Position numbers and translations under genes: made by a program
Part shown: one piece after another, positions 1 through 64,000 of the stretch
Numbering within the stretch: the first letter of the stretch is position 1
How the letters are laid out: every line of letters starts with the position of its first letter
The notes under the pieces: model-generated
Seen by the model: the letters and a program-made list of their open reading frames with translations, nothing else
Databases searched by the model: none
What the model was told of the DNA's origin: nothing
Assembly (NCBI RefSeq): GCF_002294985.1
Contig: NZ_NSGE01000002.1
Coordinates: forward strand, 496,001 to 560,000
Direction: 5' to 3'
Source: Mesorhizobium sp. WSM3862
GTDB lineage: Bacteria > Pseudomonadota > Alphaproteobacteria > Rhizobiales > Rhizobiaceae
DNA length: 64,000 nt

Positions 1-928
1 CGATGGTGGGGTGGCGCGGCCCGTACATGGTTTGCAGGCTGGCAAGCTCGGTGGCGCGCTGGTTGTAGTCGTCGCGCAATTTGATGGCCGAGGTGGAGGT
101 AAGAATATCCGCAAGCTTGGCGAGCCCGGCCGGCGAACTGCCCGCAGCCAGCGCCTGATTGTAGCGGTCCTTGGCCTGGTCGGCGTCGCCCTGGGCGGCG
201 ATCAGCTGCGTCGTCAGCTGATCGAGCTGCGACTGCAGCGTGCCGCCGTCCGTCGAATTGACGATATTGTGTTTCGTCTTGAAGTCCTCGACCGCCCGCT
301 CGGCGTCGCTGACGTCCTGCTGCAGGCCGGAGATCCTGTCCGTGAGCAGCGTATTCACGTCGCTGTTGGCGCTCTCGCGTTCTCCCACCAGGCCTGCCCG
401 GTACTGATCGACGATGGCATTGGCGATGCGCGCGGCCTTTTCCGGCGACGGCGACGTGAAGCTGACATTGATGACGTAGGTCAGCCCTTCGCGCTCGACA
501 GAAACCTTGCTCTGGAAGCGCTTGAAGGCGGCGTCCTGCGGCGCGCTTGCGCCGGCTCCGAACAGACGTGAAGCAAGGCCGCCGCCGGCGAATTCCGGAT
601 CGCTGTCGAGCTTCTGGCTTTTGAAGACGGCGCCGAGCAGGTCTGGCGACTGGATGACGAAGACCTGGCTGGCGATAGCGGCGCTGTCGGAGCCGATCCC
701 CGGAAGCACGTTGTTGAAATTGGTCGCGCGCGTGTCGCGGGGGTCGATCAGTATCGAGGCCGTTGCGGTATAGCTTGGTTTGGTCACCGCAAGATAGGAG
801 AGCGCCAGCAGCACTGCCGCGCCGGCGATGGCAAGCACCATCACGCGTCGCGCCCAAAGGATGGCCCACACTGCACCTATGTCGAACAACGGCGTTAGAG
901 TGCGCTCGTCGATACTGGCTGGCTTCAT
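1..928 (-). CDS. Exopolysaccharide chain-length/export protein, ExoP/GumC (Wzz) type, 3' end outside window
   Basis: Translating the minus strand from the ATG at 926-928 gives about 309 open codons running off the left edge. The product has a short cytoplasmic start, one hydrophobic segment at about residues 27-47, then the Wzz-type periplasmic sequence (SYTATASILIDPR, about residues 52-64), and a long coiled-coil-like stretch with the TMYGPRHPTI motif just at the edge. These are hallmarks of polysaccharide co-polymerases, which set polymer length and couple export to the outer-membrane channel. Whether the missing C-terminus carries a BY-kinase domain (ExoP/Wzc) or not (GumC) cannot be seen. 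It is divergent from the flippase gene at 1167, sharing a roughly 240-bp promoter region. Confidence 0.85.
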   Translation of the reverse strand, partial: MKPASIDERTLTPLFDIGAVWAILWARRVMVLAIAGAAVLLALSYLAVTKPSYTATASILIDPRDTRATNFNNVLPGIGSDSAAIASQVFVIQSPDLLGAVFKSQKLDSDPEFAGGGLASRLFGAGASAPQDAAFKRFQSKVSVEREGLTYVINVSFTSPSPEKAARIANAIVDQYRAGLVGERESANSDVNTLLTDRISGLQQDVSDAERAVEDFKTKHNIVNSTDGGTLQSQLDQLTTQLIAAQGDADQAKDRYNQALAAGSSPAGLAKLADILTSTSAIKLRDDYNQRATELASLQTMYGPRHPTI

Positions 929-1166
929 CGATTTTCCTCGTCGAGAGCCGCGACTTCACGACCTCACTCGTCTCCACAGTATTAAGGATTATCGTTAGCC
1001 ATCCGTTAAGCTTGGCGGCGTGACGATGCGCTCGGCGCTGGCGATGCCGGTAACCATGCGAAGCGTTCGCGCTGGCGCGGTTGCGGCATTTTGCTTATGC
1101 AGGATCGGGTTTTGAGCGTCGTCGTAGGTGCGGGTAGCCCATCGCCGATCGTCTCAGGAGGCGAGG

Positions 1167-2579
1167 TTGAAGGACACTAAAGGGAACCGCGAGGCCGCCC
1201 CCGGGGCAGGGGCCAGCCCGGCGACCGACATACGCATGTCGGTCACGGCGCTTGCCAAGAGCGGCGCCGTGGCCGGCATCATCAAGCTTGCCAGCGCGGG
1301 CCTGTCCTTCCTGATGTTCGTGGCCGTGGCGATGGTGACGAACGAACGCGAGTTCGGCCTTTACAGCGCTACCTATGCCGGCGCGAGCCTGGTTTCCTTC
1401 TTCGCTTCGGTGGGCCAGCAGAGCACCGTGCTCAGGTTCTGGCCTCAATATGCCGGGCTGGGCGATCTCGGCTCGGCTCACGGGCTGATGGCGCGTGCCA
1501 TTCTCGTGGCGCTGGCCGGGCTTGTCGGCACCAGCCTGCTCATCATCGTGGTGGGATTCCTGCCCTTCGTCGGCAGGGGAACGCCGGAATGGCTGCCGCT
1601 ATGCGTGGCGGCGGCGGTGCTGTCGTTCTCGCTCGGCTGGTCGGAGTTTACCTCGGGCGCCTTCCGGGCCAAGAACGCGCTGATATCGGGCCTGCTGCCG
1701 CGGGACATCATTTGGCGCGCGGCGACAATCGCCGCCGTTGCGGCGCTGCACTTCATGCAAGTGAAGATCGATGCGATCGCGGCGACATATCTGACGGCGC
1801 TGCTGCTCATCCTCTCGGTCGTCCCGCAAACAATTGTGCTGTTGCGCGACACGGCGCGGGCAGATCGCGGTGGTCTCACGGAAGGGCAAAAGCAGGAATT
1901 CAAGACGGTGACGCTTGGCCTGTGGGGCGTCACCTCGCTGCCGCCCGCGCTCGGCCAGGTCAGCACCCTGCTCGTGGCGATGATCCTCGGGCCAGAGGCG
2001 GCAGGCGCGATCTTCGTGGCGGACCGGACCACGCGCTTCGTGACCCTTGCCCTCAACGGCATCAACCAAGCGCTGGCGCCGCAGATATCGGCGGCCTTCT
2101 ACAGCGGCGACAGGGCTCACGTTCAACGCATCACCAGCCTCGCCGCGCTTGGCGGCTCGGCCATTGCGCTGTGCGTGCTGGCGTCCTTCTGGATATTCGG
2201 CGACTTCATCCTGTCCATCTTCAATCCGGCCTATGCGACGCCGACCATGAGGGCGACGCTGGTCATCTTCGGCATCGGGGCGACGTTCGGCACCGCTTGC
2301 GGCCCGATCGAAGTCCTGTTGCAGTTGACGGGTCTGCAGCATGCGCTCTTCAAGGTGCTGGTCATCGTCAACGTTGTCGGACTTTGCGTGACGGCCGTGG
2401 CAACTTACTACCTCGGGTCCATAGGAGCGGCCCTCAGCATTGCCGGAACCGTCATCGCATGGACGGCTTTCGGGGTATTGATCGCCCGGCGCAGAATCGG
2501 CATCAACCCGTCGATCCTCGGCTTGTCCCTGGACAGGATCGGGCTGGTGCCTCATGCCCTCCTGAAAGGGCGCACGTGA
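1167..2579 (+). CDS. Wzx-type polysaccharide flippase (MOP/MATE superfamily)
   Basis: Integral membrane protein of about 470 residues, rich in hydrophobic helices (roughly 12 visible), with the layout of O-antigen/EPS repeat-unit flippases. These move undecaprenyl-linked oligosaccharide across the inner membrane. An upstream in-frame GTG at 1128 exists, but the TTG at 1167 is preceded at 5 nt by a perfect AGGAGG (1156-1161), so the TTG is chosen. The stop overlaps the GTG start of the following glycosyltransferase by 4 bp (GTGA), implying translational coupling. The family is assigned from hydrophobic pattern and context rather than a single signature motif. Confidence 0.8.
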   Translation: MKDTKGNREAAPGAGASPATDIRMSVTALAKSGAVAGIIKLASAGLSFLMFVAVAMVTNEREFGLYSATYAGASLVSFFASVGQQSTVLRFWPQYAGLGDLGSAHGLMARAILVALAGLVGTSLLIIVVGFLPFVGRGTPEWLPLCVAAAVLSFSLGWSEFTSGAFRAKNALISGLLPRDIIWRAATIAAVAALHFMQVKIDAIAATYLTALLLILSVVPQTIVLLRDTARADRGGLTEGQKQEFKTVTLGLWGVTSLPPALGQVSTLLVAMILGPEAAGAIFVADRTTRFVTLALNGINQALAPQISAAFYSGDRAHVQRITSLAALGGSAIALCVLASFWIFGDFILSIFNPAYATPTMRATLVIFGIGATFGTACGPIEVLLQLTGLQHALFKVLVIVNVVGLCVTAVATYYLGSIGAALSIAGTVIAWTAFGVLIARRRIGINPSILGLSLDRIGLVPHALLKGRT

Positions 2580-3670
2580 AGATCGTCCAAGTGCAGACCC
2601 AGGCGGAGGCTGCGGGGGCGCAGCGCATCTCCGACATGGTGGGCGAGGGATTGCGGGTGCGGGGGCACGAGGTGCGCACCGTCTTCATGTACCGCAAGAC
2701 CGAAGCCTACGACCGCGATCCCAATGTGGATTTCGTCCTGACGGATAGACCGCGCGGATTGCCCGGGCAGATCCGGGCGACCGTCGGCTTGGCGCGATAT
2801 CTGCGCGCGGCACGCCCCGACGCAGTCATCACTTACCAACACTATGGCAACATCTTCGGCACGCTCGGCGCCCGGCTGGCCGGCGTCAGGCACATCGTCG
2901 CAAACCAAAGCGGCGCCCCGCAAAGCATCGGCGTCATGGGGCTGCTCTCCCAGATCGACAAGCTGATGGGCACGGTCGGCCTTTACCAGGCGAATGTCGT
3001 CAATTCCGGCTGGACGCAAGCGCAGTTCGATCGCTATCCGCGCTCCTATCGGCGGCGCATGCGTCGCATCGATCACGGCGTACCCGCGTCGGGCGAGGAA
3101 TTCGACAAGGCAGCGGCGCGCGCCGCCTTCGGCTTACCGCAGGACGTTTGGCTGGCCGTATCATCGGGCCGCCTGACGCGGATGAAGAACCAGATCGCGC
3201 TTGTCGGCGCGCTCGATCGACTGCCCGACGTCCATGTCGCGCTGGCAGGCGCGGGGCCGGAGCGCGAGGCGCTCGTCGCCTTTGCCGAAAGCCGCGGCGT
3301 TGCCGACCGCCTGCATCTCGTGGGCGAGGTTCCGCCGGCGCGCATCTTCGAATTCCTCGCGGCTGGCGATGCCTATGCGTTTGCCTCGATGACGGAGACC
3401 TTCGGCCTCGCCTGCGTCGAAGCCGCCATTTCCGGGCTGCCGGTCGTGGCGAGCAACCTCGACGTCTTGCGCGAGGTGCTGACCGCGGAGGACGGCTCTC
3501 CCGCCGCACTGTTCGTCGAGGCCGACGCTGCCGGCATGGCCAGGGGCCTTGGCGATCTGTTTGCGCGGCCGGAAGCCAAGGCCAGGCTTTCAGACGCGGG
3601 ACGGCGGCTGCGGGACAAGTATTCGCCGGCCAGGATGTGCGCGGGCTACGAGGCGCTACTGCTTGCCTGA
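2576..3670 (+). CDS. Glycosyltransferase family 4
   Basis: Product of 364 residues with two Rossmann-like halves. The C-terminal half has the GT4 features: an SSGRLTRMKNQ acceptor-side loop, a GAGPERE donor-binding segment and the E-x7-E motif in TETFGLACVEAAISGLPVV. The open frame extends far upstream, but the GTG at 2576 overlaps the flippase stop and begins a typical N-terminus (MKIVQVQTQ), so the upstream extension is rejected. It probably adds one sugar to the lipid-linked repeat unit flipped by the preceding gene product. Sugar specificity cannot be read. Its 3' end overlaps the convergent gene at 3656 by 15 bp. Confidence 0.88.
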   Translation: MKIVQVQTQAEAAGAQRISDMVGEGLRVRGHEVRTVFMYRKTEAYDRDPNVDFVLTDRPRGLPGQIRATVGLARYLRAARPDAVITYQHYGNIFGTLGARLAGVRHIVANQSGAPQSIGVMGLLSQIDKLMGTVGLYQANVVNSGWTQAQFDRYPRSYRRRMRRIDHGVPASGEEFDKAAARAAFGLPQDVWLAVSSGRLTRMKNQIALVGALDRLPDVHVALAGAGPEREALVAFAESRGVADRLHLVGEVPPARIFEFLAAGDAYAFASMTETFGLACVEAAISGLPVVASNLDVLREVLTAEDGSPAALFVEADAAGMARGLGDLFARPEAKARLSDAGRRLRDKYSPARMCAGYEALLLA

Positions 3671-5131
3671 CCGCTTGCGCACGGCGGCGATCCCGTCGAT
3701 CACTTCCAGGCGCCCGGCCCGATTGAGTGTGTGGATTTTCGGATAAGGAAAGTCGCCAGCCGCATCGATCGGCCGCGGCGGCGACAGCCGCACCGTCTGC
3801 TGGTTGAGTTCCAGCAGCTTCGACAGGCCCAGCCCGCCGCCATAGCCCAGCGTTCCGTCCTGAACCGGAAGAAGCACGCGGCCGTCGCGGTTGCGGACGA
3901 AGGCTCCGCCGGGGCGGGCCATGCGGTGGTCGATCAGGATCGGGTTCGCCGGATGCGGCCGCCACGGACCGGCAAGCGCGGGGGCGGAGAAAATCACCAG
4001 CGTGTCGGAAGTGCTTCCATGGCCGTCACGATCCGTGGCGAACAGCCAGAGCATGCCTTCATGCTCGAACAAGGTGGCATCGGAAATCTCGCCTTCGACC
4101 AGCACGGTCTCGGCAAGCCAGCTGTCCGGGAAGCCCGACGCGCGGTAGAGCGTGAGCTTGCCGCCGGCGCTCGCCTCCGGCAGCATCCAGATCGCGCCGT
4201 CGCGCTCGAATACCTGCGGGTAGGAGAGGTGGTGAGCCTCCTCCAGCACGACCCGAGGCTCAACTGGAACGCCATCCGCATCAAACGGAACAACGGAAAT
4301 GACCGCCTTTCCGGTCGCGTGCGGATAGTCCTCGACGAACACGAAGGGCTGACCCTGCCACCAGAAGGGGAACGGGTCGGCATAGAAATGATCGCCCGGG
4401 TCCGGCAGCACCGACCAGCCGGTGCCGAGCTTGCCGGTATCGGCGACGCCCAGGGCATCGGTGAAGCGATAGCCGACACGCCAATGCGCGTGGCGGAAGC
4501 GCGCGCGCCGAAGCGCTTCCCGGCCGAGCCGCGGCAGCGCCGAGCCGAAATAGGCGGATGTGAACCCGCCTCGCTCGCCACGACCATGGATTTCAGCAAT
4601 TGCCTCTCGTGGCAGCCGGTCGGCCGCGAACGCGCGGGTGACCGACTGAACCAGAGTGATGGCGCGGGCGAACACGTCCTCGGTGCCGAGTGCGCTGGAT
4701 TCCCGCTTGTCGACCATGGGCCGCGCTTGGCCGACCACCGTCTTCCTGTCGAGCACGGCCTCGATCACCGGGAGCCTGCCGGCCGCGACGGCAATTGCAG
4801 CCGAGAGATCGGCGCTGGATCCGTCGAAGCGAAGGCCGATGGTGGGAACATTCGACAAGGCCGCATCGCCGGCAAGATCGAGCCTCAGCGCGGCGGGGCG
4901 ATTGCCGGGCCGTGCCGGGATTGCTTGCACCGCGGAGCCGAGAAGGGGTCCGCGCCGGCGGAAAAGACGTTGCTCGAACTGGAAGGCGGCTTTTGCCGCG
5001 GCCGGCCAGGTCGACGGCCCGGGCTGATGCGCCACCGTGACATCGTGGCCGTCCGCCTCCAGCCGCTCTATGGCGAGCTGCTGCCAATGGCGGGGCGCCG
5101 ATTGCGGAACGATGACCTCGATCGCCAGCAT
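3656..5131 (-). CDS. Glucosamine-inositolphosphorylceramide-transferase-like (GINT1-like) protein
   Basis: Product of 491 residues. The C-terminal half (about 235-480) shows propeller-like repeats of the GINT1/GH43-like type: HFYADPFPF at 248-256, LSYPQVFERDGAIWMLPE at 302-319, ISDATLFEHEGMLWLFAT at 349-366 and RPGGAFVRNRDGRVLLPVQD at 406-425. The N-terminal 200 residues resemble the formyltransferase-like N-domain that accompanies this module in bacteria, but that is a weak call. In plants the homologous domain transfers sugar to inositolphosphorylceramide; in this polysaccharide locus a transferase role in repeat-unit decoration is inferred. It lies convergent to the GT4 gene and divergent from the acyltransferase at 5412. 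Confidence 0.65.
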   Translation of the reverse strand: MLAIEVIVPQSAPRHWQQLAIERLEADGHDVTVAHQPGPSTWPAAAKAAFQFEQRLFRRRGPLLGSAVQAIPARPGNRPAALRLDLAGDAALSNVPTIGLRFDGSSADLSAAIAVAAGRLPVIEAVLDRKTVVGQARPMVDKRESSALGTEDVFARAITLVQSVTRAFAADRLPREAIAEIHGRGERGGFTSAYFGSALPRLGREALRRARFRHAHWRVGYRFTDALGVADTGKLGTGWSVLPDPGDHFYADPFPFWWQGQPFVFVEDYPHATGKAVISVVPFDADGVPVEPRVVLEEAHHLSYPQVFERDGAIWMLPEASAGGKLTLYRASGFPDSWLAETVLVEGEISDATLFEHEGMLWLFATDRDGHGSTSDTLVIFSAPALAGPWRPHPANPILIDHRMARPGGAFVRNRDGRVLLPVQDGTLGYGGGLGLSKLLELNQQTVRLSPPRPIDAAGDFPYPKIHTLNRAGRLEVIDGIAAVRKRSGKQ

Positions 5132-5411
5132 GTCTTGGGCGGCTATGTCCTGCTCGGATTTCCAACAATGAGGAACGAGAGACTGGCCGAAAATACTTAC
5201 ATCGGCGTTACACGCAAAACCGGATTTCTACTTTTCCGGCATGATTTTCGACTTGCGATCCCGAAGCGGTTGTGGTCGTCCGCCCGGCCTGCCACGCAAC
5301 GCAAGATTAGCGGTTTCGGCATATACCAAGATTCCAACAATCGCGGCGACCGGTCTTGACCTGGAACGTAAGAAGTCGTGGATAGCCGCTGTCCCTGCCG
5401 GTTCGGATCAC

Positions 5412-6569
5412 ATGTTTGAAGTCACTGCCGAGGATGCGTTCGATTTTCGTTCGACGGAGTACGCCGAGCTCTTCGCCAGCTCGGCGGCAACCGCTTTTCA
5501 GCATCCGATTTGGCTCGCGCAACTTTATGAGAGGCTCGTGCGGCAAGGCGCCGCCACGCCACTGATCATCGTCGTCCGCGTGCGTGCGAGCGGAAGGCTC
5601 GCGATGGTCCTGCCGCTGGTGAGGCGCCGCTACACGCTGCTGAAGGTCGTGGAATTCGCGGATATGCGGGTTTCGGACTATGTCTCGCCCGTGGCCGACG
5701 AGGAGACCTTCTCCCGCATTCTTGCCGACGCCCGCACCGTCGCCGCCATCCGCAAGCATCTGCGGCCATACGATCTCCTGCGCATCGGCAAGTTGGCGGA
5801 CCGCTCCCTGGCGATGGAGCGCCTGCTTGGCGTCGACAAGCGCGACAGCATGGGCATGAGCGCCTATTCCAGCAAGCTGGAGCCGACATTCGCCGGCTGG
5901 CGCGAGCAGCGGCTGGACCGGTCCTATCGCAAGGAGCTGGACAAGAAATCCCGGCAGCTCAACCGCATCGGGGAGGCGCGCTTCGAATGCGTTGACGGCC
6001 CGGCCGCGGTCCGCACGACATTCGATGCCCTCAAGCTCTATCGCGGCAAACGCTTCGACGGCAGCAACGGTCCCGCCGACCTTTTGCAGCTGCCTTCCTA
6101 TTTCGATTTCTACCTGGCCGTGGCCAATGAAGGATGCGGCGGCTTCGCCCGCACCTATGCATTCTGGATGAACGGTCAGCCGATCGCCGGCGCGCTCGGG
6201 CTCGAGCACCGCGGCTCGCTTCTGGTCATCCTCGGCGGTTTCGACGAGACCGGCTACCGGAAGCAGTCGATCGGCAGCCTGATGTTCGAGCAGATCGCCC
6301 GCGATTGCATCGAGCGCGGCGATCAACACCTCGATTTCACCATCGGCGACGAGCCCTACAAGCGCGTCTTCGGCGGCCGGCCTTCACCGATGTGGCAAAT
6401 CTACCGCGCAGGGAGTCCGCTCGGCTATGCGGCGCATCTGACGGTGCAGAAATTGCCGGCGGCCAAGGCGCTGGCGCGGCATATCCTGGAGGCCGCGCAT
6501 GTCAAGAAGGCCAAGCCTTCGGCTGTCATCGTGCCGCCGGGTGCCGATGAGGCCGCCGAGTCGTCCTAG
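5412..6569 (+). CDS. CelD/BcsL-like GNAT-fold acyltransferase (Acetyltransf_6)
   Basis: Product of 385 residues from the ATG at 5412; the frame is open back to 5241, but the sequence before 5412 is low-complexity and unlike the family. The N-terminus (STEYAELF, then the FQHPIWLAQLYERL segment) and the C-terminal GNAT half (SIGSLMFEQIARDCIERG followed by LDFTIGDEPYKRVFG) match the FemAB/CelD-type acyltransferases found in cellulose and exopolysaccharide loci. It likely acetylates a sugar or precursor in the cytoplasm before export. No strong ribosome-binding site precedes 5412, so the start is uncertain. It is transcribed divergently from the GINT1-like gene across about 280 bp. Confidence 0.72.
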   Translation: MFEVTAEDAFDFRSTEYAELFASSAATAFQHPIWLAQLYERLVRQGAATPLIIVVRVRASGRLAMVLPLVRRRYTLLKVVEFADMRVSDYVSPVADEETFSRILADARTVAAIRKHLRPYDLLRIGKLADRSLAMERLLGVDKRDSMGMSAYSSKLEPTFAGWREQRLDRSYRKELDKKSRQLNRIGEARFECVDGPAAVRTTFDALKLYRGKRFDGSNGPADLLQLPSYFDFYLAVANEGCGGFARTYAFWMNGQPIAGALGLEHRGSLLVILGGFDETGYRKQSIGSLMFEQIARDCIERGDQHLDFTIGDEPYKRVFGGRPSPMWQIYRAGSPLGYAAHLTVQKLPAAKALARHILEAAHVKKAKPSAVIVPPGADEAAESS

Positions 6570-6668
6570 TCGAAACGGGTCGGGTCGGACGCCTTACGCT
6601 AGCTTCAGGCGGTCGCGCACACCTATGCCGAAGCGTACTTTGAACGAAATGCGCCGGCTGACCCGCAA

Positions 6669-7895
6669 TCAGGTCACGGCTTCCACTTGCGGCCGCCTGA
6701 GACCGCGCAGCCGCGCGGCAAAGCTCGGGCTGAACTTGTCGATCTCGTGCAGGATGCGGCGACGGCTGAAATGAACCTGCCGGCGCGCGCGCCAGCGCAG
6801 GTCCGTGTCGATGGTCAGGCTGCGGCGGAAATTCGCCAACTCGAGCCCCCGTTCATCCATCGCCTGCTTCGTGGGATCATCATAGAAGGTGGCGATCTTC
6901 GCCGCCGCCATGCCGGGCGAGGCCATCCACTGCGGCACGTGCACCATGCACAGGCGCTCCACATCGGTGAGGAGGCGGCTGACGCCTGTTCCGGCGGCCG
7001 GACAGGATGTCTGATAGGCGTCTCCGATCAGGACGACGCCGTCGCGCTTGCAATTTTCGGCGACGGTGATGTCGGTGAGCCAGCTCGAAACGCGGTCGAT
7101 GACCTCGAAATCGCCAAAGGTCCTGAGGAGTCCCGGAAGCGTTTCGATGAGCGTTTCGCGCGGGCGGTCGCGCAGCGCCTTGACCCACGGGTCGGTATGC
7201 TCCCGGAAAACAAAGAGGTTGGCGCGGGTGACGCCGCCGGCCGGGAAGAAGTTCAGGTAATCGATGCCGTCCGAAACGCGTTCGCCGTAATAGGTCAGTG
7301 CCGGATGCTTGAACGCGCTTGCTCCCGCCGGCCGGACATTAAAACCGAAAGTCAGCGATTGGCGCTGGTGGACGAACCGGCGCTCGATGCCGACGTCGCG
7401 GCGCAGGATGTCGCCCATGCCGGTGGCGAGCACAAGCAGGCGAGCCGTCACATCCGGCTGCCCGATGATCGACACACGCTGCCGCTCCGGCCCGGCCTCC
7501 ACAGCGCTCACCCTGCCGGCGACGAAGCGAACGGTCTTGGGCAGTTCGGCCCGCATCGCCGCGACGAGGTCGTCGTAAAAGATGCCGTAATGGCGGGCTC
7601 GCGTGCGGTCGAGCACTCGCCCCTTGCGCACGTTGACGATCTCGTCGAATGCCGCGGCCGCCGTGGAAAGACTGTCGAGGAGGCCGATCCGGCGCAGCTT
7701 GTCGATCTGGTCGCCGGCGATCTTCTCGACACGGAACTCGCGCGGAAAGACGGGATGGCGGTCGATCAATGTGACACGGTAGCCCGACCGGCCGAGGAGA
7801 GTCGCGGCAAGTGTCCCGGAGAGCCCGCCGCCGACGACAGCGATCTCCGTGTCGGTTCCCTCCGGCAGCGGACGAAGCGAATGTTCGGCTGTCAT
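6669..7895 (-). CDS. FAD-dependent oxidoreductase/monooxygenase
   Basis: Product of 408 residues. It opens with a Rossmann FAD-binding motif (EIAVVGGGLSGTLAATLLG, GxGxxG), an acidic strand end (LIDRHP), and a later GD motif typical of group A flavoproteins (GVVLIGDAYQTSCPAAGTG). An in-frame extension to 8150 exists, but the ATG at 7895 overlaps the upstream WecG-family gene's stop by 4 bp (ATGA), which marks the true start and indicates coupling. Substrate is unknown. Placement directly downstream of a WecG/TagA glycosyltransferase suggests oxidation of a lipid carrier, sugar or polysaccharide-linked group, which is unusual for such loci. Confidence 0.78.
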   Translation of the reverse strand: MTAEHSLRPLPEGTDTEIAVVGGGLSGTLAATLLGRSGYRVTLIDRHPVFPREFRVEKIAGDQIDKLRRIGLLDSLSTAAAAFDEIVNVRKGRVLDRTRARHYGIFYDDLVAAMRAELPKTVRFVAGRVSAVEAGPERQRVSIIGQPDVTARLLVLATGMGDILRRDVGIERRFVHQRQSLTFGFNVRPAGASAFKHPALTYYGERVSDGIDYLNFFPAGGVTRANLFVFREHTDPWVKALRDRPRETLIETLPGLLRTFGDFEVIDRVSSWLTDITVAENCKRDGVVLIGDAYQTSCPAAGTGVSRLLTDVERLCMVHVPQWMASPGMAAAKIATFYDDPTKQAMDERGLELANFRRSLTIDTDLRWRARRQVHFSRRRILHEIDKFSPSFAARLRGLRRPQVEAVT

Positions 7896-8854
7896 TGGGA
7901 ATACCTCAACAGGGCATAAAGGGCACGCGGATTGGTGGTGAAGTAGCGCCAGAACAGCCGGCGCGGCTCCATCAACATGCGCCACAGCCATTCGAAACCC
8001 GCCTTCTGGACCCAGAGGGGGGCGCGCCGGACCTTGCCGGCAATATGGTCGAACAGCCCTCCGGAAGTCTTGATCACACCGACATTCGAGAGCCGCGAGC
8101 CAAAATCGCGGACAAAGATCTGCTCGCGCGGCACGCCGAGGCCGAGCCACAAAATGTCCGGTGCAAGCGCGTCGATCTCTTCGAGCTTTTTCTCGAGCGC
8201 TTCGCCGGTGAGGTAGCCATGGCTGTGGCCGACGATGCGCAGGCGCGGATAGCTGGCTTTGATGGCGGCCACGGCCTTGGCGTTCCCGGCTTCAGTCGAT
8301 CCAAGCAGGTAGAAGGTCGCGGCCTCGTTCTCGGCGAGCTTTGCCACATCGTGGAACAGATCGGTGGTGGCCACCCGTTCCGGCAACCGCGTGCGGCACA
8401 ATAGGCGCGAGGCGAGAACAAGCGGCTGGCCGTCGGCGAAGATCTGATCGGCTTCCCGGAAGAGGGCGGCGATCTCCGATTTCGCGCGAGCCTGGGCGAT
8501 GACGTCGCCGTTGGCGGAGGTGAAGTAGTAGGGACGGCTGCCATGGCGATGCTGCCGCGCCGCCGCGAGCATCAGGCGGGCGGCGCCCTGCCGGTCGATC
8601 ACGGTGACAGGCAGCCCGCCAAGCTGCACCGTCGGCAATGCAGGCAGGTCCTGCCGGGAAGGGGCTGCTTCCAGCGCTGCCACGGCGGTCACGCTTGGAC
8701 GTCCGGTCGAAGTCTGGTGCTGCAACCGGGGAAAACGAGAGGTCTCATGGTTCGCGGACGTCAGATGTTGGCTGGAGTGGAGCGGATCCGATCCGCCGGT
8801 CGTAACGCTGTGTTGTTCAAAATCTCTTTTTGAAGTTTCTAAAACTTTTCGCAT
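7892..8854 (-). CDS. WecG/TagA/CpsF family glycosyltransferase
   Basis: Product of up to 320 residues; the first 70 or so are variable, so the start could be downstream. Family features are clear: TSANGDVIAQARA, then ADQIFADGQPLVLASRL, the FYLLGSTEAG nucleotide-sugar segment, SHGYLTGE, and LWLGLGVPREQIFVRDF near the C-terminus. Members of GT26 transfer ManNAc(A), glucose or similar sugars to undecaprenyl-linked acceptors on the membrane face. The call fits the neighbouring flippase and glycosyltransferase genes. It forms a two-gene unit with the FAD oxidoreductase (ATGA overlap). The region upstream (8855-9243) is AT-rich and probably contains its promoter. Confidence 0.88.
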   Translation of the reverse strand: MRKVLETSKRDFEQHSVTTGGSDPLHSSQHLTSANHETSRFPRLQHQTSTGRPSVTAVAALEAAPSRQDLPALPTVQLGGLPVTVIDRQGAARLMLAAARQHRHGSRPYYFTSANGDVIAQARAKSEIAALFREADQIFADGQPLVLASRLLCRTRLPERVATTDLFHDVAKLAENEAATFYLLGSTEAGNAKAVAAIKASYPRLRIVGHSHGYLTGEALEKKLEEIDALAPDILWLGLGVPREQIFVRDFGSRLSNVGVIKTSGGLFDHIAGKVRRAPLWVQKAGFEWLWRMLMEPRRLFWRYFTTNPRALYALLRYSQ

Positions 8855-9243
8855 AGGAGAAGTCGCCCCACTCTCCGGTAGTTCAAACTACCTCCTTCAT
8901 GGCACCATACGTAAAAAAATCAAAAAGTTAAGCGACATGTTAATAGTTAGTTAATATGGACAATTTGAATCGAAATATAAATCAGTTTAACCTTTTGACC
9001 TCGACTTCACTTGCTTTTTGGGTGATTTTGAAGCTGCGTTTTCAACACGAATGCGATGCGATCGCCGCTGGTGCGACCACATTGCAATGCCAACGAGCTC
9101 CTGATCTATCCTGGGTGATCGTCGGGGCCACGAAAATCAGTTGGTGAGGCGGGCAGCGACATGCATGGCGCCCGCCAGACGGGCAAAGCGAAATCGTCCG
9201 GCGTCAGCTACTCCGGCAAAGGCCAAGACCGATCTTCATGGCT
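8855..9243. other. AT-rich intergenic stretch without a supported gene
   Basis: About 390 bp separate the WecG-family start from the SDR stop. The half nearer the WecG gene (about 8870-9010) is markedly AT-rich compared with its surroundings, with runs such as CGTAAAAAAATC and TTAATAGTTAGTTAATATGG. That is compatible with a promoter for the minus-strand polysaccharide genes. The rest holds only short ORFs lacking ribosome-binding sites or recognisable domains. It marks the boundary between the polysaccharide locus and the catabolic genes. Confidence 0.5.
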
Positions 9244-10029
9244 CTATTTCACACCGATGCCGGCGGTCAGGCCGCCGTCTATCTTGTAATCCGCGCCGGT
9301 GCAGAAGCTCGCTCTGGAGGAGCACAGAAAGGCGATGAGTTCGGCCACTTCTTCCGGTTCGCCGATGCGGCCAAGCGGATGCGCCGCACCGAAGCGCCTG
9401 TACGCTTCCTCGACATCGGCATCGCTGCCGGTTTCGCCACGCGCGGCCTTCTCCAGGATCGGTGTGCGGATCGAGCCTGGGCTGACCGAATTGACCCGGA
9501 TGCCGGCCGCCGCGTAATCGAGCGCCAGCGAACGCGTCAGCGTGTGGATGGCGCCCTTGGTCGTGGCATAGGCGGCGACGTTCTGCTGGCAGGCGAAACC
9601 CTGCACCGAGGCGACATTGACGATGGCGCCGCCACCGCGGCGGATCATTTCGGGGATGCCGAAATGCGCCGTCAGGTAGATCGAGCCGACATTGACCGTC
9701 ATGGTCTTGTTCCATGTTTCCCAGTCGGTCGTGGTCGCGGTTCCGTAGGGATGGACGGCCGCCGAATTGACGATCACGTCGAGGCCGCAGAACCGTGCGA
9801 CCCCGGCAGCGACGGCATCGCGGACCTGGTCCGCCACGGAGACGTCGGTGTCGACGACCAGCGCGCCGGCTTCGGAATTTTCGAGCTCCGCTCTCATTGC
9901 CGCATTGGCCGAGCGGTCGATGCCGCAGGCGATGATCGCAGCACCCCCTGCGGTGAGGCGCCTGGCGGTTGCCAGACCGATTCCCGTCGTCCCCGTCACC
10001 AGGGCGACCTTGCCAACAAAATCCTTCAT
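9244..10029 (-). CDS. SDR-family oxidoreductase (probably sugar-acid dehydrogenase)
   Basis: Product of 261 residues with classical short-chain dehydrogenase motifs: TGTTGIGLA (TGxxxGIG) at the N-terminus, the NSAAVHP segment (NNAG position), and the catalytic YATTK (YxxxK). The ATG at 10029 is preceded by AAGGAG at a suitable distance, whereas the longer frame from 10050 would overlap the regulator's stop. It follows the GntR/FCD regulator by 17 bp, so the two are likely co-transcribed. Next to divergent uxuA, an inferred role is interconversion of D-mannonate and D-fructuronate, replacing the unrelated UxuB dehydrogenase. Substrate is not proven by sequence. Confidence 0.8.
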   Translation of the reverse strand: MKDFVGKVALVTGTTGIGLATARRLTAGGAAIIACGIDRSANAAMRAELENSEAGALVVDTDVSVADQVRDAVAAGVARFCGLDVIVNSAAVHPYGTATTTDWETWNKTMTVNVGSIYLTAHFGIPEMIRRGGGAIVNVASVQGFACQQNVAAYATTKGAIHTLTRSLALDYAAAGIRVNSVSPGSIRTPILEKAARGETGSDADVEEAYRRFGAAHPLGRIGEPEEVAELIAFLCSSRASFCTGADYKIDGGLTAGIGVK

Positions 10030-10046
10030 TGCGGGAACTCCTTCAG

Positions 10047-10778
10047 TCACGTGTCCGACGCCGGCTCTTCCGGCAGGAATCGCAGGGCGAAATCGAGATG
10101 GCGGCTCATCAGGTAGGCGTAGGCCACCCTGTCGCGCGCGCGGAGGGCGGCGACGATCTCGCCATGCGCGGCGCGGGTGTCGGCCAGGACCGGGCGCATC
10201 TCCTTGCCGATGGTCATGATCCGCAGGATCACCGGGGAAAGGAAGGAATACATGTCCGACAGCATGCGGTTGTTCGCCAGCCCGATCAACGCCATGTGGA
10301 AGTCGAAATCACTCTCGGCGGCCTCCTGGATCGAGCGGCTCTCGACGATCCGCGCGTTGACCGCGTCGAGCGCTTCGATCTGCTCGTTGGTGGCGTTGAG
10401 CACGATGTGGTCACCGATGCCGACTTCGATGATGCGCCTGAAGCCCTGAATGTCGGCGAAGGAGGAGCGCGAGACATCCATATGCGCGGCAAAGAAATTC
10501 TGGATGGCGATGCTATGCCCGTCGGCGAGCACCGCGCCGACGCGGGGTTTCGGTTCGATCAGCCCGTAGGTCCGGATGGCGCGCAAAGCCTCGCGCACGG
10601 TGTTGCGACTGGCGCCGGTGATCTCGCTGAGCTCGCGCTCTGTCGGCAGCACGTCGCCGACATTCAGCTGCCGCGAGCGGATGAGATCGAGGATCCGCCC
10701 GGCCGCGGCATCGACCGCCGAGCTGCCACCGGGGTGGCGGCGGGCGACGCTGTCGCGCACGGCCTGAGAATTTTCCAA
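10047..10778 (-). CDS. GntR-family transcriptional regulator, FCD/FadR subfamily (UxuR-like)
   Basis: Product of 243 residues. The N-terminal winged helix-turn-helix (LPTERELSEITGASRNTVRE and the wing after it) is typical of GntR regulators. The remainder is the all-helical FCD ligand-binding domain, with the expected acidic and histidine positions (SDFDFHMALI and RAAHGEIVAAL). The start is a TTG at 10778 preceded by GGGAGG with 6-nt spacing. It is divergent from uxuA and upstream of an SDR gene. Two identical 12-bp inverted elements in the shared intergenic region are good candidates for its operators. A hexuronate intermediate as inducer is an inference. Confidence 0.85.
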   Translation of the reverse strand: MENSQAVRDSVARRHPGGSSAVDAAAGRILDLIRSRQLNVGDVLPTERELSEITGASRNTVREALRAIRTYGLIEPKPRVGAVLADGHSIAIQNFFAAHMDVSRSSFADIQGFRRIIEVGIGDHIVLNATNEQIEALDAVNARIVESRSIQEAAESDFDFHMALIGLANNRMLSDMYSFLSPVILRIMTIGKEMRPVLADTRAAHGEIVAALRARDRVAYAYLMSRHLDFALRFLPEEPASDT

Positions 10779-10792
10779 TGACGACCTCCCAA

Positions 10793-10934
10793 ATTGTTGG
10801 ACCAGAATATCGAAAGATTACGGGAAAACAATCGAGTTGGATGCCGTCTCGATCGGTTTAGCACGCTACTTGTCGTCCGTCAGGCGTCCGAGAAAGCCGA
10901 AATTGTCGATTGACTCTCATCGTGGTCCAACAAT
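10793..10934. promoter_or_regulatory. Divergent regulatory region with a pair of inverted 12-bp operator-like elements
   Basis: ATTGTTGGACCA at 10793-10804 and its exact reverse complement TGGTCCAACAAT at 10923-10934 sit at the two ends of the spacer between the GntR/FCD regulator and uxuA. One lies just before the regulator's ribosome-binding site, the other about 34 bp before the uxuA start. Short GG/CC-centred elements of this kind are typical of FCD regulators. A model in which the regulator represses both divergent promoters is inferred. Confidence 0.6.
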
Positions 10935-10967
10935 AACTTGCCGCTCCCTCTCAAAGGAAGGCAGAAA

Positions 10968-12152
10968 ATGGAGCAGTGCTGGCGTTGGTATGGCCCGGAC
11001 GATCCGGTGACGCTGGATCACGTCAAGCAGGCCGGGGCGACGGGCGTCGTCTCGGCGCTGCACGACATCTATGACGGGCGCGCCTGGCCGCTGGAAAACA
11101 TCCTGGAGCGCAAGCGGATCATCGAGGCGGCGGGGCTGACCTGGTCGGTCGTCGAGAGCATCCCCGTCCACAACTCGATCAAGATCGGCTCGCCGGAACG
11201 GCTGCGCTATGTCGGCTTTTACAAGGATACCATCCGAGTGCTGGCGAAGGCCGGCATCGCGACGATCTGCTACAATTTCATGCCGGTGGTCGACTGGACC
11301 CGCACCGATCTGGCGTATCGCCTTCCGACGACGGGTTATGCATTGCGTTTCGACGCGATCGATTTCGCGGCCTACGACCTGTTCGTGCTGAAGCGCCGGA
11401 ATGCCGAGGCCGGCTACATCGCCGCCCGCATCGCCGAAGCGGAAGCGCGATTGAAAGAGCTCAGCGACGAGAAAATCGACCGGATCGAGCGTAACCTTAT
11501 CGCCGGACTGCCCGCCACCGAGCGCAGCTACAACCGGGACACTTTTCGCGAGGCCTTGGCTGAGTACGATTCAATTGGGCCAAGGGAATTGCGCGACAAT
11601 CTCGCCTGGTTCCTGCGCGAGATTATTCCGGTCGCCGAACAGGAAGGGGTGCGCATGTGCATCCATCCCGACGATCCGCCCTTCTCGCTCTACGGCCTGC
11701 CGCGCATCGTTTCGACAGCTGACGATGCGCGATTCATCCTCAATGCCGTGGACAGCCCGGCAAACGGGCTGACATTCTGCACAGGCTCCTACGGCACGCG
11801 CGCCGACAACGACATCGTCGCCATGGTCAAGGAGTTCGCGGGCCGCATCCATTTCGTCCATCTGCGCAACGTCACCATCGAGGATGACGGCTCCTTCTAT
11901 GAGGCCGAGCATCTCGAGGGCGGCACCGACATGGCGCATGTCATCCTCGCCCTGATGCAGGAGGAAGCGCGCCGTCGGAAGGAAGGCCGCGCCGACTGGC
12001 GCATTCCGATGCGGCCCGATCACGGACATCTGCTCGCCGACGACATCGGCAAGACCAGGATCAATCCCGGTTATTCGCTGATCGGCAGGCTGAAGGGCCT
12101 CGCCGAACTGCGCGGCATCATGCGGGCCGTCGAACGGTTCGGGCTGGCATAG
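10968..12152 (+). CDS. uxuA: Mannonate dehydratase
   Basis: Product of 394 residues, the usual length for UxuA. It dehydrates D-mannonate to 2-keto-3-deoxy-D-gluconate in hexuronate catabolism. Recognisable family motifs are the start [10 protein letters not shown], the metal-site segment [24 protein letters not shown] and IPMRPDHGH. The ATG at 10968 has AAGGAAGG upstream; an earlier in-frame codon at 10938 lacks this. It is transcribed away from a GntR/FCD regulator and an SDR dehydrogenase, making a compact hexuronate-utilisation locus. Its stop is followed immediately, in the same frame, by a decayed MaoC-family sequence. Confidence 0.93.
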
Positions 12153-12507
12153 GAATCGAAGCCTTCCACCGACGCTACCGGCGAGCGAAATCCGCTGCAT
12201 GATGACCGCGTGCCGACCGACCAATCGGTGTTCGGCAAGCTGATCCTCCACGGCCGCGTCAGTTCTGGTACTCTCAATACCTGGTCGCGGAGGATTTGCC
12301 TGGGGCCGGGACGGTCTTTCTTGAAATCGCATGGAAGTTCGTCAAGGTGGTCGGCGTTGACGAGGCGATCACCGGACGCGTGGAGGTCAAGAAGTTGCGC
12401 CCCGACAAGCCGATCTGCAAGATCGAGACCAGCCTACGCAACGGCCAGGGGAGCTTTGTCCCACCGGCGCGGCGACCGTGTTGACCGTCCCGCTGCAAGG
12501 CGCATGA
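12153..12507 (+). pseudogene. Frameshifted MaoC-family (hotdog) acyl dehydratase remnant
   Basis: Three reading frames in sequence give one MaoC-like protein. In the frame of the uxuA stop: STDATGERNPLHDD and FGKLILHG (12168-12255). In another frame from about 12260: AEDLPGAGTVFLEIAWKFVK and LRPDKPICKIETSLRN. In the third from 12451: ELCPTGAATVLTVPL ending at the TGA at 12505-12507. The order matches the hotdog dehydratase, including the D-x-NPLH-x-D and hydratase-type signatures. No start codon remains because the N-terminus abuts the uxuA stop. Its terminal ATGA overlaps the start of the MFS gene, so it was probably the first gene of an operon with that transporter before decay. Sequencing error is an alternative for one shift but less so for two plus a missing start. 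Confidence 0.7.
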
Positions 12508-13748
12508 GCGCGGTGAGCGGCAGCCCGCTTGGCATGGCCGCCGACAGCGGCCGCTGGCGCCTGCTGTCGCTGCTTTGCCTGGCGGTCGTTCTGTCGCTGA
12601 CCACCTGGTTTTCGGCGACCGCCATCCTGCCCGAACTGAGGCAGGAGCTTGCGCTCGGCGCCGGCGGGGAGGCCTGGCTGACCAACGGTGTTCAGGTCGG
12701 CTTCGTGATCGGTGCGCTGGGTGCGAGCCTTGTCAACCTTCCCGATTTGGTGCGGCTCAGCCGGCTGATGGCGGCCGCCGCTTTTGTCGCCGCGCTCGCC
12801 AATGCGAGCCTGCTGCTTCATCCCGGGCCAGGCGGCGTGATCGCCGCGCGTATTGTCACCGGCGCAGCGCTTGCCGGCGTCTATCCGCCGGCGCTGAAGC
12901 TGGTCGCCACCTGGTTCACGCGCGACCGGGGGCTGGCGCTCGGCGCAGTCATCGGCGCGCTCACCATCGGCTCGGCGCTGCCGCATCTCTTTCGCGCTGT
13001 CCTGACCGCGCTCGACTGGCGGTCGGTGGTCGCGGCCGCCAGTGTAGCAACGACCATCGGCGCGCTGCTGTTTCTCTTGTTCGCAAGGGAGGGGCCCTAT
13101 CCTTTCGGCAAGGCGGTGTTCGAGCCATCGCGCATCGGGCAGGTGTTTCGCGAGCGGCCGCTGCTCCTGGCCAATCTCGGCTATCTCGGCCATATGTGGG
13201 AACTCTACGCCATGTGGGCGTGGCTGCTTGCCTATACGCGCTCGGCATTCGAGGCGCAGGCGATCGGATCGGCCGCTTCCGCCTCGCTTTCGACCTTCTT
13301 CGTCGTCGCCTCCGGCATCATTGGCTGCCTGTTGGGCGGCTATCTGTCGGACCGCATCGGCAGAACCGCGACCACCGCCGGCATGATGATCGTCTCGGGA
13401 AGCTGTGCGCTGCTGATGGGCTTCCTGTTTGCCGGGCCGCTTTGGCTCTTCATGCTGGTCGCCGTCGTCTGGGGTATTTCGGTGATCGGCGATTCGGCGC
13501 AATTCTCCGCCGCAGTGACCGAGCTCGGCGATCGCCGCTTCGTCGGCACGGCGCTGTCGGTGCAGCTTGGCGCCGGCTTTGCGCTGACGGTGCTCGCCAT
13601 CTGGCTGACGCCGCGCTTCGCCGACTTCATCGGCGGCTGGCGCTGGGCCTTCCTGCTGCTGGTGCCGGGCCCGCTTCTCGGGGCGGCCGCTATGCTGTGG
13701 TTGCGAAACTTGCCGGAGAGCGTGAAAATGGCCGGCGGCCTCCGCTAG
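12504..13748 (+). CDS. MFS transporter
   Basis: Product of 414 residues with about 12 hydrophobic helices and the size of the major facilitator superfamily. The ATG at 12504 overlaps the stop of the decayed MaoC frame; a longer in-frame ORF from 12210 is only readthrough of the pseudogene. Loop sequences include the TWFTRDRGLALG segment after TM4 and GGYLSDRIGRTAT between TM8 and TM9, the latter a clear MFS motif A-like loop. Substrate is unknown. Proximity to uxuA allows a hexuronate or sugar-acid substrate, but the overlap with a MaoC remnant argues for an organic or acyl acid instead. Confidence 0.85.
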   Translation: MSAVSGSPLGMAADSGRWRLLSLLCLAVVLSLTTWFSATAILPELRQELALGAGGEAWLTNGVQVGFVIGALGASLVNLPDLVRLSRLMAAAAFVAALANASLLLHPGPGGVIAARIVTGAALAGVYPPALKLVATWFTRDRGLALGAVIGALTIGSALPHLFRAVLTALDWRSVVAAASVATTIGALLFLLFAREGPYPFGKAVFEPSRIGQVFRERPLLLANLGYLGHMWELYAMWAWLLAYTRSAFEAQAIGSAASASLSTFFVVASGIIGCLLGGYLSDRIGRTATTAGMMIVSGSCALLMGFLFAGPLWLFMLVAVVWGISVIGDSAQFSAAVTELGDRRFVGTALSVQLGAGFALTVLAIWLTPRFADFIGGWRWAFLLLVPGPLLGAAAMLWLRNLPESVKMAGGLR

Positions 13749-13963
13749 CGCTCTTGCTCCTCGACTGTCTAGCGCTGGAGCCGATTGAGAACCTCGTCGC
13801 TACGCAAATCGCCAGCGCTGGGCCCGCGCTGCTCCGTTGGGCGTAAGGTTGGCGATTGCACATTTGCCGGGAACAATGCAGCCTAGCTTCGAGGCTCGAA
13901 AGCTGCCTCCCGGAGCGGGGCCATGCAGGCAGGATACGCGGCACAGTTACTGGTGCAGATGTC

Positions 13964-16168
13964 ATGACACGCGCCCAGTTGGCCGGCGTCATCCTGGGTC
14001 TGTCGCTGGTCGCAGCGCTTACCATTGTCCGGGCGAGCGACCCGCAGCCGTTGAGACTCGCCCGCGAAGCGACGTTCGACCAGTATCAGAGGCTGGCACC
14101 TCGCCGCTTCGAGTCGATGCCCGTCCGCGTGGTGGACATCGACGAGGTCTCATTGCAGCAGTTCGGGCAGTGGCCGTGGCCCAGGGATCGCATGGCGGCC
14201 CTGGTCGAAAAGCTGACGGAGCTTGGTGCGTCAGCCATCGCGTTTGACATTCTTTTCGCCGAGCCCGACCGTCTGTCGCCTCGCACTGTCCTCCGCGACG
14301 TGCCGGGCATCGATCCGGCCCTGCTCGACCGCCTGCCCGACAATGACGAGATCTTCGCCGGGTCGATCGCCGGCAAGCCAGTTATCCTGGGCTACGGCAT
14401 CTCCAACGAAGGGAACTATCGGCCGCAAATCAAGGCTGGCATTGCCTTTATGGGCGAGAGCCCGATCGCTGCTCCTCCGCCTATCAAGGCAGCCACGCCG
14501 CTGCGGCCGCAGCTTGAGGCCAATTCACCCGGCATCGGACACATCAGCCTCAATCCCGGCAGATCGACCGCTGTGGTGAGGACAGCCCCACTCTTTCTGA
14601 CTGATGGCGAGCAGCTTTATCCGGATCTTGCCCTCGAAGCCATAAGAGTAGCGCAGAGGGCCTCCACCTACCTCATTACCGGCGCGCCGGATCGGCAGGG
14701 CATAATGACCTCCGTCAAGATCGGCGACTTCGTTGTCCCGGTGACCTCGGCCGGCGAACTCTGGCTCTACGTTAGCCCCGACAGGGCCGAGCGTTATGTT
14801 TCGGCGAAGGACGTGCTTGCACCCGGCGGCGTCTCGTCCGAAACGAGGGCCGCGATCGAAGGCAGCATCGTGTTTGTCGGCACTTCGGCCGCCGGGCTGC
14901 AGGACATTCGTGTCACCGCGCTCGGTGAGAACGTGCCGGGCGTCTCGATCCACGCGCAGATCGTTGAACAGGTGCTGTCCGGCCACTACCTGTCTCGGCC
15001 CGATTGGGCAAACGGGCTGGAAATCGCGTCGATCGCGATGCTCGGCAGCCTTCTGGTGATCCTGACGATTTTCGTAAGCCCCGCGATTGCGCTCGCCTGC
15101 GGGCTTGCTATCACGGGCCTGGCGCTCGTCGCATCATGGCTTGCCTTTTCGCTTGGGGGACTGCTGTTCGACCCGTTTGCGCCGATCCTCATGGGCACGA
15201 TCACGCATTTCGCGACAACCTCTTTCCGCTTCCTGGTGACTGATCGGGAGCGGCGCGCGATCCGGCGGGCCTTCGGACAGTATTTGTCGCCATCGCTTCT
15301 CTACCGCATCGAGCACACGCGCGACGCGCTTCGTCTTGGCGGCGACGACCGAGAACTGACCGTGATGTTTGTCGATGTGCGAAACTTCACGGAGATCAGC
15401 GAAAGACTGCCGCCCACCGCCGTCGTGCGGTTTTTGAACACGCTTCTCGACGCGCTCAGCCGTCATGTCACCGCCAATGAAGGCACGCTCGACAAGTTCA
15501 TCGGCGATTCGATCATGGCCTTTTGGAATGCCCCGGTCGACGTCACCGATCATCCTCGCAAAGCCGCTCGCGCGGCATTGGCGATGCGCGAGACGATTGC
15601 CCGCCTCAACGAAAGCGATGCATTCGGATTTGGGGCCGGGCAGACGGTTCGCATCGGTATCGGAATTCATACCGGCGTCGCCTGTGTCGGCAATATGGGC
15701 GCGGAGTCGCGTTTCAACTATTCGGCCGTTGGCGACGCGGTGAACATCGCAGCGCGTATCGAGACAACGTGCAAGACGGTGAGTTTCGATATTCTCGCGT
15801 CCGACGACACAGTAAGATCGCTGCAAGGCTGGGCTTTGCTCGACGCGGGATCGCTGGAACTCAAGGGAAAGAGCACGAGGACCAGAATCAATGCCGTCGT
15901 AGGCGATGAAAACGTTGGGTCGTCGCCGGATTTTGGGGAATTGCGGCTTCTCCACGGCAAGCTCGTCGAGGCGTTGCAATCGCGCTTGCCAGGCAGCCGA
16001 AAGATGATCGCGGCGGCCAAAGCCAAAAGCGCGAGGCTACCGGCAGGATTGCAGGAATTCTATGGCCGGATCTCGCGCAGAGCGGACGATTTTGCTGGCA
16101 AACGGGCGGGAGCGGCGATGGAAACGAATGCCGGCTATGCGGAGCAACAATTCGGCTCCGGTTCCTGA
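13964..16168 (+). CDS. Membrane adenylate/guanylate cyclase with CHASE2 sensor domain
   Basis: Product of 734 residues from the ATG at 13964. It has an N-terminal membrane helix, a large extracytoplasmic CHASE2 domain (about 30-345, containing VRVVDIDEVSLQQFGQWPWP and GASAIAFDILFAEPD), three closely spaced hydrophobic helices, then a class III cyclase domain. Catalytic features are intact: VMFVDVRNFTEIS with metal Asp, LDKFIGDSIMAFW with substrate Lys and second metal Asp, and NYSAVGDAVNIAARIE with the Asn/Arg pair. It probably makes cAMP in response to an envelope signal. It is convergent with a FecR-domain gene, a pairing seen with CHASE2 cyclases in rhizobia. The frame opens earlier at 13856, but that extension is not protein-like. 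Confidence 0.9.
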   Translation: MTRAQLAGVILGLSLVAALTIVRASDPQPLRLAREATFDQYQRLAPRRFESMPVRVVDIDEVSLQQFGQWPWPRDRMAALVEKLTELGASAIAFDILFAEPDRLSPRTVLRDVPGIDPALLDRLPDNDEIFAGSIAGKPVILGYGISNEGNYRPQIKAGIAFMGESPIAAPPPIKAATPLRPQLEANSPGIGHISLNPGRSTAVVRTAPLFLTDGEQLYPDLALEAIRVAQRASTYLITGAPDRQGIMTSVKIGDFVVPVTSAGELWLYVSPDRAERYVSAKDVLAPGGVSSETRAAIEGSIVFVGTSAAGLQDIRVTALGENVPGVSIHAQIVEQVLSGHYLSRPDWANGLEIASIAMLGSLLVILTIFVSPAIALACGLAITGLALVASWLAFSLGGLLFDPFAPILMGTITHFATTSFRFLVTDRERRAIRRAFGQYLSPSLLYRIEHTRDALRLGGDDRELTVMFVDVRNFTEISERLPPTAVVRFLNTLLDALSRHVTANEGTLDKFIGDSIMAFWNAPVDVTDHPRKAARAALAMRETIARLNESDAFGFGAGQTVRIGIGIHTGVACVGNMGAESRFNYSAVGDAVNIAARIETTCKTVSFDILASDDTVRSLQGWALLDAGSLELKGKSTRTRINAVVGDENVGSSPDFGELRLLHGKLVEALQSRLPGSRKMIAAAKAKSARLPAGLQEFYGRISRRADDFAGKRAGAAMETNAGYAEQQFGSGS

Positions 16169-16294
16169 CCTTCATTCATGCAGGGCGGTCGACCGCTCGA
16201 CTCGCCGCTGTTCAAGGGCAATAATTTCGTCCACCCCGACGTAGGGGCGAGTTGGCCCAGACCGGTTGGCGAAGTCGGATACGGACGCGCCGAG

Positions 16295-16320
16295 AAAAAG
16301 AGCGGCTATCCGCTGCTCTT
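16295..16320 (-). terminator. Probable Rho-independent terminator of the FecR-domain gene
   Basis: On the minus strand AAGAGC and GCTCTT pair around an interior loop and the stem is followed directly by TTTTTC. It lies 27-52 bp beyond the stop of the FecR gene, in the gap between two convergent genes. The stem has an asymmetric bulge, so strength is uncertain. Confidence 0.4.
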
Positions 16321-16346
16321 GCCGCTGCCGGCCACCGCCCCTGCCG

Positions 16347-17210
16347 CTACTTTTTGCCAGGACCCTTGGATTTTCCGGGATTGCTGGGATCGTGCTTGCC
16401 CGGATCATTTCCATGGCCGTTGTTGCCGTCATCTATGTCGCCCCGCGGCGGGCTCGGCGGATCGGGCGTGCCCGGACCGGGTGGTGCCGGTGAGTTGCGC
16501 CGCTGCGGCCGCGCCGTATGCTCCTGCTGAATGGCAGCCGTAAGCCCGCAATTTCCGCCGATTGCGTCAAAGCCTCCCGAGAGCTGCTGATTGCCGGTCA
16601 GAAACGGCAATGCCCGCGAGGTCCCGAGTGTGGTGAGCACAGATCGATTGACCTTGACAACGTCGGTCATTGCGCCTGACGGCGTCGCGACCACACAATC
16701 GCAGCGCCGCTTCAGTTCCCTGCATCCGCCGCCGCTGCAGAATCGGGCCGACCCCTTCAGCAGCACGACGGCGGTTTTGCCGTTGGGCGCGATGTGGACA
16801 TCGAATGCTGTTCCCCGCACGCCTATTGTGCCTGCGGGCGTCACAATCTGGTAGGCGGACGAAGGCGAGCTCCCGCTTATCCAGCGAAACGTTCCCTTGG
16901 CAGCGCGGATGGTGAGCTTCTTCACCGAATTATCATCGTTGAAGACGTATTTGTCGAGGACGACGGAAGAACCCCACCCCACCGCCAGCTTGGTGCCATC
17001 CCGGAAGACGAATTGGCCAAGTCCCGTATTGGATGTCCTGATACGTTCGTCCCGATGAACCGGTGCGCTGACCACCAGTGGTCCGGTTGCGCCGGTAACG
17101 GCAGTCTTGATCACGACTGCCCGGCCCACTGCTTCGGCGGCTATGGTCGGTGTCGCATTGATGAGATTCGCGGCAAGCGCGACAACTGCAGCCCACCTCA
17201 AGGACGGCAT
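16347..17210 (-). CDS. FecR-domain periplasmic protein
   Basis: Product of 287 residues with a Sec-type signal (hydrophobic 5-20, likely cleavage after TIAA near residue 25). The FecR domain follows (about 35-165): GLGQFVFRDGTKLAVGWGSS, KGTFRWISG, IVTPAGTIGVRGTAFDVHI and the closing VVLLKGSARF. This fold binds envelope components in other systems. A cysteine-rich loop (CSGGGCRELKRRCDC) follows the domain. The tail from about 235 is proline-, glycine- and asparagine-rich and looks disordered. It is not a TonB/sigma FecR anti-sigma factor, because there is no N-terminal cytoplasmic segment. Convergent position with the CHASE2 cyclase suggests a shared envelope process, which is an inference. 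Confidence 0.82.
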   Translation of the reverse strand: MPSLRWAAVVALAANLINATPTIAAEAVGRAVVIKTAVTGATGPLVVSAPVHRDERIRTSNTGLGQFVFRDGTKLAVGWGSSVVLDKYVFNDDNSVKKLTIRAAKGTFRWISGSSPSSAYQIVTPAGTIGVRGTAFDVHIAPNGKTAVVLLKGSARFCSGGGCRELKRRCDCVVATPSGAMTDVVKVNRSVLTTLGTSRALPFLTGNQQLSGGFDAIGGNCGLTAAIQQEHTARPQRRNSPAPPGPGTPDPPSPPRGDIDDGNNGHGNDPGKHDPSNPGKSKGPGKK

Positions 17211-17888
17211 GGCATCCTCCCCGAAACGGCTTTATTAGCACATGCTTGAAAGGCTGTCCCCGCGGAGTCATACCTCAATTTGAGTAGGACATGGCTCTTT
17301 CGCTTGGGCGACGCTCGAAGGCACAATCGTCGACGTTAGGTCCTGCGCTTGGGTGGGCCGCGCGGGGTTGCCCCCTCGCTCATCGGGTCGGAGGTGGGAC
17401 AACGGCAATACAATGCTGTTACTGAATCGTCTGGCTGAGGGACAAGGCGATGTTCTGCGTGGGCGGCGTGAGAGCGCCCGCATCTGGGGCATCGATCATG
17501 GTTTGTGTCGGCGCGCTGTCTTTGAAGACCTTCAGCCCATTCTTGGGCAGTTTAGCCGCGTCGGCCACGAGGGAGGAGCGCCATCGCCCTGGCCGCTTTT
17601 CTGAAAGCAAGCAATCGGCCAGCCCGCGACCCGTCTCGATACAAGTGCATGTATCCGCCGTGATCTATCTGCAGCGCACGAGGCCGACAAGGCAAATAGG
17701 CTGGGCATCGCATCCAATGTGCATAGCAGCTGAGCAGACGCTGCTCAGCATATGAACCCTCTTGGGTAATATAATTTGAAAAAATTGCTCCCTCATGTTC
17801 AAAACAGGTCGATAGACCCGCGAGAAATGGGTTCGAATCCTGCGGGGGACCCGCGGTCCTCAGGCGAGAATTCTAAAGAGGTTCGACA
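17211..17888. other. Long intergenic region, no supported gene
   Basis: About 680 bp lie between the FecR start and the first glycosyltransferase. ORFs of 60-100 codons occur on both strands (for example 17450-17755 plus) but have no recognisable domain, no good ribosome-binding site and no protein-like composition. The end nearer 17889 becomes AT-rich (17757-17800) and probably holds the promoter of the glycosyltransferase operon. A T-loop-like GGGTTCGAATCCTG at about 17829-17842 is not part of a foldable tRNA. Confidence 0.45.
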
Positions 17889-19103
17889 ATGACCCAGCAC
17901 GTACAAGATGCTCGAATTCTCATGTACAGCCACGACACGTTCGGGCTCGGCCACTTGCAGCGCTGCCGCACGATCGCGCATTCCCTGGTCGAGGATTTCC
18001 ACGGACTTCAAGTGCTTATCATTTCGGGCGCGCCTATCGCCGGCGCCTTCGACTACCGCGCCCGCGTCGACTTCGTGAAGATCCCGAGCGTCATCAAGTT
18101 GCGCAACGGCGAATACACCTCGCTGGAAAAGGATATCGATCTGCATGAGACGCTAAGAATGCGCCAGTCGATCATTCGCCACACAGCCGAGACGTTTCGG
18201 CCGGATATCTTCATCGTCGACAAGGAACCGCTCGGGCTGCGCGGTGAGATCGAGGACACGCTGTCCTACCTCAAGACGCGAGGCACTACGCTGGTGCTTG
18301 GCCTGCGCGAGGTGATGGATGCGCCGCATCTGCTGGAAGCAGAGTGGGAACGCAGGGATGTGATGCGCAAGATAGGCCTGTTCTACGACAAGGTCTGGGC
18401 CTACGGTCCGCCGGATTTTTACGATCCGTTGACCGGCCTGGATGTGCCGCCGGCTATCAGGGCAAAGATGAAGTTCGTCGGTTTCCTGCAACGGAGCCTG
18501 CAGAAGAACGAGTTGCCCGGCCACCGCCCCGAGGGCGACTATATCCTCGTTACGACCGGTGGCGGCGGCGACGGCGCCGATCTGATCCACAACGTTATCG
18601 ATGCCTATCAGCAGGATCCGCAATTGCAGCATAGGGCGTTGATCGTGCTTGGGCCCTACATGCCGGCGCGCAAGCGCAACAAGTTTCTTAAGAAGGGGTC
18701 CAAAATCCCGTATATCAAGATCATCGAATTCGACAACCGCATGGAAGAGCTGATTGCCGGCGCCAAGGCGGTAGTGGCGATGGGCGGTTACAACACCTAT
18801 TGCGAGATACTGTCTTTCGACAAGCCGGCGCTGATTGTGCCGCGCGTCAAGCCGCGCGAGGAGCAACTGATCCGCGCAAGGCGAGCAGCCGAACTCGGTC
18901 TCATCAAGATGCTTTCCCCGGAAGAAGCTGAGGATTCCCAGCGGTTTGCCGATACACTGAAGGTGCTGCCGGATCGGCCCCGCCCATCGCAGAGCAATCC
19001 GCATCTGAGGCTGGAAGGGCTGCCTCATATTTCCGCAATCGTCGCGGAACTGCTCGACCGGCGTGCCGGCCATCACCTTTCGGTCATTGAAGGCATCAAC
19101 TGA
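17889..19103 (+). CDS. MurG-like glycosyltransferase (COG4671 type), first of three
   Basis: Product of 404 residues. It starts with ILMYSHDTFGLGHLQRCRTI, a glycine/histidine-rich loop typical of predicted glycosyltransferases related to MurG (GT28-like GT-B fold). The donor half holds VTTGGGGDGADLI, then AKAVVAMGGYNTYCEIL and VPRVKPREEQLIRA, which correspond to the nucleotide-sugar site in MurG. An AGAGG motif precedes the ATG at a good distance. It starts a tight operon: the next gene begins one base after its stop, and the one after that overlaps by 4 bp. Acceptor and donor are unknown. Confidence 0.8.
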   Translation: MTQHVQDARILMYSHDTFGLGHLQRCRTIAHSLVEDFHGLQVLIISGAPIAGAFDYRARVDFVKIPSVIKLRNGEYTSLEKDIDLHETLRMRQSIIRHTAETFRPDIFIVDKEPLGLRGEIEDTLSYLKTRGTTLVLGLREVMDAPHLLEAEWERRDVMRKIGLFYDKVWAYGPPDFYDPLTGLDVPPAIRAKMKFVGFLQRSLQKNELPGHRPEGDYILVTTGGGGDGADLIHNVIDAYQQDPQLQHRALIVLGPYMPARKRNKFLKKGSKIPYIKIIEFDNRMEELIAGAKAVVAMGGYNTYCEILSFDKPALIVPRVKPREEQLIRARRAAELGLIKMLSPEEAEDSQRFADTLKVLPDRPRPSQSNPHLRLEGLPHISAIVAELLDRRAGHHLSVIEGIN

Positions 19104-19104
19104 G

Positions 19105-20349
19105 TTGCAACATCGCAAGATCGTCGTGGTTCTGAAGGGTTATCCGCGGCTGTCGGAAACCTTCATCGCGCAGGAGCTGCTCGGGTTGGAGCGAGCGGGG
19201 TTCGACCTGATACTCGTCGCGCTGAGGCGGCCGACCGACGCAAAACGCCATCCCGTGCATAACGAGATCAGAGCGCCCGTCCATTATCTGCCGGAATACC
19301 TGCATGAAGAACCGCTGCGCGTGGCTCGCTCGCTGTTTGCTTGTCTGCTGCGGCCAGGCTTCTGGCGCGCGCTCGGATCGCTGGCTGCCGACATCCCCCG
19401 CGACTTTACGCGCAATCGCGTGCGCCGCTTCGGGCAAGCGCTCGTGCTGGCGGCCGAATGGCCGGAAGATGCGGGCTGGCTGCATGCGCATTTCGCGCAC
19501 ACACCGGCATCGGTGACACGCTATGCCAGCCAGCTTCGCGGTCTGCCCTGGAGCTGCTCGGCCCATGCCAAGGACATCTGGACTTCGGCTGACTGGGATC
19601 TGGCCGGCAAGCTTTCCTCGGCGCGCTGGACGGTCACCTGCACGAAAACCGGCTTCGACCGTCTAAAAAAACTCGCTAACGGCAACTCGTCATTACATCT
19701 GAGCTATCATGGGCTCGACCTTGATCGCTTCGGCAGCTTCCGCGGGGCGCGGAAACCGCATGACGGCTCGGCACCGGACGAACCGGTTGTCGTTCTGAGT
19801 GTCGGGCGCGCCGTTGAAAAGAAAGGTTACGATACGTTGCTGGAGGCGCTTGCCCTCCTGCCTGGTGATTTGGCGTGGCGTTTCGAGCATATCGGCGGTG
19901 GCGACGAACTGGAACGGCTCAAGGCGTTGGCGCAAAAGCTCGGCCTGGATGGTCGCGTCTCTTGGAAAGGCGCGCTTGCTCAGGAGGAGGTGCTTGAGCA
20001 CTACCGCCGCGCCGACATCTTCGCCCTGGCCTGCAGGATCACCGCAAATGGCGACCGGGACGGTCTGCCGAATGTTCTGGTTGAGGCGGCCAGCCAGCGG
20101 CTTGCCTGCGTGTCGACCGATATTTCCGGCGTGCCGGAGCTTTTATCTTCGGATGAAACCGGGCTGCTGGTCCCGACAGAAAATCCAATTGCCCTGGCAC
20201 AGGCGCTGGAGCGCCTTATCCGTGATCCCCTGCTGCGCGCCCGCCTCGGTGACGCTGCAGAGTGGCGCGTGCGCGCCAATTTCGATCATATGACAAGCAT
20301 TGGGCAGCTCAAGGAACTGTTCGAGCGGGAGTGGCGGGCCGCCGAATGA
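19105..20349 (+). CDS. Glycosyltransferase family 4
   Basis: Product of about 414 residues starting at a TTG (19105), which has AAGG 11 nt upstream; an alternative GTG at 19063 would overlap the previous gene by 41 bp and has no ribosome-binding site. The N-terminus IVVVLKGYPRLSETFIAQEL is a classical GT4 start. The second half contains VLSVGRAVEKKGYDTLLEAL, the GGGDELERL donor loop, RADIFALACRI, and GLPNVLVEAAS (E-x7-E-like). It is sandwiched between two COG4671-type glycosyltransferases, with its stop overlapping the third gene's ATG by 4 bp. A shared oligosaccharide product is inferred. Confidence 0.88.
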   Translation: MQHRKIVVVLKGYPRLSETFIAQELLGLERAGFDLILVALRRPTDAKRHPVHNEIRAPVHYLPEYLHEEPLRVARSLFACLLRPGFWRALGSLAADIPRDFTRNRVRRFGQALVLAAEWPEDAGWLHAHFAHTPASVTRYASQLRGLPWSCSAHAKDIWTSADWDLAGKLSSARWTVTCTKTGFDRLKKLANGNSSLHLSYHGLDLDRFGSFRGARKPHDGSAPDEPVVVLSVGRAVEKKGYDTLLEALALLPGDLAWRFEHIGGGDELERLKALAQKLGLDGRVSWKGALAQEEVLEHYRRADIFALACRITANGDRDGLPNVLVEAASQRLACVSTDISGVPELLSSDETGLLVPTENPIALAQALERLIRDPLLRARLGDAAEWRVRANFDHMTSIGQLKELFEREWRAAE

Positions 20350-21503
20350 AGCGACTGCGCGCCTTCTTCTATGTCCAGCACCTCCTCGGTATCGGCCATC
20401 TTGCGCGCGCCAGCCGCATTGCGGCGGCTCTGGTCGATGACGGGTTTGACGTAACCGTGGTGACGGGCGGCGCGCCGATCGCGGGGTTTCCAGGATCGGG
20501 CGTCAAATCTGTATCTCTGCCTCCCGTCACCTCCGGCGATGAAGGATTTTCCGGACTTGTCGACCTGCAGGGCAAACCCATCGACGATGCTTTCAAGAAA
20601 TGGCGTTCGGAGATGCTGTTGCAGGCCTATCGGGATTGCGGGCCCGATATCGTCATCGTCGAGGCGTTTCCATTTGGACGCCGGCAGATGCGTTTCGAAC
20701 TCCTGCCGCTGATCGAGTCCATCGAGGCGACATCACCCAGACCGCTGCTGGCGACGTCCGTCCGTGATATCCTTCAGGAGCGCGTCAAGCCGGGCCGAAA
20801 CGAGGAAACGGTCGATCTCATCAACAGGCATTTCGACCTTGTCATGGTCCACGGCGATCCGGCTTTCGCAACCATCGACAAGACCTTTCCATTGGCTGGG
20901 GCGATCAGGGCCAAGGTTGCCTACACTGGGCTCGTTGCCGCGCCGCCACCGCCCGCGGTCTCCGAGCGCTTCGACGTTCTGGTGTCGGTTGGCGGCGGGG
21001 CTGCCGGAAAGAGCCTCGTCAGTGCCACTGTCGCAGCGGCGCGGAATGCCAACAGCGCTTGGAAATGGTGTCTGATCACCGGTCCAAACCTGCCGAAAGG
21101 CGAGGTCGACGCGATCGCACGCGATGCCACCCCGGGCCTGTCGATCTTCCGGTTCCGCGAGGATTTCGCCAGCCTGCTGACCGGCGCCCGCCTCTCGGTC
21201 TCGCAGGCGGGTTACAACACGGTCTGCGACGTCCTGCGCGCGGGTTGTCGCTCCCTACTCGTTCCATTTGCGGCGGGTGCGGAAACCGAACAGACGGTTC
21301 GCGCCCTGATGCTCGAAGAAATGGGTCTTGCAACGGTGCTGACGGAAAAGGACCTAACGCCTGACGGTTTGGCGCGAGCGATCGAACAGGCGCTTGCTGG
21401 ACCGAGGCCGTCGGCGCATCGTCTCGATCTGGAAGGCGCGCGTCGCTCGGCGCAAATCCTGCGCGAGCGACATCGAACATGGTCCCTGAAAACGGAACTC
21501 TAG
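20346..21503 (+). CDS. MurG-like glycosyltransferase (COG4671 type), third gene of operon
   Basis: Product of 385 residues, beginning RAFFYVQHLLGIGHLARASR, a close counterpart of the gene at 17889 (GLGHLQRCRTI). The donor half shows VLVSVGGGAAGKSLV, LTGARLSVSQAGYNTVCDVL and VPFAAGAETEQTVRA, again the MurG-like pattern. The two COG4671 proteins are paralogues of low identity, so they probably add different sugars or act on successive acceptors. The start ATG at 20346 overlaps the GT4 stop (ATGA), so the longer frame from 20262 is dismissed. No membrane segment is seen. Confidence 0.82.
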   Translation: MKRLRAFFYVQHLLGIGHLARASRIAAALVDDGFDVTVVTGGAPIAGFPGSGVKSVSLPPVTSGDEGFSGLVDLQGKPIDDAFKKWRSEMLLQAYRDCGPDIVIVEAFPFGRRQMRFELLPLIESIEATSPRPLLATSVRDILQERVKPGRNEETVDLINRHFDLVMVHGDPAFATIDKTFPLAGAIRAKVAYTGLVAAPPPPAVSERFDVLVSVGGGAAGKSLVSATVAAARNANSAWKWCLITGPNLPKGEVDAIARDATPGLSIFRFREDFASLLTGARLSVSQAGYNTVCDVLRAGCRSLLVPFAAGAETEQTVRALMLEEMGLATVLTEKDLTPDGLARAIEQALAGPRPSAHRLDLEGARRSAQILRERHRTWSLKTEL

Positions 21504-21576
21504 CTAACGCGCGTCGCCCCGGTGAGATTCGCGCGACGTCGTTATTCGAGAGCCGCCACGCTTTGAGCGAAATGCG

Positions 21577-22326
21577 TTAAACAGTTCCAATCAGCATGAA
21601 GCGCGCATAATTTTTGGTCGGCAGTTCGCCCGCGAACCGCACCTCCCGTAGCGCCGCCATTGCTTCGAAGGCTGCCAGTGAAGCCACGCAGTTGATGTGG
21701 GTCGGCTCGCTGAAATAATCGTTGGATTGCAGCAATACATTCGTGCCCCGCGGAAGCAGGGCAAGCCAGGCGCGCAGATCGACTATGTGTTCGCAGCTCG
21801 TATTGACCACCAGGTCGGGCTGCGCGGTCGCATAGTCAACGGCGTACATATCTGCCGTCAGCGCGCGGAACCGGTCGACGGCATCCCGGTTGAGGGTCCG
21901 GGCGACCGGCGCGACTTCGGGATCGAGGTCGACGCTATCAATGGCCCCGATGTCGAAGCGAGCATCGTTGAAAAGCATTGCCGGCAGCACGCCGTACCAT
22001 CCACCCAGAACACATATGCGCCCGAACCGGCCGCCGCAGCTGTCGAACAGCCTGTCGAGCGCCCACATCTTGCAGGCGACCTGCTTGTGGTTGAAGGCGT
22101 TGGCGATATCGGCCTGCGGATGCTTGGCGATGACGCGCGCCAGCCCTGCCACGAGAGGGTGGTTGACATAGGCGGCAATTCCCCGCGTGAGGTCCAAGGC
22201 CTGTTCGTGCCCGTCCATGCCCGCATTGCGTGGTTGCGTGACATCCATCATACTCGTCTTGTAGGTTGGGATTTCGGGCGACACAACGCAATCTTGCCCC
22301 GGCAAGGCTGGTTGGTTCGCGGACAT
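21577..22326 (-). CDS. Class I SAM-dependent methyltransferase-like protein
   Basis: Product of up to 249 residues; the first 25 may be untranslated because a Met-Met pair at 26-27 is a plausible start. Motif I-like sequence RICVLGGWYGVLPAML is followed by an acidic strand end (IDSVDLDPEVAPVA) and PDLVVNTSCEHIVDL at the motif IV position. These fit the Rossmann methyltransferase fold, although the glycine motif is modified (GGWYGV), so activity is not certain. It is convergent with the three-gene glycosyltransferase operon and divergent from the pseudo-ABC gene. The target could be a glycan or a small molecule. Confidence 0.65.
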   Translation of the reverse strand: MSANQPALPGQDCVVSPEIPTYKTSMMDVTQPRNAGMDGHEQALDLTRGIAAYVNHPLVAGLARVIAKHPQADIANAFNHKQVACKMWALDRLFDSCGGRFGRICVLGGWYGVLPAMLFNDARFDIGAIDSVDLDPEVAPVARTLNRDAVDRFRALTADMYAVDYATAQPDLVVNTSCEHIVDLRAWLALLPRGTNVLLQSNDYFSEPTHINCVASLAAFEAMAALREVRFAGELPTKNYARFMLIGTV

Positions 22327-22700
22327 TGATCATGCTGCACGCCGCTTCGCCATTGCCCCGTGCCGGAGAGGGGCTGTCGCATCAGTCCGGACCATCGGCG
22401 TTCATGCGCCAGCATCAGCAGCGCAGCTGTGGCGGCCGTTCGCCAAAACGCCACGGCAGCCGTCAATCGTTTGGCCAGCTGCTTTCTTCGCTGATCAACA
22501 ATGCCCGTGTTGCGGTCATCGACCATGCGCCTGAACTGGATCGCGCCGCCTCGCAGCGTCCTTTCATCGTTGAGCGCAGGACAATCACGGTGCACTGTGG
22601 CTCGAAGCATGTCGTTGGCGATGAAGAAATCGCCGATGCGCCATTAGCCAGCAGGTGCTTCTATGTCCTGCAGCCTTGCAATTGAACGGTCCACGGTCGG
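22327..22700. other. Intergenic region upstream of pseudo-ABC gene
   Basis: About 370 bp between divergent genes. ORFs crossing it in both directions are arginine/serine-rich shadow frames without family resemblance. No hairpin or repeat was noted. It presumably contains both divergent promoters. Confidence 0.4.
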
Positions 22701-25415
22701 ATGGAACCCAGTCTAGCCCGCTATATCTGGACGCACACCAAGAAGCAGCAGGTCTGGATATTGATGATCGTCGTGCTTTCGATGATCCCCTATTTCATAT
22801 CCTTCGATCTGCCGAAGCTGATCGTCAACGGCCCTATCCAAGGTAAGGGTTTCGGAGAACCCGGCGCGACCCAGCCGTTCATGAGGCTGCACTATGACCT
22901 GCCGTTCATTGGTGAGGTGCAGTTCTTCTCCGGCTTTCAGCTCGACCGCACGGAGACGCTGTTTGCGCTGAGCATTGTTTTCCTTTTGCTAGTCATCATC
23001 AACGGCCTGTTCAAACTCTACATCAACACATACAAAGGCCGACTTGGCGAGCGCATGCTGCGGCGTATCCGTTTCGATCTGATCGATCGCGTGCTGCGGT
23101 TTCCGCCGATTTACTTCAAACGCGTGAAATCCGCCGAAGTGGCGACCATGGTGAAGGACGAGGTGGAGCCGCTGGGGGGCTTCATCGGCGATGCCTTCCT
23201 GCAGCCGGTGCTGCTCGGCGGTCAGGCGCTGACGGCCATGCTGTTCATCATGGTGCAAAACTTCTGGCTCGGAACGATTGCGGTCGTGATCGTGGTGATC
23301 CAGATCGTGCTCATCCCGCGCATGCGGCGGCGGCTGATCGTGCTCGGGCGCGAACGGCAGTTGACGGCGCGCGCGCTCTCGGGCCGGGTCGGCGAAATCG
23401 TCGACGGCATCGGCGCGGTTCACGTCCACGACACATCAAACTACGAGCGCGCCGACATAGCTGCTCGGCTCGGCCTCATCTTCAAGATCCGCTTCGATCT
23501 TTACCAATGGAAATTCATGGTGAAGTTCCTCAACAATTTTCTGGCGCAGCTCACGCCCTTTCTGTTCTACATGATCGGCGGCTACCTGGTCATCCGGGGG
23601 CGGCTGGACGTCGGCCAGCTGGTGGCCGTGATCAGCGCCTACAAGGACCTGCCCGGACCGATGAAGGAACTGATCGACTGGGATCAGGCTCGCCAGGATG
23701 TCCAGGTCAAATACCAGCAGGTCGTTGAGCAATTCACCGTCGAGGGTCTCATTGCGCCGAGAATTGGAGCGTTGACGATCGACGCTCCCGGTCCGATGAC
23801 CAACCCTCTGTCGGCAATCAATCTGTCCATAGCGGACGATGGCGGTGGAATGCTCCTCGACCGGATCTCGCTCCAGGTCAAGCCGGGTGAGACGGTGGCG
23901 CTGGTCAGCACCGCAACAGGTGGAGCGGAGGCGCTTGCGGAAGCCTTTGCGCGGCTGAACTGGCCGGACAGCGGAAAGATCGCTTCGGGCGCCGACGACC
24001 TGCTTGAACTTCCCGAAGCGGTGACCGGCCGGCGCATGTCCTACGCCTCGTCGGATGTTTTCCTGTTCCATGCAAGCCTCCGCGATAACCTGCTCTACGG
24101 GTTGAAGCATGCGCCGCTGACATCGGTGCCTTATGAGGGTGCTGCGGCAGACCAGCAGCGCTGGAACATTCACGAGGCGCGGCGGTCGGGCAATTCGGAC
24201 CTCGATATCCGGAGCGACTGGATCGACTATGCTTCCGCCGGGGCCACCGGCCCGCACGACCTCTTTGAGGCGGTGCGCCGGGTGCTCGACGCGGTTCTTC
24301 TGTCGCGCGACATTCTGGATCTCGGCTTGCGCTCCTCGGCTGACCTGACGCGTCACACGGAACTCGCCAGGCGCATCGTCGAACTGCGTGCGGCGCTGCG
24401 AACCCGGCTGGAACAGGAAGGGCTGAGCGGACTGGTGGTTCCTTTCGAACCAGGCGCCTACAACAAGGAAGCATCGATCGGCCAAAACCTGCTCTTCGGC
24501 GCCGCCGCCGGCCCCGAACTGGCCGACAAGGCGCTAGCGGCCAATCCCTATTTTGCTTCTGTGCTGAGACAAGCCGGGCTCGACCGCACGCTTTTCGAAA
24601 TGGGCATGGAGATCGCCGAACAGGCGATCGAGCTGTTTGCCGACCTGCCGCCCGATCACCAGTTCTTCCAGCAGCTCGCCTTCATGGGCGCCGAAGAGAT
24701 ACCCGCCTACGAAACCTTGCTACAACGGCTCAAGAACCGTCCCTACGAGGCAGTTTCGGAGAACGATCGCGCCATGATCGTTACACTGAGCTTTGCCTAT
24801 ATCGAGCCCCGGCACCGCTTCGGCCTGCTGAGCGAGGATCTGATGAGCAAGATCGTCGCTGCACGCAACCGGTTCTATGAAACCCTGCCGTCCGAGCTGC
24901 AAAATGCGATCGAACGTTATGATCCTGCCAAATACATTGCCGCGGCCAGCGTCATGGATAATGTCCTGTTCGGGCGTGTGGGCAACAACCATCCCGACGC
25001 GCCGGATCGCATCCGCTCCATCGTCTATGACATTCTCGACGAATTGGGGCTTTATGCCGAACTTCTGGATGTTGGCCTGGACTTCAACGTCGGCGCCGGC
25101 GGCAGGCGGCTGACCGCTGGACAGCGACAGAAGCTCGATGTTGCCCGGGCCCTGCTCAAGCGTCCCGATTTTCTCATTCTCAACCGGCCGCTGTCGGCGC
25201 TCGACCAGCGTGCGCAGGACAAGGTGCTGCGAAACGTGCTCGACGAAGCCAGGTGCGACGGCCATTCGCCGGCAATTGTGTGGGTCGTGACGAATCCGGC
25301 AATGGGGATGATGTTCGATCGCGTTATCGTCTTCGACTCGGGTAAATTGGTGGAAGACGGAACGCTCGAGACACTTTTGGCAGGGAAGGGTATCTTCAAG
25401 GAACTGCTGTCTTAG
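22701..25415 (+). CDS. ABC-transporter-like protein with degenerate ATPase and large insertion
   Basis: Product of 904 residues. Residues about 15-320 form an exporter-type ABC membrane domain (helices near 20, 95, 180, 290) with the usual cytoplasmic loops (RIRFDLIDRVLRFPP, LSGRVGEIVDGIGAVH). The nucleotide-binding domain is recognisable but broken at every catalytic site. Walker A reads LVSTATGGAEAL at 401-412 (Lys to Ala, Thr to Glu). Walker B is FLILNRP at 824-830 (Asp to Asn, Glu to Arg). The signature is LTAGQ at 804-808. The switch His is Asn865. About 330 residues, rather than the usual 60-70, separate the Q-loop region from the signature. It is followed closely by a cNMP-binding gene and an MBL gene. 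Transport powered by this domain alone is unlikely; a scaffold, channel or heteromer role is inferred. Confidence 0.82.
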   Translation: MEPSLARYIWTHTKKQQVWILMIVVLSMIPYFISFDLPKLIVNGPIQGKGFGEPGATQPFMRLHYDLPFIGEVQFFSGFQLDRTETLFALSIVFLLLVIINGLFKLYINTYKGRLGERMLRRIRFDLIDRVLRFPPIYFKRVKSAEVATMVKDEVEPLGGFIGDAFLQPVLLGGQALTAMLFIMVQNFWLGTIAVVIVVIQIVLIPRMRRRLIVLGRERQLTARALSGRVGEIVDGIGAVHVHDTSNYERADIAARLGLIFKIRFDLYQWKFMVKFLNNFLAQLTPFLFYMIGGYLVIRGRLDVGQLVAVISAYKDLPGPMKELIDWDQARQDVQVKYQQVVEQFTVEGLIAPRIGALTIDAPGPMTNPLSAINLSIADDGGGMLLDRISLQVKPGETVALVSTATGGAEALAEAFARLNWPDSGKIASGADDLLELPEAVTGRRMSYASSDVFLFHASLRDNLLYGLKHAPLTSVPYEGAAADQQRWNIHEARRSGNSDLDIRSDWIDYASAGATGPHDLFEAVRRVLDAVLLSRDILDLGLRSSADLTRHTELARRIVELRAALRTRLEQEGLSGLVVPFEPGAYNKEASIGQNLLFGAAAGPELADKALAANPYFASVLRQAGLDRTLFEMGMEIAEQAIELFADLPPDHQFFQQLAFMGAEEIPAYETLLQRLKNRPYEAVSENDRAMIVTLSFAYIEPRHRFGLLSEDLMSKIVAARNRFYETLPSELQNAIERYDPAKYIAAASVMDNVLFGRVGNNHPDAPDRIRSIVYDILDELGLYAELLDVGLDFNVGAGGRRLTAGQRQKLDVARALLKRPDFLILNRPLSALDQRAQDKVLRNVLDEARCDGHSPAIVWVVTNPAMGMMFDRVIVFDSGKLVEDGTLETLLAGKGIFKELLS

Positions 25416-25517
25416 ACCAACGGGCATTGAGATGGGATCGTTCTGTCGGTGGGAATTGGCTGCAAGGCCACGGGATACGGCGCCTGGCAAACGCGAATTT
25501 TGAGAAGGTTTGCGACA

Positions 25518-25964
25518 ATGCTGCTCAAGGATGAAGTTGGAATGCTGCAACGCGTTCCCTTGTTCTCCGGCATCGAACCGACAAAGCTCAAGCTGCTTGC
25601 GTTCACATCCGATCGCGTGAGCTACAGCGCCGGCCAGATCCTTTTCCGGCAGGGCGACGAGGGAGACGCCGCCTATGTCATCCTTTCAGGCAGGGCGGAT
25701 GTTCTGGTCGATTCCGACAGCGGGCCGATAAAAGTTGCCGAACTGGCGCCAAATTCGATCGTTGGCGAGATCGCCATATTGTGCAACAGCTCCCGCACTG
25801 CCACCGTCAGAGCGGCAAGTCCGCTGGAAGCCTTGAAAATCAGCAAGGATCATTTCCTGAGGCTTATGAAGGAGTTCCCGGAGATGACCATCGAGATATT
25901 GCGGGTTCTTGCCGATCGTCTAAGCCATACGACCGCGGACCTGATCGACGCACGAAACGCCTAG
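25518..25964 (+). CDS. Cyclic nucleotide-binding domain protein, no DNA-binding domain
   Basis: Product of 148 residues consisting almost only of a CAP-type cNMP-binding domain. The phosphate-binding cassette is intact (VGEIAILCNSSRTATV, with Gly83, Glu84, Arg93, Thr94), so cAMP or cGMP binding is plausible. The C-terminal helix (EILRVLADRLSHTTADL) is the usual dimer helix, and no helix-turn-helix follows, so it is a signalling adaptor rather than a Crp transcription factor. The ATG at 25518 is preceded by AGAAGG; the GTG at 25449 is not. It sits 102 bp downstream of the pseudo-ABC gene and 35 bp upstream of the MBL hydrolase, in a likely operon. Confidence 0.88.
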   Translation: MLLKDEVGMLQRVPLFSGIEPTKLKLLAFTSDRVSYSAGQILFRQGDEGDAAYVILSGRADVLVDSDSGPIKVAELAPNSIVGEIAILCNSSRTATVRAASPLEALKISKDHFLRLMKEFPEMTIEILRVLADRLSHTTADLIDARNA

Positions 25965-25999
25965 CAGCAGTTGTTGGCCACGACGGGCGAAGGAGCAGC

Positions 26000-26845
26000 A
26001 TGGATTTCCTGGTCAGGTTTTGGGGCGTGCGGGGCAGCATTTCGGTATCGGGACCAGAATTCTCTCGCTATGGCGGCAACACGAGCTGCATTGAGATGCG
26101 ATGCGGCAAGCATATGCTTCTGTTCGACGCCGGCTCTGGTCTAGGGCTTGCCGGCAGAGCGTTTCGGGCCTCGGGCGTGACCGATTTCGAGCTGTTTTTC
26201 ACCCATTGCCATTACGATCACATCATCGGGCTGCCGGCCTTCAAACCGATCTATGACCGGAGCGTCAAGGTCAGGCTTTGGTCCGGCCATCTTGCAGGAC
26301 GCATGACGACCCGTCAGATGGTCGATGAATTCATGCGGCCGCCGTGGTTTCCGGCCAAGCTCGACATCTGCAAGGCAAGCATCGACTGCCGCGATTTCGT
26401 ATCCGGAGACGTTCTAAGGCCGCGCGAAGGAGTGGTGGTCCGAACCGGCAGTCTCAACCATCCGGGAGGCTGCATAGGCTACCGCGTCGAATGGGGCGGC
26501 CGCATCGTGGCGGTGATCACAGACACTGAGCACGACCCGGGTACGCTCGATCAGGCGGTGCTCGACCTGATCGAAGACGCCGACCTCGTCATCTACGATT
26601 GCACCTACACCGAGGACGAAATGGAAGACCGCCGTGGCAACGGGCACTCGACATGGCAGCAGGGCGTCAAACTGTGTGAGGCAGCCGGTGCCCGAGGGCT
26701 TGGGCTGTTCCACCACGATCCGACACGCACCGATGAGCAATTGGATGAGATCGAGAAACTGGCCAAAGCCAGGTTTGCCGGCGCTTTTGCCGCGCGGGAC
26801 GGCCAGACGCTTAAATTTCCAGTCTCATTGCACAAAAAGCGCTGA
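26000..26845 (+). CDS. MBL-fold metallo-hydrolase (PhnP/cyclic phosphodiesterase-like, COG1235)
   Basis: Product of 281 residues. The metal-binding signature is THCHYDH (HxHxDH), followed by later ligands in LNHPGGCIGYRVE, ITDTEHD, and the closing LGLFHHDPTRTDEQL. The N-terminal sequence VRFWGVRGSIS with GGNTSCIE is typical of the COG1235 branch, which includes cyclic phosphodiesterases such as PhnP. AAGGAG lies a few bases before the ATG at 26000; a longer frame from 25781 overlaps the cNMP gene and is rejected. Neighbouring a cNMP-binding protein and many cyclases, it is a reasonable candidate cyclic-nucleotide phosphodiesterase, but the substrate is inferred. Confidence 0.82.
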   Translation: MDFLVRFWGVRGSISVSGPEFSRYGGNTSCIEMRCGKHMLLFDAGSGLGLAGRAFRASGVTDFELFFTHCHYDHIIGLPAFKPIYDRSVKVRLWSGHLAGRMTTRQMVDEFMRPPWFPAKLDICKASIDCRDFVSGDVLRPREGVVVRTGSLNHPGGCIGYRVEWGGRIVAVITDTEHDPGTLDQAVLDLIEDADLVIYDCTYTEDEMEDRRGNGHSTWQQGVKLCEAAGARGLGLFHHDPTRTDEQLDEIEKLAKARFAGAFAARDGQTLKFPVSLHKKR

Positions 26846-26896
26846 GCTATTTTGCTCTATCTTATTGTTTTGACGCAATTCCGGACGGAAATCCGC

Positions 26897-27673
26897 TCAC
26901 ACTTTTCCTGGAATTGCTCTACCGCCGCTACGCCCGATCAATGTCCTGATCGGAAGCCATGCGCAGGCTTTAGTCTGTGCGGCGACTGTGAACAGCCGTT
27001 CGAGAAAAAGCCAGGCCGATTCATCGTGTACGAGATGGTGCGTGAGCAGGCCGACCGGTTCGCCACCGTCGAATGCATGCCGCAATTGCGCAATGATGGC
27101 CTGAACCAAGGACCCATGATCGCGACAGCCGCGCGTGCCATGCCAATCGACGATGTCGACATTGCTGTTGATGACCGGCACTGGGGCCGGCTTCGGCGGC
27201 CCAAAGACCGACAATGCCGCAAATCCTACCGATCCAAGCTGCGATACCAAGCCGGCGTCGATTCTGTTCCAGGGTGGCACCAGCATCGGAACGGCACGCG
27301 CGCCGTGCAGCCCGGTTAGGCGCGACAGCCCGCGAGCCATCTCATCGAGCACCGCCTGGCGTGGCCGATGGGCGCCGAGTTCCTGCTTTTTCTGGTCCTG
27401 CGGCGCATAGTTTCGGTGCGCCCAGCCATGGATGGCGACCGAGGCATGCGGCGCCTCGTCAAGCCGGACGACAAGCCTCTCGTCGGTCAGCGCCGGAATG
27501 ACGGCCAGAGTGAGCGGAACCTCGAATGCACGGGTGAGTTCCAGCAGCCGATCAAGCGCAGCCGTCGGATCCACAGCGTCGTCGTCGCGCAACCAGAACT
27601 CCGCCTTGCGGTCCGCCCGTCGCCAGCACGCCAGTTCTTCCACGAAGGGCTGCCAGATCTGATCGACTGTCAT
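26897..27673 (-). CDS. Polysaccharide deacetylase-family protein
   Basis: Product of 258 residues with a cut-down NodB-like fold: FWLRDDDA carries the catalytic Asp pair, VAIHGWAHRNY provides the H-x3-H metal motif, and LVPPWNRID matches the third motif (Pro-Trp substitution of R-x-PY). The C-terminal VGLLTHHLVHDE holds the last histidines. These describe a zinc-dependent de-N- or O-acetylase of the family often found in polysaccharide loci. No signal peptide, so it is likely cytoplasmic, acting on precursors. Its ATG overlaps the stop of the upstream GT4 gene by 4 bp (ATGA), implying that the two work on the same product. Confidence 0.8.
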   Translation of the reverse strand: MTVDQIWQPFVEELACWRRADRKAEFWLRDDDAVDPTAALDRLLELTRAFEVPLTLAVIPALTDERLVVRLDEAPHASVAIHGWAHRNYAPQDQKKQELGAHRPRQAVLDEMARGLSRLTGLHGARAVPMLVPPWNRIDAGLVSQLGSVGFAALSVFGPPKPAPVPVINSNVDIVDWHGTRGCRDHGSLVQAIIAQLRHAFDGGEPVGLLTHHLVHDESAWLFLERLFTVAAQTKACAWLPIRTLIGRSGGRAIPGKV

Positions 27674-28758
27674 GCAACCGCGATCTTCGCAAGAAGTTCG
27701 GAAAGACGCGCCGCTGCAGTAGCGAGGGAGCGTTCTTCGAGGATGAAACGTCTGGCGTTGCCGGCCATGACGGTTCTTTCCTCGCCACGGACCAGAAGCC
27801 TTTCGATGGCAGACGTGAACGCCGCCACATCGCCCGGCGGGGTGAGAAATCCGGTTTGGCCATCCCGCACGACCTCCGGCACGCCGGCGATGTCCTGCGC
27901 CACCACCGGAAGGCCGGCAGCTTGTGCTTCAAGATAGGCAACGCCATAAGCTTCGCCGCAACCCGGCCAGACGTAAATCCCTCCACTGTAGAGGACATCC
28001 GGCACGGCGGCTGGCTCGATCGCGCCAAGCCATTCGATCCGGTCGGCGGGAAGGCCGGCGAATTGCGCTTTGACCTCGTCACGGGCAGGCCCGTCCCCGA
28101 CGACCGACATGGTCCAGGGCAGGTGGCCGATCGGAGCGAGGGCGTGCGCGAGCATGCGATAGCTATCGACCTTGTCGCCCGGTCGCATCATGGCGACGGT
28201 AACGAGACGCGTCGGACAACCACGCGCCGGCAGTTCCCGGAATACCGATGTGTCGATGAAGGGCGAAAGCATGCCGAAAACGGCGTCTGGAAGAGCGTCT
28301 GTCAGTCCCCGACGATCCCTTTGCGTGAAGCAGATGTTCAGCGCCGCCTGTTCGACGGCTCGCGCCACCAAGGCTTGCATATCGGCCCAAAAACCGACGT
28401 TGCGCCGCTTCGAATAGGAGGCTTCCGCGGTCACATAGGGGATGGCAAAGGCCGACGCCAGCTCGGGCCCGATCAGGTCGGGCGCCTTGTAATAGAGATG
28501 ATAGGAGAACCAGAGGTCGGGCTTGCCGTCACGCTGCCAAAGCTCTGTCAGCCGCGCGACTTCCTGTCGGGCTTCGACCTTGAGCGCATCGAAACTTTTC
28601 GACTCCGGTTCGCGTAGATAGAAGCGCAATTCGGATGCCAGATCGACGCGATGCCCTCCATGCTCAAGCGCCTTGATCAACATCCGTGCCATCTGACGGT
28701 CGCCAGAGGCAACGGCATGATTGGGCGACTTCAGCGGCGCGTAGAAGGCAATTCGCAT
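27670..28758 (-). CDS. Glycosyltransferase family 4
   Basis: Product of 362 residues. Family features: N-terminus IAFYAPLKSPNHAVASGDRQ, VTVAMMRPGDKVDSY, VVGDGPARDEVKA donor loop, and the E-x7-E region CGEAYGVAYLEAQAAGLPVV with VPEVVRDGQTG following. It transfers a sugar from a nucleotide donor in the cytoplasm. The gene is coupled to the deacetylase at 26897 through a 4-bp ATGA overlap. Upstream it is divergent from the DUF3095 gene across about 90 bp. Substrates are unknown. Confidence 0.87.
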   Translation of the reverse strand: MRIAFYAPLKSPNHAVASGDRQMARMLIKALEHGGHRVDLASELRFYLREPESKSFDALKVEARQEVARLTELWQRDGKPDLWFSYHLYYKAPDLIGPELASAFAIPYVTAEASYSKRRNVGFWADMQALVARAVEQAALNICFTQRDRRGLTDALPDAVFGMLSPFIDTSVFRELPARGCPTRLVTVAMMRPGDKVDSYRMLAHALAPIGHLPWTMSVVGDGPARDEVKAQFAGLPADRIEWLGAIEPAAVPDVLYSGGIYVWPGCGEAYGVAYLEAQAAGLPVVAQDIAGVPEVVRDGQTGFLTPPGDVAAFTSAIERLLVRGEERTVMAGNARRFILEERSLATAAARLSELLAKIAVA

Positions 28759-28845
28759 CGCCGGAGCCTATCATTGGAAAGCCTGCGCAAGTCAATTTCG
28801 AAGCATGATCGAGTTTCACCTTCAAGCAGTGGAATGTGCTATTGC

Positions 28846-30012
28846 ATGCTCATGGAAACAGCCGCAGCGTCCGACCCGTTCGTCGCTTCCTTGCCGGTGT
28901 TCGCGAAGTTCGAAAGCGTTGCCGACATCGACAACTATCGGCCGCTCCCCGATGGCTGGGCGCTGGCCACCGCCGACATCGTCGGCTCGACCAAGGCGAT
29001 CGGGGCCGGGCGCTATAAAACCGTGAATATGGCCGGCGCCAGCGTCATTTCGGCGCTGCTCAATGCGCTGGGTCGGCAAGATCTTCCCTTTGTCTTCGGC
29101 GGCGACGGCGCGCTCGTGGCGTTTCCGAGCTCGGCCCTGGAGATAACGCGCAACGCCCTGGCGGCGGTCCAGCGATGGGTGGCGGACGAGTTGGCCCTGA
29201 CCCTGCGCGCCGCAATCGTGCCGATAGAGGATATAAGAGCGCAAGGCCTCGACGTTCGGGTAGCGAGGTTCCGGGCCTCCGAAGCGGTGTTCTATGCCAT
29301 GTTTGCCGGCGGCGGCGGCAGTTGGGCGGAAGCCGAGATGAAAGCGGGGCGCTACCTGATCGATCCTGCGCCGGCCAACGCGCGGCCGGATTTGACCGGT
29401 CTCTCCTGCCGCTGGAGCCCGATCGAAGCCCGGCATGGCGAAATCGTCTCGATCATAGCCGTTCCGGGGGCCTCGCGCGATGTGCGCGGCTTTCAGGTTC
29501 TGGCTTCCGACATCATCGCCCTTGTCGGTCGACAGGAACGCGATGGCCATCCGGTGCCGGTGAACGGGCCGGCCTACGGTTTTTCGCCCGCCGGCCTCGA
29601 TCTCGAGGCCCGGGCCGTCGCGCCGGCGGGAAGGCGGTGGTTGTCGAAGCTGTGGATAGTGTTCTTGTTGTCGCTTGCGGCTGTGACCGATCGATATGGC
29701 TGGACGATCGGGAGGTTCGATCCGAAGATCTACAAACGCGACGTGGCCAGCAATTCGGATTTCCGGAAGTTCGATGACGGCTTGAAGATGACCATCGATG
29801 TAGATGCGGATTTGTTGCAGCGGATCGAGCACCGGCTGCAGCAGGCGGAAGAGGCGGGCATTTGCACCTATGGCCTGCACCGCCAGCAATCGGCCTTGAT
29901 GACTTGCCTCGTCGCCTCGCCGCTGCAGCGCGATCACGTTCATTTCATCGACGGCGCCGCCGGCGGTTATGCGATGGCTGCCGCAAGCCTGAAGGCGAAG
30001 GTGTCGGCCTGA
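28846..30012 (+). CDS. DUF3095 protein, degenerate cyclase-like
   Basis: Product of about 388 residues; in-frame ATGs at 28834, 28846 and 28852 compete and none has a strong ribosome-binding site. ALATADIVGSTKAIGAGRYK resembles the first metal motif of class III cyclases, and FVFGGDGALVAFP resembles the second. The lysine that selects the base in true cyclases is replaced (FVFGGD instead of DKxxGD). The rest, including LSCRWSPIEARHGEIVSII and GGYAMAAASLKAKV at the end, matches the DUF3095 family, which has no demonstrated activity. A hydrophobic stretch, LWIVFLLSLAAVTDRYGW, lies in the middle. It is divergent from the GT4/deacetylase pair. Confidence 0.78.
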   Translation: MLMETAAASDPFVASLPVFAKFESVADIDNYRPLPDGWALATADIVGSTKAIGAGRYKTVNMAGASVISALLNALGRQDLPFVFGGDGALVAFPSSALEITRNALAAVQRWVADELALTLRAAIVPIEDIRAQGLDVRVARFRASEAVFYAMFAGGGGSWAEAEMKAGRYLIDPAPANARPDLTGLSCRWSPIEARHGEIVSIIAVPGASRDVRGFQVLASDIIALVGRQERDGHPVPVNGPAYGFSPAGLDLEARAVAPAGRRWLSKLWIVFLLSLAAVTDRYGWTIGRFDPKIYKRDVASNSDFRKFDDGLKMTIDVDADLLQRIEHRLQQAEEAGICTYGLHRQQSALMTCLVASPLQRDHVHFIDGAAGGYAMAAASLKAKVSA

Positions 30013-30120
30013 CGACGGCTTGCGGAGATCCATTTTCCGCAATATGCCTCGGGGTTGTTGGGCCCACATGAGCCTCGCCGTGGAAGCGGGCAGTCTGTCC
30101 ATATTGAGGAAAACAGATTT

Positions 30121-31464
30121 TTGGACGCCTCACGATCGACATATGACAGTCTGCTGAACCGGATTTCGACGCGCACCGCGCAAGTCGGGGTGATCGGACT
30201 GGGTTATGTCGGATTGCCGCTGGCGGTCGCGGTAGCACGCGCCGGCTCCCCGGTTTTCGGCTTCGACATCGAAGCCCAGAAGGTCGAGAATCTGAACAGC
30301 GGGCAATCCTACATCGAGGCGGTGACGTCCACTGCCCTTGCCGTCGAGGTGTCGAGCGGACGGTTTCGCGCCACTGCGGATTTTGCCGAACTGGCCGTCT
30401 GCGATGTCATCATCATCTGCGTTCCGACGCCGCTGACGAAAAACCGCGAGCCAGACCTCTCCTTTGTCAGGAACACGGCAGGCACCATCGCGAAGCATCT
30501 GCGTCTCGGCCAGCTGGTCGTGCTGGAATCGACCACCTATCCCGGCACCACCGACGACGTGATCAAGCCCATCCTGGAACAAACCGGCTTGCAGTCGACA
30601 ATAGACTTCTTCCTTGGCTTCTCGCCCGAACGCGAGGATCCCGGCAACCGCAGCTTTGAAGTCGCGACGATCCCCAAGGTCGTGGCAGGCGACGGCATTG
30701 AAGCGGCGGCGCTCGTGAAGGCCTTCTACCAAGGTGTGGTCAAGACCGTCGTTCCGGTTTCCACCACCGCGACCGCCGAGGCGGTCAAGCTGACGGAAAA
30801 CATCTTTCGCTCGGTCAACATAGCCCTGGTCAACGAGTTGAAGGTCGTGCTCGGTGCGATGGGCATCGACATCTGGGAGGTGATCGAGGCGGCAAAGAGC
30901 AAGCCCTTCGGCTACATGCCTTTCTATCCTGGGCCCGGACTTGGCGGGCACTGCGTCCCCATCGATCCTTTCTACCTGACGTGGAAGGCGCGCGAATACG
31001 AACTGCCGACCCGCTTCATCGAGCTGGCGGCAGAGATCAACACGGCTATGCCGCGTCATGTGGTCGATCAACTGGCCAGGGCGCTGGACCGGCGTTGCGG
31101 CAAGGCTCTCAGCCGCTCGCGCATTCTCATCATTGGGCTCGCCTATAAGAAGAATGTGCCGGACATCCGCGAGAGCCCTTCATTGCGGCTCATTGAACTC
31201 ATCGAGGAATGGGGCGGCAAGGCCGAATTCCACGATCCGCACGTCAGAGAAATTCCGGCGACACGGGAGCATATGCCGATCAAGGGGCGTCGGTCTGTCG
31301 AATTGAGCGAGGGGACCTTGAAGGATTTCGATGCTGTCGTCGTTGCAACCGACCACGACGCGATCGACTATCAGGCGATCGCCGATCACGCCCTTCTGAT
31401 CGTCGACACGCGCAATGTTTTCGGCCGCCTCGGGCTAGCCCGAGAGACGGTGGTAAAGGCCTGA
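30121..31464 (+). CDS. Nucleotide-sugar dehydrogenase (UDP-GlcNAc/UDP-hexose 6-dehydrogenase type)
   Basis: Product of 447 residues. It has an N-terminal NAD site (VGVIGLGYVGLPLAVAVARAG), the hinge with the catalytic cysteine in GPGLGGHCVPIDPFYLTWKA, and a C-terminal UDP-binding domain (IGLAYKKNVPDIRESPS). The GGHCVPIDPFY form is typical of the WbpA/WbpO group that oxidises UDP-N-acetyl-hexosamines or hexoses to uronic acids, rather than of GGSCFPKD UDP-glucose dehydrogenases. TTG at 30121 with GAGG 11 nt upstream is chosen over a TTG at 30055. It can supply uronic-acid donors to the glycosyltransferases in this cluster. Which sugar is not determined. Confidence 0.88.
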   Translation: MDASRSTYDSLLNRISTRTAQVGVIGLGYVGLPLAVAVARAGSPVFGFDIEAQKVENLNSGQSYIEAVTSTALAVEVSSGRFRATADFAELAVCDVIIICVPTPLTKNREPDLSFVRNTAGTIAKHLRLGQLVVLESTTYPGTTDDVIKPILEQTGLQSTIDFFLGFSPEREDPGNRSFEVATIPKVVAGDGIEAAALVKAFYQGVVKTVVPVSTTATAEAVKLTENIFRSVNIALVNELKVVLGAMGIDIWEVIEAAKSKPFGYMPFYPGPGLGGHCVPIDPFYLTWKAREYELPTRFIELAAEINTAMPRHVVDQLARALDRRCGKALSRSRILIIGLAYKKNVPDIRESPSLRLIELIEEWGGKAEFHDPHVREIPATREHMPIKGRRSVELSEGTLKDFDAVVVATDHDAIDYQAIADHALLIVDTRNVFGRLGLARETVVKA

Positions 31465-31731
31465 CGGCGGTCTGAGCCGGCGAATTCTTTGCTCGATGTC
31501 AGGATCGTGGTTGCACTCGGCCGGCAGCGTCGACACATAATGCCGCGAGTAAATAGATACAGTTAGCCTGTCGCTCGCCCGCACGGACAGCCAGTTGCGA
31601 AGTTCTTCGCCGGCTTTTCCTGCCAAAGCTGGCTTCATTGACTTCGGGGATCTCTTCTTGGGGTCGTTGGCGGACTGTGTTGTGGGCGGATCAAAGGACA
31701 ATGCCTCGTCTTCGAGGAGTTTCGAGATAGC

Positions 31732-33072
31732 ATGAGCACAACGCAAGCAGAAATTTCCACCATCCTCATGGATAAGGTAGCCGATTGGCTGAACCAATCG
31801 GTACTTGCCGGCAACGACCTGGAAACATTGGTAAAAGGCTTTTGCGAACGGCTGGCTGCTGCCGGCCTGCCGTTGAAGCGGGTGCATTTGAGCTTTTCGA
31901 TGCTTCATCCGCTTTATGATGCGCTTGGCTTCACCTGGGTTCGCGGCCGAGGCTTAGAAATCGAAAGCTTCCGCAATGAGCCCGGCGCGCCGTCCGACAG
32001 GTTCCTGACCAGCCCATACTATCATCTGCTCAGCAACAAGCTCGACCACCTGCGACGCCGGCTCGACCCGTCGCTGCCATCGGAGTTTCCTGTTTTCGAT
32101 GATCTCAGGCTTATAGGCGTCACCGACTATTTGGCTTTCGTGCATTCCTTCAACGGCAACGCCAGTCAGGGCATGATGGGGTCCTGGTCCACCGACAGTG
32201 CCGCAGGGTTCAGCGACAGCATGATTTCGGCGCTGCTGCGCATCCAGAACCATCTCGCTATGGCAACCAAGATGGCGGTGCTCACCAAGCTCGCCGACAA
32301 CATGATGACCACTTATCTCGGCGGCGACGCCGGCAGGCGCGTGCTTGACGGTCAGATCAAGCGCGGCGAGGGCGATACAATCCGGGCCGCGCTGGTCATG
32401 GGCGACATGCGCGGGTCGTCAAGGCTTGCCGAAACCTCCGGCCGTGAAATCTATATCGATACGCTGAACCAGTTTTTCGACGCCGTTGCAGCACCTTTCA
32501 ATCGCAAAGGTGGGCAGATCATGAGTTTCATCGGGGATGGCTTCATCGCCGTTTACCCTTGCGAAAGGCATCGCTCGCAGTCCGAGATCGCCTGCCAGGC
32601 TGCTCTTGCGGCAGCGCGCAGCGCCACAGCGCGCGTGACGGATCTCAATCTGCGCAGAAAGGAAAAGGGGCTAATCGACATAAAATTTGGTATCGGTCTA
32701 CATGTCGGCAATGTGATGTTCGGCAATGTCGGGCTTACCGACCGGCTCACATTCTCTGTCTTCGGCTCGGCTGTAAACGAGGTCCAGCGTCTCCAGGTAC
32801 TGACCAAGAAATATCCGCACAGCATTCTCGCCAGCAAGGACTTCGCCAGCTATTGCGGCGCCAGCAACTGGCTGACGCTCGGCAGCGAGGAACTGGCTGG
32901 CATCAAGCAGAAGCTGACGGTGCTCTCACCCGATCTGTCGGGTGCTCTCGCAGTCGATGAAGACGGTGCGCTGGAGCCGGTTTATGACCGAAGATCGGAC
33001 GCCGAGCAGGTCATGCTGCTTCACCGCGATGCCGCGCGGCTGTCGGCGGGCGACCCGAGCAAGCTCCAGTAA
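31732..33072 (+). CDS. Class III cyclase-like protein lacking the base-selecting lysine
   Basis: Product of 446 residues with a novel N-terminal half (about 1-200) of unknown fold and a C-terminal class III cyclase domain. AALVMGDMRGSSRLAE carries the first metal Asp and GGQIMSFIGDGFIAVYP the second. At the position where adenylate cyclases have Lys (DKFIGD) it has Ser (MSFIGD). The GIGLHVGNVMFGNVG and VNEVQRLQ segments keep the glycine-rich turn and transition-state Arg. It could therefore use another nucleotide or be a regulatory pseudo-cyclase. It lies between the nucleotide-sugar dehydrogenase and the peptide transporter, with about 270 bp upstream that hold no supported gene. Confidence 0.8.
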   Translation: MSTTQAEISTILMDKVADWLNQSVLAGNDLETLVKGFCERLAAAGLPLKRVHLSFSMLHPLYDALGFTWVRGRGLEIESFRNEPGAPSDRFLTSPYYHLLSNKLDHLRRRLDPSLPSEFPVFDDLRLIGVTDYLAFVHSFNGNASQGMMGSWSTDSAAGFSDSMISALLRIQNHLAMATKMAVLTKLADNMMTTYLGGDAGRRVLDGQIKRGEGDTIRAALVMGDMRGSSRLAETSGREIYIDTLNQFFDAVAAPFNRKGGQIMSFIGDGFIAVYPCERHRSQSEIACQAALAAARSATARVTDLNLRRKEKGLIDIKFGIGLHVGNVMFGNVGLTDRLTFSVFGSAVNEVQRLQVLTKKYPHSILASKDFASYCGASNWLTLGSEELAGIKQKLTVLSPDLSGALAVDEDGALEPVYDRRSDAEQVMLLHRDAARLSAGDPSKLQ

Positions 33073-33213
33073 CCGCCACGACCTGATCCGAAGTTTCCGG
33101 TAGACAGTCCGGTCGCCAGTTCCGCCACTGGCGACCTTTCCGAATCCAAGTTGCTCTAAGCTGGCAATAGGTTAGTCTCGCTTCCGAACCTGCCAGATTG
33201 GGGCTGGTGTGGA

Positions 33214-35109
33214 ATGAATTCGGGTGTTGATCTGCTGCGGATCGAGGATGTTGGCATCTCTTTTGCCATCATCGGGGGACCGTTGCATGCCGTCAGGCGC
33301 GCAAATCTTCGCGTCCTGCCCGGCAAGGTTACCGCGCTTGTGGGCGAGTCCGGCTCCGGAAAATCGGTTCTCAGCCAGGCAGTGATGGGCATTCTGCCGG
33401 GATCAGCCCATGTTCGCGGCCGTATCCTGTTCTCCGATCCCGAAAGGCCCGGCACCACGCAAGATATCCTGAAGATGCCACGTGATGGACCCGAAATCCG
33501 GGCATTGAGAGGCAGCCGCATCGGCAAGATCTTTCAGGAGCCGATGACATCGCTGTCGCCGCTGCACACGATCGGCAACCAGGTCAGCGAATCCTTGCAG
33601 ATTCATACCCCCATGGCTCGGGCGGAGCGCAAGGCGCGGACCGAGGAAATGCTCGGTCTTGTCGGCTTTCCGAGTCCCAAACGCGCCTATGATATGTATC
33701 CCTTTGAGCTTTCAGGAGGATTGCGTCAGCGCGCCATGATCGCCATGGCGCTTATCTGCCGGCCCGCCCTGTTGATCGCCGACGAGCCGACGACGGCGTT
33801 GGACGTCACCATCCAGGCGCAAATCCTCCATTTGCTGCGCGGCCTTCAGACCAAGCTGAACATGGCGATGTTGCTGATCACCCACGACCTCGGCGTGGTC
33901 GCCAACGTCGCCGACGAGGTCGTGGTCATGTACCATGGCGAGATCATGGAAGCGGGACCTGTCGAGGCGATATTCCGCCGACCAGGTCACCCCTACCTGA
34001 AGGGCCTGATGGCAGCCGTTCCGCATTTCGACCTGAAGCCTGGCGAAAGGCTAAAGGCGCTGCGCGAGGTGCCGGTGAATGTCGAGAGCCTGCTCGGCAA
34101 GCAGACGGCGCCGCCGTCGAAGGGGCCAGACGATATCCTGTTGTCGGTCAGGGATCTGAAAAAGACCTTCACAATCCGCAAGTCCGGATTGTTTGGCGGG
34201 GATCATCAAACCACGGTTCGCGCCGTGGGCGGCGTGAGCTTCGATATCAGGCGCGGCGAGTGCCTGGGGCTGGTCGGCGAAAGCGGCTCCGGCAAAACCA
34301 CGGTCAGCAAGATCCTTATGCGGGCTATCACCCCTAGCGGCGGCTCAGTGACGTTCAACGGCCGCGATGGAGCGATCGACGTCTTGCAAGGCGAGGGAGA
34401 CGCCCTGCGCATGCTGCGCGCCAAAATCCAGATGGTCTTCCAGGATCCGGTTTCATCGCTGTCACCTCGCATGACGGTGGAGAACATCCTGAGCGAGCCG
34501 CTGGAGATCCATCAACGTGGCGATGCCGCGTCCCGACTCGCCACTGTCAAGAGCCTGATGCAGGCGATCGGGCTCGATCCGCGCTTCATCAAGCGCTATC
34601 CCCACAGTTTCTCCGGCGGGCAGCGTCAGCGTATCGGCATCGCGCGCGCGTTGGCGCTGGGCCCTGAACTGCTGATCTGCGACGAGCCGGTTTCGGCGCT
34701 CGACGTCTCTGTCCAGGCGCAGATCTTGAACCTGCTGAAGGACCTGCAGAAGGAACTGGGCCTGACCTACCTGTTCATATCGCACAATCTGGCGGTGGTG
34801 GACTACATGGCAGACCGAATCGCAGTGATGTGCGGCGGGCGTATCGTCGAGCTTGCGCCACGCGAAACTCTGCTGAGGAAACCGATCCACCCCTACACGC
34901 GCTCACTCGTCGCCGCAGTACCTTTCCCCGACCTCGACAGGCCGATGGATTTCAAGACGCTGAAGCTCAGCGGCGCTTCCGACACCAGCGCATGGGGACC
35001 GCAATTCCGCGACGAGGGCGACGAGGATGTACTGTCGCCGCTCGATCTTGGTGGCGGCCACCTCGTGCTGGCCCGACGTTCGGCCGATGCCAGCGAGCTA
35101 CGCCATTGA
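33214..35109 (+). CDS. Dual ATP-binding protein of an oligopeptide-type ABC transporter (DppD-DppF fusion)
   Basis: Product of 631 residues containing two complete ABC ATPase domains. The first has Walker [22 protein letters not shown] and [12 protein letters not shown]. The second, from about residue 310, has [20 protein letters not shown] and [12 protein letters not shown]. Each is followed by the oligopeptide-transporter extension ([15 protein letters not shown] and [15 protein letters not shown]). All catalytic motifs are intact, unlike the ABC protein at 22701. It energises the two permeases at 37007 and 38002. It is the first gene of a four-gene operon; its stop overlaps the binding-protein start by 4 bp (TTGA). 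Confidence 0.93.
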
Positions 35110-37004
35110 TCAGCCGGCGCACCGTCCTTGGACTCATGGCTTCGGCGTTTGTGCCGGGCACGTTGCGCGCAGGCGATCTGGAGCCGGAATTTCTTCAGCC
35201 GCTTCTGAAGGCCCTGGCCCTGCCGGCACTCTCCGAGCGCTTGCCCAAGAGCCCGCGCGTGTTGAATCTCGCTGCGATCGGGCGGCAGCCCGGCCAGTAT
35301 GGCGGCACGCTGCGCACGATCATCGGCAGTCAGAAAGATATCCGGATGATGACGATCTACGGATATGCTCGCCTGGTCGGCTATGACGAAAAGCTCAACT
35401 TGCAAGCCGACATTCTTGAAAGTTTCGAGGTGGCAGACGATCGCGTCTTCACCTTCAAGATACGGGAAGGACATAAATGGTCTGACGGTAGCCTGCTGAC
35501 GCCGGAGGATTTTCGCTATTGCTGGGAAGATGTCTGGCTGAACGACGAACTTTCGCAAGGCGGGCTCGCCCCGGCCCTGCTGGCCGACGGCAAACCGCCA
35601 CGCTTCGAGATCGTCGATCCGTTGACGGTCCGTTATAGTTGGGATGCGCCGAATCCCGACTTCCTGCCCAAGCTCGCTGCTGCTTCGCCGCTATCGCTTG
35701 TTCTGCCGGCCGCCTATCTCAAGCAGTTCCACAAGAAATACCAGGATCCATTCCGGCTCGCCGGCCTGATGGAGGAGAACAGGGCCAAGAAATGGACGCT
35801 CCTGCATATCCGCATGTCGCGGCAGTATCGCCCGGAGAACCCGGAACTGCCGACGCTCGATCCCTGGCGGAACCGGACCAAGCCGCCGGCTGAGCAGTTC
35901 GTCTTCGAGCGCAATCCGTTCTTTCACCGCATAGACGAGAATGGCCGGCAACTGCCCTATGTTGACCGGATTGTCATGAATGTGAGCTCGTCGGCGATTA
36001 TTTCCGCCAAGACCGGCGCGGGCGAGAGCGACCTGCAATGCATGGGAATTGATTTCAGCGATTACTCCTTCCTGAAGGACGCGGAGAAGCGCTACCCGGT
36101 CAAGATGTATCTCTGGAAACGCACACAGGGTTCGCGACTGGCGCTGCTGCCCAATCTGAATTGTGCCGACCAGGTCTGGCGTGGCCTTTTTCGCGACGTG
36201 CGCGTGCGTCGAGCACTGTCGCTCGCTGTGCACAGGCGCGAGATCAATATGGCCGTGTTCTATGGATTGGCGCAGGAAAGTGCCGATACGATCCTGCCGG
36301 AGAGCCCGCTCTACCGGCCCGAATTCGCGAAAGCCTGGGTTACCTACGATCCTGATCAGGCCAATGCCCTACTCGACGAGGTCGGGCTTCAGACGCGTGA
36401 CGATGACGGCCTGCGGATACTTCCCGATGGACGCCCGGCGCAGATCGTCGTGGAAACGGCCGGCGAAAGCACGCTGGAAACGGATGCGCTCGAGCTCATC
36501 AGCGATCACTGGCGCCAGATCGGTATCGCCCTGTTCATCCGGACTTCGCAGCGCGACATCTTTCGCAGTCGCGCGCTTGGCGGCCAGATCATGATGTCGA
36601 TGTGGTCGGGCATCGACAATGGCGTGCCGACCGCCGATATGAACCCGTACCAGCTGGCCCCCACCATTGACGACCAACTGCAATGGCCGCTCTGGGGTGC
36701 TCACTACTTGTCTCGTGGCAGGCTCGGCGAGGCGCCCGATCTTCCGCCGGTGGTCGAGTTGATGACCTTACTCAAGCGCTGGAACGCATCGACCGAAGCC
36801 ACGGAGCGCGCTGAAATCTGGAATTCAATGCTGTCGATCTACACCGATCAGGTGTTTTCGATCGGCACGGTGAACGGAACATATCAGCCGGTTCTGGCCT
36901 CCTCGCGGCTGCGCAATCTGCCTGACAAGGCGCTCTACGGCTACGACCCGACCGCCTATTTCGGTGTCTACATGCCCGATACATTCTGGCTTGGAGAGTC
37001 CTGA
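35106..37004 (+). CDS. Periplasmic substrate-binding protein, SBP family 5, Tat-type signal
   Basis: Product of 632 residues from a TTG at 35106 that overlaps the preceding stop. The N-terminus SRRTVLGLMASAFVPGTLRA contains a twin-arginine-like motif (S-R-R-x-V-L) followed by a moderately hydrophobic core, so export by Tat is likely. The mature part is SBP_bac_5: DRVFTFKIREGHKWSDGSLL with TPEDFRY is the family signature, and VRRALSLAVHRREIN is the typical later helix. It is longer than the usual 500-550 residues. It captures a peptide, opine or sugar-linked substrate for the transporter. The frame from 34830 is a shadow of the upstream ATPase gene. Confidence 0.88.
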   Translation: MISRRTVLGLMASAFVPGTLRAGDLEPEFLQPLLKALALPALSERLPKSPRVLNLAAIGRQPGQYGGTLRTIIGSQKDIRMMTIYGYARLVGYDEKLNLQADILESFEVADDRVFTFKIREGHKWSDGSLLTPEDFRYCWEDVWLNDELSQGGLAPALLADGKPPRFEIVDPLTVRYSWDAPNPDFLPKLAAASPLSLVLPAAYLKQFHKKYQDPFRLAGLMEENRAKKWTLLHIRMSRQYRPENPELPTLDPWRNRTKPPAEQFVFERNPFFHRIDENGRQLPYVDRIVMNVSSSAIISAKTGAGESDLQCMGIDFSDYSFLKDAEKRYPVKMYLWKRTQGSRLALLPNLNCADQVWRGLFRDVRVRRALSLAVHRREINMAVFYGLAQESADTILPESPLYRPEFAKAWVTYDPDQANALLDEVGLQTRDDDGLRILPDGRPAQIVVETAGESTLETDALELISDHWRQIGIALFIRTSQRDIFRSRALGGQIMMSMWSGIDNGVPTADMNPYQLAPTIDDQLQWPLWGAHYLSRGRLGEAPDLPPVVELMTLLKRWNASTEATERAEIWNSMLSIYTDQVFSIGTVNGTYQPVLASSRLRNLPDKALYGYDPTAYFGVYMPDTFWLGES

Positions 37005-37006
37005 GC

Positions 37007-38005
37007 GTGCTTCGATATATTGTCTGGCGCCTTGCCGTAATGGTTCCAACGCTGCTGATCATATCGGCGCTTGTGTTCACGATCATCGAACTTCCCCCAG
37101 GCGACTATTTCGACAGCTATGTTGCCGAGCTTCGGGCTCAGGGCGAGGCGGTGGATTCCGACCGCATCGAGATGATGCGGAAGGACTATGGTTTCGACAA
37201 GCCGCCGGTCATTCGCTACTTCTACTGGGTCGGCGGGATGCTGCACGGCGATTTCGGCTATTCCTTCGAATATGAGCTGCCGGTTCGCGACGTGATCGGG
37301 GACCGAATGTGGCTGACCGTGCTGGTTTCCTTCGTCACGATCCTCTTCACCTGGCTCATCGCCTTTCCGATCGGCATGTACTCGGCCACGCATCAATACA
37401 GCTGGGGCGACTACGGCCTGACTTTCTTCGGCCTTCTCGGCCTTGCCATCCCGAACTTCATGCTGGCGCTGATCCTGATGTATTTCGCCAATATCTGGTT
37501 CGGCACGTCCGTCGGCCATCTCATGGACCAGCAATATCTCGGCGAGCCGATGAGCTGGGCCAAGGCGAAGTCGATCCTCGCCCATCTCTGGATCCCGGTC
37601 TTGATCATCGGCACCGGGGGCACGGCAAGCATGATCCGGCGGCTGCGCGCCAATCTGCTCGATGAGCTTCACAAGCAATATGTCGTGACGGCGCGCGCCA
37701 AGGGCCTTCATCCCTTCAGGACCCTGGTCAAATACCCGCTGCGCATGGCGCTCAATTTCTTCATTTCGGACATCGGCTCTATCCTGCCGGCCATCATTTC
37801 CGGTGCCGAAATCACGGCGATCGTCCTGTCTTTGGAAACGACCGGGCCGATGCTGATCAAGGCGCTGCAAAGCCAGGACATGTATCTGGCAGGGTCGTTC
37901 CTGATGTTCCTCGCCTTCCTGACGGTCATCGGCGTGCTGATTTCCGATCTGGCGCTGGCACTGCTCGATCCACGAATTCGTTTGCAGGGCGGCAGTACCA
38001 AATGA
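37007..38005 (+). CDS. Oligopeptide-type ABC permease, DppB-like
   Basis: Product of 332 residues with six predicted membrane helices. The N-terminus YIVWRLAVMVPTLLIISALV is typical of DppB/OppB, followed by a periplasmic loop containing RKDYGFDKPPVIRYFYWVGG. The EAA-type coupling loop is VTARAKGLHPFRTLVKYPLR. It starts at GTG 37007, two bases after the previous stop, with GGAGAG upstream. Forms the inner-membrane channel with the next gene, which it overlaps by 4 bp. Confidence 0.92.
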   Translation: MLRYIVWRLAVMVPTLLIISALVFTIIELPPGDYFDSYVAELRAQGEAVDSDRIEMMRKDYGFDKPPVIRYFYWVGGMLHGDFGYSFEYELPVRDVIGDRMWLTVLVSFVTILFTWLIAFPIGMYSATHQYSWGDYGLTFFGLLGLAIPNFMLALILMYFANIWFGTSVGHLMDQQYLGEPMSWAKAKSILAHLWIPVLIIGTGGTASMIRRLRANLLDELHKQYVVTARAKGLHPFRTLVKYPLRMALNFFISDIGSILPAIISGAEITAIVLSLETTGPMLIKALQSQDMYLAGSFLMFLAFLTVIGVLISDLALALLDPRIRLQGGSTK

Positions 38006-39183
38006 ACACGCAATCGCCACTTCCCGCTCCGGGTGCTCCGCTGCAACACTATGTTTCCATCGCGCCCTTTGACCTGCAGTCGGTCGAGGCAATGACGCCG
38101 GAGCAGTCGAAGGTCTTTCAGGCGTCGCAGTTGCGGCTGATGTGGTGGAAATTTCGACGCCACCGGCTTGCTCTTGTATCCGGCATATTCCTGGCGGTGC
38201 TCTATTTCGCGATACTGATCTGCGAGTTCCTGGCGCCCTACAATCTGCACACGCGCAACATGGACTACATCTATGCGCCGCCGCAGCGGGTGCACCTGTT
38301 CCACAACGGCCAGTTCGTCGGGCCGTTCGTCTACGGCCGCCAAATGACGCTGGATATGGACACGCTGAAGCGGAACTACATCGACAAACAGGATGATGTT
38401 CAGCGGATCCGTTTCTTCTGCGAGGGCGACAGCTACCGGTTCTGGGGCCTGATCGAAGGTCACAGGCATTTTGTCTGCCCTGCCGAAAACGGCCAGCTCT
38501 TTCTGGCCGGCACTGACAGGTTGGGGCGCGATGTGCTCTCGCGCATCATCTATGGTGCACGCATTTCACTGACGATCGGCCTCGTCGGCATCAGTTTCAG
38601 CTTCCTGCTCGGTATAGTCATCGGCGGACTGGCCGGCTATCACGGCGGCATCTTCGATCTGATCGTTCAACGGATAATCGAAGTTCTGCAATCGATCCCC
38701 AGCATTCCGCTATGGCTGGCTCTGGCAGCGATCATGCCGATAACCTGGAGTCCGATCCTGATCTATTTCGGCATCACCGTCATCCTCGGGCTGCTCGACT
38801 GGACCGGATTGGCGCGGGCCGTGCGTTCAAAGCTTTTAGCGTTGCGCGAGGAGGATTACGTTCTGGCCGCGCAATTGATGGGCGCCAGCAGCGGCCGCAT
38901 TATCCGGCGGCACCTCATTCCGGGCTTCATGTCGCATCTGATCGCGACGGCGACGATCTCCATACCCGGCATGATCCTGGGCGAGACGGCGCTGAGCTTC
39001 CTCGGGCTCGGCCTGCGGGCGCCGATAACCAGTTGGGGCATCCTGCTCACCGAGGCGCGCAGCGTCAGCGTGATCGCGTTTTATCCATGGCTACTTTTGC
39101 CGATCCTCCCCGTCATTCTCGTCATTCTGGCGTTCAATTTCCTGGGCGACGGCTTGCGGGACGCGGCGGACCCCTACAAATGA
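38002..39183 (+). CDS. Oligopeptide-type ABC permease, DppC-like
   Basis: Product of 393 residues. An N-terminal cytoplasmic arm (LMWWKFRRHRLALVSG) leads to helix 1, then a long periplasmic insertion (about 75-165) present in a subset of these permeases, then five more helices. The sequence LAGTDRLGRDVLSRIIYGARIS is the family hallmark and the coupling loop is YVLAAQLMGASSGRIIRRHL. The ATG overlaps the DppB-like stop (ATGA). It is the last gene of the operon; about 190 bp without a supported gene follow before the small methyltransferase. Confidence 0.92.
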   Translation: MNTQSPLPAPGAPLQHYVSIAPFDLQSVEAMTPEQSKVFQASQLRLMWWKFRRHRLALVSGIFLAVLYFAILICEFLAPYNLHTRNMDYIYAPPQRVHLFHNGQFVGPFVYGRQMTLDMDTLKRNYIDKQDDVQRIRFFCEGDSYRFWGLIEGHRHFVCPAENGQLFLAGTDRLGRDVLSRIIYGARISLTIGLVGISFSFLLGIVIGGLAGYHGGIFDLIVQRIIEVLQSIPSIPLWLALAAIMPITWSPILIYFGITVILGLLDWTGLARAVRSKLLALREEDYVLAAQLMGASSGRIIRRHLIPGFMSHLIATATISIPGMILGETALSFLGLGLRAPITSWGILLTEARSVSVIAFYPWLLLPILPVILVILAFNFLGDGLRDAADPYK

Positions 39184-39371
39184 CATCGCCAGTCCGCCGC
39201 GCTTCAAGGCGCAGACTCCGCCCGGTTCGTCGGGGGCCTGTTCTGTTGCTGTGTTGACCGTTCGCCTCTATATGCGGCGACGCCGGATCGGGCTAACACG
39301 TTGCTCTCGGGCTTCATCCTGGTCGCAGGCATTGCCGGTCTCTTGAGCTGGTTCAGGACACACAAACGCAT

Positions 39372-39851
39372 ATGAGTCGCCTCGAAAGTTTCATCCGCAG
39401 GCTGACCGCACAGCGCGACATTCTCGATCAAGTCTGCGCGGAGGTGGCGAAGATCGAGGGTCCCATCCTTGAGCTCGGCCTCGGCAATGGCCGGACGTTC
39501 CACCATCTGCGCGAGCGTCTGCCCGGCCGACGGATCGTTGCGTTCGACCGCGCACTTGCCGCACACGCCAGCTCAATTCCCGAAGCCGAAAACCTCGTTC
39601 TCGGCGAAATCCGCGAGACGGCGAGCAGGTTCATCGGCATCGACGCCGCTCTTGTTCATGCCGACATCGGCACCGGCTATGAAGATCGCGATGCAGTGAC
39701 CTCTACCTGGCTCCCCGAACTGACCGCGCGCCTGCTTCGCGTCGGAGGCATTGCGGTCAGCGGCACGCCGCTCGATCACCCGCAGTTGCAACGCCTTCCA
39801 CTGCCGCCTTCGGTACCCGCCGATCGCTATTTTGTCTGCAGGCGCGTCTGA
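39372..39851 (+). CDS. Small class I SAM-dependent methyltransferase
   Basis: Product of 159 residues. The SAM-binding motif is PILELGLGNGRTFHHLRERL, with an acidic strand end (VAFDRAL) and ALVHADIGTGYEDRD at the motif IV position. The C-terminal half is short (VGGIAVSGTPLDHPQLQ), so this is a compact methyltransferase or one lacking a substrate-recognition domain. The frame ends a few bases before the convergent DUF5939 cyclase. There is no clear functional link with the transporter upstream; a surface-glycan or small-molecule substrate is possible. Confidence 0.7.
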   Translation: MSRLESFIRRLTAQRDILDQVCAEVAKIEGPILELGLGNGRTFHHLRERLPGRRIVAFDRALAAHASSIPEAENLVLGEIRETASRFIGIDAALVHADIGTGYEDRDAVTSTWLPELTARLLRVGGIAVSGTPLDHPQLQRLPLPPSVPADRYFVCRRV

Positions 39852-39872
39852 GGTCCGCAACGGCCCAAGTCT

Positions 39873-41288
39873 TCAGGGGATCGTGTATACCGCTATCTCC
39901 CTCTCGATGCCGCGCAGCGAGACCTCGTGTGGCACGGGCGTCAGCGCGTTCCTGTGCAACAGATCGGCGGTGAGATTGTCGTCGACCACCGCGCGCGTGG
40001 CGAAGATCGCCTGTGCGTTGGCAAGGTTCTGAACCCGCGAAGCAATGTTGACCGTCTGGCCGAAATAGTCCTGTCGCTCGTTCATAGACACGGCAATGCA
40101 CGGGCCGGCATGGACTCCGATCTTGAGCAGCAGATCCTCGCGCCCGCTCTTCTCATTGAGCGCACGCATGGCATCGCGCATCCTCAGGGCCGCGGCAATC
40201 GCACGATCCGGCGTCGCGAAGGTCGCCATCACCGCATCGCCGATCGTCTTCACCACCGCGCCTGCCTCCGACGCAACGATCTCGTGCAGGACCTGAAAAT
40301 GCACGCGCACGAGATCGAAGGCTGAAAGATCGCCCACCCGCTCGTAAAGCTCGGTCGATCCGCGCAGGTCGGTGAACAGGAAGGTGAGGCTAGTGATCTT
40401 CAGGCGCTGGTTGATGTCGAGCGTATCGGTGCGATAGAGATCGCGGAAGGTCTGGTTGGTGAGCAGGCGCTTGGCTGTCAGGAACGGCCGGCGTTTGCCC
40501 AGGAGATCATGCAATTCCTGGCCGGCGATGAAGACCGTCGGCAGCACGCGGGTGTCGGTCCTGTTTTCCAGCGAAATGCGCAACGGGCCGGGTTGCATCT
40601 CCAGCGTCTGGTTCTGGATATGCTCGCGGTCGAAGACCAATGAGAGGCTTCGGCGCTCTCTTGTCGGTTCGCCCTTGACGTCGATGAACTGCACTGAATG
40701 GGTGACCGGCTCGAAGACGATGATGAATTCGGACGGAAGCTGTACGGGCAGAACAGCCTTTTCACCGGGCGCAAGCTCGATATCCTCCAGCGAGAACGCT
40801 TCCATCGTCTTGGCGAAATCCTCTTCCGGCAGGTCGACGCCGGACGCCCAGTAGATCTGGCGGAAATATTCCACCAACGGCAGTTCGTGTGGATTGTGGG
40901 CGGCAATCTTGCGCACGCGAGGACTGACCGTGAATGTCACCTCGACCATCTCGTCGAGGGTCGGTGAATAGCCTTCGGAACACAGCGCGCAGGTATATTC
41001 GTCCTTCTGCAGGGTTTTCAGCGTGGCGTTGCTGTCGAGCACGCCGCCACAGCCGGGGCATAGAACATTCCAGGAAATGTCGAAGAGGCCCACGCGCGCC
41101 GCATGCAGAAAGGCGCCTATGGCGCGATCCTCGTCGAGGCCATGCTTGCTGGCGAAGGCTAGAGCATTGATGCGGCAAAGCTCGCGGTCCTTGCCCTCCG
41201 CGATGGTTCGCTTGATCGCATCGATTGCCCGCGGATCGACATCGGTCGATTGCCGCAGAAGCGAGAACAGATCCTGAGCTTCGTTCAT
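39873..41288 (-). CDS. Class III adenylate cyclase with DUF5939 and zinc ribbon
   Basis: Product of 471 residues. The N-terminal part (about 1-290) matches the DUF5939 arrangement and includes a zinc-ribbon-like CPGCGG...CALC pair at about residues 78-103. The cyclase domain follows: FLFTDLRGSTELYERVG with metal Asp, VVKTIGDAVMATF with substrate Lys and second metal Asp, and YFGQTVNIASRVQ with the Asn/Arg pair. It has no membrane segment, so it is a soluble cyclase whose N-terminus may sense a metal or ligand. Divergent from a membrane-protein gene at 41492. Confidence 0.86.
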   Translation of the reverse strand: MNEAQDLFSLLRQSTDVDPRAIDAIKRTIAEGKDRELCRINALAFASKHGLDEDRAIGAFLHAARVGLFDISWNVLCPGCGGVLDSNATLKTLQKDEYTCALCSEGYSPTLDEMVEVTFTVSPRVRKIAAHNPHELPLVEYFRQIYWASGVDLPEEDFAKTMEAFSLEDIELAPGEKAVLPVQLPSEFIIVFEPVTHSVQFIDVKGEPTRERRSLSLVFDREHIQNQTLEMQPGPLRISLENRTDTRVLPTVFIAGQELHDLLGKRRPFLTAKRLLTNQTFRDLYRTDTLDINQRLKITSLTFLFTDLRGSTELYERVGDLSAFDLVRVHFQVLHEIVASEAGAVVKTIGDAVMATFATPDRAIAAALRMRDAMRALNEKSGREDLLLKIGVHAGPCIAVSMNERQDYFGQTVNIASRVQNLANAQAIFATRAVVDDNLTADLLHRNALTPVPHEVSLRGIEREIAVYTIP

Positions 41289-41491
41289 CGTGCAGGCTCC
41301 GGAAGAAGTGCGCCGCCGAAACGTGTTGACCGGACCGGTCTTGGTCCGAATGCGCCATTTTACTTCGAAACCGACCCTACGGCCATTCGAATAGACAAGC
41401 CGGGCGATAGCTCAAGTCCATTTGGCGGATTTTCGCCGGCCGCAACCGGCACTATGATGATCCATGGCCATTTATCTATGCGGGCTCCCCG

Positions 41492-42316
41492 ATGCCGACA
41501 TCCGACAATCCGCCGCTTCCGGCCACCCTGCGCCTCTTCTCCTTGGTGGTCATTATCGTCCTGGCCGTAGGCGCCGGCCTGTTTTTCGCGCCCCTGCTCG
41601 TCAAGCCGCGCTGGCCGTGGGCCGTCACCCCGTTCAATGCCCGCTTCCTTGGTGGCTTCTACACCGCCGAAATGGTCGTGATGGGGGCGCTGCTGTTCTG
41701 GAATCGCTGGTCGCCTGGCAGGCTGGTGCTCGTCATGGCGCTCATCTTCACCGTCATCGTGTCGGTGGCGTCGTTCATCAATCTCGGCTATTTCAACTTC
41801 GGGCGCAAAGCGCCCTGGCTCTGGTTTCTGGTCTATCTTGGTTCGGTCGCGGTATCCGGGCTGTTCTTGTGGCGGGCCAGGGCCCGTCCTTCTGCAAAAG
41901 GCGTGACCTTACAGCCCGCATGGCGCGGCTACATGCCGGTGGAATCGGCAGTCCTTGGACTCTATGGCGTCGGCCTGTTGCTGTTCCCCCTGACATTCGG
42001 CAGCTTCTGGCCATGGCCGGTCGATGGCTTCCACGCTCAGGTCTACAGCGCCATCTTCCTCGCGGGGGCGGGCGGCATATATGTCGTCTGGAGAAGCGCG
42101 CCGCGCGAGGAACTGCTGGTGCTGGGCTTGGCGCAGTTGCTGGTTGGCCTGCTTGCCATTGTTGGACTCGTCATCACCGACGCTGCCGTGCACCGGATCG
42201 ACTGGGCGGCGATCGGGACATTGTGCTGGCTTGCCCTTTTCGCCTGGATCGGCATCAGCGGCGTCTTCAAACTTTTCGCCGCCACTCGGTATTTTAGCTC
42301 GCAATCGGCATCATAG
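41492..42316 (+). CDS. Polytopic membrane protein of unknown function
   Basis: Product of 274 residues with about eight hydrophobic helices (for example FSLVVIIVLAVGAGLFFAPL and LVLVMALIFTVIVSVASFI) joined by short loops. No residue pattern of a known transporter or enzyme was recognised. Another frame runs along most of the same DNA from 41464 but is arginine-rich and not membrane-like, so this frame is preferred. Divergent from the DUF5939 cyclase, with about 200 bp between. Confidence 0.65.
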   Translation: MPTSDNPPLPATLRLFSLVVIIVLAVGAGLFFAPLLVKPRWPWAVTPFNARFLGGFYTAEMVVMGALLFWNRWSPGRLVLVMALIFTVIVSVASFINLGYFNFGRKAPWLWFLVYLGSVAVSGLFLWRARARPSAKGVTLQPAWRGYMPVESAVLGLYGVGLLLFPLTFGSFWPWPVDGFHAQVYSAIFLAGAGGIYVVWRSAPREELLVLGLAQLLVGLLAIVGLVITDAAVHRIDWAAIGTLCWLALFAWIGISGVFKLFAATRYFSSQSAS

Positions 42317-42390
42317 GTTCTAGAGACGGCTGGATTTTCAGGTGACGTAGGGTGCATCGTACCGTGCCGATTGCCATCGCCGGGAACGTT

Positions 42391-42915
42391 ATGACCAGCA
42401 CAACCTCGCCATCCTCCGAGAAAATCCAGCCGCAGCTCCGATCCGTTCGGCTAAGCGATGCGGAGGCGCTTTGCGCCATCTTCAACATGCCGGGCTTCCG
42501 CTGGGGCACGCTCAGGATGCCTTTCGAGATGGTGGAGCAGGTGGAGCGGCGCATCGCCAAGTCCGGCCAGGAAACCACCTGGATCGTTGCGGAGGTGGAG
42601 GGCAAGGTCGTCGGCCATGGCAGCCTGGTCGTGCACGGTTCGCCGCGCCGTTCGCATATCGGTGAGATCAATATCGGTCTTGACGATGCCTTTGTCGGCA
42701 AAGGCATCGGCTCTGCCATACTTGGCGCGCTGCTCGACGTGGCCGACAACTGGCGCGCTCTGAAGCGGGTCGAATTGACCGTCTATGCCGACAACGAACC
42801 GGCCATGCGCCTCTACAAAAGCCATGGCTTCGAGGTCGAAGGTCGGCATGTGAAGGCCGGTTTTACCGAGGGCCAGTACCACGACCTCCTCAGCATGGCC
42901 CGGCTGCGATTCTGA
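42391..42915 (+). CDS. GNAT-family N-acetyltransferase
   Basis: Product of 174 residues from the ATG at 42391 (a GTG at 42352 is in frame). The acetyl-CoA binding loop (DAFVGKGIGSAILGALLD, Q/RxxGxG/A-type) and the C-terminal YADNEPAMRLYKSHGFEVEG are classical for RimJ/RimL-like or small-molecule acetyltransferases. N-terminal LRSVRLSDAEALCAIFN is also typical. Substrate is unknown. It stands alone between the membrane protein and the unknown gene at 43114. Confidence 0.85.
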   Translation: MTSTTSPSSEKIQPQLRSVRLSDAEALCAIFNMPGFRWGTLRMPFEMVEQVERRIAKSGQETTWIVAEVEGKVVGHGSLVVHGSPRRSHIGEINIGLDDAFVGKGIGSAILGALLDVADNWRALKRVELTVYADNEPAMRLYKSHGFEVEGRHVKAGFTEGQYHDLLSMARLRF

Positions 42916-43113
42916 AATCCGCTGTTCGGTCATAACTGTTTAGCCGATCTACAAATCAAGCCGAGTTGGCGAACTGGTGGTTGCCGATGGAGAACTCTGT
43001 AGGATAATTTCATCTCACACCGTTCTGATCGAGTTGACGATCCATGTGTGGGCCGGCATCCAGGAAGTCTGGTCTCCCTTGGCGTTTGCACCGCGAGCCG
43101 CCAGACGGGACAG

Positions 43114-44499
43114 ATGACCGCCGTGGCTGACCCAATCCCTACGCCTCCAGTGGAAATTCTGGCTGTGCTGTCGCTGCTCTGCCCGGAGGTTGTGCGTGAC
43201 ATCGAGCAGAACTGGAACGCACCGGTTTCCGATTATGCCCGCCATCTGTGGCGGCCGGTGGCAAGGCCTGCATCGGACCCGGCGATCGCTGCCCGCTCGA
43301 TCCTGCGCGACGTGCTGCATCGGCGTCTTGGTGCGATCATGCAGCCTGAAGAGGTCGGCAAGGCCCTCGAAGCGTTCGAGCACAGGCCGGTGATTCAGTC
43401 CGGCCTGCACTGTCTGCTTCTGATGGACCGGATCACCTTCGACGCCCTGCTCCTTGCCTGGCTCGGCGCGGTCGAAAGCGGGCTCTCGGCCTTCTTCTGC
43501 TTCATGGGAACGACGATGACCATGGAGACAATCGGCCGGGAGGGGCCCGGATGGCTCGATGTCGGCGACGACAAGGTCAACCTGTTTGGCATGGGACGCC
43601 ACAAGCTGTGCCGCAAAAGCGCCTGCGCGGCCGGTCCCGTCTTCCTCAACAAACGCGCGCTCGAAGCGGTGGGTGATGAAACGGATGCCAGCCGCTGGCT
43701 GGGCACACTGCTTGCCAGCCGGGACAAGATGTTTGCAACCGCGGCCGACGCGGTGACAACCCTCAACGGGGATCTGGTCGCCAATTGGGACTGTTCCGGC
43801 ATGGCCAAGCCGGTTTTCATCGATGATCGGCTGGCCGCGGCCGCCATGGCTCGGCATCTGGAATATGACGGCAGCCTTCTTTCCAAGCTGCTCTTTGAGC
43901 CCGCGAGGCGCAAGCGTCTCGAACGTGCCCTGCAAGAGACCGCATCGAGACCATTTGGCAGATTCCTGCCCAATGCCACAGCCTATTTCTGGGGCATCCG
44001 CGACGAGCGCGTGCGCAAGCTCGTCCTCGAGAACGGACACCTGATCGAGCCCGACAGGCCGCATGGTCTTTCCATCCCGTTCGAGCGAACGCATCTCAAG
44101 CAGGCGCTACTGGAAGGCGTGCTGCTGCCGAACTTGTTCCTCACGTTCCTCGTGCTCGCCATATTGCCGCGCGTGCGGGTTGTGGGCGGCCTGAGACAGA
44201 TTGGCTATGTGGCGCTTTTCCACTCGATCCTGCTGGCCGCGCTTGACGAGAACGCGCCGGAAGAGCGCGATCTGGCTCAGGAGCTGCAGGTTCGGGAAAA
44301 TGCCTGGGGCGTGCGGGTCATCGATGAAAAGATCTCGGTCCGCGAGCAGCTTGCCGGCCTGCCGCAAGGGGCGCTCTTCGCGGATCTGCTGCGGCAGTAT
44401 CGCTTGCAAACATTTGCCGAGACGACCGACGACCTGAAACTGGTTCGAGAAGACGCCCGATGGCGCAAGGTCGGCCAGGCAGAGATCAAGGCGACCTGA
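43114..44499 (+). CDS. Uncharacterised protein
   Basis: Product of about 461 residues from the ATG at 43114; the frame opens at 43048. No domain was recognised. Visible features are a helical, leucine-rich N-terminal half, a central segment with four cysteines (FFCFMG, KLCRKSACAAG), and, near 345-385, a hydrophobic helix-turn-helix-like stretch (NLFLTFLVLAILPRVRVVGG). The last part is charged and helical. Composition and codon use look like its neighbours, and it ends in a good terminator, so it is a real gene. It sits between an acetyltransferase and a pair of cyclases. Function not assigned. Confidence 0.6.
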   Translation: MTAVADPIPTPPVEILAVLSLLCPEVVRDIEQNWNAPVSDYARHLWRPVARPASDPAIAARSILRDVLHRRLGAIMQPEEVGKALEAFEHRPVIQSGLHCLLLMDRITFDALLLAWLGAVESGLSAFFCFMGTTMTMETIGREGPGWLDVGDDKVNLFGMGRHKLCRKSACAAGPVFLNKRALEAVGDETDASRWLGTLLASRDKMFATAADAVTTLNGDLVANWDCSGMAKPVFIDDRLAAAAMARHLEYDGSLLSKLLFEPARRKRLERALQETASRPFGRFLPNATAYFWGIRDERVRKLVLENGHLIEPDRPHGLSIPFERTHLKQALLEGVLLPNLFLTFLVLAILPRVRVVGGLRQIGYVALFHSILLAALDENAPEERDLAQELQVRENAWGVRVIDEKISVREQLAGLPQGALFADLLRQYRLQTFAETTDDLKLVREDARWRKVGQAEIKAT

Positions 44500-44517
44500 G
44501 GTTCGCATCAGGTTTTA
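44494..44517 (+). terminator. Rho-independent terminator overlapping the stop codon
   Basis: ACCTGA (44494-44499) and TCAGGT (44508-44513) form a 6-bp stem with an 8-nt loop, followed by TTTATT. The TGA stop of the unknown protein lies in the stem. Confidence 0.5.
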
Positions 44518-44578
44518 TTCGCGGAGAGTCCATCGCGATCGGCCGCAGTTCAAGGCCTGCCTGACATGGCCTCACCTG

Positions 44579-46351
44579 TTATTGCACGATACCTGCCTTG
44601 CGGAGCCCGTCCACGATGAGTTCGAAATCGGCAGGGTTCTTGTAGGGCAAGACCTTGCGTCGGTAGTCCAGCGAATAGTCGGGATTGACGCGAAGCACCT
44701 CCTGCCATGCCCCGCGGGCCTCGGCGAAACGGCCCAGATGGCCGTAGCTGGCGGCCAGAAGCGCGCGCGAGACATCGGTGACAGCGTTGCGAGCCAGCCG
44801 CTGCAGCAAGAGGTCAACGGCCTCTTCGTACCTTCCGAGTTGAAACGATGCCAAAGCCTGGAAATGCAGAAGCACATCCGGAAAGTATGGATTCAAGGTC
44901 TTGCCCCGGGCGTAACTCTCGAGCGCCTCTTCGGATCTGCCCGAATAGTGCAGCGCCTCGCCGAGGATCACGTGCCCTTCGGCGAAGTTCGGGTTGAGAG
45001 CTATCGCGTGCTCGGCCTCGTCGATGGCCTCATCGTGCCGTCGTGTATACAGCTTCACGATAGCCAGCGCCCAGTGGGCCCAGGGATCGCTGTCATCCAG
45101 CGTCACCGCTCGCGTTGCAGCCTCTTCCGCTTGCGCCATCGATTCCGGCGGCGACGCACTCCACCTGTTCAGGTAATCGAGCCCGTGCGTGAGGGCGAGG
45201 AAGGCGTGGGCAGAGGCAAACTTCGGGTCCAGTTCGATCGCACGTTGCAAGAGGTCGCGGGCTGCGACGTTCGTCTCCTTCGTCAGCCGGTGCCACAGCT
45301 CCCGGCCCCGCAGGAAATAGTCATACGCCTGCGTGTTGCGCGCATACTCGGGCGCCAGCCGCTGACGGTCGCCTTCGGTGAGATTGAGCGCCAACGCTCC
45401 GACGATCTGCTGCGTCACGTCGTCCTGCACGGCGAATATATCGGTCAGGTCGCGATCGAACCGCTCCGCCCAAAGATGGCCGCCCGAGGTTGCATCGATG
45501 AGCTGCGCGGTGATGCGCACCCTGTTCCCCGACTTGCGTACGCTGCCCTCGAGTACATGCCGCACGCCGAGCTTCGAGCCCACCTCCTGCACATGGACGT
45601 TCTGGCCCTTGAAGGTGAACGACGAATTGCGTGCGATGACGAAGAGCTGCGACAGTTTGGACAGCGCCGTGATGATGTCCTCAGAAATGCCGTCGGCGAA
45701 GTAATCCTGTTCGGCGTCACCGCTCATGTTGGCGAACGGCAGGACGGCGATCGACAGTTTCGGCGGCGCTGCCGTCGCGGGCCGGCTCGCCGCGGTTTCC
45801 GGGGTCGCGGCCGCCTTGGTCCCGGCGCTGCCGACTTGCAGCGAATAGACCCGGATCGGCTCGGCGATGTTCTTGAGTTGTGTGCTGCCGAGATCGCTGA
45901 CCGAGAGGTCGAGCCGCGCCTTGACCTGGCGATAGGCATCCTCGGACAGGCAGATGGCGCCGGGCGCCGCGACGCCCTCTAAACGCGAGGCGATGTTGAC
46001 GCCGTCGCCCATCAGGTCGCCGTCGCTCTCTTCGACCACATCGCCCAGATGGATGCCGATCCTGAACTCGATGCGGCGGTCCTGCGGCACGCCGGCATTG
46101 CGCTCGACCATGCCGTTCTGAACCTCGATGGCGCAGCGCACGGCATCCACCACGCTGCGGAACTCGACCAGCGCTCCATCCCCGGTGCGCTTGATCACCC
46201 GCCCGTTGTGCACTGCGATGATTGGATCAATCAGGTCGCTGCGCAGTGCCCGCAACCTCGCCAAAGTACGATCTTCGTCCGCGCTCGCGAGCCGGCTGTA
46301 TCCAACCACATCTGCAGCCAGGATTGCGGCCAGCTTCCGGTTTTCGCTCAT
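44579..46351 (-). CDS. Class III adenylate cyclase with C-terminal TPR domain
   Basis: Product of 590 residues. The N-terminal 170 residues are a cyclase domain: AAILAADVVGYSRL with metal Asp, RVIKRTGDGALVEF with Lys and second Asp, and LMGDGVNIASRLEG. A linker leads to the FlgO/TolB-like segment starting SIAVLPFANMSGD, found in many rhizobial and Bradyrhizobium cyclases, then several tetratricopeptide repeats (for example AIALNPNFAEGHVILGEALH). It is soluble; the TPR half probably takes protein input. Start at 46351 (Met3 of the longer frame) gives the typical MSENRKLAAIL. It is head to head with the AAA cyclase at 46596. Confidence 0.9.
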   Translation of the reverse strand: MSENRKLAAILAADVVGYSRLASADEDRTLARLRALRSDLIDPIIAVHNGRVIKRTGDGALVEFRSVVDAVRCAIEVQNGMVERNAGVPQDRRIEFRIGIHLGDVVEESDGDLMGDGVNIASRLEGVAAPGAICLSEDAYRQVKARLDLSVSDLGSTQLKNIAEPIRVYSLQVGSAGTKAAATPETAASRPATAAPPKLSIAVLPFANMSGDAEQDYFADGISEDIITALSKLSQLFVIARNSSFTFKGQNVHVQEVGSKLGVRHVLEGSVRKSGNRVRITAQLIDATSGGHLWAERFDRDLTDIFAVQDDVTQQIVGALALNLTEGDRQRLAPEYARNTQAYDYFLRGRELWHRLTKETNVAARDLLQRAIELDPKFASAHAFLALTHGLDYLNRWSASPPESMAQAEEAATRAVTLDDSDPWAHWALAIVKLYTRRHDEAIDEAEHAIALNPNFAEGHVILGEALHYSGRSEEALESYARGKTLNPYFPDVLLHFQALASFQLGRYEEAVDLLLQRLARNAVTDVSRALLAASYGHLGRFAEARGAWQEVLRVNPDYSLDYRRKVLPYKNPADFELIVDGLRKAGIVQ

Positions 46352-46595
46352 GGGCACGTGTCCTCGGCTTCATAATAGCAGGAAGGCGGAGGGTAAGAGG
46401 GAATTTTCGTGGACGACGGCTACCGAGCCGCCGCGAGCCGGCAGCGCTCTGCCACCGGGCCTGGACCGATCGCTCGGTGCCCCATTTGCGCTGCCGCTTG
46501 CTGGCCGACGACTATCGGTTCATTCTTGTCTGAATACCCCGGCCGTGAAGTGCGTGGCGGATCACGCCGTCATGGCTTCAGTGAGGTCTTGCTCG

Positions 46596-49500
46596 ATGGA
46601 CTGCTCGGGCTGCGGTTTCGAGGTCGAGGGCGGTTTCGCTTTCTGTCCGAAGTGTGGCAGGCGCCAGCCCGTGCCATGCGCCAGCTGCGGCTACCTGTGC
46701 GCACCCGATTTCGAGTTCTGTCCGAAATGTGGGGCAAGCGTCGGTGCGACGGCAAAAGCCGTCGAACGGCCTGCTCCGACACCAAGCCGGACCATTGTGC
46801 CGCCTTCTCGAACTCCGTCGCTGCTCGCGAACATCGAAAGCGAGGATGATGGGTTGCATCCCGTCTCCGAAGCCGATCGCAGGACGGTGACGGTCCTGTT
46901 CGCCGACCTTTGCGGCTTCACGACACTCAGCGAGCAGCTCGACCCCGAGGTGATGCAAGCGCTGCAGAACCAACTGTTCAAGGAATTGACGGCAGCCGTG
47001 CGAAACTTTGGCGGTTTCGTCGACAAATTCATCGGCGATGCATTGCTTGCCTTGTTCGGTGCGCCGGTCGCGCATGAGGACGATCCGGAACGTGCGCTTC
47101 GCGCCGCTCTCGACATGATGGCCCGGACGACGCGGCTCGGCGAAAGCGCTCCCCACTCCGGCTCGCCTCTGTTGCTCCACATCGGCATAAACACTGGTCC
47201 GGTCGTTACTGGCGGATTGGGCATCGGCACCGCCAAATCTTATTCGGTGACTGGCGATACCGTGAATACGGCGCAACGCTTGCAATCGCTGGCCGCACCG
47301 GGTGAGGTTCTGGTAGGCGAACTAACTCACAGGCTGACCCGGCATGCCTTCTCTTTCGAGCCGCTGGGCGATGTTGTGCTTCGCGGAAAAGCAGGCAGTG
47401 TGCTCGTCCATCGACTGGACGCACCGCTTGCGTTGCCGCGTGCAGCGCGTGGGCTCGAGGCGCTCGGCCTCAGCGCGCCGATCATAGGTCGTGGTGCGGA
47501 GCTCCATAGAATGCTGGCCAGCCTTGACCAGGCGTGCGGCGGCTCGGCCCAACTTGTTCGCCTCGTCGGAGAAGCCGGTATTGGGAAATCGAGGCTGGTG
47601 AAGGAATTCGTCGCCCGCGTCGGCGACGAGGATCGTTTTCGCAACGTCGCCGTGCGGCAGGCCACATGCTCACCGCTGGGCGAACAATCCTTTGGCGCCT
47701 TGGGCGCAGTGGTGCGCAGCGCTGCCGGGATGATGCAAAGCGATACTGGGGATGAAATGCGGGCGAAGCTCGGAGGCTTGCTGACCGACCTCGGCCTGCA
47801 GGGCGAGGAGGCGAAGCGGCTGATGCCTTTGCTCTACCATGTGCTTGGCCTTGGCGACCCCGATGCCACCTTGCAGCATGTCGAGCCCGAGCAGCTGCGG
47901 CGGCAAATCCTCTACGCAGTCCGCACGATCATCGAAAGGCGGCTTGCCTTGTCGCCGCTGTTGATTGTCGTCGAAGATCTGCACTGGGCCGACGCCGTGT
48001 CGCTCGAGGCGCTGCGTTTCGTGATGGACAGGTTGGAACGCACGCGGTTGATGTTGCTGGTCACGCATCGTCCGGCGCCGGACAACGACCAGCTCGACTC
48101 AAGTCGGGTCAGTCACACAGCGCTCAGGCTTTCGCCGCTCAACACTGATGACGGACGCGGGCTGCTGGCGGCGCTGTTCGGTGAGAGCTGGGTAAAGTCC
48201 GCAGGCAGGCTTGTCGACCAGATCCTCGAGCGAGCCGGCGGCAACCCGCTTTTTATAGAGGAGATCGTTCGCGGCCTGATCGATCGCGGTGTGCTGATGC
48301 GCGAGGGCCAGCGATGGCGGACTGCGGCAGGCGAAGTCGCAACCGGCATTCCCGCCACTATCCAGGCAATGCTGCTTGCCCGGGTCGACCGGCTGCCCCA
48401 GGAGGTGCGCCGGTTGGCCCAGGAAGCCGCGGTGATCGGCCCGCGCTTCGATGCCACACTTTTGAAAGCCGTGACAGCCGAACCCGGCCGCTTGGAAGCC
48501 GGCTGCGAACTGCTTTGCGATGCCGAAATCATCGAGGAAGTCGCCGGATCAGGCTCGATCTCGACGCCAAGCTACCGCTTTACGCAAACGTTGCTGCAGG
48601 ACGTGATCTACCAGAATCTGCTGTTGCAACGCCGGACCGATATCCACGGGCGGGTCGGTGCCGCCTTGGAGCAGCTGTGTGGCGACAAGCCGGAACGGCT
48701 CGAGGATTTGACCGTGCTCGGTCATCATTTCGCGCAGAGCGCGGAGCGGGAGAAAGGCGCGCATTACTTGCAGGCGGCGGGCGATCGCGCTCGCATGATA
48801 TACGCCAACGACGACGCCCTTCGTTTCTACGAGCGAGCGTTGACTGCGTTGAGCGCGATCGGGCAAACGCCGCTCAAACTGGCAATCGCGGAGCGCATTG
48901 CCGATTTGAGCGGCCCGGTAGGCCGCCGCGAGGTCGCGCACCAACACTACGAAACGGTGCTGCAGGCATATCGCGAGTCAGGCAATCGCGTCGCGTCGGC
49001 ACGAGTTTTGCGCAAGATCGGTCGGCTGCTCTGGGACGTCGGCAAGCGGGACAACGCAGAATCCCGCTATGCGGAAGCCGCAGCGCTGCTCGAAGGAGCG
49101 GATGCCCCGATCGAGCAGGCGCAGCTGTGGCAAGAACGTGGCCGACAGGCGTTCCGTAGCGGAGATCACGCTCGCGCAGCAAAATGGGCAGACGCGGCGC
49201 TGGATGGCGTACGCGCTCTGACAGCGGAGCATGTCTCCGAGGAAGGGCGTGACGCCACTCTTGTGACCGCCGAGGCGCTCAATACCAAGGCTGTCGCGCT
49301 GGCTCGCCTTGGGCGAAATCTTGAAGCGGTGCGCCAGATCGAGCGTAGCATTGAATTGGCCGAAGCCGCCGGCCTGCTGGGCGCGGCCTGCCGCGGCTAC
49401 ACCAATCTCGGCGTGCTTTACACGACCATCGATCCGGCACAGGCCATAAAGGTCTGTCGGCGCGGTCTTGAAGTGGCGCGCCATATTGGTGATTTGGGTT

Positions 49501-49898
49501 TTCAGGCGCGCCTCCTCGCGAACCTGGCGGTTGCTTGTTGTACTTTCACGGATCGCTGCCCAACGGAGGGCGTGCCTGCTGCCGAGAAGGCCATCGAGAT
49601 CGACCGGGCACTCGACCAGCGCGAGCATCTGCCGGTGCCGTTGATCGTGCTTGCGCAGATCCACCAGTGCAACGGTCGTCCGGAACTGGCGGTTGGCTTG
49701 TTCCACGAAGCACTGGACGTAGCGCGCGAAACGAGTGAACCCCAACTGCTGTTTCCGTGCTATGATGGTCTGGCAACGCTTAATCTCGACCTCGACAATC
49801 TGGCCGAGGCCGAACGCTACTTTTCCCTGGCGCAGGGTGTATGCGCCCAGCACGGGCTAGACCCGGAAGCGCTTGTGGTGCTGCCTTTTCTCGACTAG
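46596..49898 (+). CDS. Large cyclase with double zinc ribbon, AAA ATPase and TPR domains
   Basis: Product of 1100 residues from ATG 46596, which has GAGG 9 nt upstream; the long upstream extension to 46128 overlaps the divergent gene and is rejected. It begins with a double zinc ribbon (CSGCGFEV...FCPKCGRRQ, CASCGYL...FCPKCGAS), then a class III cyclase domain with VLFADLCGFTTLSEQLD, VDKFIGDALLALF and YSVTGDTVNTAQRLQ. A STAND/AAA ATPase follows with P-loop GEAGIGKSRLVKEF and LLIVVEDLHWADAV as Walker B. The last 400 residues are TPR-like repeats. Such proteins couple regulatory ATPase state to cyclase activity. It is followed 19 bp later by the peroxiredoxin-like gene. Confidence 0.9.
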   Translation: MDCSGCGFEVEGGFAFCPKCGRRQPVPCASCGYLCAPDFEFCPKCGASVGATAKAVERPAPTPSRTIVPPSRTPSLLANIESEDDGLHPVSEADRRTVTVLFADLCGFTTLSEQLDPEVMQALQNQLFKELTAAVRNFGGFVDKFIGDALLALFGAPVAHEDDPERALRAALDMMARTTRLGESAPHSGSPLLLHIGINTGPVVTGGLGIGTAKSYSVTGDTVNTAQRLQSLAAPGEVLVGELTHRLTRHAFSFEPLGDVVLRGKAGSVLVHRLDAPLALPRAARGLEALGLSAPIIGRGAELHRMLASLDQACGGSAQLVRLVGEAGIGKSRLVKEFVARVGDEDRFRNVAVRQATCSPLGEQSFGALGAVVRSAAGMMQSDTGDEMRAKLGGLLTDLGLQGEEAKRLMPLLYHVLGLGDPDATLQHVEPEQLRRQILYAVRTIIERRLALSPLLIVVEDLHWADAVSLEALRFVMDRLERTRLMLLVTHRPAPDNDQLDSSRVSHTALRLSPLNTDDGRGLLAALFGESWVKSAGRLVDQILERAGGNPLFIEEIVRGLIDRGVLMREGQRWRTAAGEVATGIPATIQAMLLARVDRLPQEVRRLAQEAAVIGPRFDATLLKAVTAEPGRLEAGCELLCDAEIIEEVAGSGSISTPSYRFTQTLLQDVIYQNLLLQRRTDIHGRVGAALEQLCGDKPERLEDLTVLGHHFAQSAEREKGAHYLQAAGDRARMIYANDDALRFYERALTALSAIGQTPLKLAIAERIADLSGPVGRREVAHQHYETVLQAYRESGNRVASARVLRKIGRLLWDVGKRDNAESRYAEAAALLEGADAPIEQAQLWQERGRQAFRSGDHARAAKWADAALDGVRALTAEHVSEEGRDATLVTAEALNTKAVALARLGRNLEAVRQIERSIELAEAAGLLGAACRGYTNLGVLYTTIDPAQAIKVCRRGLEVARHIGDLGFQARLLANLAVACCTFTDRCPTEGVPAAEKAIEIDRALDQREHLPVPLIVLAQIHQCNGRPELAVGLFHEALDVARETSEPQLLFPCYDGLATLNLDLDNLAEAERYFSLAQGVCAQHGLDPEALVVLPFLD

Positions 49899-49917
49899 CC
49901 GGGTGGGAGGTTGAACA

Positions 49918-50598
49918 ATGTCCGCGCGTATTGACTTGGTACCGCTTCAACCGGGCGATCGTGCGCCGAACGTGGTGCTCGACGCCATTACCCAGGAAGG
50001 CAAGATCGCGCTTGACGACTTCCGCGGACAAAAACCAGTGCTGGTTGGCCTGTTTCGAGGTCTGCATTGTGCGTTTTGCCGGCGCCATATCGCCGCCCAG
50101 GCGCGGCTTGATCCGGAACTGCGCGAAAAGGGAGTGGAAAGCCTGACGGTGGTCAACACGCCGATCGAACGGGCGCGCCTCTATTTCCGCTACCACCCGA
50201 TGCCGAATCTGCTTGCGGCTTCCGACCCTGAACGCGCTTCGCATCGTGCTTTTGGACTGCCCAATCTCGAATTCACCCAAGACGACACGAACTGGCCGTA
50301 CAAGGTCTCGATGGCAGCGGCAAAGGATATGCGGGTCGACATACCAGGCGAGTTGCCCGCTCCCATGGATCCTTTTGCGGCCAGCGAATTCCTCGACAAG
50401 AAGGACCACTACGAAGTGACCGAGGCCGACCAGCAGATGATGGCAACGGGACACGGACAACTGATCGGTCAATTCCTGCTGGACCGGCAGGGGGTGGTCC
50501 GCTGGAGCTTCACGGAGGTTCCAGAGGGTGGGCGATACATGTTTGGGGCGCCGAACCCGCAGGAGCTGATGTCAGCCGTGTCCCAGGTCGTTCAATAG
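49918..50598 (+). CDS. Peroxiredoxin-like (AhpC/TSA family) protein
   Basis: Product of 226 residues with a thioredoxin fold of the redoxin type: LQPGDRAPNVVLDAI, FRGQKPVLVGLFRGLHCAFC (with CAFC, a C-x2-C pair at about residues 46-49), and IGQFLLDRQGVVRWSF near the C-terminus. GGGAGG precedes the ATG. The C-x2-C in place of a lone peroxidatic Cys suggests a thiol oxidoreductase. It probably shares a transcript with the AAA cyclase (19-bp gap), although a redox link is inferred only. Confidence 0.8.
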   Translation: MSARIDLVPLQPGDRAPNVVLDAITQEGKIALDDFRGQKPVLVGLFRGLHCAFCRRHIAAQARLDPELREKGVESLTVVNTPIERARLYFRYHPMPNLLAASDPERASHRAFGLPNLEFTQDDTNWPYKVSMAAAKDMRVDIPGELPAPMDPFAASEFLDKKDHYEVTEADQQMMATGHGQLIGQFLLDRQGVVRWSFTEVPEGGRYMFGAPNPQELMSAVSQVVQ

Positions 50599-50661
50599 AC
50601 TTGCGAACAAGGTAGTCGGGCGGGACACCGATAAAAAAGCAGAACCCGGTTTGTTCACCGT

Positions 50662-53559
50662 TCATCCGAGCACGGCCTCGACACGCGCAACAAAGTCTTC
50701 GAGCGAGCGATCCCCGCGAACCTCGATGCGCGGAAGGTCGATGGGATCGCAATCGAGATCCGCCGGCCCGTGTTTGCCGCCGAAGCCGATCCGATAGCCG
50801 CACTCCCTGGCCAGCCGGCCAAGCCGTCGGTCGGTGACAGAGAAGGGTGCCGCGAACGCCGTGGTTGGCCGACCGGTCCACCGTTCGACGAACATGCGAG
50901 AGCGCAGGAGCTCGGCGGCCAAATCAGAACTCGACAGACCATCGATCGCGCGATGCGTCGCCAGATGGCTTCCGAAGAACGCACCTTCGCCGGCGAGACG
51001 TCGCACCGTCCCAGCGTCCATAAGCTGCGTCGGCGGACCGCTGTCGATGTCCCACCGTGCATTTTCCCCTACCAAGTCCGTTACCAGGAACACTTCCGCG
51101 GTCAGGTCGTTCGCGCGCAAGATCGGCCAAGCATGGTCGGCAAAATTCTGGAAGCCGTCATCGAAGGTGATGAGCACCGGGCGGCCAACGAAAGGTTCAC
51201 GGTTGGCGATGGACCATCCCAGTTGCTCGGACGTGATGGCGTGAAAGCCATTGGCGCGCAGCCATGCCATCTGGCGGTCGAATGCGGCGGGCGTGAGCCG
51301 AAAACGGGCGAGCGCGGCTGGACCATCATCGGCGATGCCGTGGTACATGAGGACAGGGACATGCTGCCGCCGCTCGCTGCGCGCGACGTCGCGGCGCAAG
51401 GCCCGTGCCCCGCCCCAGACGATATTTCGCGCGACTCCAACACCGATGGGCGCGTGGATTGGCACATGATCAATCACCGGGTCCGTCGCCACGCCGTCCG
51501 GTGACAGGCGGCGGAAGCGGTCTATGCGATAGAGCTCGGTCTGGATCGACCGCTCGAGGACGAGGCCTTCGGTCGCCGCCAGCGTCTCCGAGATCGCTTG
51601 TGCGCCGAATGTGTTCCAGTCGAAGCCCGTCCTCTCAACATTGTCTCGGAGCACGAATGCGTGTGCGCTGACGACACTCCCGCCAGGCGTCAACGCCTCA
51701 ACAAATTTCTTGGCGATGCGCCGCAACTCAGCGAGATCGTCCAGGTAGTAGAGCACTTCCGAACAGACGATCAGATCCATCTTGCCCGGAAGCGTTTCCG
51801 CGGAGAAATCCAGTACGCCGAAGTCGACATTCGGCTGATCGCTGCATCGCGCGCGCGCCCGCTCGACGGCTACGCTGGAGATGTCAGTTGCGGTCAAATG
51901 GCCGACACGCGGCGCCAGCTGCCGCGTGAAGTGGCCCTCCGCGCAGGCCAGCTCAAGCGCCCGTCCGATGAGACCGGCAGGCAGAATTTCGAGCTGCCGC
52001 TCATACTTTTCCTGCTCATAGGGCGAACGATAGTTCCAGGGATCCTCGGTCGCGAAACGGCGATTCCAGAACGACGTGCGATCAGTACCGTTGTCATCCG
52101 CGGCCGGTTTACGGCGCGGTGCCGCAAATGGCGCTGCAGGTTCGGCGCTCGACCGAACCAGTTCCTGCGCTTTCGCGGCCAATCGCGCCAGCTTGCCGAA
52201 GTGGCTGTCCGGATCGGACGGAGGCTCCGCCATGGACAACGATGCCCCGGCTTCAGACATGTTTGACTTGTCGGCAACGCCGCTCTGCGAGGCCAACTCG
52301 ATCCAATGGCTCCTTGTCACTTTCCCGAGCGCGCCGAACTGCACGCGAGCCTCGATCCGGCCGTCCATCATCAGATAGGCATAAATTCGATCGATTCCTT
52401 CCGGAAGTTCGGTGGAGGCCGGATTTCCGGCGTCGACGCGAATTCCGAGTGTCCGCGCCAATCTGCGCGGCGCGGCGAGATCGTCGGAGTCGAGAAGCAT
52501 TTGCTCAAGGTGATACTGGACGCGGCGACCCGCTGCGGGATCGTCCCAGACCCTGCCGAGTTCGACGATCAACTCGGTGAGGGGGCCACCGAACCTGTCC
52601 CACCTGGCAGCCAATTGCGCTGGCACCGACAGGCTTCCTACCATAAGGCCATCGAAGACCACCCTGGCGATCTCACGCGCCCATTTGCGTGCTGCCGGGA
52701 CCGCGCGCAGGGACTGCGCGTCGATTGAGCAGGCGCCGCGGCCGCAATCCGACGCGGCGTTCCACAGCTCGAACCACGCGAGTGCTTCGGCAGCGGAGCA
52801 GCCGTTCGCGTCGATCGCTCCATTGGCGTGAACCGATGCCGGGTGTTCGACCCTGGGATCAGGAGAAAAGCCGCGGACGATCACGATTGCCGCATCTGCC
52901 AGCATCTGCGTCGAATTGCAGGAGAGCGAGTTGGGGCTGACCCGATGGAAAGCGAGAGGCTCGTCGACCATCACCCAACGTTTGCCCAGACGTGCGAGAC
53001 GCTGCCACAGGTCCCAGTCCTCGCAGGTGCGCAGCGACACATCGAAACCGCCCAACTCGACAATTGTCTTCCGATCGACCAGCAGCGCGTGAGTGCGAAT
53101 GGCGCGCCGGCGCGCGAAAGTTTCGAAGGGCTCGATCGCAACCTCTGTTGAGATGCTCGACGGGGTCAGTTCGCCGTCGGGCATCACGCGCCGAGAACCG
53201 CAATAGGCGGCCACCGCATCGGGAGCGGTTTTCAGAGCGGTCAGCATTTTTGCAAGGAAGCTGGCATCCACCCAATCGTCCGCATCCAGAAACATGAGCC
53301 ATTGGCCGCGCGCGACCGAAATCCCGCTGTTGCGCGCACCGGCGGCGCTATACGCGCAAGAGCTCAACGTGCGAAATCGGGCATCGTGCTCAACATAACC
53401 GGCGATGATCGCGGGGGTGCGATCCGTAGAGGCGTCATCGACGATGATCGCCTCCCAATCCGCTATATCCTGATCGAGAAGGCAATCGAGTGCGCGCGCC
53501 AGCGTTGCCTCGGCGTTGTGCGCAGGAACCACGATTGAAACCAGAGGATTATGCGCCAC
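50662..53559 (-). CDS. Trifunctional GT2 glycosyltransferase / NodS-like methyltransferase / NodB-like deacetylase
   Basis: Product of 965 residues with three catalytic modules. Residues 1-220 are a GT2 transferase (VSIVVPAHNAE, VDDASTDRT at 40-48, LDADDW at 91-96, EDW at 180-182). A linker of unknown fold spans 220-490. A SAM methyltransferase of NodS type follows at 497-690 (WNRRFATEDPWNYRSPYEQE, then ELACAEGHFT at 536-545). A polysaccharide deacetylase ends the protein at 730-965 (TFDDG at 798-802, SHLATH at 864-869, AAPFS at 903-907). No signal peptide, so it acts in the cytoplasm or on the inner membrane. The combination mirrors the NodC, NodS and NodB steps of Nod-factor synthesis in one polypeptide, but the glycan is unknown. 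Divergent from the binding-protein gene at 53805. Confidence 0.85.
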   Translation of the reverse strand: MAHNPLVSIVVPAHNAEATLARALDCLLDQDIADWEAIIVDDASTDRTPAIIAGYVEHDARFRTLSSCAYSAAGARNSGISVARGQWLMFLDADDWVDASFLAKMLTALKTAPDAVAAYCGSRRVMPDGELTPSSISTEVAIEPFETFARRRAIRTHALLVDRKTIVELGGFDVSLRTCEDWDLWQRLARLGKRWVMVDEPLAFHRVSPNSLSCNSTQMLADAAIVIVRGFSPDPRVEHPASVHANGAIDANGCSAAEALAWFELWNAASDCGRGACSIDAQSLRAVPAARKWAREIARVVFDGLMVGSLSVPAQLAARWDRFGGPLTELIVELGRVWDDPAAGRRVQYHLEQMLLDSDDLAAPRRLARTLGIRVDAGNPASTELPEGIDRIYAYLMMDGRIEARVQFGALGKVTRSHWIELASQSGVADKSNMSEAGASLSMAEPPSDPDSHFGKLARLAAKAQELVRSSAEPAAPFAAPRRKPAADDNGTDRTSFWNRRFATEDPWNYRSPYEQEKYERQLEILPAGLIGRALELACAEGHFTRQLAPRVGHLTATDISSVAVERARARCSDQPNVDFGVLDFSAETLPGKMDLIVCSEVLYYLDDLAELRRIAKKFVEALTPGGSVVSAHAFVLRDNVERTGFDWNTFGAQAISETLAATEGLVLERSIQTELYRIDRFRRLSPDGVATDPVIDHVPIHAPIGVGVARNIVWGGARALRRDVARSERRQHVPVLMYHGIADDGPAALARFRLTPAAFDRQMAWLRANGFHAITSEQLGWSIANREPFVGRPVLITFDDGFQNFADHAWPILRANDLTAEVFLVTDLVGENARWDIDSGPPTQLMDAGTVRRLAGEGAFFGSHLATHRAIDGLSSSDLAAELLRSRMFVERWTGRPTTAFAAPFSVTDRRLGRLARECGYRIGFGGKHGPADLDCDPIDLPRIEVRGDRSLEDFVARVEAVLG

Positions 53560-53804
53560 GCCGTCTTACCCGCGCCTGCTTCGAAGGTAGAACAAAAGTC
53601 CCAAACCATAGCCCGCGATTTCCTGCACGCAAACAAGACTTGAAAACAGGCTTGAATGGAGAGCGCTCATGCCCGACGGTTTAGAATTAGGCCCGTGCGC
53701 CGGGGCGGTGTTTTCGCGTCACATCCGAGACACTCGCGCATGCCGAAGGGGCTGTCGGGGCAGACTGGATTAGCGTAAGCTACTGTTCACAGGGGGTGCA
53801 AAAC

Positions 53805-54899
53805 ATGCACCGTGTCATCGCCCTAGCGATCCTAGTTCTGGCGGCCGTGTTCAGTTCCGCGAGGGCTGAAGTGCTGATCGGGGTCTCGTCTGCGATGACA
53901 GGGCGGCTTGCCTGGATCGGCGAGCAGGGGCAACGCGGCGCGGAGAGGGCGGTGGCCGACCTCAACGCGGCGGGTGGCGTGCTCGGCCAGAAGGTGAGGC
54001 TGATCTCGGTCGACGATTTCTGCGATCCCGAGCAGGCGGTCGCGGCCGCCCAGAAGCTGGTGGCCGACGGGGTGGTGCTCGTCGTCGGGCATTATTGCTC
54101 TGGAGCCTCGATCCCCGCATCAAAAGTGTATGAGGCGGCGGGCGTCGTGCAAATATCCCCAGGCTCGACCAATCCGCAGCTGACCGAACAGGGCCGTGGC
54201 AATGTCTTCCGCACCATTGGCCGCGACGACGCGCAGGGTTTCATCGCCGGCAACTACCTTGCCGATCACTGGGACGACAAGAAGATCGCAATCCTTCACG
54301 ACAATTCGACCTATGGGAAGGGTCTCGCCGACGAGACCAGGAAGCAGCTGAACAAACGGGGCGTGACTGAAGCTTTTTACGACGCATACAGGCCTGGGAA
54401 GGACGACTATTCAGCCGAGGTCGCTGCGTTGCAATCCGCCGGCATTTCGGCCTTGTATGTAGGCGGGTATCATGCCGACGTTGCGCTGATCGCTCGCGCT
54501 GCAGGCGACCGGGACTACACGCTTCAGCTCATATCCGGAGATGCTTTGGCTACCGAGGAATTCGCCCTGATCGCAGGCTCAGCGGCGGAGGGAACCCTGT
54601 TCACCTTCCCGGCGGACCCGCGGCGAAACGCCGGCGCGGCCGCGATCGTGGAGCAGTTCCGTGCGCAAAACTTCGAGCCCGCGGGCTACACGCTGTTGAG
54701 CTACTGCGCGGTGCAGGTCTGGGCCCAGGCGGTGGCGAAGGCAGGTTCGCTGGCGCCAAAGGCGGTCATAGCGGCACTGCGCGAACAGCAATTCGACACC
54801 GTCATTGGCAGGGTCGATTTCGACGCCAAGGGCGACCTCACGAGGCAGAGCTGGGTTTGGTACGTCTGGCGGGGCGGGGAGTACGTGCCGGTTGAATAG
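53805..54899 (+). CDS. Periplasmic binding protein, LivK/PBP type 1
   Basis: Product of 364 residues. A signal peptide (residues 1-22, [18 protein letters not shown]) precedes a branched-chain amino-acid-type binding protein: [58 protein letters not shown], and [20 protein letters not shown]. Start at ATG 53805 rather than GTG 53796, because AGGGGG lies upstream of it. No LivHMGF permease or ATPase genes are nearby. The next gene, 80 bp downstream on the same strand, is a membrane cyclase with a large periplasmic domain, so the protein is more likely a sensor subunit than a transporter component. Confidence 0.88.
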
Positions 54900-54979
54900 G
54901 GTGCGCCGAACGCCGGCGTGACGCTGAGACGTCTAGTCTGATGCAGACCTGTGTGGCTGGATTGTTCCGACTCCCCACG

Positions 54980-57445
54980 ATGCTTGAACGCCTCGGCATA
55001 CGCGGTCGGCTGTTGCTCGCCTTTTTCGGGATCAGCGGCCTTGCGGTGCTGGCTACCGCCGCGGCGCTTTATGCTTTCCTCGAAGTCGGCGACGTCGTCG
55101 ACCGAATCACCAGGGATCGGGTGCCGTCGGCGCTGGCCTCCCTCCAGCTGTCGCGCCAGGCCGAACGGGTCGCCGCTGCCGCGCCATCGGTGCTGGCGGC
55201 GACAAGCAGGGCTCAGCACAACAAGGTCTCGGCGGCCGTTGCGCTCGAGATGTCCCGCCTCGAGGCCCTGCGTACGGATCTCAGAGATGTTACGCTGGGC
55301 ACAGTGCCTTTAGCTGAGATCGAGGAAGCTGCGGTTGTCCTGAGGCGCAACCTGAAGGAGCTCGACTCTCTTGTTGTCGCCCGCCTCGATGTGGTCGCCC
55401 GCAAGGAGGAACTCCTGAACCGCCTCGCCGCGACGACGACCGGCAGCCAACGCCTTCTGGCCACCAGCATCGTGGTGATGGATTCCAGGCTCCCGCAATG
55501 GCGGGCGGTCGCGGCCGATACGTCGCTGTCGCCCGATCGACGCGCAGCGGCAATGGCCGACATGGTCCACGCGATTGCGGCTTACATCCCCCAGCAGAAG
55601 GCGCTGCTGGAGATCTCGGCGGTCAACGACGCGCTGGTGAAGGCCGCGACCGCGCCGACGCAAGGCGACCTGGCGTTGATCCTGTTTCCGCTGCACCGCT
55701 CGCTCGCCGCTCTGGAAACGGCTTCCGCGGAGATCGACGAAAAGCTGCAAACCCGTTTTCGGCTGCGGGTGGACGAGTTCGAGGCACTCACCGATGGTGA
55801 GAGCAGCATCCCGAAGGCACGGGAGGAGGAGCTTGCGGTCCTCTCGCAGGGCGAAAAGCTTCTGGCTGAAAACAATCGGCTGTCGCGCAGTCTGACCGCA
55901 GCCGTCGACCGTCTTGTCGCCGCAGCGGACCGCGAGATCGCTGCCTCCGGTCGCGAAGCCGCGCTCGTCCAGCGCTACGGCACCGGAGTTGTCCTCGGCT
56001 CTGCGTTTCTCAGCCTGTTGAGCTCGGTTCTGGTCGTCTGGCTCTATGTCGACCGCAGCCTACTCGCCCGTCTGGGAGCGGTGAGTCAGGGCATGCTCGC
56101 GATCGCGGGCGGCGATCTTCGTGCGCCGCTGCCGGCGGCGGGCAGCGACGAAATCGGGCGCATGGCCGAGGCGCTGAGCCTCTTCCGGGATACCGCTGTC
56201 GAGGTCGAGGAAAAGAACCTGCGCGACGTTGCAGAAGCGCGTCAAAGGCTGGTCGATGCCATCGAAAGCATTTCCGAAGGTTTCGCTCTCTATGACAAAG
56301 AGGACTGGCTTGTCCTTAGCAACAGCCGCTACCGCGAACTGCTATACGCCGGTCTGGAGGCAGAGCTAACCCCCGGCATGGCATTCGAGGAGATCATTCG
56401 CCGATCCGCGGAGCGTGGCTACATCAGGGATGCCGAGGGTCGGGTCGATGAGTGGGTCGCGGAGCGCCTATGGCGGCACCGTAACCCCGGCGAACCGTGG
56501 GTGCAGCGGCGGGGCGACGGACGATGGATCATGATTAGCGAGCGGCGGATCAGCGCCGGCGGCACGGTCGCCGTCTATTCGGACATCACCGAGCTGAAGC
56601 AAAGGGAGGAGAACCTCGCCGAGAAGTCCGCTGCCCTGGAAGCGCTTTCCAGCAAGCTGGCCAAATATCTGGCGCCCCAAGTGTACAGCTCGATATTCAC
56701 CGGCCGCCAAGACGTTAGAATCGCCAGCCAGCGTAAGAAGCTGACCATATGCTTCTCCGATATCGCCGGCTTTACCGAGACCACCGACAAGATGGAATCC
56801 GAGGATCTCACCCAGCTCCTCAATCACTACCTGACGGAAATGTCGAAAATCGCGTTGGATCATGGTGCCACGATCGACAAGTACGTCGGCGACGCGATCC
56901 TGATGTTTTTCGGCGACCCTGAGACGCGCGGCGTCAAGCAGGACGCGCTGGCTTGCGTGCAGATGGCGCTTGCCATGCAAAAGCGGATCAGCGAGCTTAC
57001 GGAGGTCTGGCGGGACATGGGGATCGAAACACCGCTGCGCTGCCGCATCGGCATCCATACCGACTACTGCACCGTCGGTAACTTCGGCAGCGAGGACCGG
57101 ATGGATTACACGATAATCGGCGGCGCCGTGAATCTCGCCTCGCGCCTGGAACAAGAGGCGGCTCCGGGGACCATCCTCATTTCCTACGAGACGTTTGCGC
57201 AAGTGAAGGACACGATCGATTGTGAGGAGATGGGGCACGTCCAGGTCAAGGGCATCGCCTATCCGGTCGCCACCTACCGCGTCATCAAGGCCAATCTAGC
57301 GGGCGCCTGTCGCGTTGTTCGAACCGAGCTGCCGCACTTCAGGCTGGAACTTGAACCGGGGCTGATGTCCGCCGATGAGCGTGGCGGTGCCGCCACTGCG
57401 CTTCGAGACGCGCTGGACCGGCTTTCCCACAAGCCCGGGCAGTAG
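54980..57445 (+). CDS. Membrane adenylate cyclase with helical periplasmic sensor, HAMP and PAS domains
   Basis: Product of about 821 residues from ATG 54980; the ATG at 54941 is in frame but yields a less typical start. Order: TM1 ([19 protein letters not shown]), about 300 residues of helical periplasmic domain resembling the TorS sensor, TM2 ([20 protein letters not shown]), HAMP ([20 protein letters not shown]), PAS_7-like domain ([19 protein letters not shown]), then a cyclase domain. The cyclase keeps [26 protein letters not shown] and [10 protein letters not shown], with the canonical YT(V/I)IGD reading YTIIGG. It should make cAMP in response to a periplasmic signal, plausibly the bound form of the protein encoded upstream. 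Confidence 0.9.
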
Positions 57446-57533
57446 GAGTTGGGCGCCGCGCCTGCCGGCAAATCACCGAAGCCGCGTCCGAGCAAGTCAC
57501 GACATATGTATCCGGGCCGGACATGGGTTGAGG

Positions 57534-57610
57534 TGGTAGCGGAGGAGGGACTTGAACCCCCGACCCCAGGATTATGATTCCCGTGCTCTAACCAACTGAG
57601 CTACTCCGCC
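57534..57610 (-). tRNA. tRNA-Met (CAT anticodon), elongator type
   Basis: The minus strand reads GGCGGAGTAGCTCAGTTGG at the 5' end, an anticodon arm with CAT (GGAATCATAATCC), the T-arm GGGGGTTCAAGTCCC and a 3' end CTCCGCTACCA with CCA encoded. All four arms pair, and the length is 77 nt. The acceptor stem pairs GGCGGAG with CTCCGCT (one G-T pair). The G1 start pairs, so it is elongator rather than initiator; a tRNA-Ile with modified CAT cannot be excluded from sequence alone. Confidence 0.95.
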
Positions 57611-57839
57611 AGGAGCGGCGAAGAGGCTCGAAGAACCACACCGGTCGTGGGCAATTCGAGGCGTTCGCCAAGGTCGCGCGGATATAAGGTTGGCAGGGCA
57701 AAGCTGTCAAGCCGCACGCATCAGCATAATCTCATCCCGAAAAAGCCGCGCCGGGCAGACGCTGAAGCGCATGCATCGGGGTTGAGTTCGACGGGGCACG
57801 TCGCTATGTCTCGGCCACGAAATTCTAGAGTTTGAACGA

Positions 57840-58805
57840 ATGAAGCCGCGCATCGCCGTCCTCGGTTGCGGATACTGGGGCAGCAACCACATCCGCACCC
57901 TCAAGGCGCTTGGCGCGCTCCATGCCGTTTCCGACGTCAACCGTGCCCGCGCCGAAGGCTTTGCCAGCGAGCAGGACTGCCTGGCGATCGGGCCGGACCA
58001 GTTGTTCGAGCGCGCCGATGTCGACGCCATTGTCATGGCGCTGCCGCCGCAGTTCCATGCCGACATGGCGCTGCGCGCCATCGAGGGCGGCAAGGACGTG
58101 CTGGTGGAGAAGCCGATCGCGCTGACGGTCGCGGACGCCGAGCGTTCGGTGCAGGCGGCCAGGAACAATGGCCGCGTCTTTATGGTGGGCCACGTGCTGC
58201 GCTTCCACCCCGCCTTCGAGACGCTGAAGGCGCTGATCGACAATGGCGAGCTTGGTGAGGTGCGCTACATCCACTCGCACCGGCTCGGCCTCGGCAAGTT
58301 CCACACCGAGAACGACGCGCTCTGGGACCTTGCGCCGCATGACCTCTCGATGATCCTCGCCATCACCGGCACCGAGCCGATCGAGGTCAGGGGCGAGGGC
58401 GCGGCACTGCTCGACAACCTCAGCGACTTCGCGCATCTGCACATGCGCTTTCCGAACGGCGTGCGCAGCCATCTGTTCGCTTCTCGTCTCAATCCCTATC
58501 GCGAGCGCCGGCTGACCGTGGTCGGAACCAAGGCGATGGCGGTGTTCGACGATGTCGAGCCCTGGGAGCGCAAGCTTGCCGTCTACAGGCACGCTGTCTG
58601 GCAGGACAGCGGCCAGTGGGCGTTCACCGCCAACGAGCCTTCCTACGTTGCGGTCGGCGAAGGCATGCCGCTGACGCGCGAGCTCGCCCACTTCATGCAG
58701 TGCATCGAGACGCGCGCCGAACCCCGCACCGACGGCGAGGAAGCGATCCGGGTGCTGCGCATCCTGACGGCTGGGACGGTGGCGCATAGCGGGTCGCCCG
58801 CTTAA
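57840..58805 (+). CDS. Gfo/Idh/MocA-family NAD(P)-dependent oxidoreductase
   Basis: Product of 321 residues: N-terminal Rossmann domain (IAVLGCGYWGSNHIRTLKAL), then the family lysine motif GKDVLVEKPIAL (EKP), and a C-terminal domain with HRLGLGKFHTENDALWDLAPHD, where His/Asp catalytic positions are found. The sequence resembles WlbA/WbpB-type UDP-sugar 3-dehydrogenases, which act in nucleotide-sugar synthesis, but substrate is inferred. It stands alone between the tRNA and mnmA. Confidence 0.82.
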   Translation: MKPRIAVLGCGYWGSNHIRTLKALGALHAVSDVNRARAEGFASEQDCLAIGPDQLFERADVDAIVMALPPQFHADMALRAIEGGKDVLVEKPIALTVADAERSVQAARNNGRVFMVGHVLRFHPAFETLKALIDNGELGEVRYIHSHRLGLGKFHTENDALWDLAPHDLSMILAITGTEPIEVRGEGAALLDNLSDFAHLHMRFPNGVRSHLFASRLNPYRERRLTVVGTKAMAVFDDVEPWERKLAVYRHAVWQDSGQWAFTANEPSYVAVGEGMPLTRELAHFMQCIETRAEPRTDGEEAIRVLRILTAGTVAHSGSPA

Positions 58806-58858
58806 GGCGCGTTCACAAAAGGGAATCCTGAGGCAAAGCGCCCGATTGAAGGCGTGGG

Positions 58859-60049
58859 TTACTCGGCGGGGACGTGCGCGGGCTGTTGCGCAAGCCTGGA
58901 CAGCATCGCCTCGGCCTCGGCGCCGCGCTCGGAGCGCTCGATAAAGCCGCCGCCATAGACTCGCGCCTCATCGCCGTCATCGGAATAGAGCACGCAGGCC
59001 TGTCCGGGCGCGATGCCGGATTCGCCGTCGACCAGCTCGACCGAGGTCACGCCGTCGCGGTGATGCAGCACGGCCGGGCGCGGCGGCCGGGTCGAACGGA
59101 CTTTTGCGAAAAGCTCGATCCCGCCGGCCGGAACATCGGAGAGCGGGCCGTCGCCGAGCCAGTTCATGGCGCGCAGGTAGATCCTGTGCGTCTCCAGCGC
59201 CTCGCGCGGGCCGACAATGACGCGGGCGCGGTCGGCGTCGAGATGGACGACATAGAGCGGCTCGCCCGAAGCGATGCCGATGCCGCGGCGCTGGCCGATC
59301 GTGTAGCGCAAAATACCTTCGTGACGCCCGAGCACGCGACCGTCGATATGGACAATATCGCCCGGATTGGCGGCCGCCGGCTTCAGCTTCGCGATAATGT
59401 CGGAGTACTTGCCCTGCGGCACGAAGCAGATGTCCTGGCTGTCCTGCTTGGCGGCAACCGTCAGCCCCATCTCCTCGGCGATCGCCCGCACCTGCGGCTT
59501 GGGAAGTCCGCCGAGCGGGAAGCGCAGATAGTCGATCTGCGCCTGGGTCGTGGCGAACAGGAAATAGCTCTGGTCGCGGTCTGCATCGACCGGCCTGTAG
59601 AGCGCGCGATGCGCGCCATTGGCGCGCGAGCGGATGTAATGGCCCGTGGCCAAAGCATCGGCGCCGAGATCCTGGGCGGTGGCCAAAAGGTCCGCGAACT
59701 TGACCGTTTGGTTGCAGGACACGCAGGGGATGGGCGTCTCCCCGGCGACGTAGCTCTCGGCGAAGGGATCGATGACGGCCTTGCGGAAGCGCTCTTCATA
59801 GTCGAGCACGTAATGCGGGATCCCGAGCGTCTCGGAAACCCGGCGGGCGTCGTCGATGTCCTGGCCGGCGCAGCAGGAACCGGCCCGGTGCGTTGCCGCG
59901 CCGTGGTCGTAAAGTTGCAGGGTGACGCCGACAACATCATAGCCTTCGCGCTTCAGGATGCCGGCAACGACCGATGAATCGACGCCGCCCGACATCGCGA
60001 CGACGACGCGGGTGTCTTCTGGGCGTCCGGGAAGATCGAGGCTGTTCAT
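58859..60049 (-). CDS. mnmA: tRNA-specific 2-thiouridylase MnmA
   Basis: Product of 396 residues. It activates U34 of tRNAs for Lys, Glu and Gln by adenylation and transfers sulfur to C2. The PP-loop ([18 protein letters not shown]) is near the N-terminus, the first catalytic Cys sits in [14 protein letters not shown], and the second in [10 protein letters not shown]. Length agrees with the family. The ATG at 60049 is preferred over 60082, since family members start close to the PP-loop. It is monocistronic, divergent from sciP. Confidence 0.95.
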
Positions 60050-60318
60050 GGTTCTTTCAATCTGCGTGGCGCTGGCTGCCAATGGCCGGAATATAGGTCA
60101 AGCATCCCGGCGGCGCCAGCTTGGCTCCTCAAGCGATTTTATCGGCGATATTTCCGGGCAAAATCAGGGCCGGACCGCGATTATCTCAAATGCCGAACGA
60201 AAACCTAACGCGACGTTCACGATCCTTACCTAGTCATTAGGCTTCGCTTAGGCAATTTTTAAAGCTGTGGCGGTACGGTGGCGGGGATTGGGTCTTTGAG
60301 TTTTTAGTAGAGAGTACG

Positions 60319-60594
60319 ATGACCGATCTGGTTAGACCTAGAGTCAAATATGTTATCGGGCCCGACGGCAGCCCTCTCACGATAGCCGATCTACCGCCGA
60401 CGAATACACGGCGCTGGGTTATCCGGCGCAAGGCGGAAGTGGTCGCGGCGGTCCGCGGCGGACTGCTCAGCCTGGAAGAGGCCTGCCAGCGCTACAAGCT
60501 GACCACCGAGGAGTTTCTCTCCTGGCAGGCATCGATCGACGAATATGGCCTTGCCGGGCTGCGCACGACCCGGATCCAGCAATATCGCCACTAG
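60319..60594 (+). CDS. sciP: SciP-like small CtrA inhibitor (DUF1153)
   Basis: Product of 91 residues matching DUF1153: KYVIGPDGSPLTIADLPP, TRRWVIRRKAEVVAAVRGGL, and the HTH-like ACQRYKLTTEEFLSWQASID. In Caulobacter this protein binds CtrA and blocks its activation of target promoters. It lies about 2.4 kb from ctrA on the same strand, as in related genomes. AGAGAG precedes the ATG. A strong hairpin terminator follows at 60618. Confidence 0.92.
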   Translation: MTDLVRPRVKYVIGPDGSPLTIADLPPTNTRRWVIRRKAEVVAAVRGGLLSLEEACQRYKLTTEEFLSWQASIDEYGLAGLRTTRIQQYRH

Positions 60595-60617
60595 GCTCCG
60601 ACTGCCGGAAACCAAAG

Positions 60618-60644
60618 AAGGGCGCGGAACTCCGCGCCCTTTTG
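60618..60644 (+). terminator. Terminator after sciP
   Basis: AAGGGCGCGGA (60618-60628) pairs with TCCGCGCCCTT (60631-60641), a GC-rich stem with a short loop, followed by TTTGC. It lies 24 bp after the sciP stop. Confidence 0.8.
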
Positions 60645-60663
60645 CTTCCGGGATCTGCGCTGA

Positions 60664-61590
60664 TCAAACCGTCAGCACAACCTTGCCGATCGGTCGGGTG
60701 GCGAGGAAGGCATGGGCGGCACCTGCCTGGTTCAGCGGAAAAGCCTTCGCCACGTGCACGGCGAGCTTCCTGGCATCGACTAGCCTGGCGAGTTCCACCA
60801 GCCCCTCGCGATCCGGCACCACCGACATGCGCTCGACGCGGATGTTGCGCTCCCCGGCCTTGGCCCTTGTCGCATCATGGACGTTGAGCAACGACACCAG
60901 CACGCCGCCTTCGCGCAGCACTTTCAGCGACCGGTCGGCATGGTCACCGCCCATTGCGTCCAGCACCAGGTCGATATCGCGGACCCGTTCGGTGAAATCG
61001 CCGTTGGTGTAGTCGACGACCTCATCGGCGCCGATCGAGCGGACGTAATCAAGCTTGTCCGGGCTCGCAGTGGCGATGACCCAGGCGCCGCGCGCCTTGG
61101 CGATCTGCACAGCGAGATGGCCGACGCCGCCGGCGCCGGCGTGGATCAGGACGCGCTGGCCGGATTGCAGGCCGCCGTGGCGGACGAGACCCTGCCAGGC
61201 GGTCAGCCCGGCCAGCGGCAGCGCCGCGGCTTGGGCATGGTCGATGGCGGCAGGCTTGGCTGCGATCTCGTCCACCGGCGTGGCGACGAACTCGGCATAG
61301 GCGGCGGCCTGCTTGGGGAAGCGCGGCATGCCGAAGACCGCATCGCCGACCTTGAAGGCGGTCACGCCGGTGCCCAGCGCCTCGACGGTGCCCGAGATAT
61401 CCCAGCCGAGAATGAAAGGTGGTTCGCCGATGAGAGGGAAGTAGCCGGCGCGCACCGCGCCATCGACCGGGTTGATGCCCGCGGCCTTGACGCGGACCAG
61501 AACTTCGCTGGCCTTGGGCGAGGGGGCCGGCTGTTCGGCGACGAAGAGGACGTCGGGTTCGCCAACGGAATTCTGGGTAACGGCACGCAT
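60664..61590 (-). CDS. NADP-dependent quinone oxidoreductase/zinc-type alcohol dehydrogenase-like
   Basis: Product of 308 residues of the MDR superfamily. N-terminal GroES-like domain (VLVRVKAAGINPVDGAVRAG), then the nucleotide-binding turn VLIHAGAGGVGHLAVQIAK (AxxGGVGxxA). The zinc-binding cysteines of true alcohol dehydrogenases are absent, so it belongs to the quinone oxidoreductase branch. GGAGA precedes the ATG. It is divergent from an HxlR regulator, the usual arrangement for electrophile-inducible oxidoreductases. Confidence 0.9.
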   Translation of the reverse strand: MRAVTQNSVGEPDVLFVAEQPAPSPKASEVLVRVKAAGINPVDGAVRAGYFPLIGEPPFILGWDISGTVEALGTGVTAFKVGDAVFGMPRFPKQAAAYAEFVATPVDEIAAKPAAIDHAQAAALPLAGLTAWQGLVRHGGLQSGQRVLIHAGAGGVGHLAVQIAKARGAWVIATASPDKLDYVRSIGADEVVDYTNGDFTERVRDIDLVLDAMGGDHADRSLKVLREGGVLVSLLNVHDATRAKAGERNIRVERMSVVPDREGLVELARLVDARKLAVHVAKAFPLNQAGAAHAFLATRPIGKVVLTV

Positions 61591-61628
61591 TGGATGGTCT
61601 CCTGCTTGATTGCTGCCGCTATCATTTG

Positions 61629-61641
61629 GATTGTAACAATC
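61629..61641. promoter_or_regulatory. Palindrome, candidate HxlR operator
   Basis: GATTGT-A-ACAATC is a perfect 6-bp inverted repeat with a 1-nt centre, placed between the divergent oxidoreductase and HxlR gene starts. HxlR proteins bind short A/T-flanked palindromes. Role is inferred from position. Confidence 0.55.
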
Positions 61642-61680
61642 TCTTGTCTAGTATGCACCTTTCGGATATATAGATACCTC

Positions 61681-62088
61681 ATGGATAGTGAAGACAGCGG
61701 TTCCTTTGGCTACGACGCATTCCGGCGCACATGCCCGTCGCATACGGTGCTCGAAATGCTGGCCAGCAAATGGGTCTATCTGACGGTTTGCGCGTTGCGG
61801 CGCGGTCGCCTGCGCAATGGCGAGCTCGCCCGCAAGCTGGAAGGCATCACGCCGAAAATGCTGACGCAGACGCTGCGCGTGCTGGAGCGCGACGGGCTCG
61901 TCCGGCGCGAGGTCTATCCGGTCATACCGCCGAGGGTCGAGTATGAATTGACGGAGCTCGGCCAGAACCTTGCGGGACTTCTCAGCCAGATCAGGTCCTG
62001 GGCGGAAGAGCATGCCCCCGACATCAAGGAAGCCCGAGCGCGGGCATCGGTGGACCATCAGGATGATGAAACGGCGATTCTGCCCTAA
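61681..62088 (+). CDS. HxlR-family transcriptional regulator
   Basis: Product of 135 residues: a winged helix with RTCPSHTVLEMLASKWVYLT (characteristic Cys near the N-terminus), FSxLxR-equivalent NGELARKLEGITPKMLTQTL, and the wing RREVYPVIPPRVEYELTELG. The conserved cysteine (residue 18) is the redox or electrophile-sensing residue in characterised members. It is divergent from the oxidoreductase gene it likely controls, with a palindrome between. Confidence 0.9.
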   Translation: MDSEDSGSFGYDAFRRTCPSHTVLEMLASKWVYLTVCALRRGRLRNGELARKLEGITPKMLTQTLRVLERDGLVRREVYPVIPPRVEYELTELGQNLAGLLSQIRSWAEEHAPDIKEARARASVDHQDDETAILP

Positions 62089-62107
62089 GCCGGAGGCCGG
62101 GCTTTTT
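62087..62107 (+). terminator. Possible terminator of the HxlR gene
   Basis: AAGCC and GGCTT pair around a GC-rich loop, followed by TTTCGG, overlapping the stop codon. Short stem, so only tentative. Confidence 0.35.
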
Positions 62108-62167
62108 CGGCTTGTGGTTCGAAACGGCGATCAGGCAGCGCTCCGAGGGATCAATTGCGCTCGGCGG

Positions 62168-62545
62168 TCAGCCGATCATGGCGCTGCGGCCGCCCACTTC
62201 CGCGTCGCGGATCTTGCTGTCGCGCGATTCCAGCATCTCCGCCTTGGAAAGCTCCGCTTCAGCTTCGCCGAGTAATGATTCGGCCATGGTTCGCTGCTGG
62301 GCGAGATCGTTCTGCGAGTTCCTGAGGTTGTCGCGGCGCAATCGTGCCGCCTTGGCGAAGGTCGGATAGGCAAAATGATTGATGTCGGTGATGCCGGCTT
62401 TTTTCTCTTCAGCGACGATTTGCGCCTCCAACTCGACGGCCATGCGTTCGAATTCGGCGATCATCATGTCCAGCTGCAACAGCTGGCGCCGCTTCTCATT
62501 CACCTGAAACTGCTTCAGCCGAACGAGGTTTTCACGTGACTTCAT
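62168..62545 (-). CDS. fliJ: FliJ-like coiled-coil protein
   Basis: Product of 125 residues from ATG 62545, preceded by GGAG. It is almost wholly helical and charged (RENLVRLKQFQVNEKRRQ, LQLDMMIAEFERMAVELE, RRDNLRNSQNDLAQQRTMAE), typical of FliJ, the flagellar export chaperone and ATPase-associated stalk. Alphaproteobacterial fliJ commonly lies next to ctrA, as here; it is divergent from ctrA across about 450 bp. Coiled-coil proteins are hard to assign by eye, so the family call rests partly on position. Confidence 0.7.
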   Translation of the reverse strand: MKSRENLVRLKQFQVNEKRRQLLQLDMMIAEFERMAVELEAQIVAEEKKAGITDINHFAYPTFAKAARLRRDNLRNSQNDLAQQRTMAESLLGEAEAELSKAEMLESRDSKIRDAEVGGRSAMIG

Positions 62546-62994
62546 GACTCGGTACTCCGCAAAACGCACACCTGCATATCGTCCCATCGACCTCGAGAGG
62601 CCTACGCGTCGCCCGTTTCCACCGGCTTTCCCCACTCTATGGGAAACAAAGCCCTAAAGATTTTTGCCGGCGGTAACCATTCGTTTACGGGCATTGTTAA
62701 TCATACGGGCGAGGACTTAAGGCCGGGTAAAAATTCCGGACAGCGGCAGGAAGCGCGGCCTGCCAGTCTCTGGAGTCACTTAGGCTTGCTTATTAATGTG
62801 GTACATGAGCGATTTGGGTCTACGATTCGTTATTAGATTCAAGTGGGTGTAGAAAGCGGTTAAAAAATCTGATATCGTGACCGACACGAAATTAGGATTT
62901 GTTAACCAGTCGGTGGCACCTTCTGTTCAGGCAATCACTGCTCCGGGTTCGGGACGGGTCGTGACGCGACCCGGCGGCAGAAAAGGGGAATGAA
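62546..62994. promoter_or_regulatory. ctrA upstream region with GANTC and CtrA-box-like sites
   Basis: About 450 bp between the divergent fliJ-like gene and ctrA. Three GANTC sites lie within 70 bp: GAGTC at 62773-62777, GATTC at 62824-62828 and 62836-62840. They are targets of CcrM methylation, which times ctrA transcription in other alphaproteobacteria. ATTA-N7-TTAAC at 62891-62906 resembles a CtrA box with a perfect right half, consistent with autoregulation. An AT-rich stretch (62850-62905) provides promoter-like sequence. A 65-codon ORF here (62639-62836) is not believed. Confidence 0.6.
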
Positions 62995-63690
62995 ATGCGT
63001 GTTCTGCTGATTGAAGACGACAGTGCAACCGCACAGAGCATCGAGTTGATGCTGAAATCGGAAAGCTTTAACGTCTATACGACCGACCTTGGTGAAGAAG
63101 GGGTCGATCTCGGCAAGCTCTACGATTACGACATCATCCTCCTCGATCTTAACCTTCCCGACATGTCGGGCTACGAGGTGCTGCGCACGCTTCGCCTCTC
63201 CAAGGTCAAGACGCCGATCCTGATCCTCTCCGGCATGGCCGGAATCGAGGATAAGGTGCGCGGCCTCGGCTTCGGCGCCGACGACTATATGACCAAGCCT
63301 TTCCACAAGGACGAGCTGGTGGCGCGCATTCACGCCATCGTGCGCCGCTCCAAGGGCCACGCCCAGTCGGTCATCACCACCGGCGACCTGGTGGTCAATC
63401 TCGACGCCAAGACGGTCGAGGTGGGCGGCCAGCGCGTGCACCTGACCGGCAAGGAATATCAGATGCTTGAGCTGCTCTCGCTGCGCAAGGGCACGACCCT
63501 TACCAAGGAAATGTTCCTCAACCACCTCTATGGCGGCATGGACGAGCCGGAACTGAAGATCATCGACGTCTTCATCTGCAAGCTGCGCAAGAAGCTCGAC
63601 GCAGCGTCCGGCGGCCAGAATTACATCGAGACGGTGTGGGGCCGCGGCTATGTGCTGCGTGAGCCGGAAGACATCCGCGTCAGCGCCTGA
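62995..63690 (+). CDS. ctrA: Cell-cycle response regulator CtrA
   Basis: Product of 231 residues. Receiver domain: [20 protein letters not shown] with the acidic pair, [13 protein letters not shown] with phosphoacceptor Asp at about position 51, and [20 protein letters not shown] with the switch Lys. The OmpR-type winged helix follows ([16 protein letters not shown] and [15 protein letters not shown]). Length and sequence are those of alphaproteobacterial CtrA, the essential master regulator of cell cycle, motility and replication control. AAAAGGGG precedes the ATG. The leader carries CcrM sites and a CtrA-box-like element. Confidence 0.97.
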
Positions 63691-63708
63691 TCCTCTGCCA
63701 ATTCACAC

Positions 63709-63733
63709 AAAACCCGGCTCAGGCCGGGTTTTT
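63709..63733. terminator. Bidirectional terminator between ctrA and the response regulator
   Basis: AAACCCGGC-TCA-GGCCGGGTTTTTG makes a strong GC stem (AACCCGGC/GCCGGGTT) with A-run upstream and T-run downstream, serving both convergent genes. Confidence 0.85.
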
Positions 63734-63752
63734 GTTTGGGGTGTCGAAAAGC

Positions 63753-64000
63753 TCAGGCCGCGATTTTCAGGAAGCGGAAGCTCTCGAGCAACTGCGCGCG
63801 GTTGAAGGGCTTCAGCAGGTAACCCTGGGCGCCGGCACGTTTCGCCCGCATGATCGAGCCGACATCGACTTCGACGAGCGAGATCAGGATCTGCGGCTTG
63901 ACGGGGTTTTCGATGGCACGGATGCGGCGAATGAGGTCGACCGCCTGCATATCCGGCAGGCCGCCGTCGACAACAATAACATCGGGCATGTCGCCGGAGC
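63753..64000 (-). CDS. Response regulator receiver protein, 5' end outside window
   Basis: The C-terminal 82 codons of a CheY-like receiver: VIVVDGGLPDMQAVDLI, with the phosphoacceptor-region Asp, LISLVEVDVGSIMRAKRAGA, and GYLLKPFNRAQLLESFRFL with the switch Lys-Pro. It ends right after the receiver, so it is a single-domain regulator or the C-terminal receiver of a larger protein. It is convergent with ctrA. The phosphoacceptor position reads VVDGGLP, where typical receivers have (L/V)xDxxLP, so Asp appears preserved. Confidence 0.8.
   Translation of the reverse strand, partial: SGDMPDVIVVDGGLPDMQAVDLIRRIRAIENPVKPQILISLVEVDVGSIMRAKRAGAQGYLLKPFNRAQLLESFRFLKIAA

Follow-up and report, generated by a model that had tools for sequence, protein, structure and literature searches.

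The window analysed here is a 64,000-nucleotide stretch of the Mesorhizobium sp. WSM3862 genome, and all coordinates below refer to it, on the forward strand unless stated otherwise. It encodes a 904-residue ABC exporter-like protein (22701..25415) among genes of glycan and cyclic nucleotide metabolism. Upstream lie two GT28-type glycosyltransferases (17889..19103, assigned by Pfam Glyco_tran_28_C and linked to the ABC gene by co-occurrence, and 20262..21503, Pfam Glyco_tran_28_C) and a GT4-type glycosyltransferase (19063..20349, Pfam Glycos_transf_1). Downstream are a stand-alone cyclic-nucleotide-binding (CNB) protein (25518..25964, in an ORF that opens with GTG at 25449 and has an ATG at 25518) and an MBL-fold hydrolase (26000..26845, from the ATG at 26000 within ORF 25781-26845; Pfam Lactamase_B_2, 1.8e-16). 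These are followed on the reverse strand by a polysaccharide deacetylase family protein (26897..27673), named after an annotated WSM1497 homologue and lacking a Pfam match at 0.001, and a second GT4-type glycosyltransferase (27670..28758, Pfam Glyco_trans_1_4). Pfam scans of 29 window frames showed, as further transporters, a binding-protein-dependent importer and, outside the glycan block, an MFS protein (12210-13748). Within the block these scans recognised no additional exporter or flippase, though one could hide among the Pfam-negative frames.

Six nucleotide cyclases surround these genes: a CHASE2-linked class III cyclase (13856..16168, Pfam CHASE2 and Guanylate_cyc), a class III cyclase domain protein (31732..33072, Guanylate_cyc 4e-7) and, all from Pfam, DUF5939-linked (39873..41288, reverse strand), TPR-linked (44579..46357, reverse strand), AAA-TPR (46128..49898) and HAMP-PAS (54941..57445) cyclases. 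Six of the 11 class III cyclase domains of the genome fall within 42 kb around the exporter-like gene, which none of 200,000 random draws matched. The first-pass annotation of this DNA made no mention of this cyclase-rich glycan locus.

The exporter-like frame starts with ATG at 22701 and has no internal stop. Pfam detected ABC_membrane (1.1e-18) and a split ABC_tran (2.2e-9), and the AlphaFold model (pLDDT 87.3) displayed a type-I ABC-exporter fold. According to the model helices, the transmembrane domain spans residues 1-345 (22701..23735), with a loop between helices 1 and 2, and the family alignment contains many invariant columns across it. An intact 904-residue frame with an exporter-type membrane domain had already been described in the first-pass annotation, and Pfam and the model agree with it. 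The PDB matches listed for the model were ABC transporters, for the most part type-I exporters, and its nucleotide-binding domain (NBD) superposed on that of ComA over 239/239 residues (2.0 Å, Z 28.4). Pfam, model and PDB matches therefore all indicate six membrane helices followed by an ABC NBD, as in type-I exporters. The best NCBIfam match was MsbA (TIGR02203), at 165.1 bits against a curated cut-off of 602, which does not place the protein among MsbA lipid A exporters. Judged from sequence and predicted structure, this protein is a pseudo-ABC exporter, with a type-I exporter fold and an NBD devoid of the known ATP-hydrolysing residues.

The model and the alignments locate the losses. The degenerate Walker A (residues 403-410, 23907..23930) lies within VSTATGGAEA, and according to the modelled strand 398-403 and helix 409-416, A409 occupies the Lys position and E410 that of Ser/Thr. 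The degenerate Walker B (residues 824-829, 25170..25187) reads LILNRP, with N828 at the Asp and R829 at the Glu position. The four substitutions agree with those called before. The Asn taken for the switch His, on the other hand, is N865, which is merely adjacent to the switch column: relatives that keep the His have HR there and align it to 864, so that the family alignment assigns the position to T864 (25290..25292). The residues that mark an active ABC ATPase (Lys and Ser/Thr in Walker A, Asp and Glu in Walker B, and the switch His) are consequently absent (A409, E410, N828, R829, T864). The Q-loop Gln is also replaced, by S451 in the query, and is retained in 16/178 family representatives. 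The earlier claim that every ATPase motif is destroyed applies to Walker A, Walker B, Q-loop and switch; it does not extend to the signature LTAGQ (residues 804-808, 25110..25124, from the translation and the orthologue alignment), which is mildly altered (Ala at 806 in the query, Gly in 38 of 56 close orthologues), or to the D-loop SALD, which is kept with a mild change at most. Both are near-intact in close orthologues.

Comparison with relatives shows that these replacements are conserved. We collected 307 family members (284 distinct proteins), using 178 representatives at 80% for residue tallies and 177 loci for neighbour counts. Among 56 distinct close orthologues (>88% identical, counted without the copy in the window or any identical duplicate), A409 occurs in 55, E410 in 53, and N828, R829 and T864 in all 56. 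The clade of the query (62 rows) contains neither Walker A Lys nor switch His (0/62 each), and the replacements themselves are conserved: N828 in 62/62, Arg or Lys at 829 in 57/62, Ala or Gly at the Walker A Lys in 58/62, and Glu or Asp at the Mg-binding Ser/Thr in 53/62. The altered motifs thus recur among homologues, as the first-pass annotation expected of a selected state, and its counter-case, canonical motifs in close relatives, did not materialise. Across the family the loss is graded, and some motifs survive in distant relatives: 77/178 representatives have no catalytic residue left out of the five (K, S/T, D, E, H), and one (L305) has the full set. The Walker A Lys persists in 47/178 and the Walker B Glu in 44/178, about a quarter each, and 59/178 have Arg at the Lys position, so that some lineages may still bind ATP. 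The Walker A loop glycines are mostly retained over the family. In the query itself, we infer that ATP is neither bound nor hydrolysed.

Of the 385 alphaproteobacterial genomes sampled, 129 contain relatives of the pseudo-ABC exporter. The median dN/dS was 0.161 over 55 distinct close orthologues, being lowest in the membrane domain (0.117) and higher in the last part of the NBD (0.345). Two stop-containing relatives occurred among the matches listed. The open frames of relatives, the dN/dS of 0.16 and the conserved replacement residues argue for selection of a predicted non-hydrolysing form rather than decay, as had been proposed from the query alone. The family tree, computed without four very divergent rows (L163, L165, L269, L270) that were kept in the tallies, is unrooted because a canonical-exporter outgroup gave very long branches, and the order of NBD decay and the triplication described below cannot be read from it.

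Between the Q-loop region and the signature, alignment and a separate model (pLDDT 92.5) delimit an insertion of about 315 residues (471-785, 24111..25055), which is present in 178/178 representatives with a length of 275-369 residues. Profile comparisons indicate that it is largely two additional copies of the ABC helical subdomain, giving three in total: copy 1 at about residues 436-572 (24006..24416), copy 2 at about 573-727 (24417..24881) and copy 3 at about 728-820 (24882..25160), which holds the LTAGQ signature. Copies 2 and 3 matched with a P of 98.6, and copies 1 and 3 with a P of 93-95 (94.8 for copy 1 as delimited here), while 30 of 33 background segment pairs scored at most 3.9. The three high background pairs (506-572 against 655-727, 82.6; 506-572 against copies 2 and 3, 71 and 77) are repeat parts rather than clean controls, since copies 1 and 3 align into 506-572. 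The in-register residues N463/N596/N754 and R563/R722/R816 of the three copies are near-invariant. In a structure search with VIA-align, the seven top rows, which bear on copy 2, were ABC transporter NBDs at weak Z (4.3-5.2), with unrelated rows just beneath, so that this search serves as support for the repeats seen in the profiles. Foldseek gave no matches for the insertion alone at E <= 0.001, and its profile found nothing convincing among PDB sequences (best E 0.082).

The adjacent CNB protein matched Pfam cNMP_binding (PF00027, 1e-22; 80.4 bits against a cut-off of 27.5). No HTH domain was found in its 171 residues at 0.01, where cNMP_binding was the single match, so it lacks the composition of a Crp/Fnr transcription factor. 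Among 177 representatives, a gene for the CNB domain follows directly in 150, and a C-terminal fusion supplies the domain in 17; none was found in the remaining 10, namely the four most divergent and six others. The separate CNB proteins conserve the pocket Glu (141/150) and Arg (147/150). Pfam confirmed eight of nine fused domains tested. Among the fused domains as a whole, Leu replaces Ala in the pocket motif of four and Asp replaces Glu in three. Based on the conserved phosphate-binding pocket, the CNB protein is a predicted cAMP/cGMP receptor. L305 has all five ATPase residues together with a CNB partner, so the partnership can exist without their loss. Neither the insertion nor the CNB partner and fusions figured in the first-pass annotation, and they look more important than what it reported.

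The association with glycosyltransferases is similarly widespread. Counts over the 385 genomes, uncorrected for phylogeny, gave 123 with both genes, six with the ABC protein only, four with the glycosyltransferase only and 252 with neither. The rest of the local gene set is not universal: 17 of 52 loci having 5 kb on both sides carry a cyclase resembling the window's cyclases, and the MBL gene is downstream in 36/101. The MBL-fold hydrolase is a candidate cNMP phosphodiesterase, with an NCBIfam match to cyclic nucleotide-degrading phosphodiesterase (3.3e-10) below the cut-off; RNase Z models scored higher, also below their cut-off.

The pseudo-ABC exporter shares its predicted membrane domain and NBD fold with MsbA and the other type-I (type IV fold) exporters, from which it differs by its low MsbA score, lost catalytic residues, two extra helical subdomains and CNB partner. 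CFTR and SUR are ABC folds turned into a channel or a regulator that still use ATP. They may offer a parallel of function with the query, in that an ABC fold serves gating or regulation, with no descent implied beyond that fold. TAP, TmrAB, TM287/288 and CFTR also carry non-canonical residues in a nucleotide site. In these proteins, a degenerate first site stands beside a canonical second one (PMC7756269), whereas in the single NBD of the query Walker A, Walker B and switch are all lost at once.

Based on these findings, we tentatively postulate that the protein is a cNMP-controlled ABC-fold glycan facilitator or flippase that works independently of ATP hydrolysis. This proposal builds on what the sequence analyses document: the predicted exporter fold, motif loss, purifying selection, helical repeats, CNB partnership, co-occurrence with glycosyltransferases and crowding of cyclases. 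The protein would act as a homodimer. Its cargo, a glycan or lipid-linked glycan produced by the co-inherited glycosyltransferases, would be moved or held, transport being downhill or flippase-like without ATP hydrolysis. The cyclases of the locus, perhaps together with the MBL hydrolase, would set the level of the cyclic nucleotide, whose binding to the CNB domain may open or close the transporter through the enlarged helical subdomains. In ordinary exporters, the helical subdomain contacts the membrane domain; here, the CNB domain would contact the ABC protein and gate it. More speculatively, an ABC exporter might have changed its ruling nucleotide throughout a large alphaproteobacterial family: as the ATP-site residues were lost and the helical subdomain was tripled, the CNB receptor, separate or fused, would have taken control, resulting in a cNMP-gated glycan facilitator or flippase. 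A precedent for a facilitator comes from D-loop mutants of ABCB2/B3 and ABCB9, which became ATP-gated facilitators (PMC7756269).

It is conceivable, if rather doubtful, that nothing is transported and that the protein is a signalling scaffold or receptor, whose membrane domain would sense an intermediate, either glycan or lipid, while the inert NBD and the CNB protein tie glycan supply to cyclic-nucleotide signalling. A scaffold and a regulated channel, both possible roles, had been suggested in the first-pass annotation. SUR, an ABC-fold regulator, offers a parallel, and the changed NBD, the conserved CNB partner with its fusions, the crowded cyclases and the strongly conserved membrane-domain residues would suit this role. 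However, no part of the protein is better conserved than the membrane domain (dN/dS 0.117), which fits a substrate path, and the glycan block contains no other exporter or flippase recognised by Pfam. We regard as unlikely that ATP binds without hydrolysis, as a structural or gating ligand alongside cNMP. The Walker A glycines kept through much of the family, the near-intact signature and D-loop of close orthologues and the Lys or Arg of many distant members are consistent with bound ATP, but the clade of the query has replaced the Walker A Lys (58/62), the Ser/Thr (53/62) and the Walker B Asp (62/62). Quite unlikely, too, is a dead half of a heterodimeric exporter paired with a canonical, ATP-hydrolysing half-transporter encoded elsewhere. 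Heterodimeric exporters in which one site is degenerate are familiar (PMC7756269), and this genome has many ABC proteins; however, no exporter-like neighbour was found in 177 loci, 52 of which have at least 5 kb on each side and most of which are too short to judge, and the obligate partner suggested by the first-pass annotation thus finds no support nearby. That the gene is non-functional and decaying is very improbable, for against its mostly changed catalytic motifs and the faster last NBD part (0.345) stand overall purifying selection, conserved replacements and the two stop-containing relatives among the matches listed.

A cNMP-gated facilitator or flippase would have implications beyond this locus. 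ABC exporters are defined by ATP, and cAMP/cGMP signalling in rhizobia is rich and poorly explained. An exporter without ATP-burning residues that travels with a small predicted cAMP/cGMP sensor suggests a transporter-shaped machine under a different nucleotide signal, and bacterial cAMP/cGMP signalling would gain a concrete membrane effector linked to a glycan locus. With its exporter body under selection, graded loss of ATPase residues and conserved cyclic-nucleotide receptor, a family present in about one third of the sampled Alphaproteobacteria (129/385) would provide a natural experiment on how this fold works without its motor. Our search of a collection of open-access papers found no description of it.

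The replacement residues themselves give rise to a further idea. Pairs at the Walker A Lys and Walker B Glu positions were A/R in 30, G/R in 20 and K/E in 29 of the 178 representatives, so that Ala or Gly at the former is paired with Arg at the latter. Our guess is that this reflects a charge swap, in which an E410-R829 salt bridge stands in place of ATP; the tree offered four independent pairs, too few to lend it support.

In Sinorhizobium meliloti strain 2011, the relative of the pseudo-ABC exporter lies on pSymB at 841.7-844.4 kb. MsbA2 (SMb21191) is an ABC-exporter gene within a rhizobial polysaccharide operon of S. meliloti (PMC3687685, PMC12239276). In Rm1021, this operon maps to pSymB near 938 kb (fragment F20 in SMb21188; PMC3687685), and we set MsbA2 aside as the S. 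meliloti equivalent on map position alone. SMb20813, which has been named the msbA homologue of S. meliloti (PMC10945364), may represent this family in that species.

The gene at 22701-25415 (forward strand) is an intact frame of 2,715 bp with zero internal stops, encoding a 904-residue exporter-like protein, hereafter the pseudo-ABC protein. Its Pfam domains are an exporter membrane domain at 1.1e-18 and, in split form, an ABC domain at 2.2e-9. The PDB matches listed for its AlphaFold model (pTM 0.82, mean pLDDT 87.3) were ABC transporters, type-I exporters in the majority, and its NBD, with an insertion removed, overlaid that of ComA over 239/239 residues (Z 28.4, 2.0 Å), so that the predicted fold is that of a normal exporter. 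The closest curated model was MsbA, yet the score lay far under its cut-off, and MsbA2 of S. meliloti occupies a different pSymB position from that of the pseudo-ABC relative.

In the model, the P-loop strand (398-403) and the helix at 409-416 show that the Walker A Lys and Ser/Thr of this protein are replaced by A409 and E410. The Walker B Asp and Glu are replaced by N828 and R829, the switch His by T864 and the Q-loop Gln by S451. The first-pass annotation had described every ATPase motif as destroyed; this holds for those residues and is slightly too strong overall, since the signature (LTAGQ) and D-loop (SALD) are mildly changed or intact. As a control, six further ABC matches from this genome were read, and GK[ST] and LDEAT were present in 5/6; the longest frame of the sixth (L005) lacked both and may be the wrong frame.

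The same annotation had asked whether homologues conserve the motif changes. We collected 307 members, which with the query gave 308 rows and 178 representatives at 80% identity. When the catalytic positions K, S/T, D, E and H were scored, none was kept in 77/178 representatives, one in 35, two in 44, three in 17, four in 4 and all five in a single one (L305); an SGGQ signature occurred in 1/178. The loss of ATPase residues is graded over the family. A quick membrane-domain tree of 174 rows placed the query in a 62-row clade (support 99), in which the Walker A Lys is kept in 0/62 (A or G in 58/62), E or D replaces the Ser/Thr in 53/62, the Walker B Asp is N in 62/62, the Glu is R or K in 57/62 (E retained in 2/62) and the switch His is found in 0/62. 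The 116 rows outside this clade are mixed (Lys position R in 59, K in 47; Glu position E in 42, D in 27; switch H in 25). Under decay, the substituted positions would not be expected to be as constant as they are in the query clade.

Purifying selection on the gene, which had been anticipated, was borne out by simple Nei-Gojobori-type counts, with a median dN/dS of 0.161 against 55 distinct orthologues (88-97% identity). By part, the values were 0.117 for the membrane domain, 0.195 for the first NBD part, 0.159 for the insertion and 0.345 for the last NBD part. Against 16 orthologues at 60-80%, they were 0.194 overall and 0.164 for the last NBD part, which are rough figures because dS nears saturation (median ~1 in a similar set).

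The insertion, which separates the Q-loop region from the signature stretch, measures 275-369 residues (median 315) and is present in 178/178 representatives. Profile comparison matched copy 2 (about residues 573-727) to copy 3 (728-820) with P 98.6 and E 1.1e-15, copy 1 (436-572) to copy 3 with P 93-95 and copy 1 to copy 2 with P 69-86, showing that its residues repeat the helical subdomain. Equivalent Asn (N463 in 153/178, N596 and N754 in 178/178) and Arg residues (R563 and R722 in 178/178, R816 in 175/178) are near-invariant across the copies. Modelled by itself, the insertion was confident (pLDDT 92.5), and the best seven rows of a structure search with 941 chains aligned were ABC transporters, weakly matched over ~70-78 residues (Z 4.3-5.2). 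The MsbA stretch matched, 417-491, which is the MsbA helical subdomain, lands on copy 2. Most of the residues that are invariant in the cytoplasmic half belong to the helical repeats (W507, R563, N596, G635, R706, R722, N754 and G758) and not to the ATP site.

Adjoining downstream is a gene (25518-25964, forward) for a single cyclic-nucleotide-binding (CNB) domain (80.4 bits against a cut-off of 27.5), the top scorer of seven PF00027 matches in the genome; Pfam recognised no DNA-binding domain in its product. Among 177 representatives, query excluded, a CNB was encoded downstream in 150 (start within 700 bp, same strand), fused C-terminally in 17 and not found in 10, including the four most divergent rows. 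Of nine fusions tested with Pfam, eight were confirmed, and the ninth (L160) is cut by the locus end. The phosphate-binding Glu is conserved in 141/150 separate and 13/17 fused CNBs and the Arg in 147/150 and 15/17; thus the partner kept its cyclic-nucleotide residues while the pseudo-ABC protein lost its ATP residues. The fused CNBs of L156, L157, L159, L267 and L274, which fall in a lineage with divergent ATP sites, have an altered phosphate-binding motif.

Cyclase domains crowd the same stretch. Six of the 11 in the genome (PF00211, E <= 1e-5) lie within 42 kb (15353-57280), all class III and in proteins of differing domain make-up; random placement, a null that ignores tandem duplication, gave such crowding in 0/200,000 draws. 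The stretch also holds a DUF3095 protein (28651-30012). A 1256-residue frame at 46128-49898 unites a cyclase with a zinc ribbon, an AAA ATPase and TPR repeats, and other genomes (L098, L114 and L177 among them) carry genes resembling it close to their pseudo-ABC gene.

The gene is flanked by two GT28-type (GT28a, 17889-19103; GT28b, 20262-21503; both forward) and two GT4-type glycosyltransferases (GT4a, 19063-20349, forward; GT4b, 27670-28758, reverse), a deacetylase-family protein, a nucleotide-sugar dehydrogenase, a binding-protein-dependent ABC importer and an MBL hydrolase (26000-26845, forward). In many distant members, a GT28b-GT4b-GT4a-GT28a block is divergent from the ABC-CNB pair. Among 52 loci with 5 kb on each side, 37 had a window-type glycosyltransferase and 17 a window-like cyclase, and an MBL gene lay within 3 kb in 36/101 loci having 2.5 kb downstream. 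Of 385 class genomes, 123 had both GT28a and the ABC protein (E <= 1e-30 and E <= 1e-60, respectively), 6 the ABC protein only, 4 GT28a only and 252 neither, counts that ignore kinship. This link is more than proximity, since at least 21 genomes hold both >15 kb apart or on separate contigs (same contig in 10; contig breaks may account for some of the rest). Elsewhere in the window, a 965-residue frame (50662-53559) joins a GT2 glycosyltransferase, a NodS-like methyltransferase and a polysaccharide deacetylase in a single chain, and long frames at 3731-5359, 43048-44499 and 41464-42297, lacking a Pfam match at 1e-5, may be unknown genes or chance frames.

We propose that cyclic nucleotides would be synthesised locally, received by the CNB protein and perhaps degraded by the MBL protein, the effector being an ABC fold that should no longer spend ATP. 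Helical subdomains touch the coupling helices in ordinary exporters. We infer that the pseudo-ABC protein may be a homodimeric glycan facilitator or flippase, contacted by the CNB and gated by it through the tripled helical subdomains. An exporter fold can be uncoupled, as D-loop mutants of two exporters became ATP-gated facilitators (PMC7756269). The main rival to a gated facilitator is a sensor or scaffold role for the pseudo-ABC protein.

No description of this family came up in searches of one open-access library, and it may be described elsewhere. Matches at E <= 1e-60 occurred in 150/297 genomes sampled from the bacterial family, 94/297 from the order and 129/385 from the class, and at E <= 1e-40 in 32/398 from the phylum, one of them, a partial match, outside the class; these are not prevalences, because the samples overlap and are spread evenly over groups. 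Of the relatives that carry a name, the best belong to Mesorhizobium (Mesorhizobium sp. WSM3860, for example, at 99%), and three same-genus genomes among those listed had no match. At E <= 1e-50, 262 plasmid records matched, S. meliloti pSymB among them. Four very divergent members (L163, L165, L269 and L270; 25-27% identity), with a different NBD end and no CNB found, are possibly a separate subfamily.
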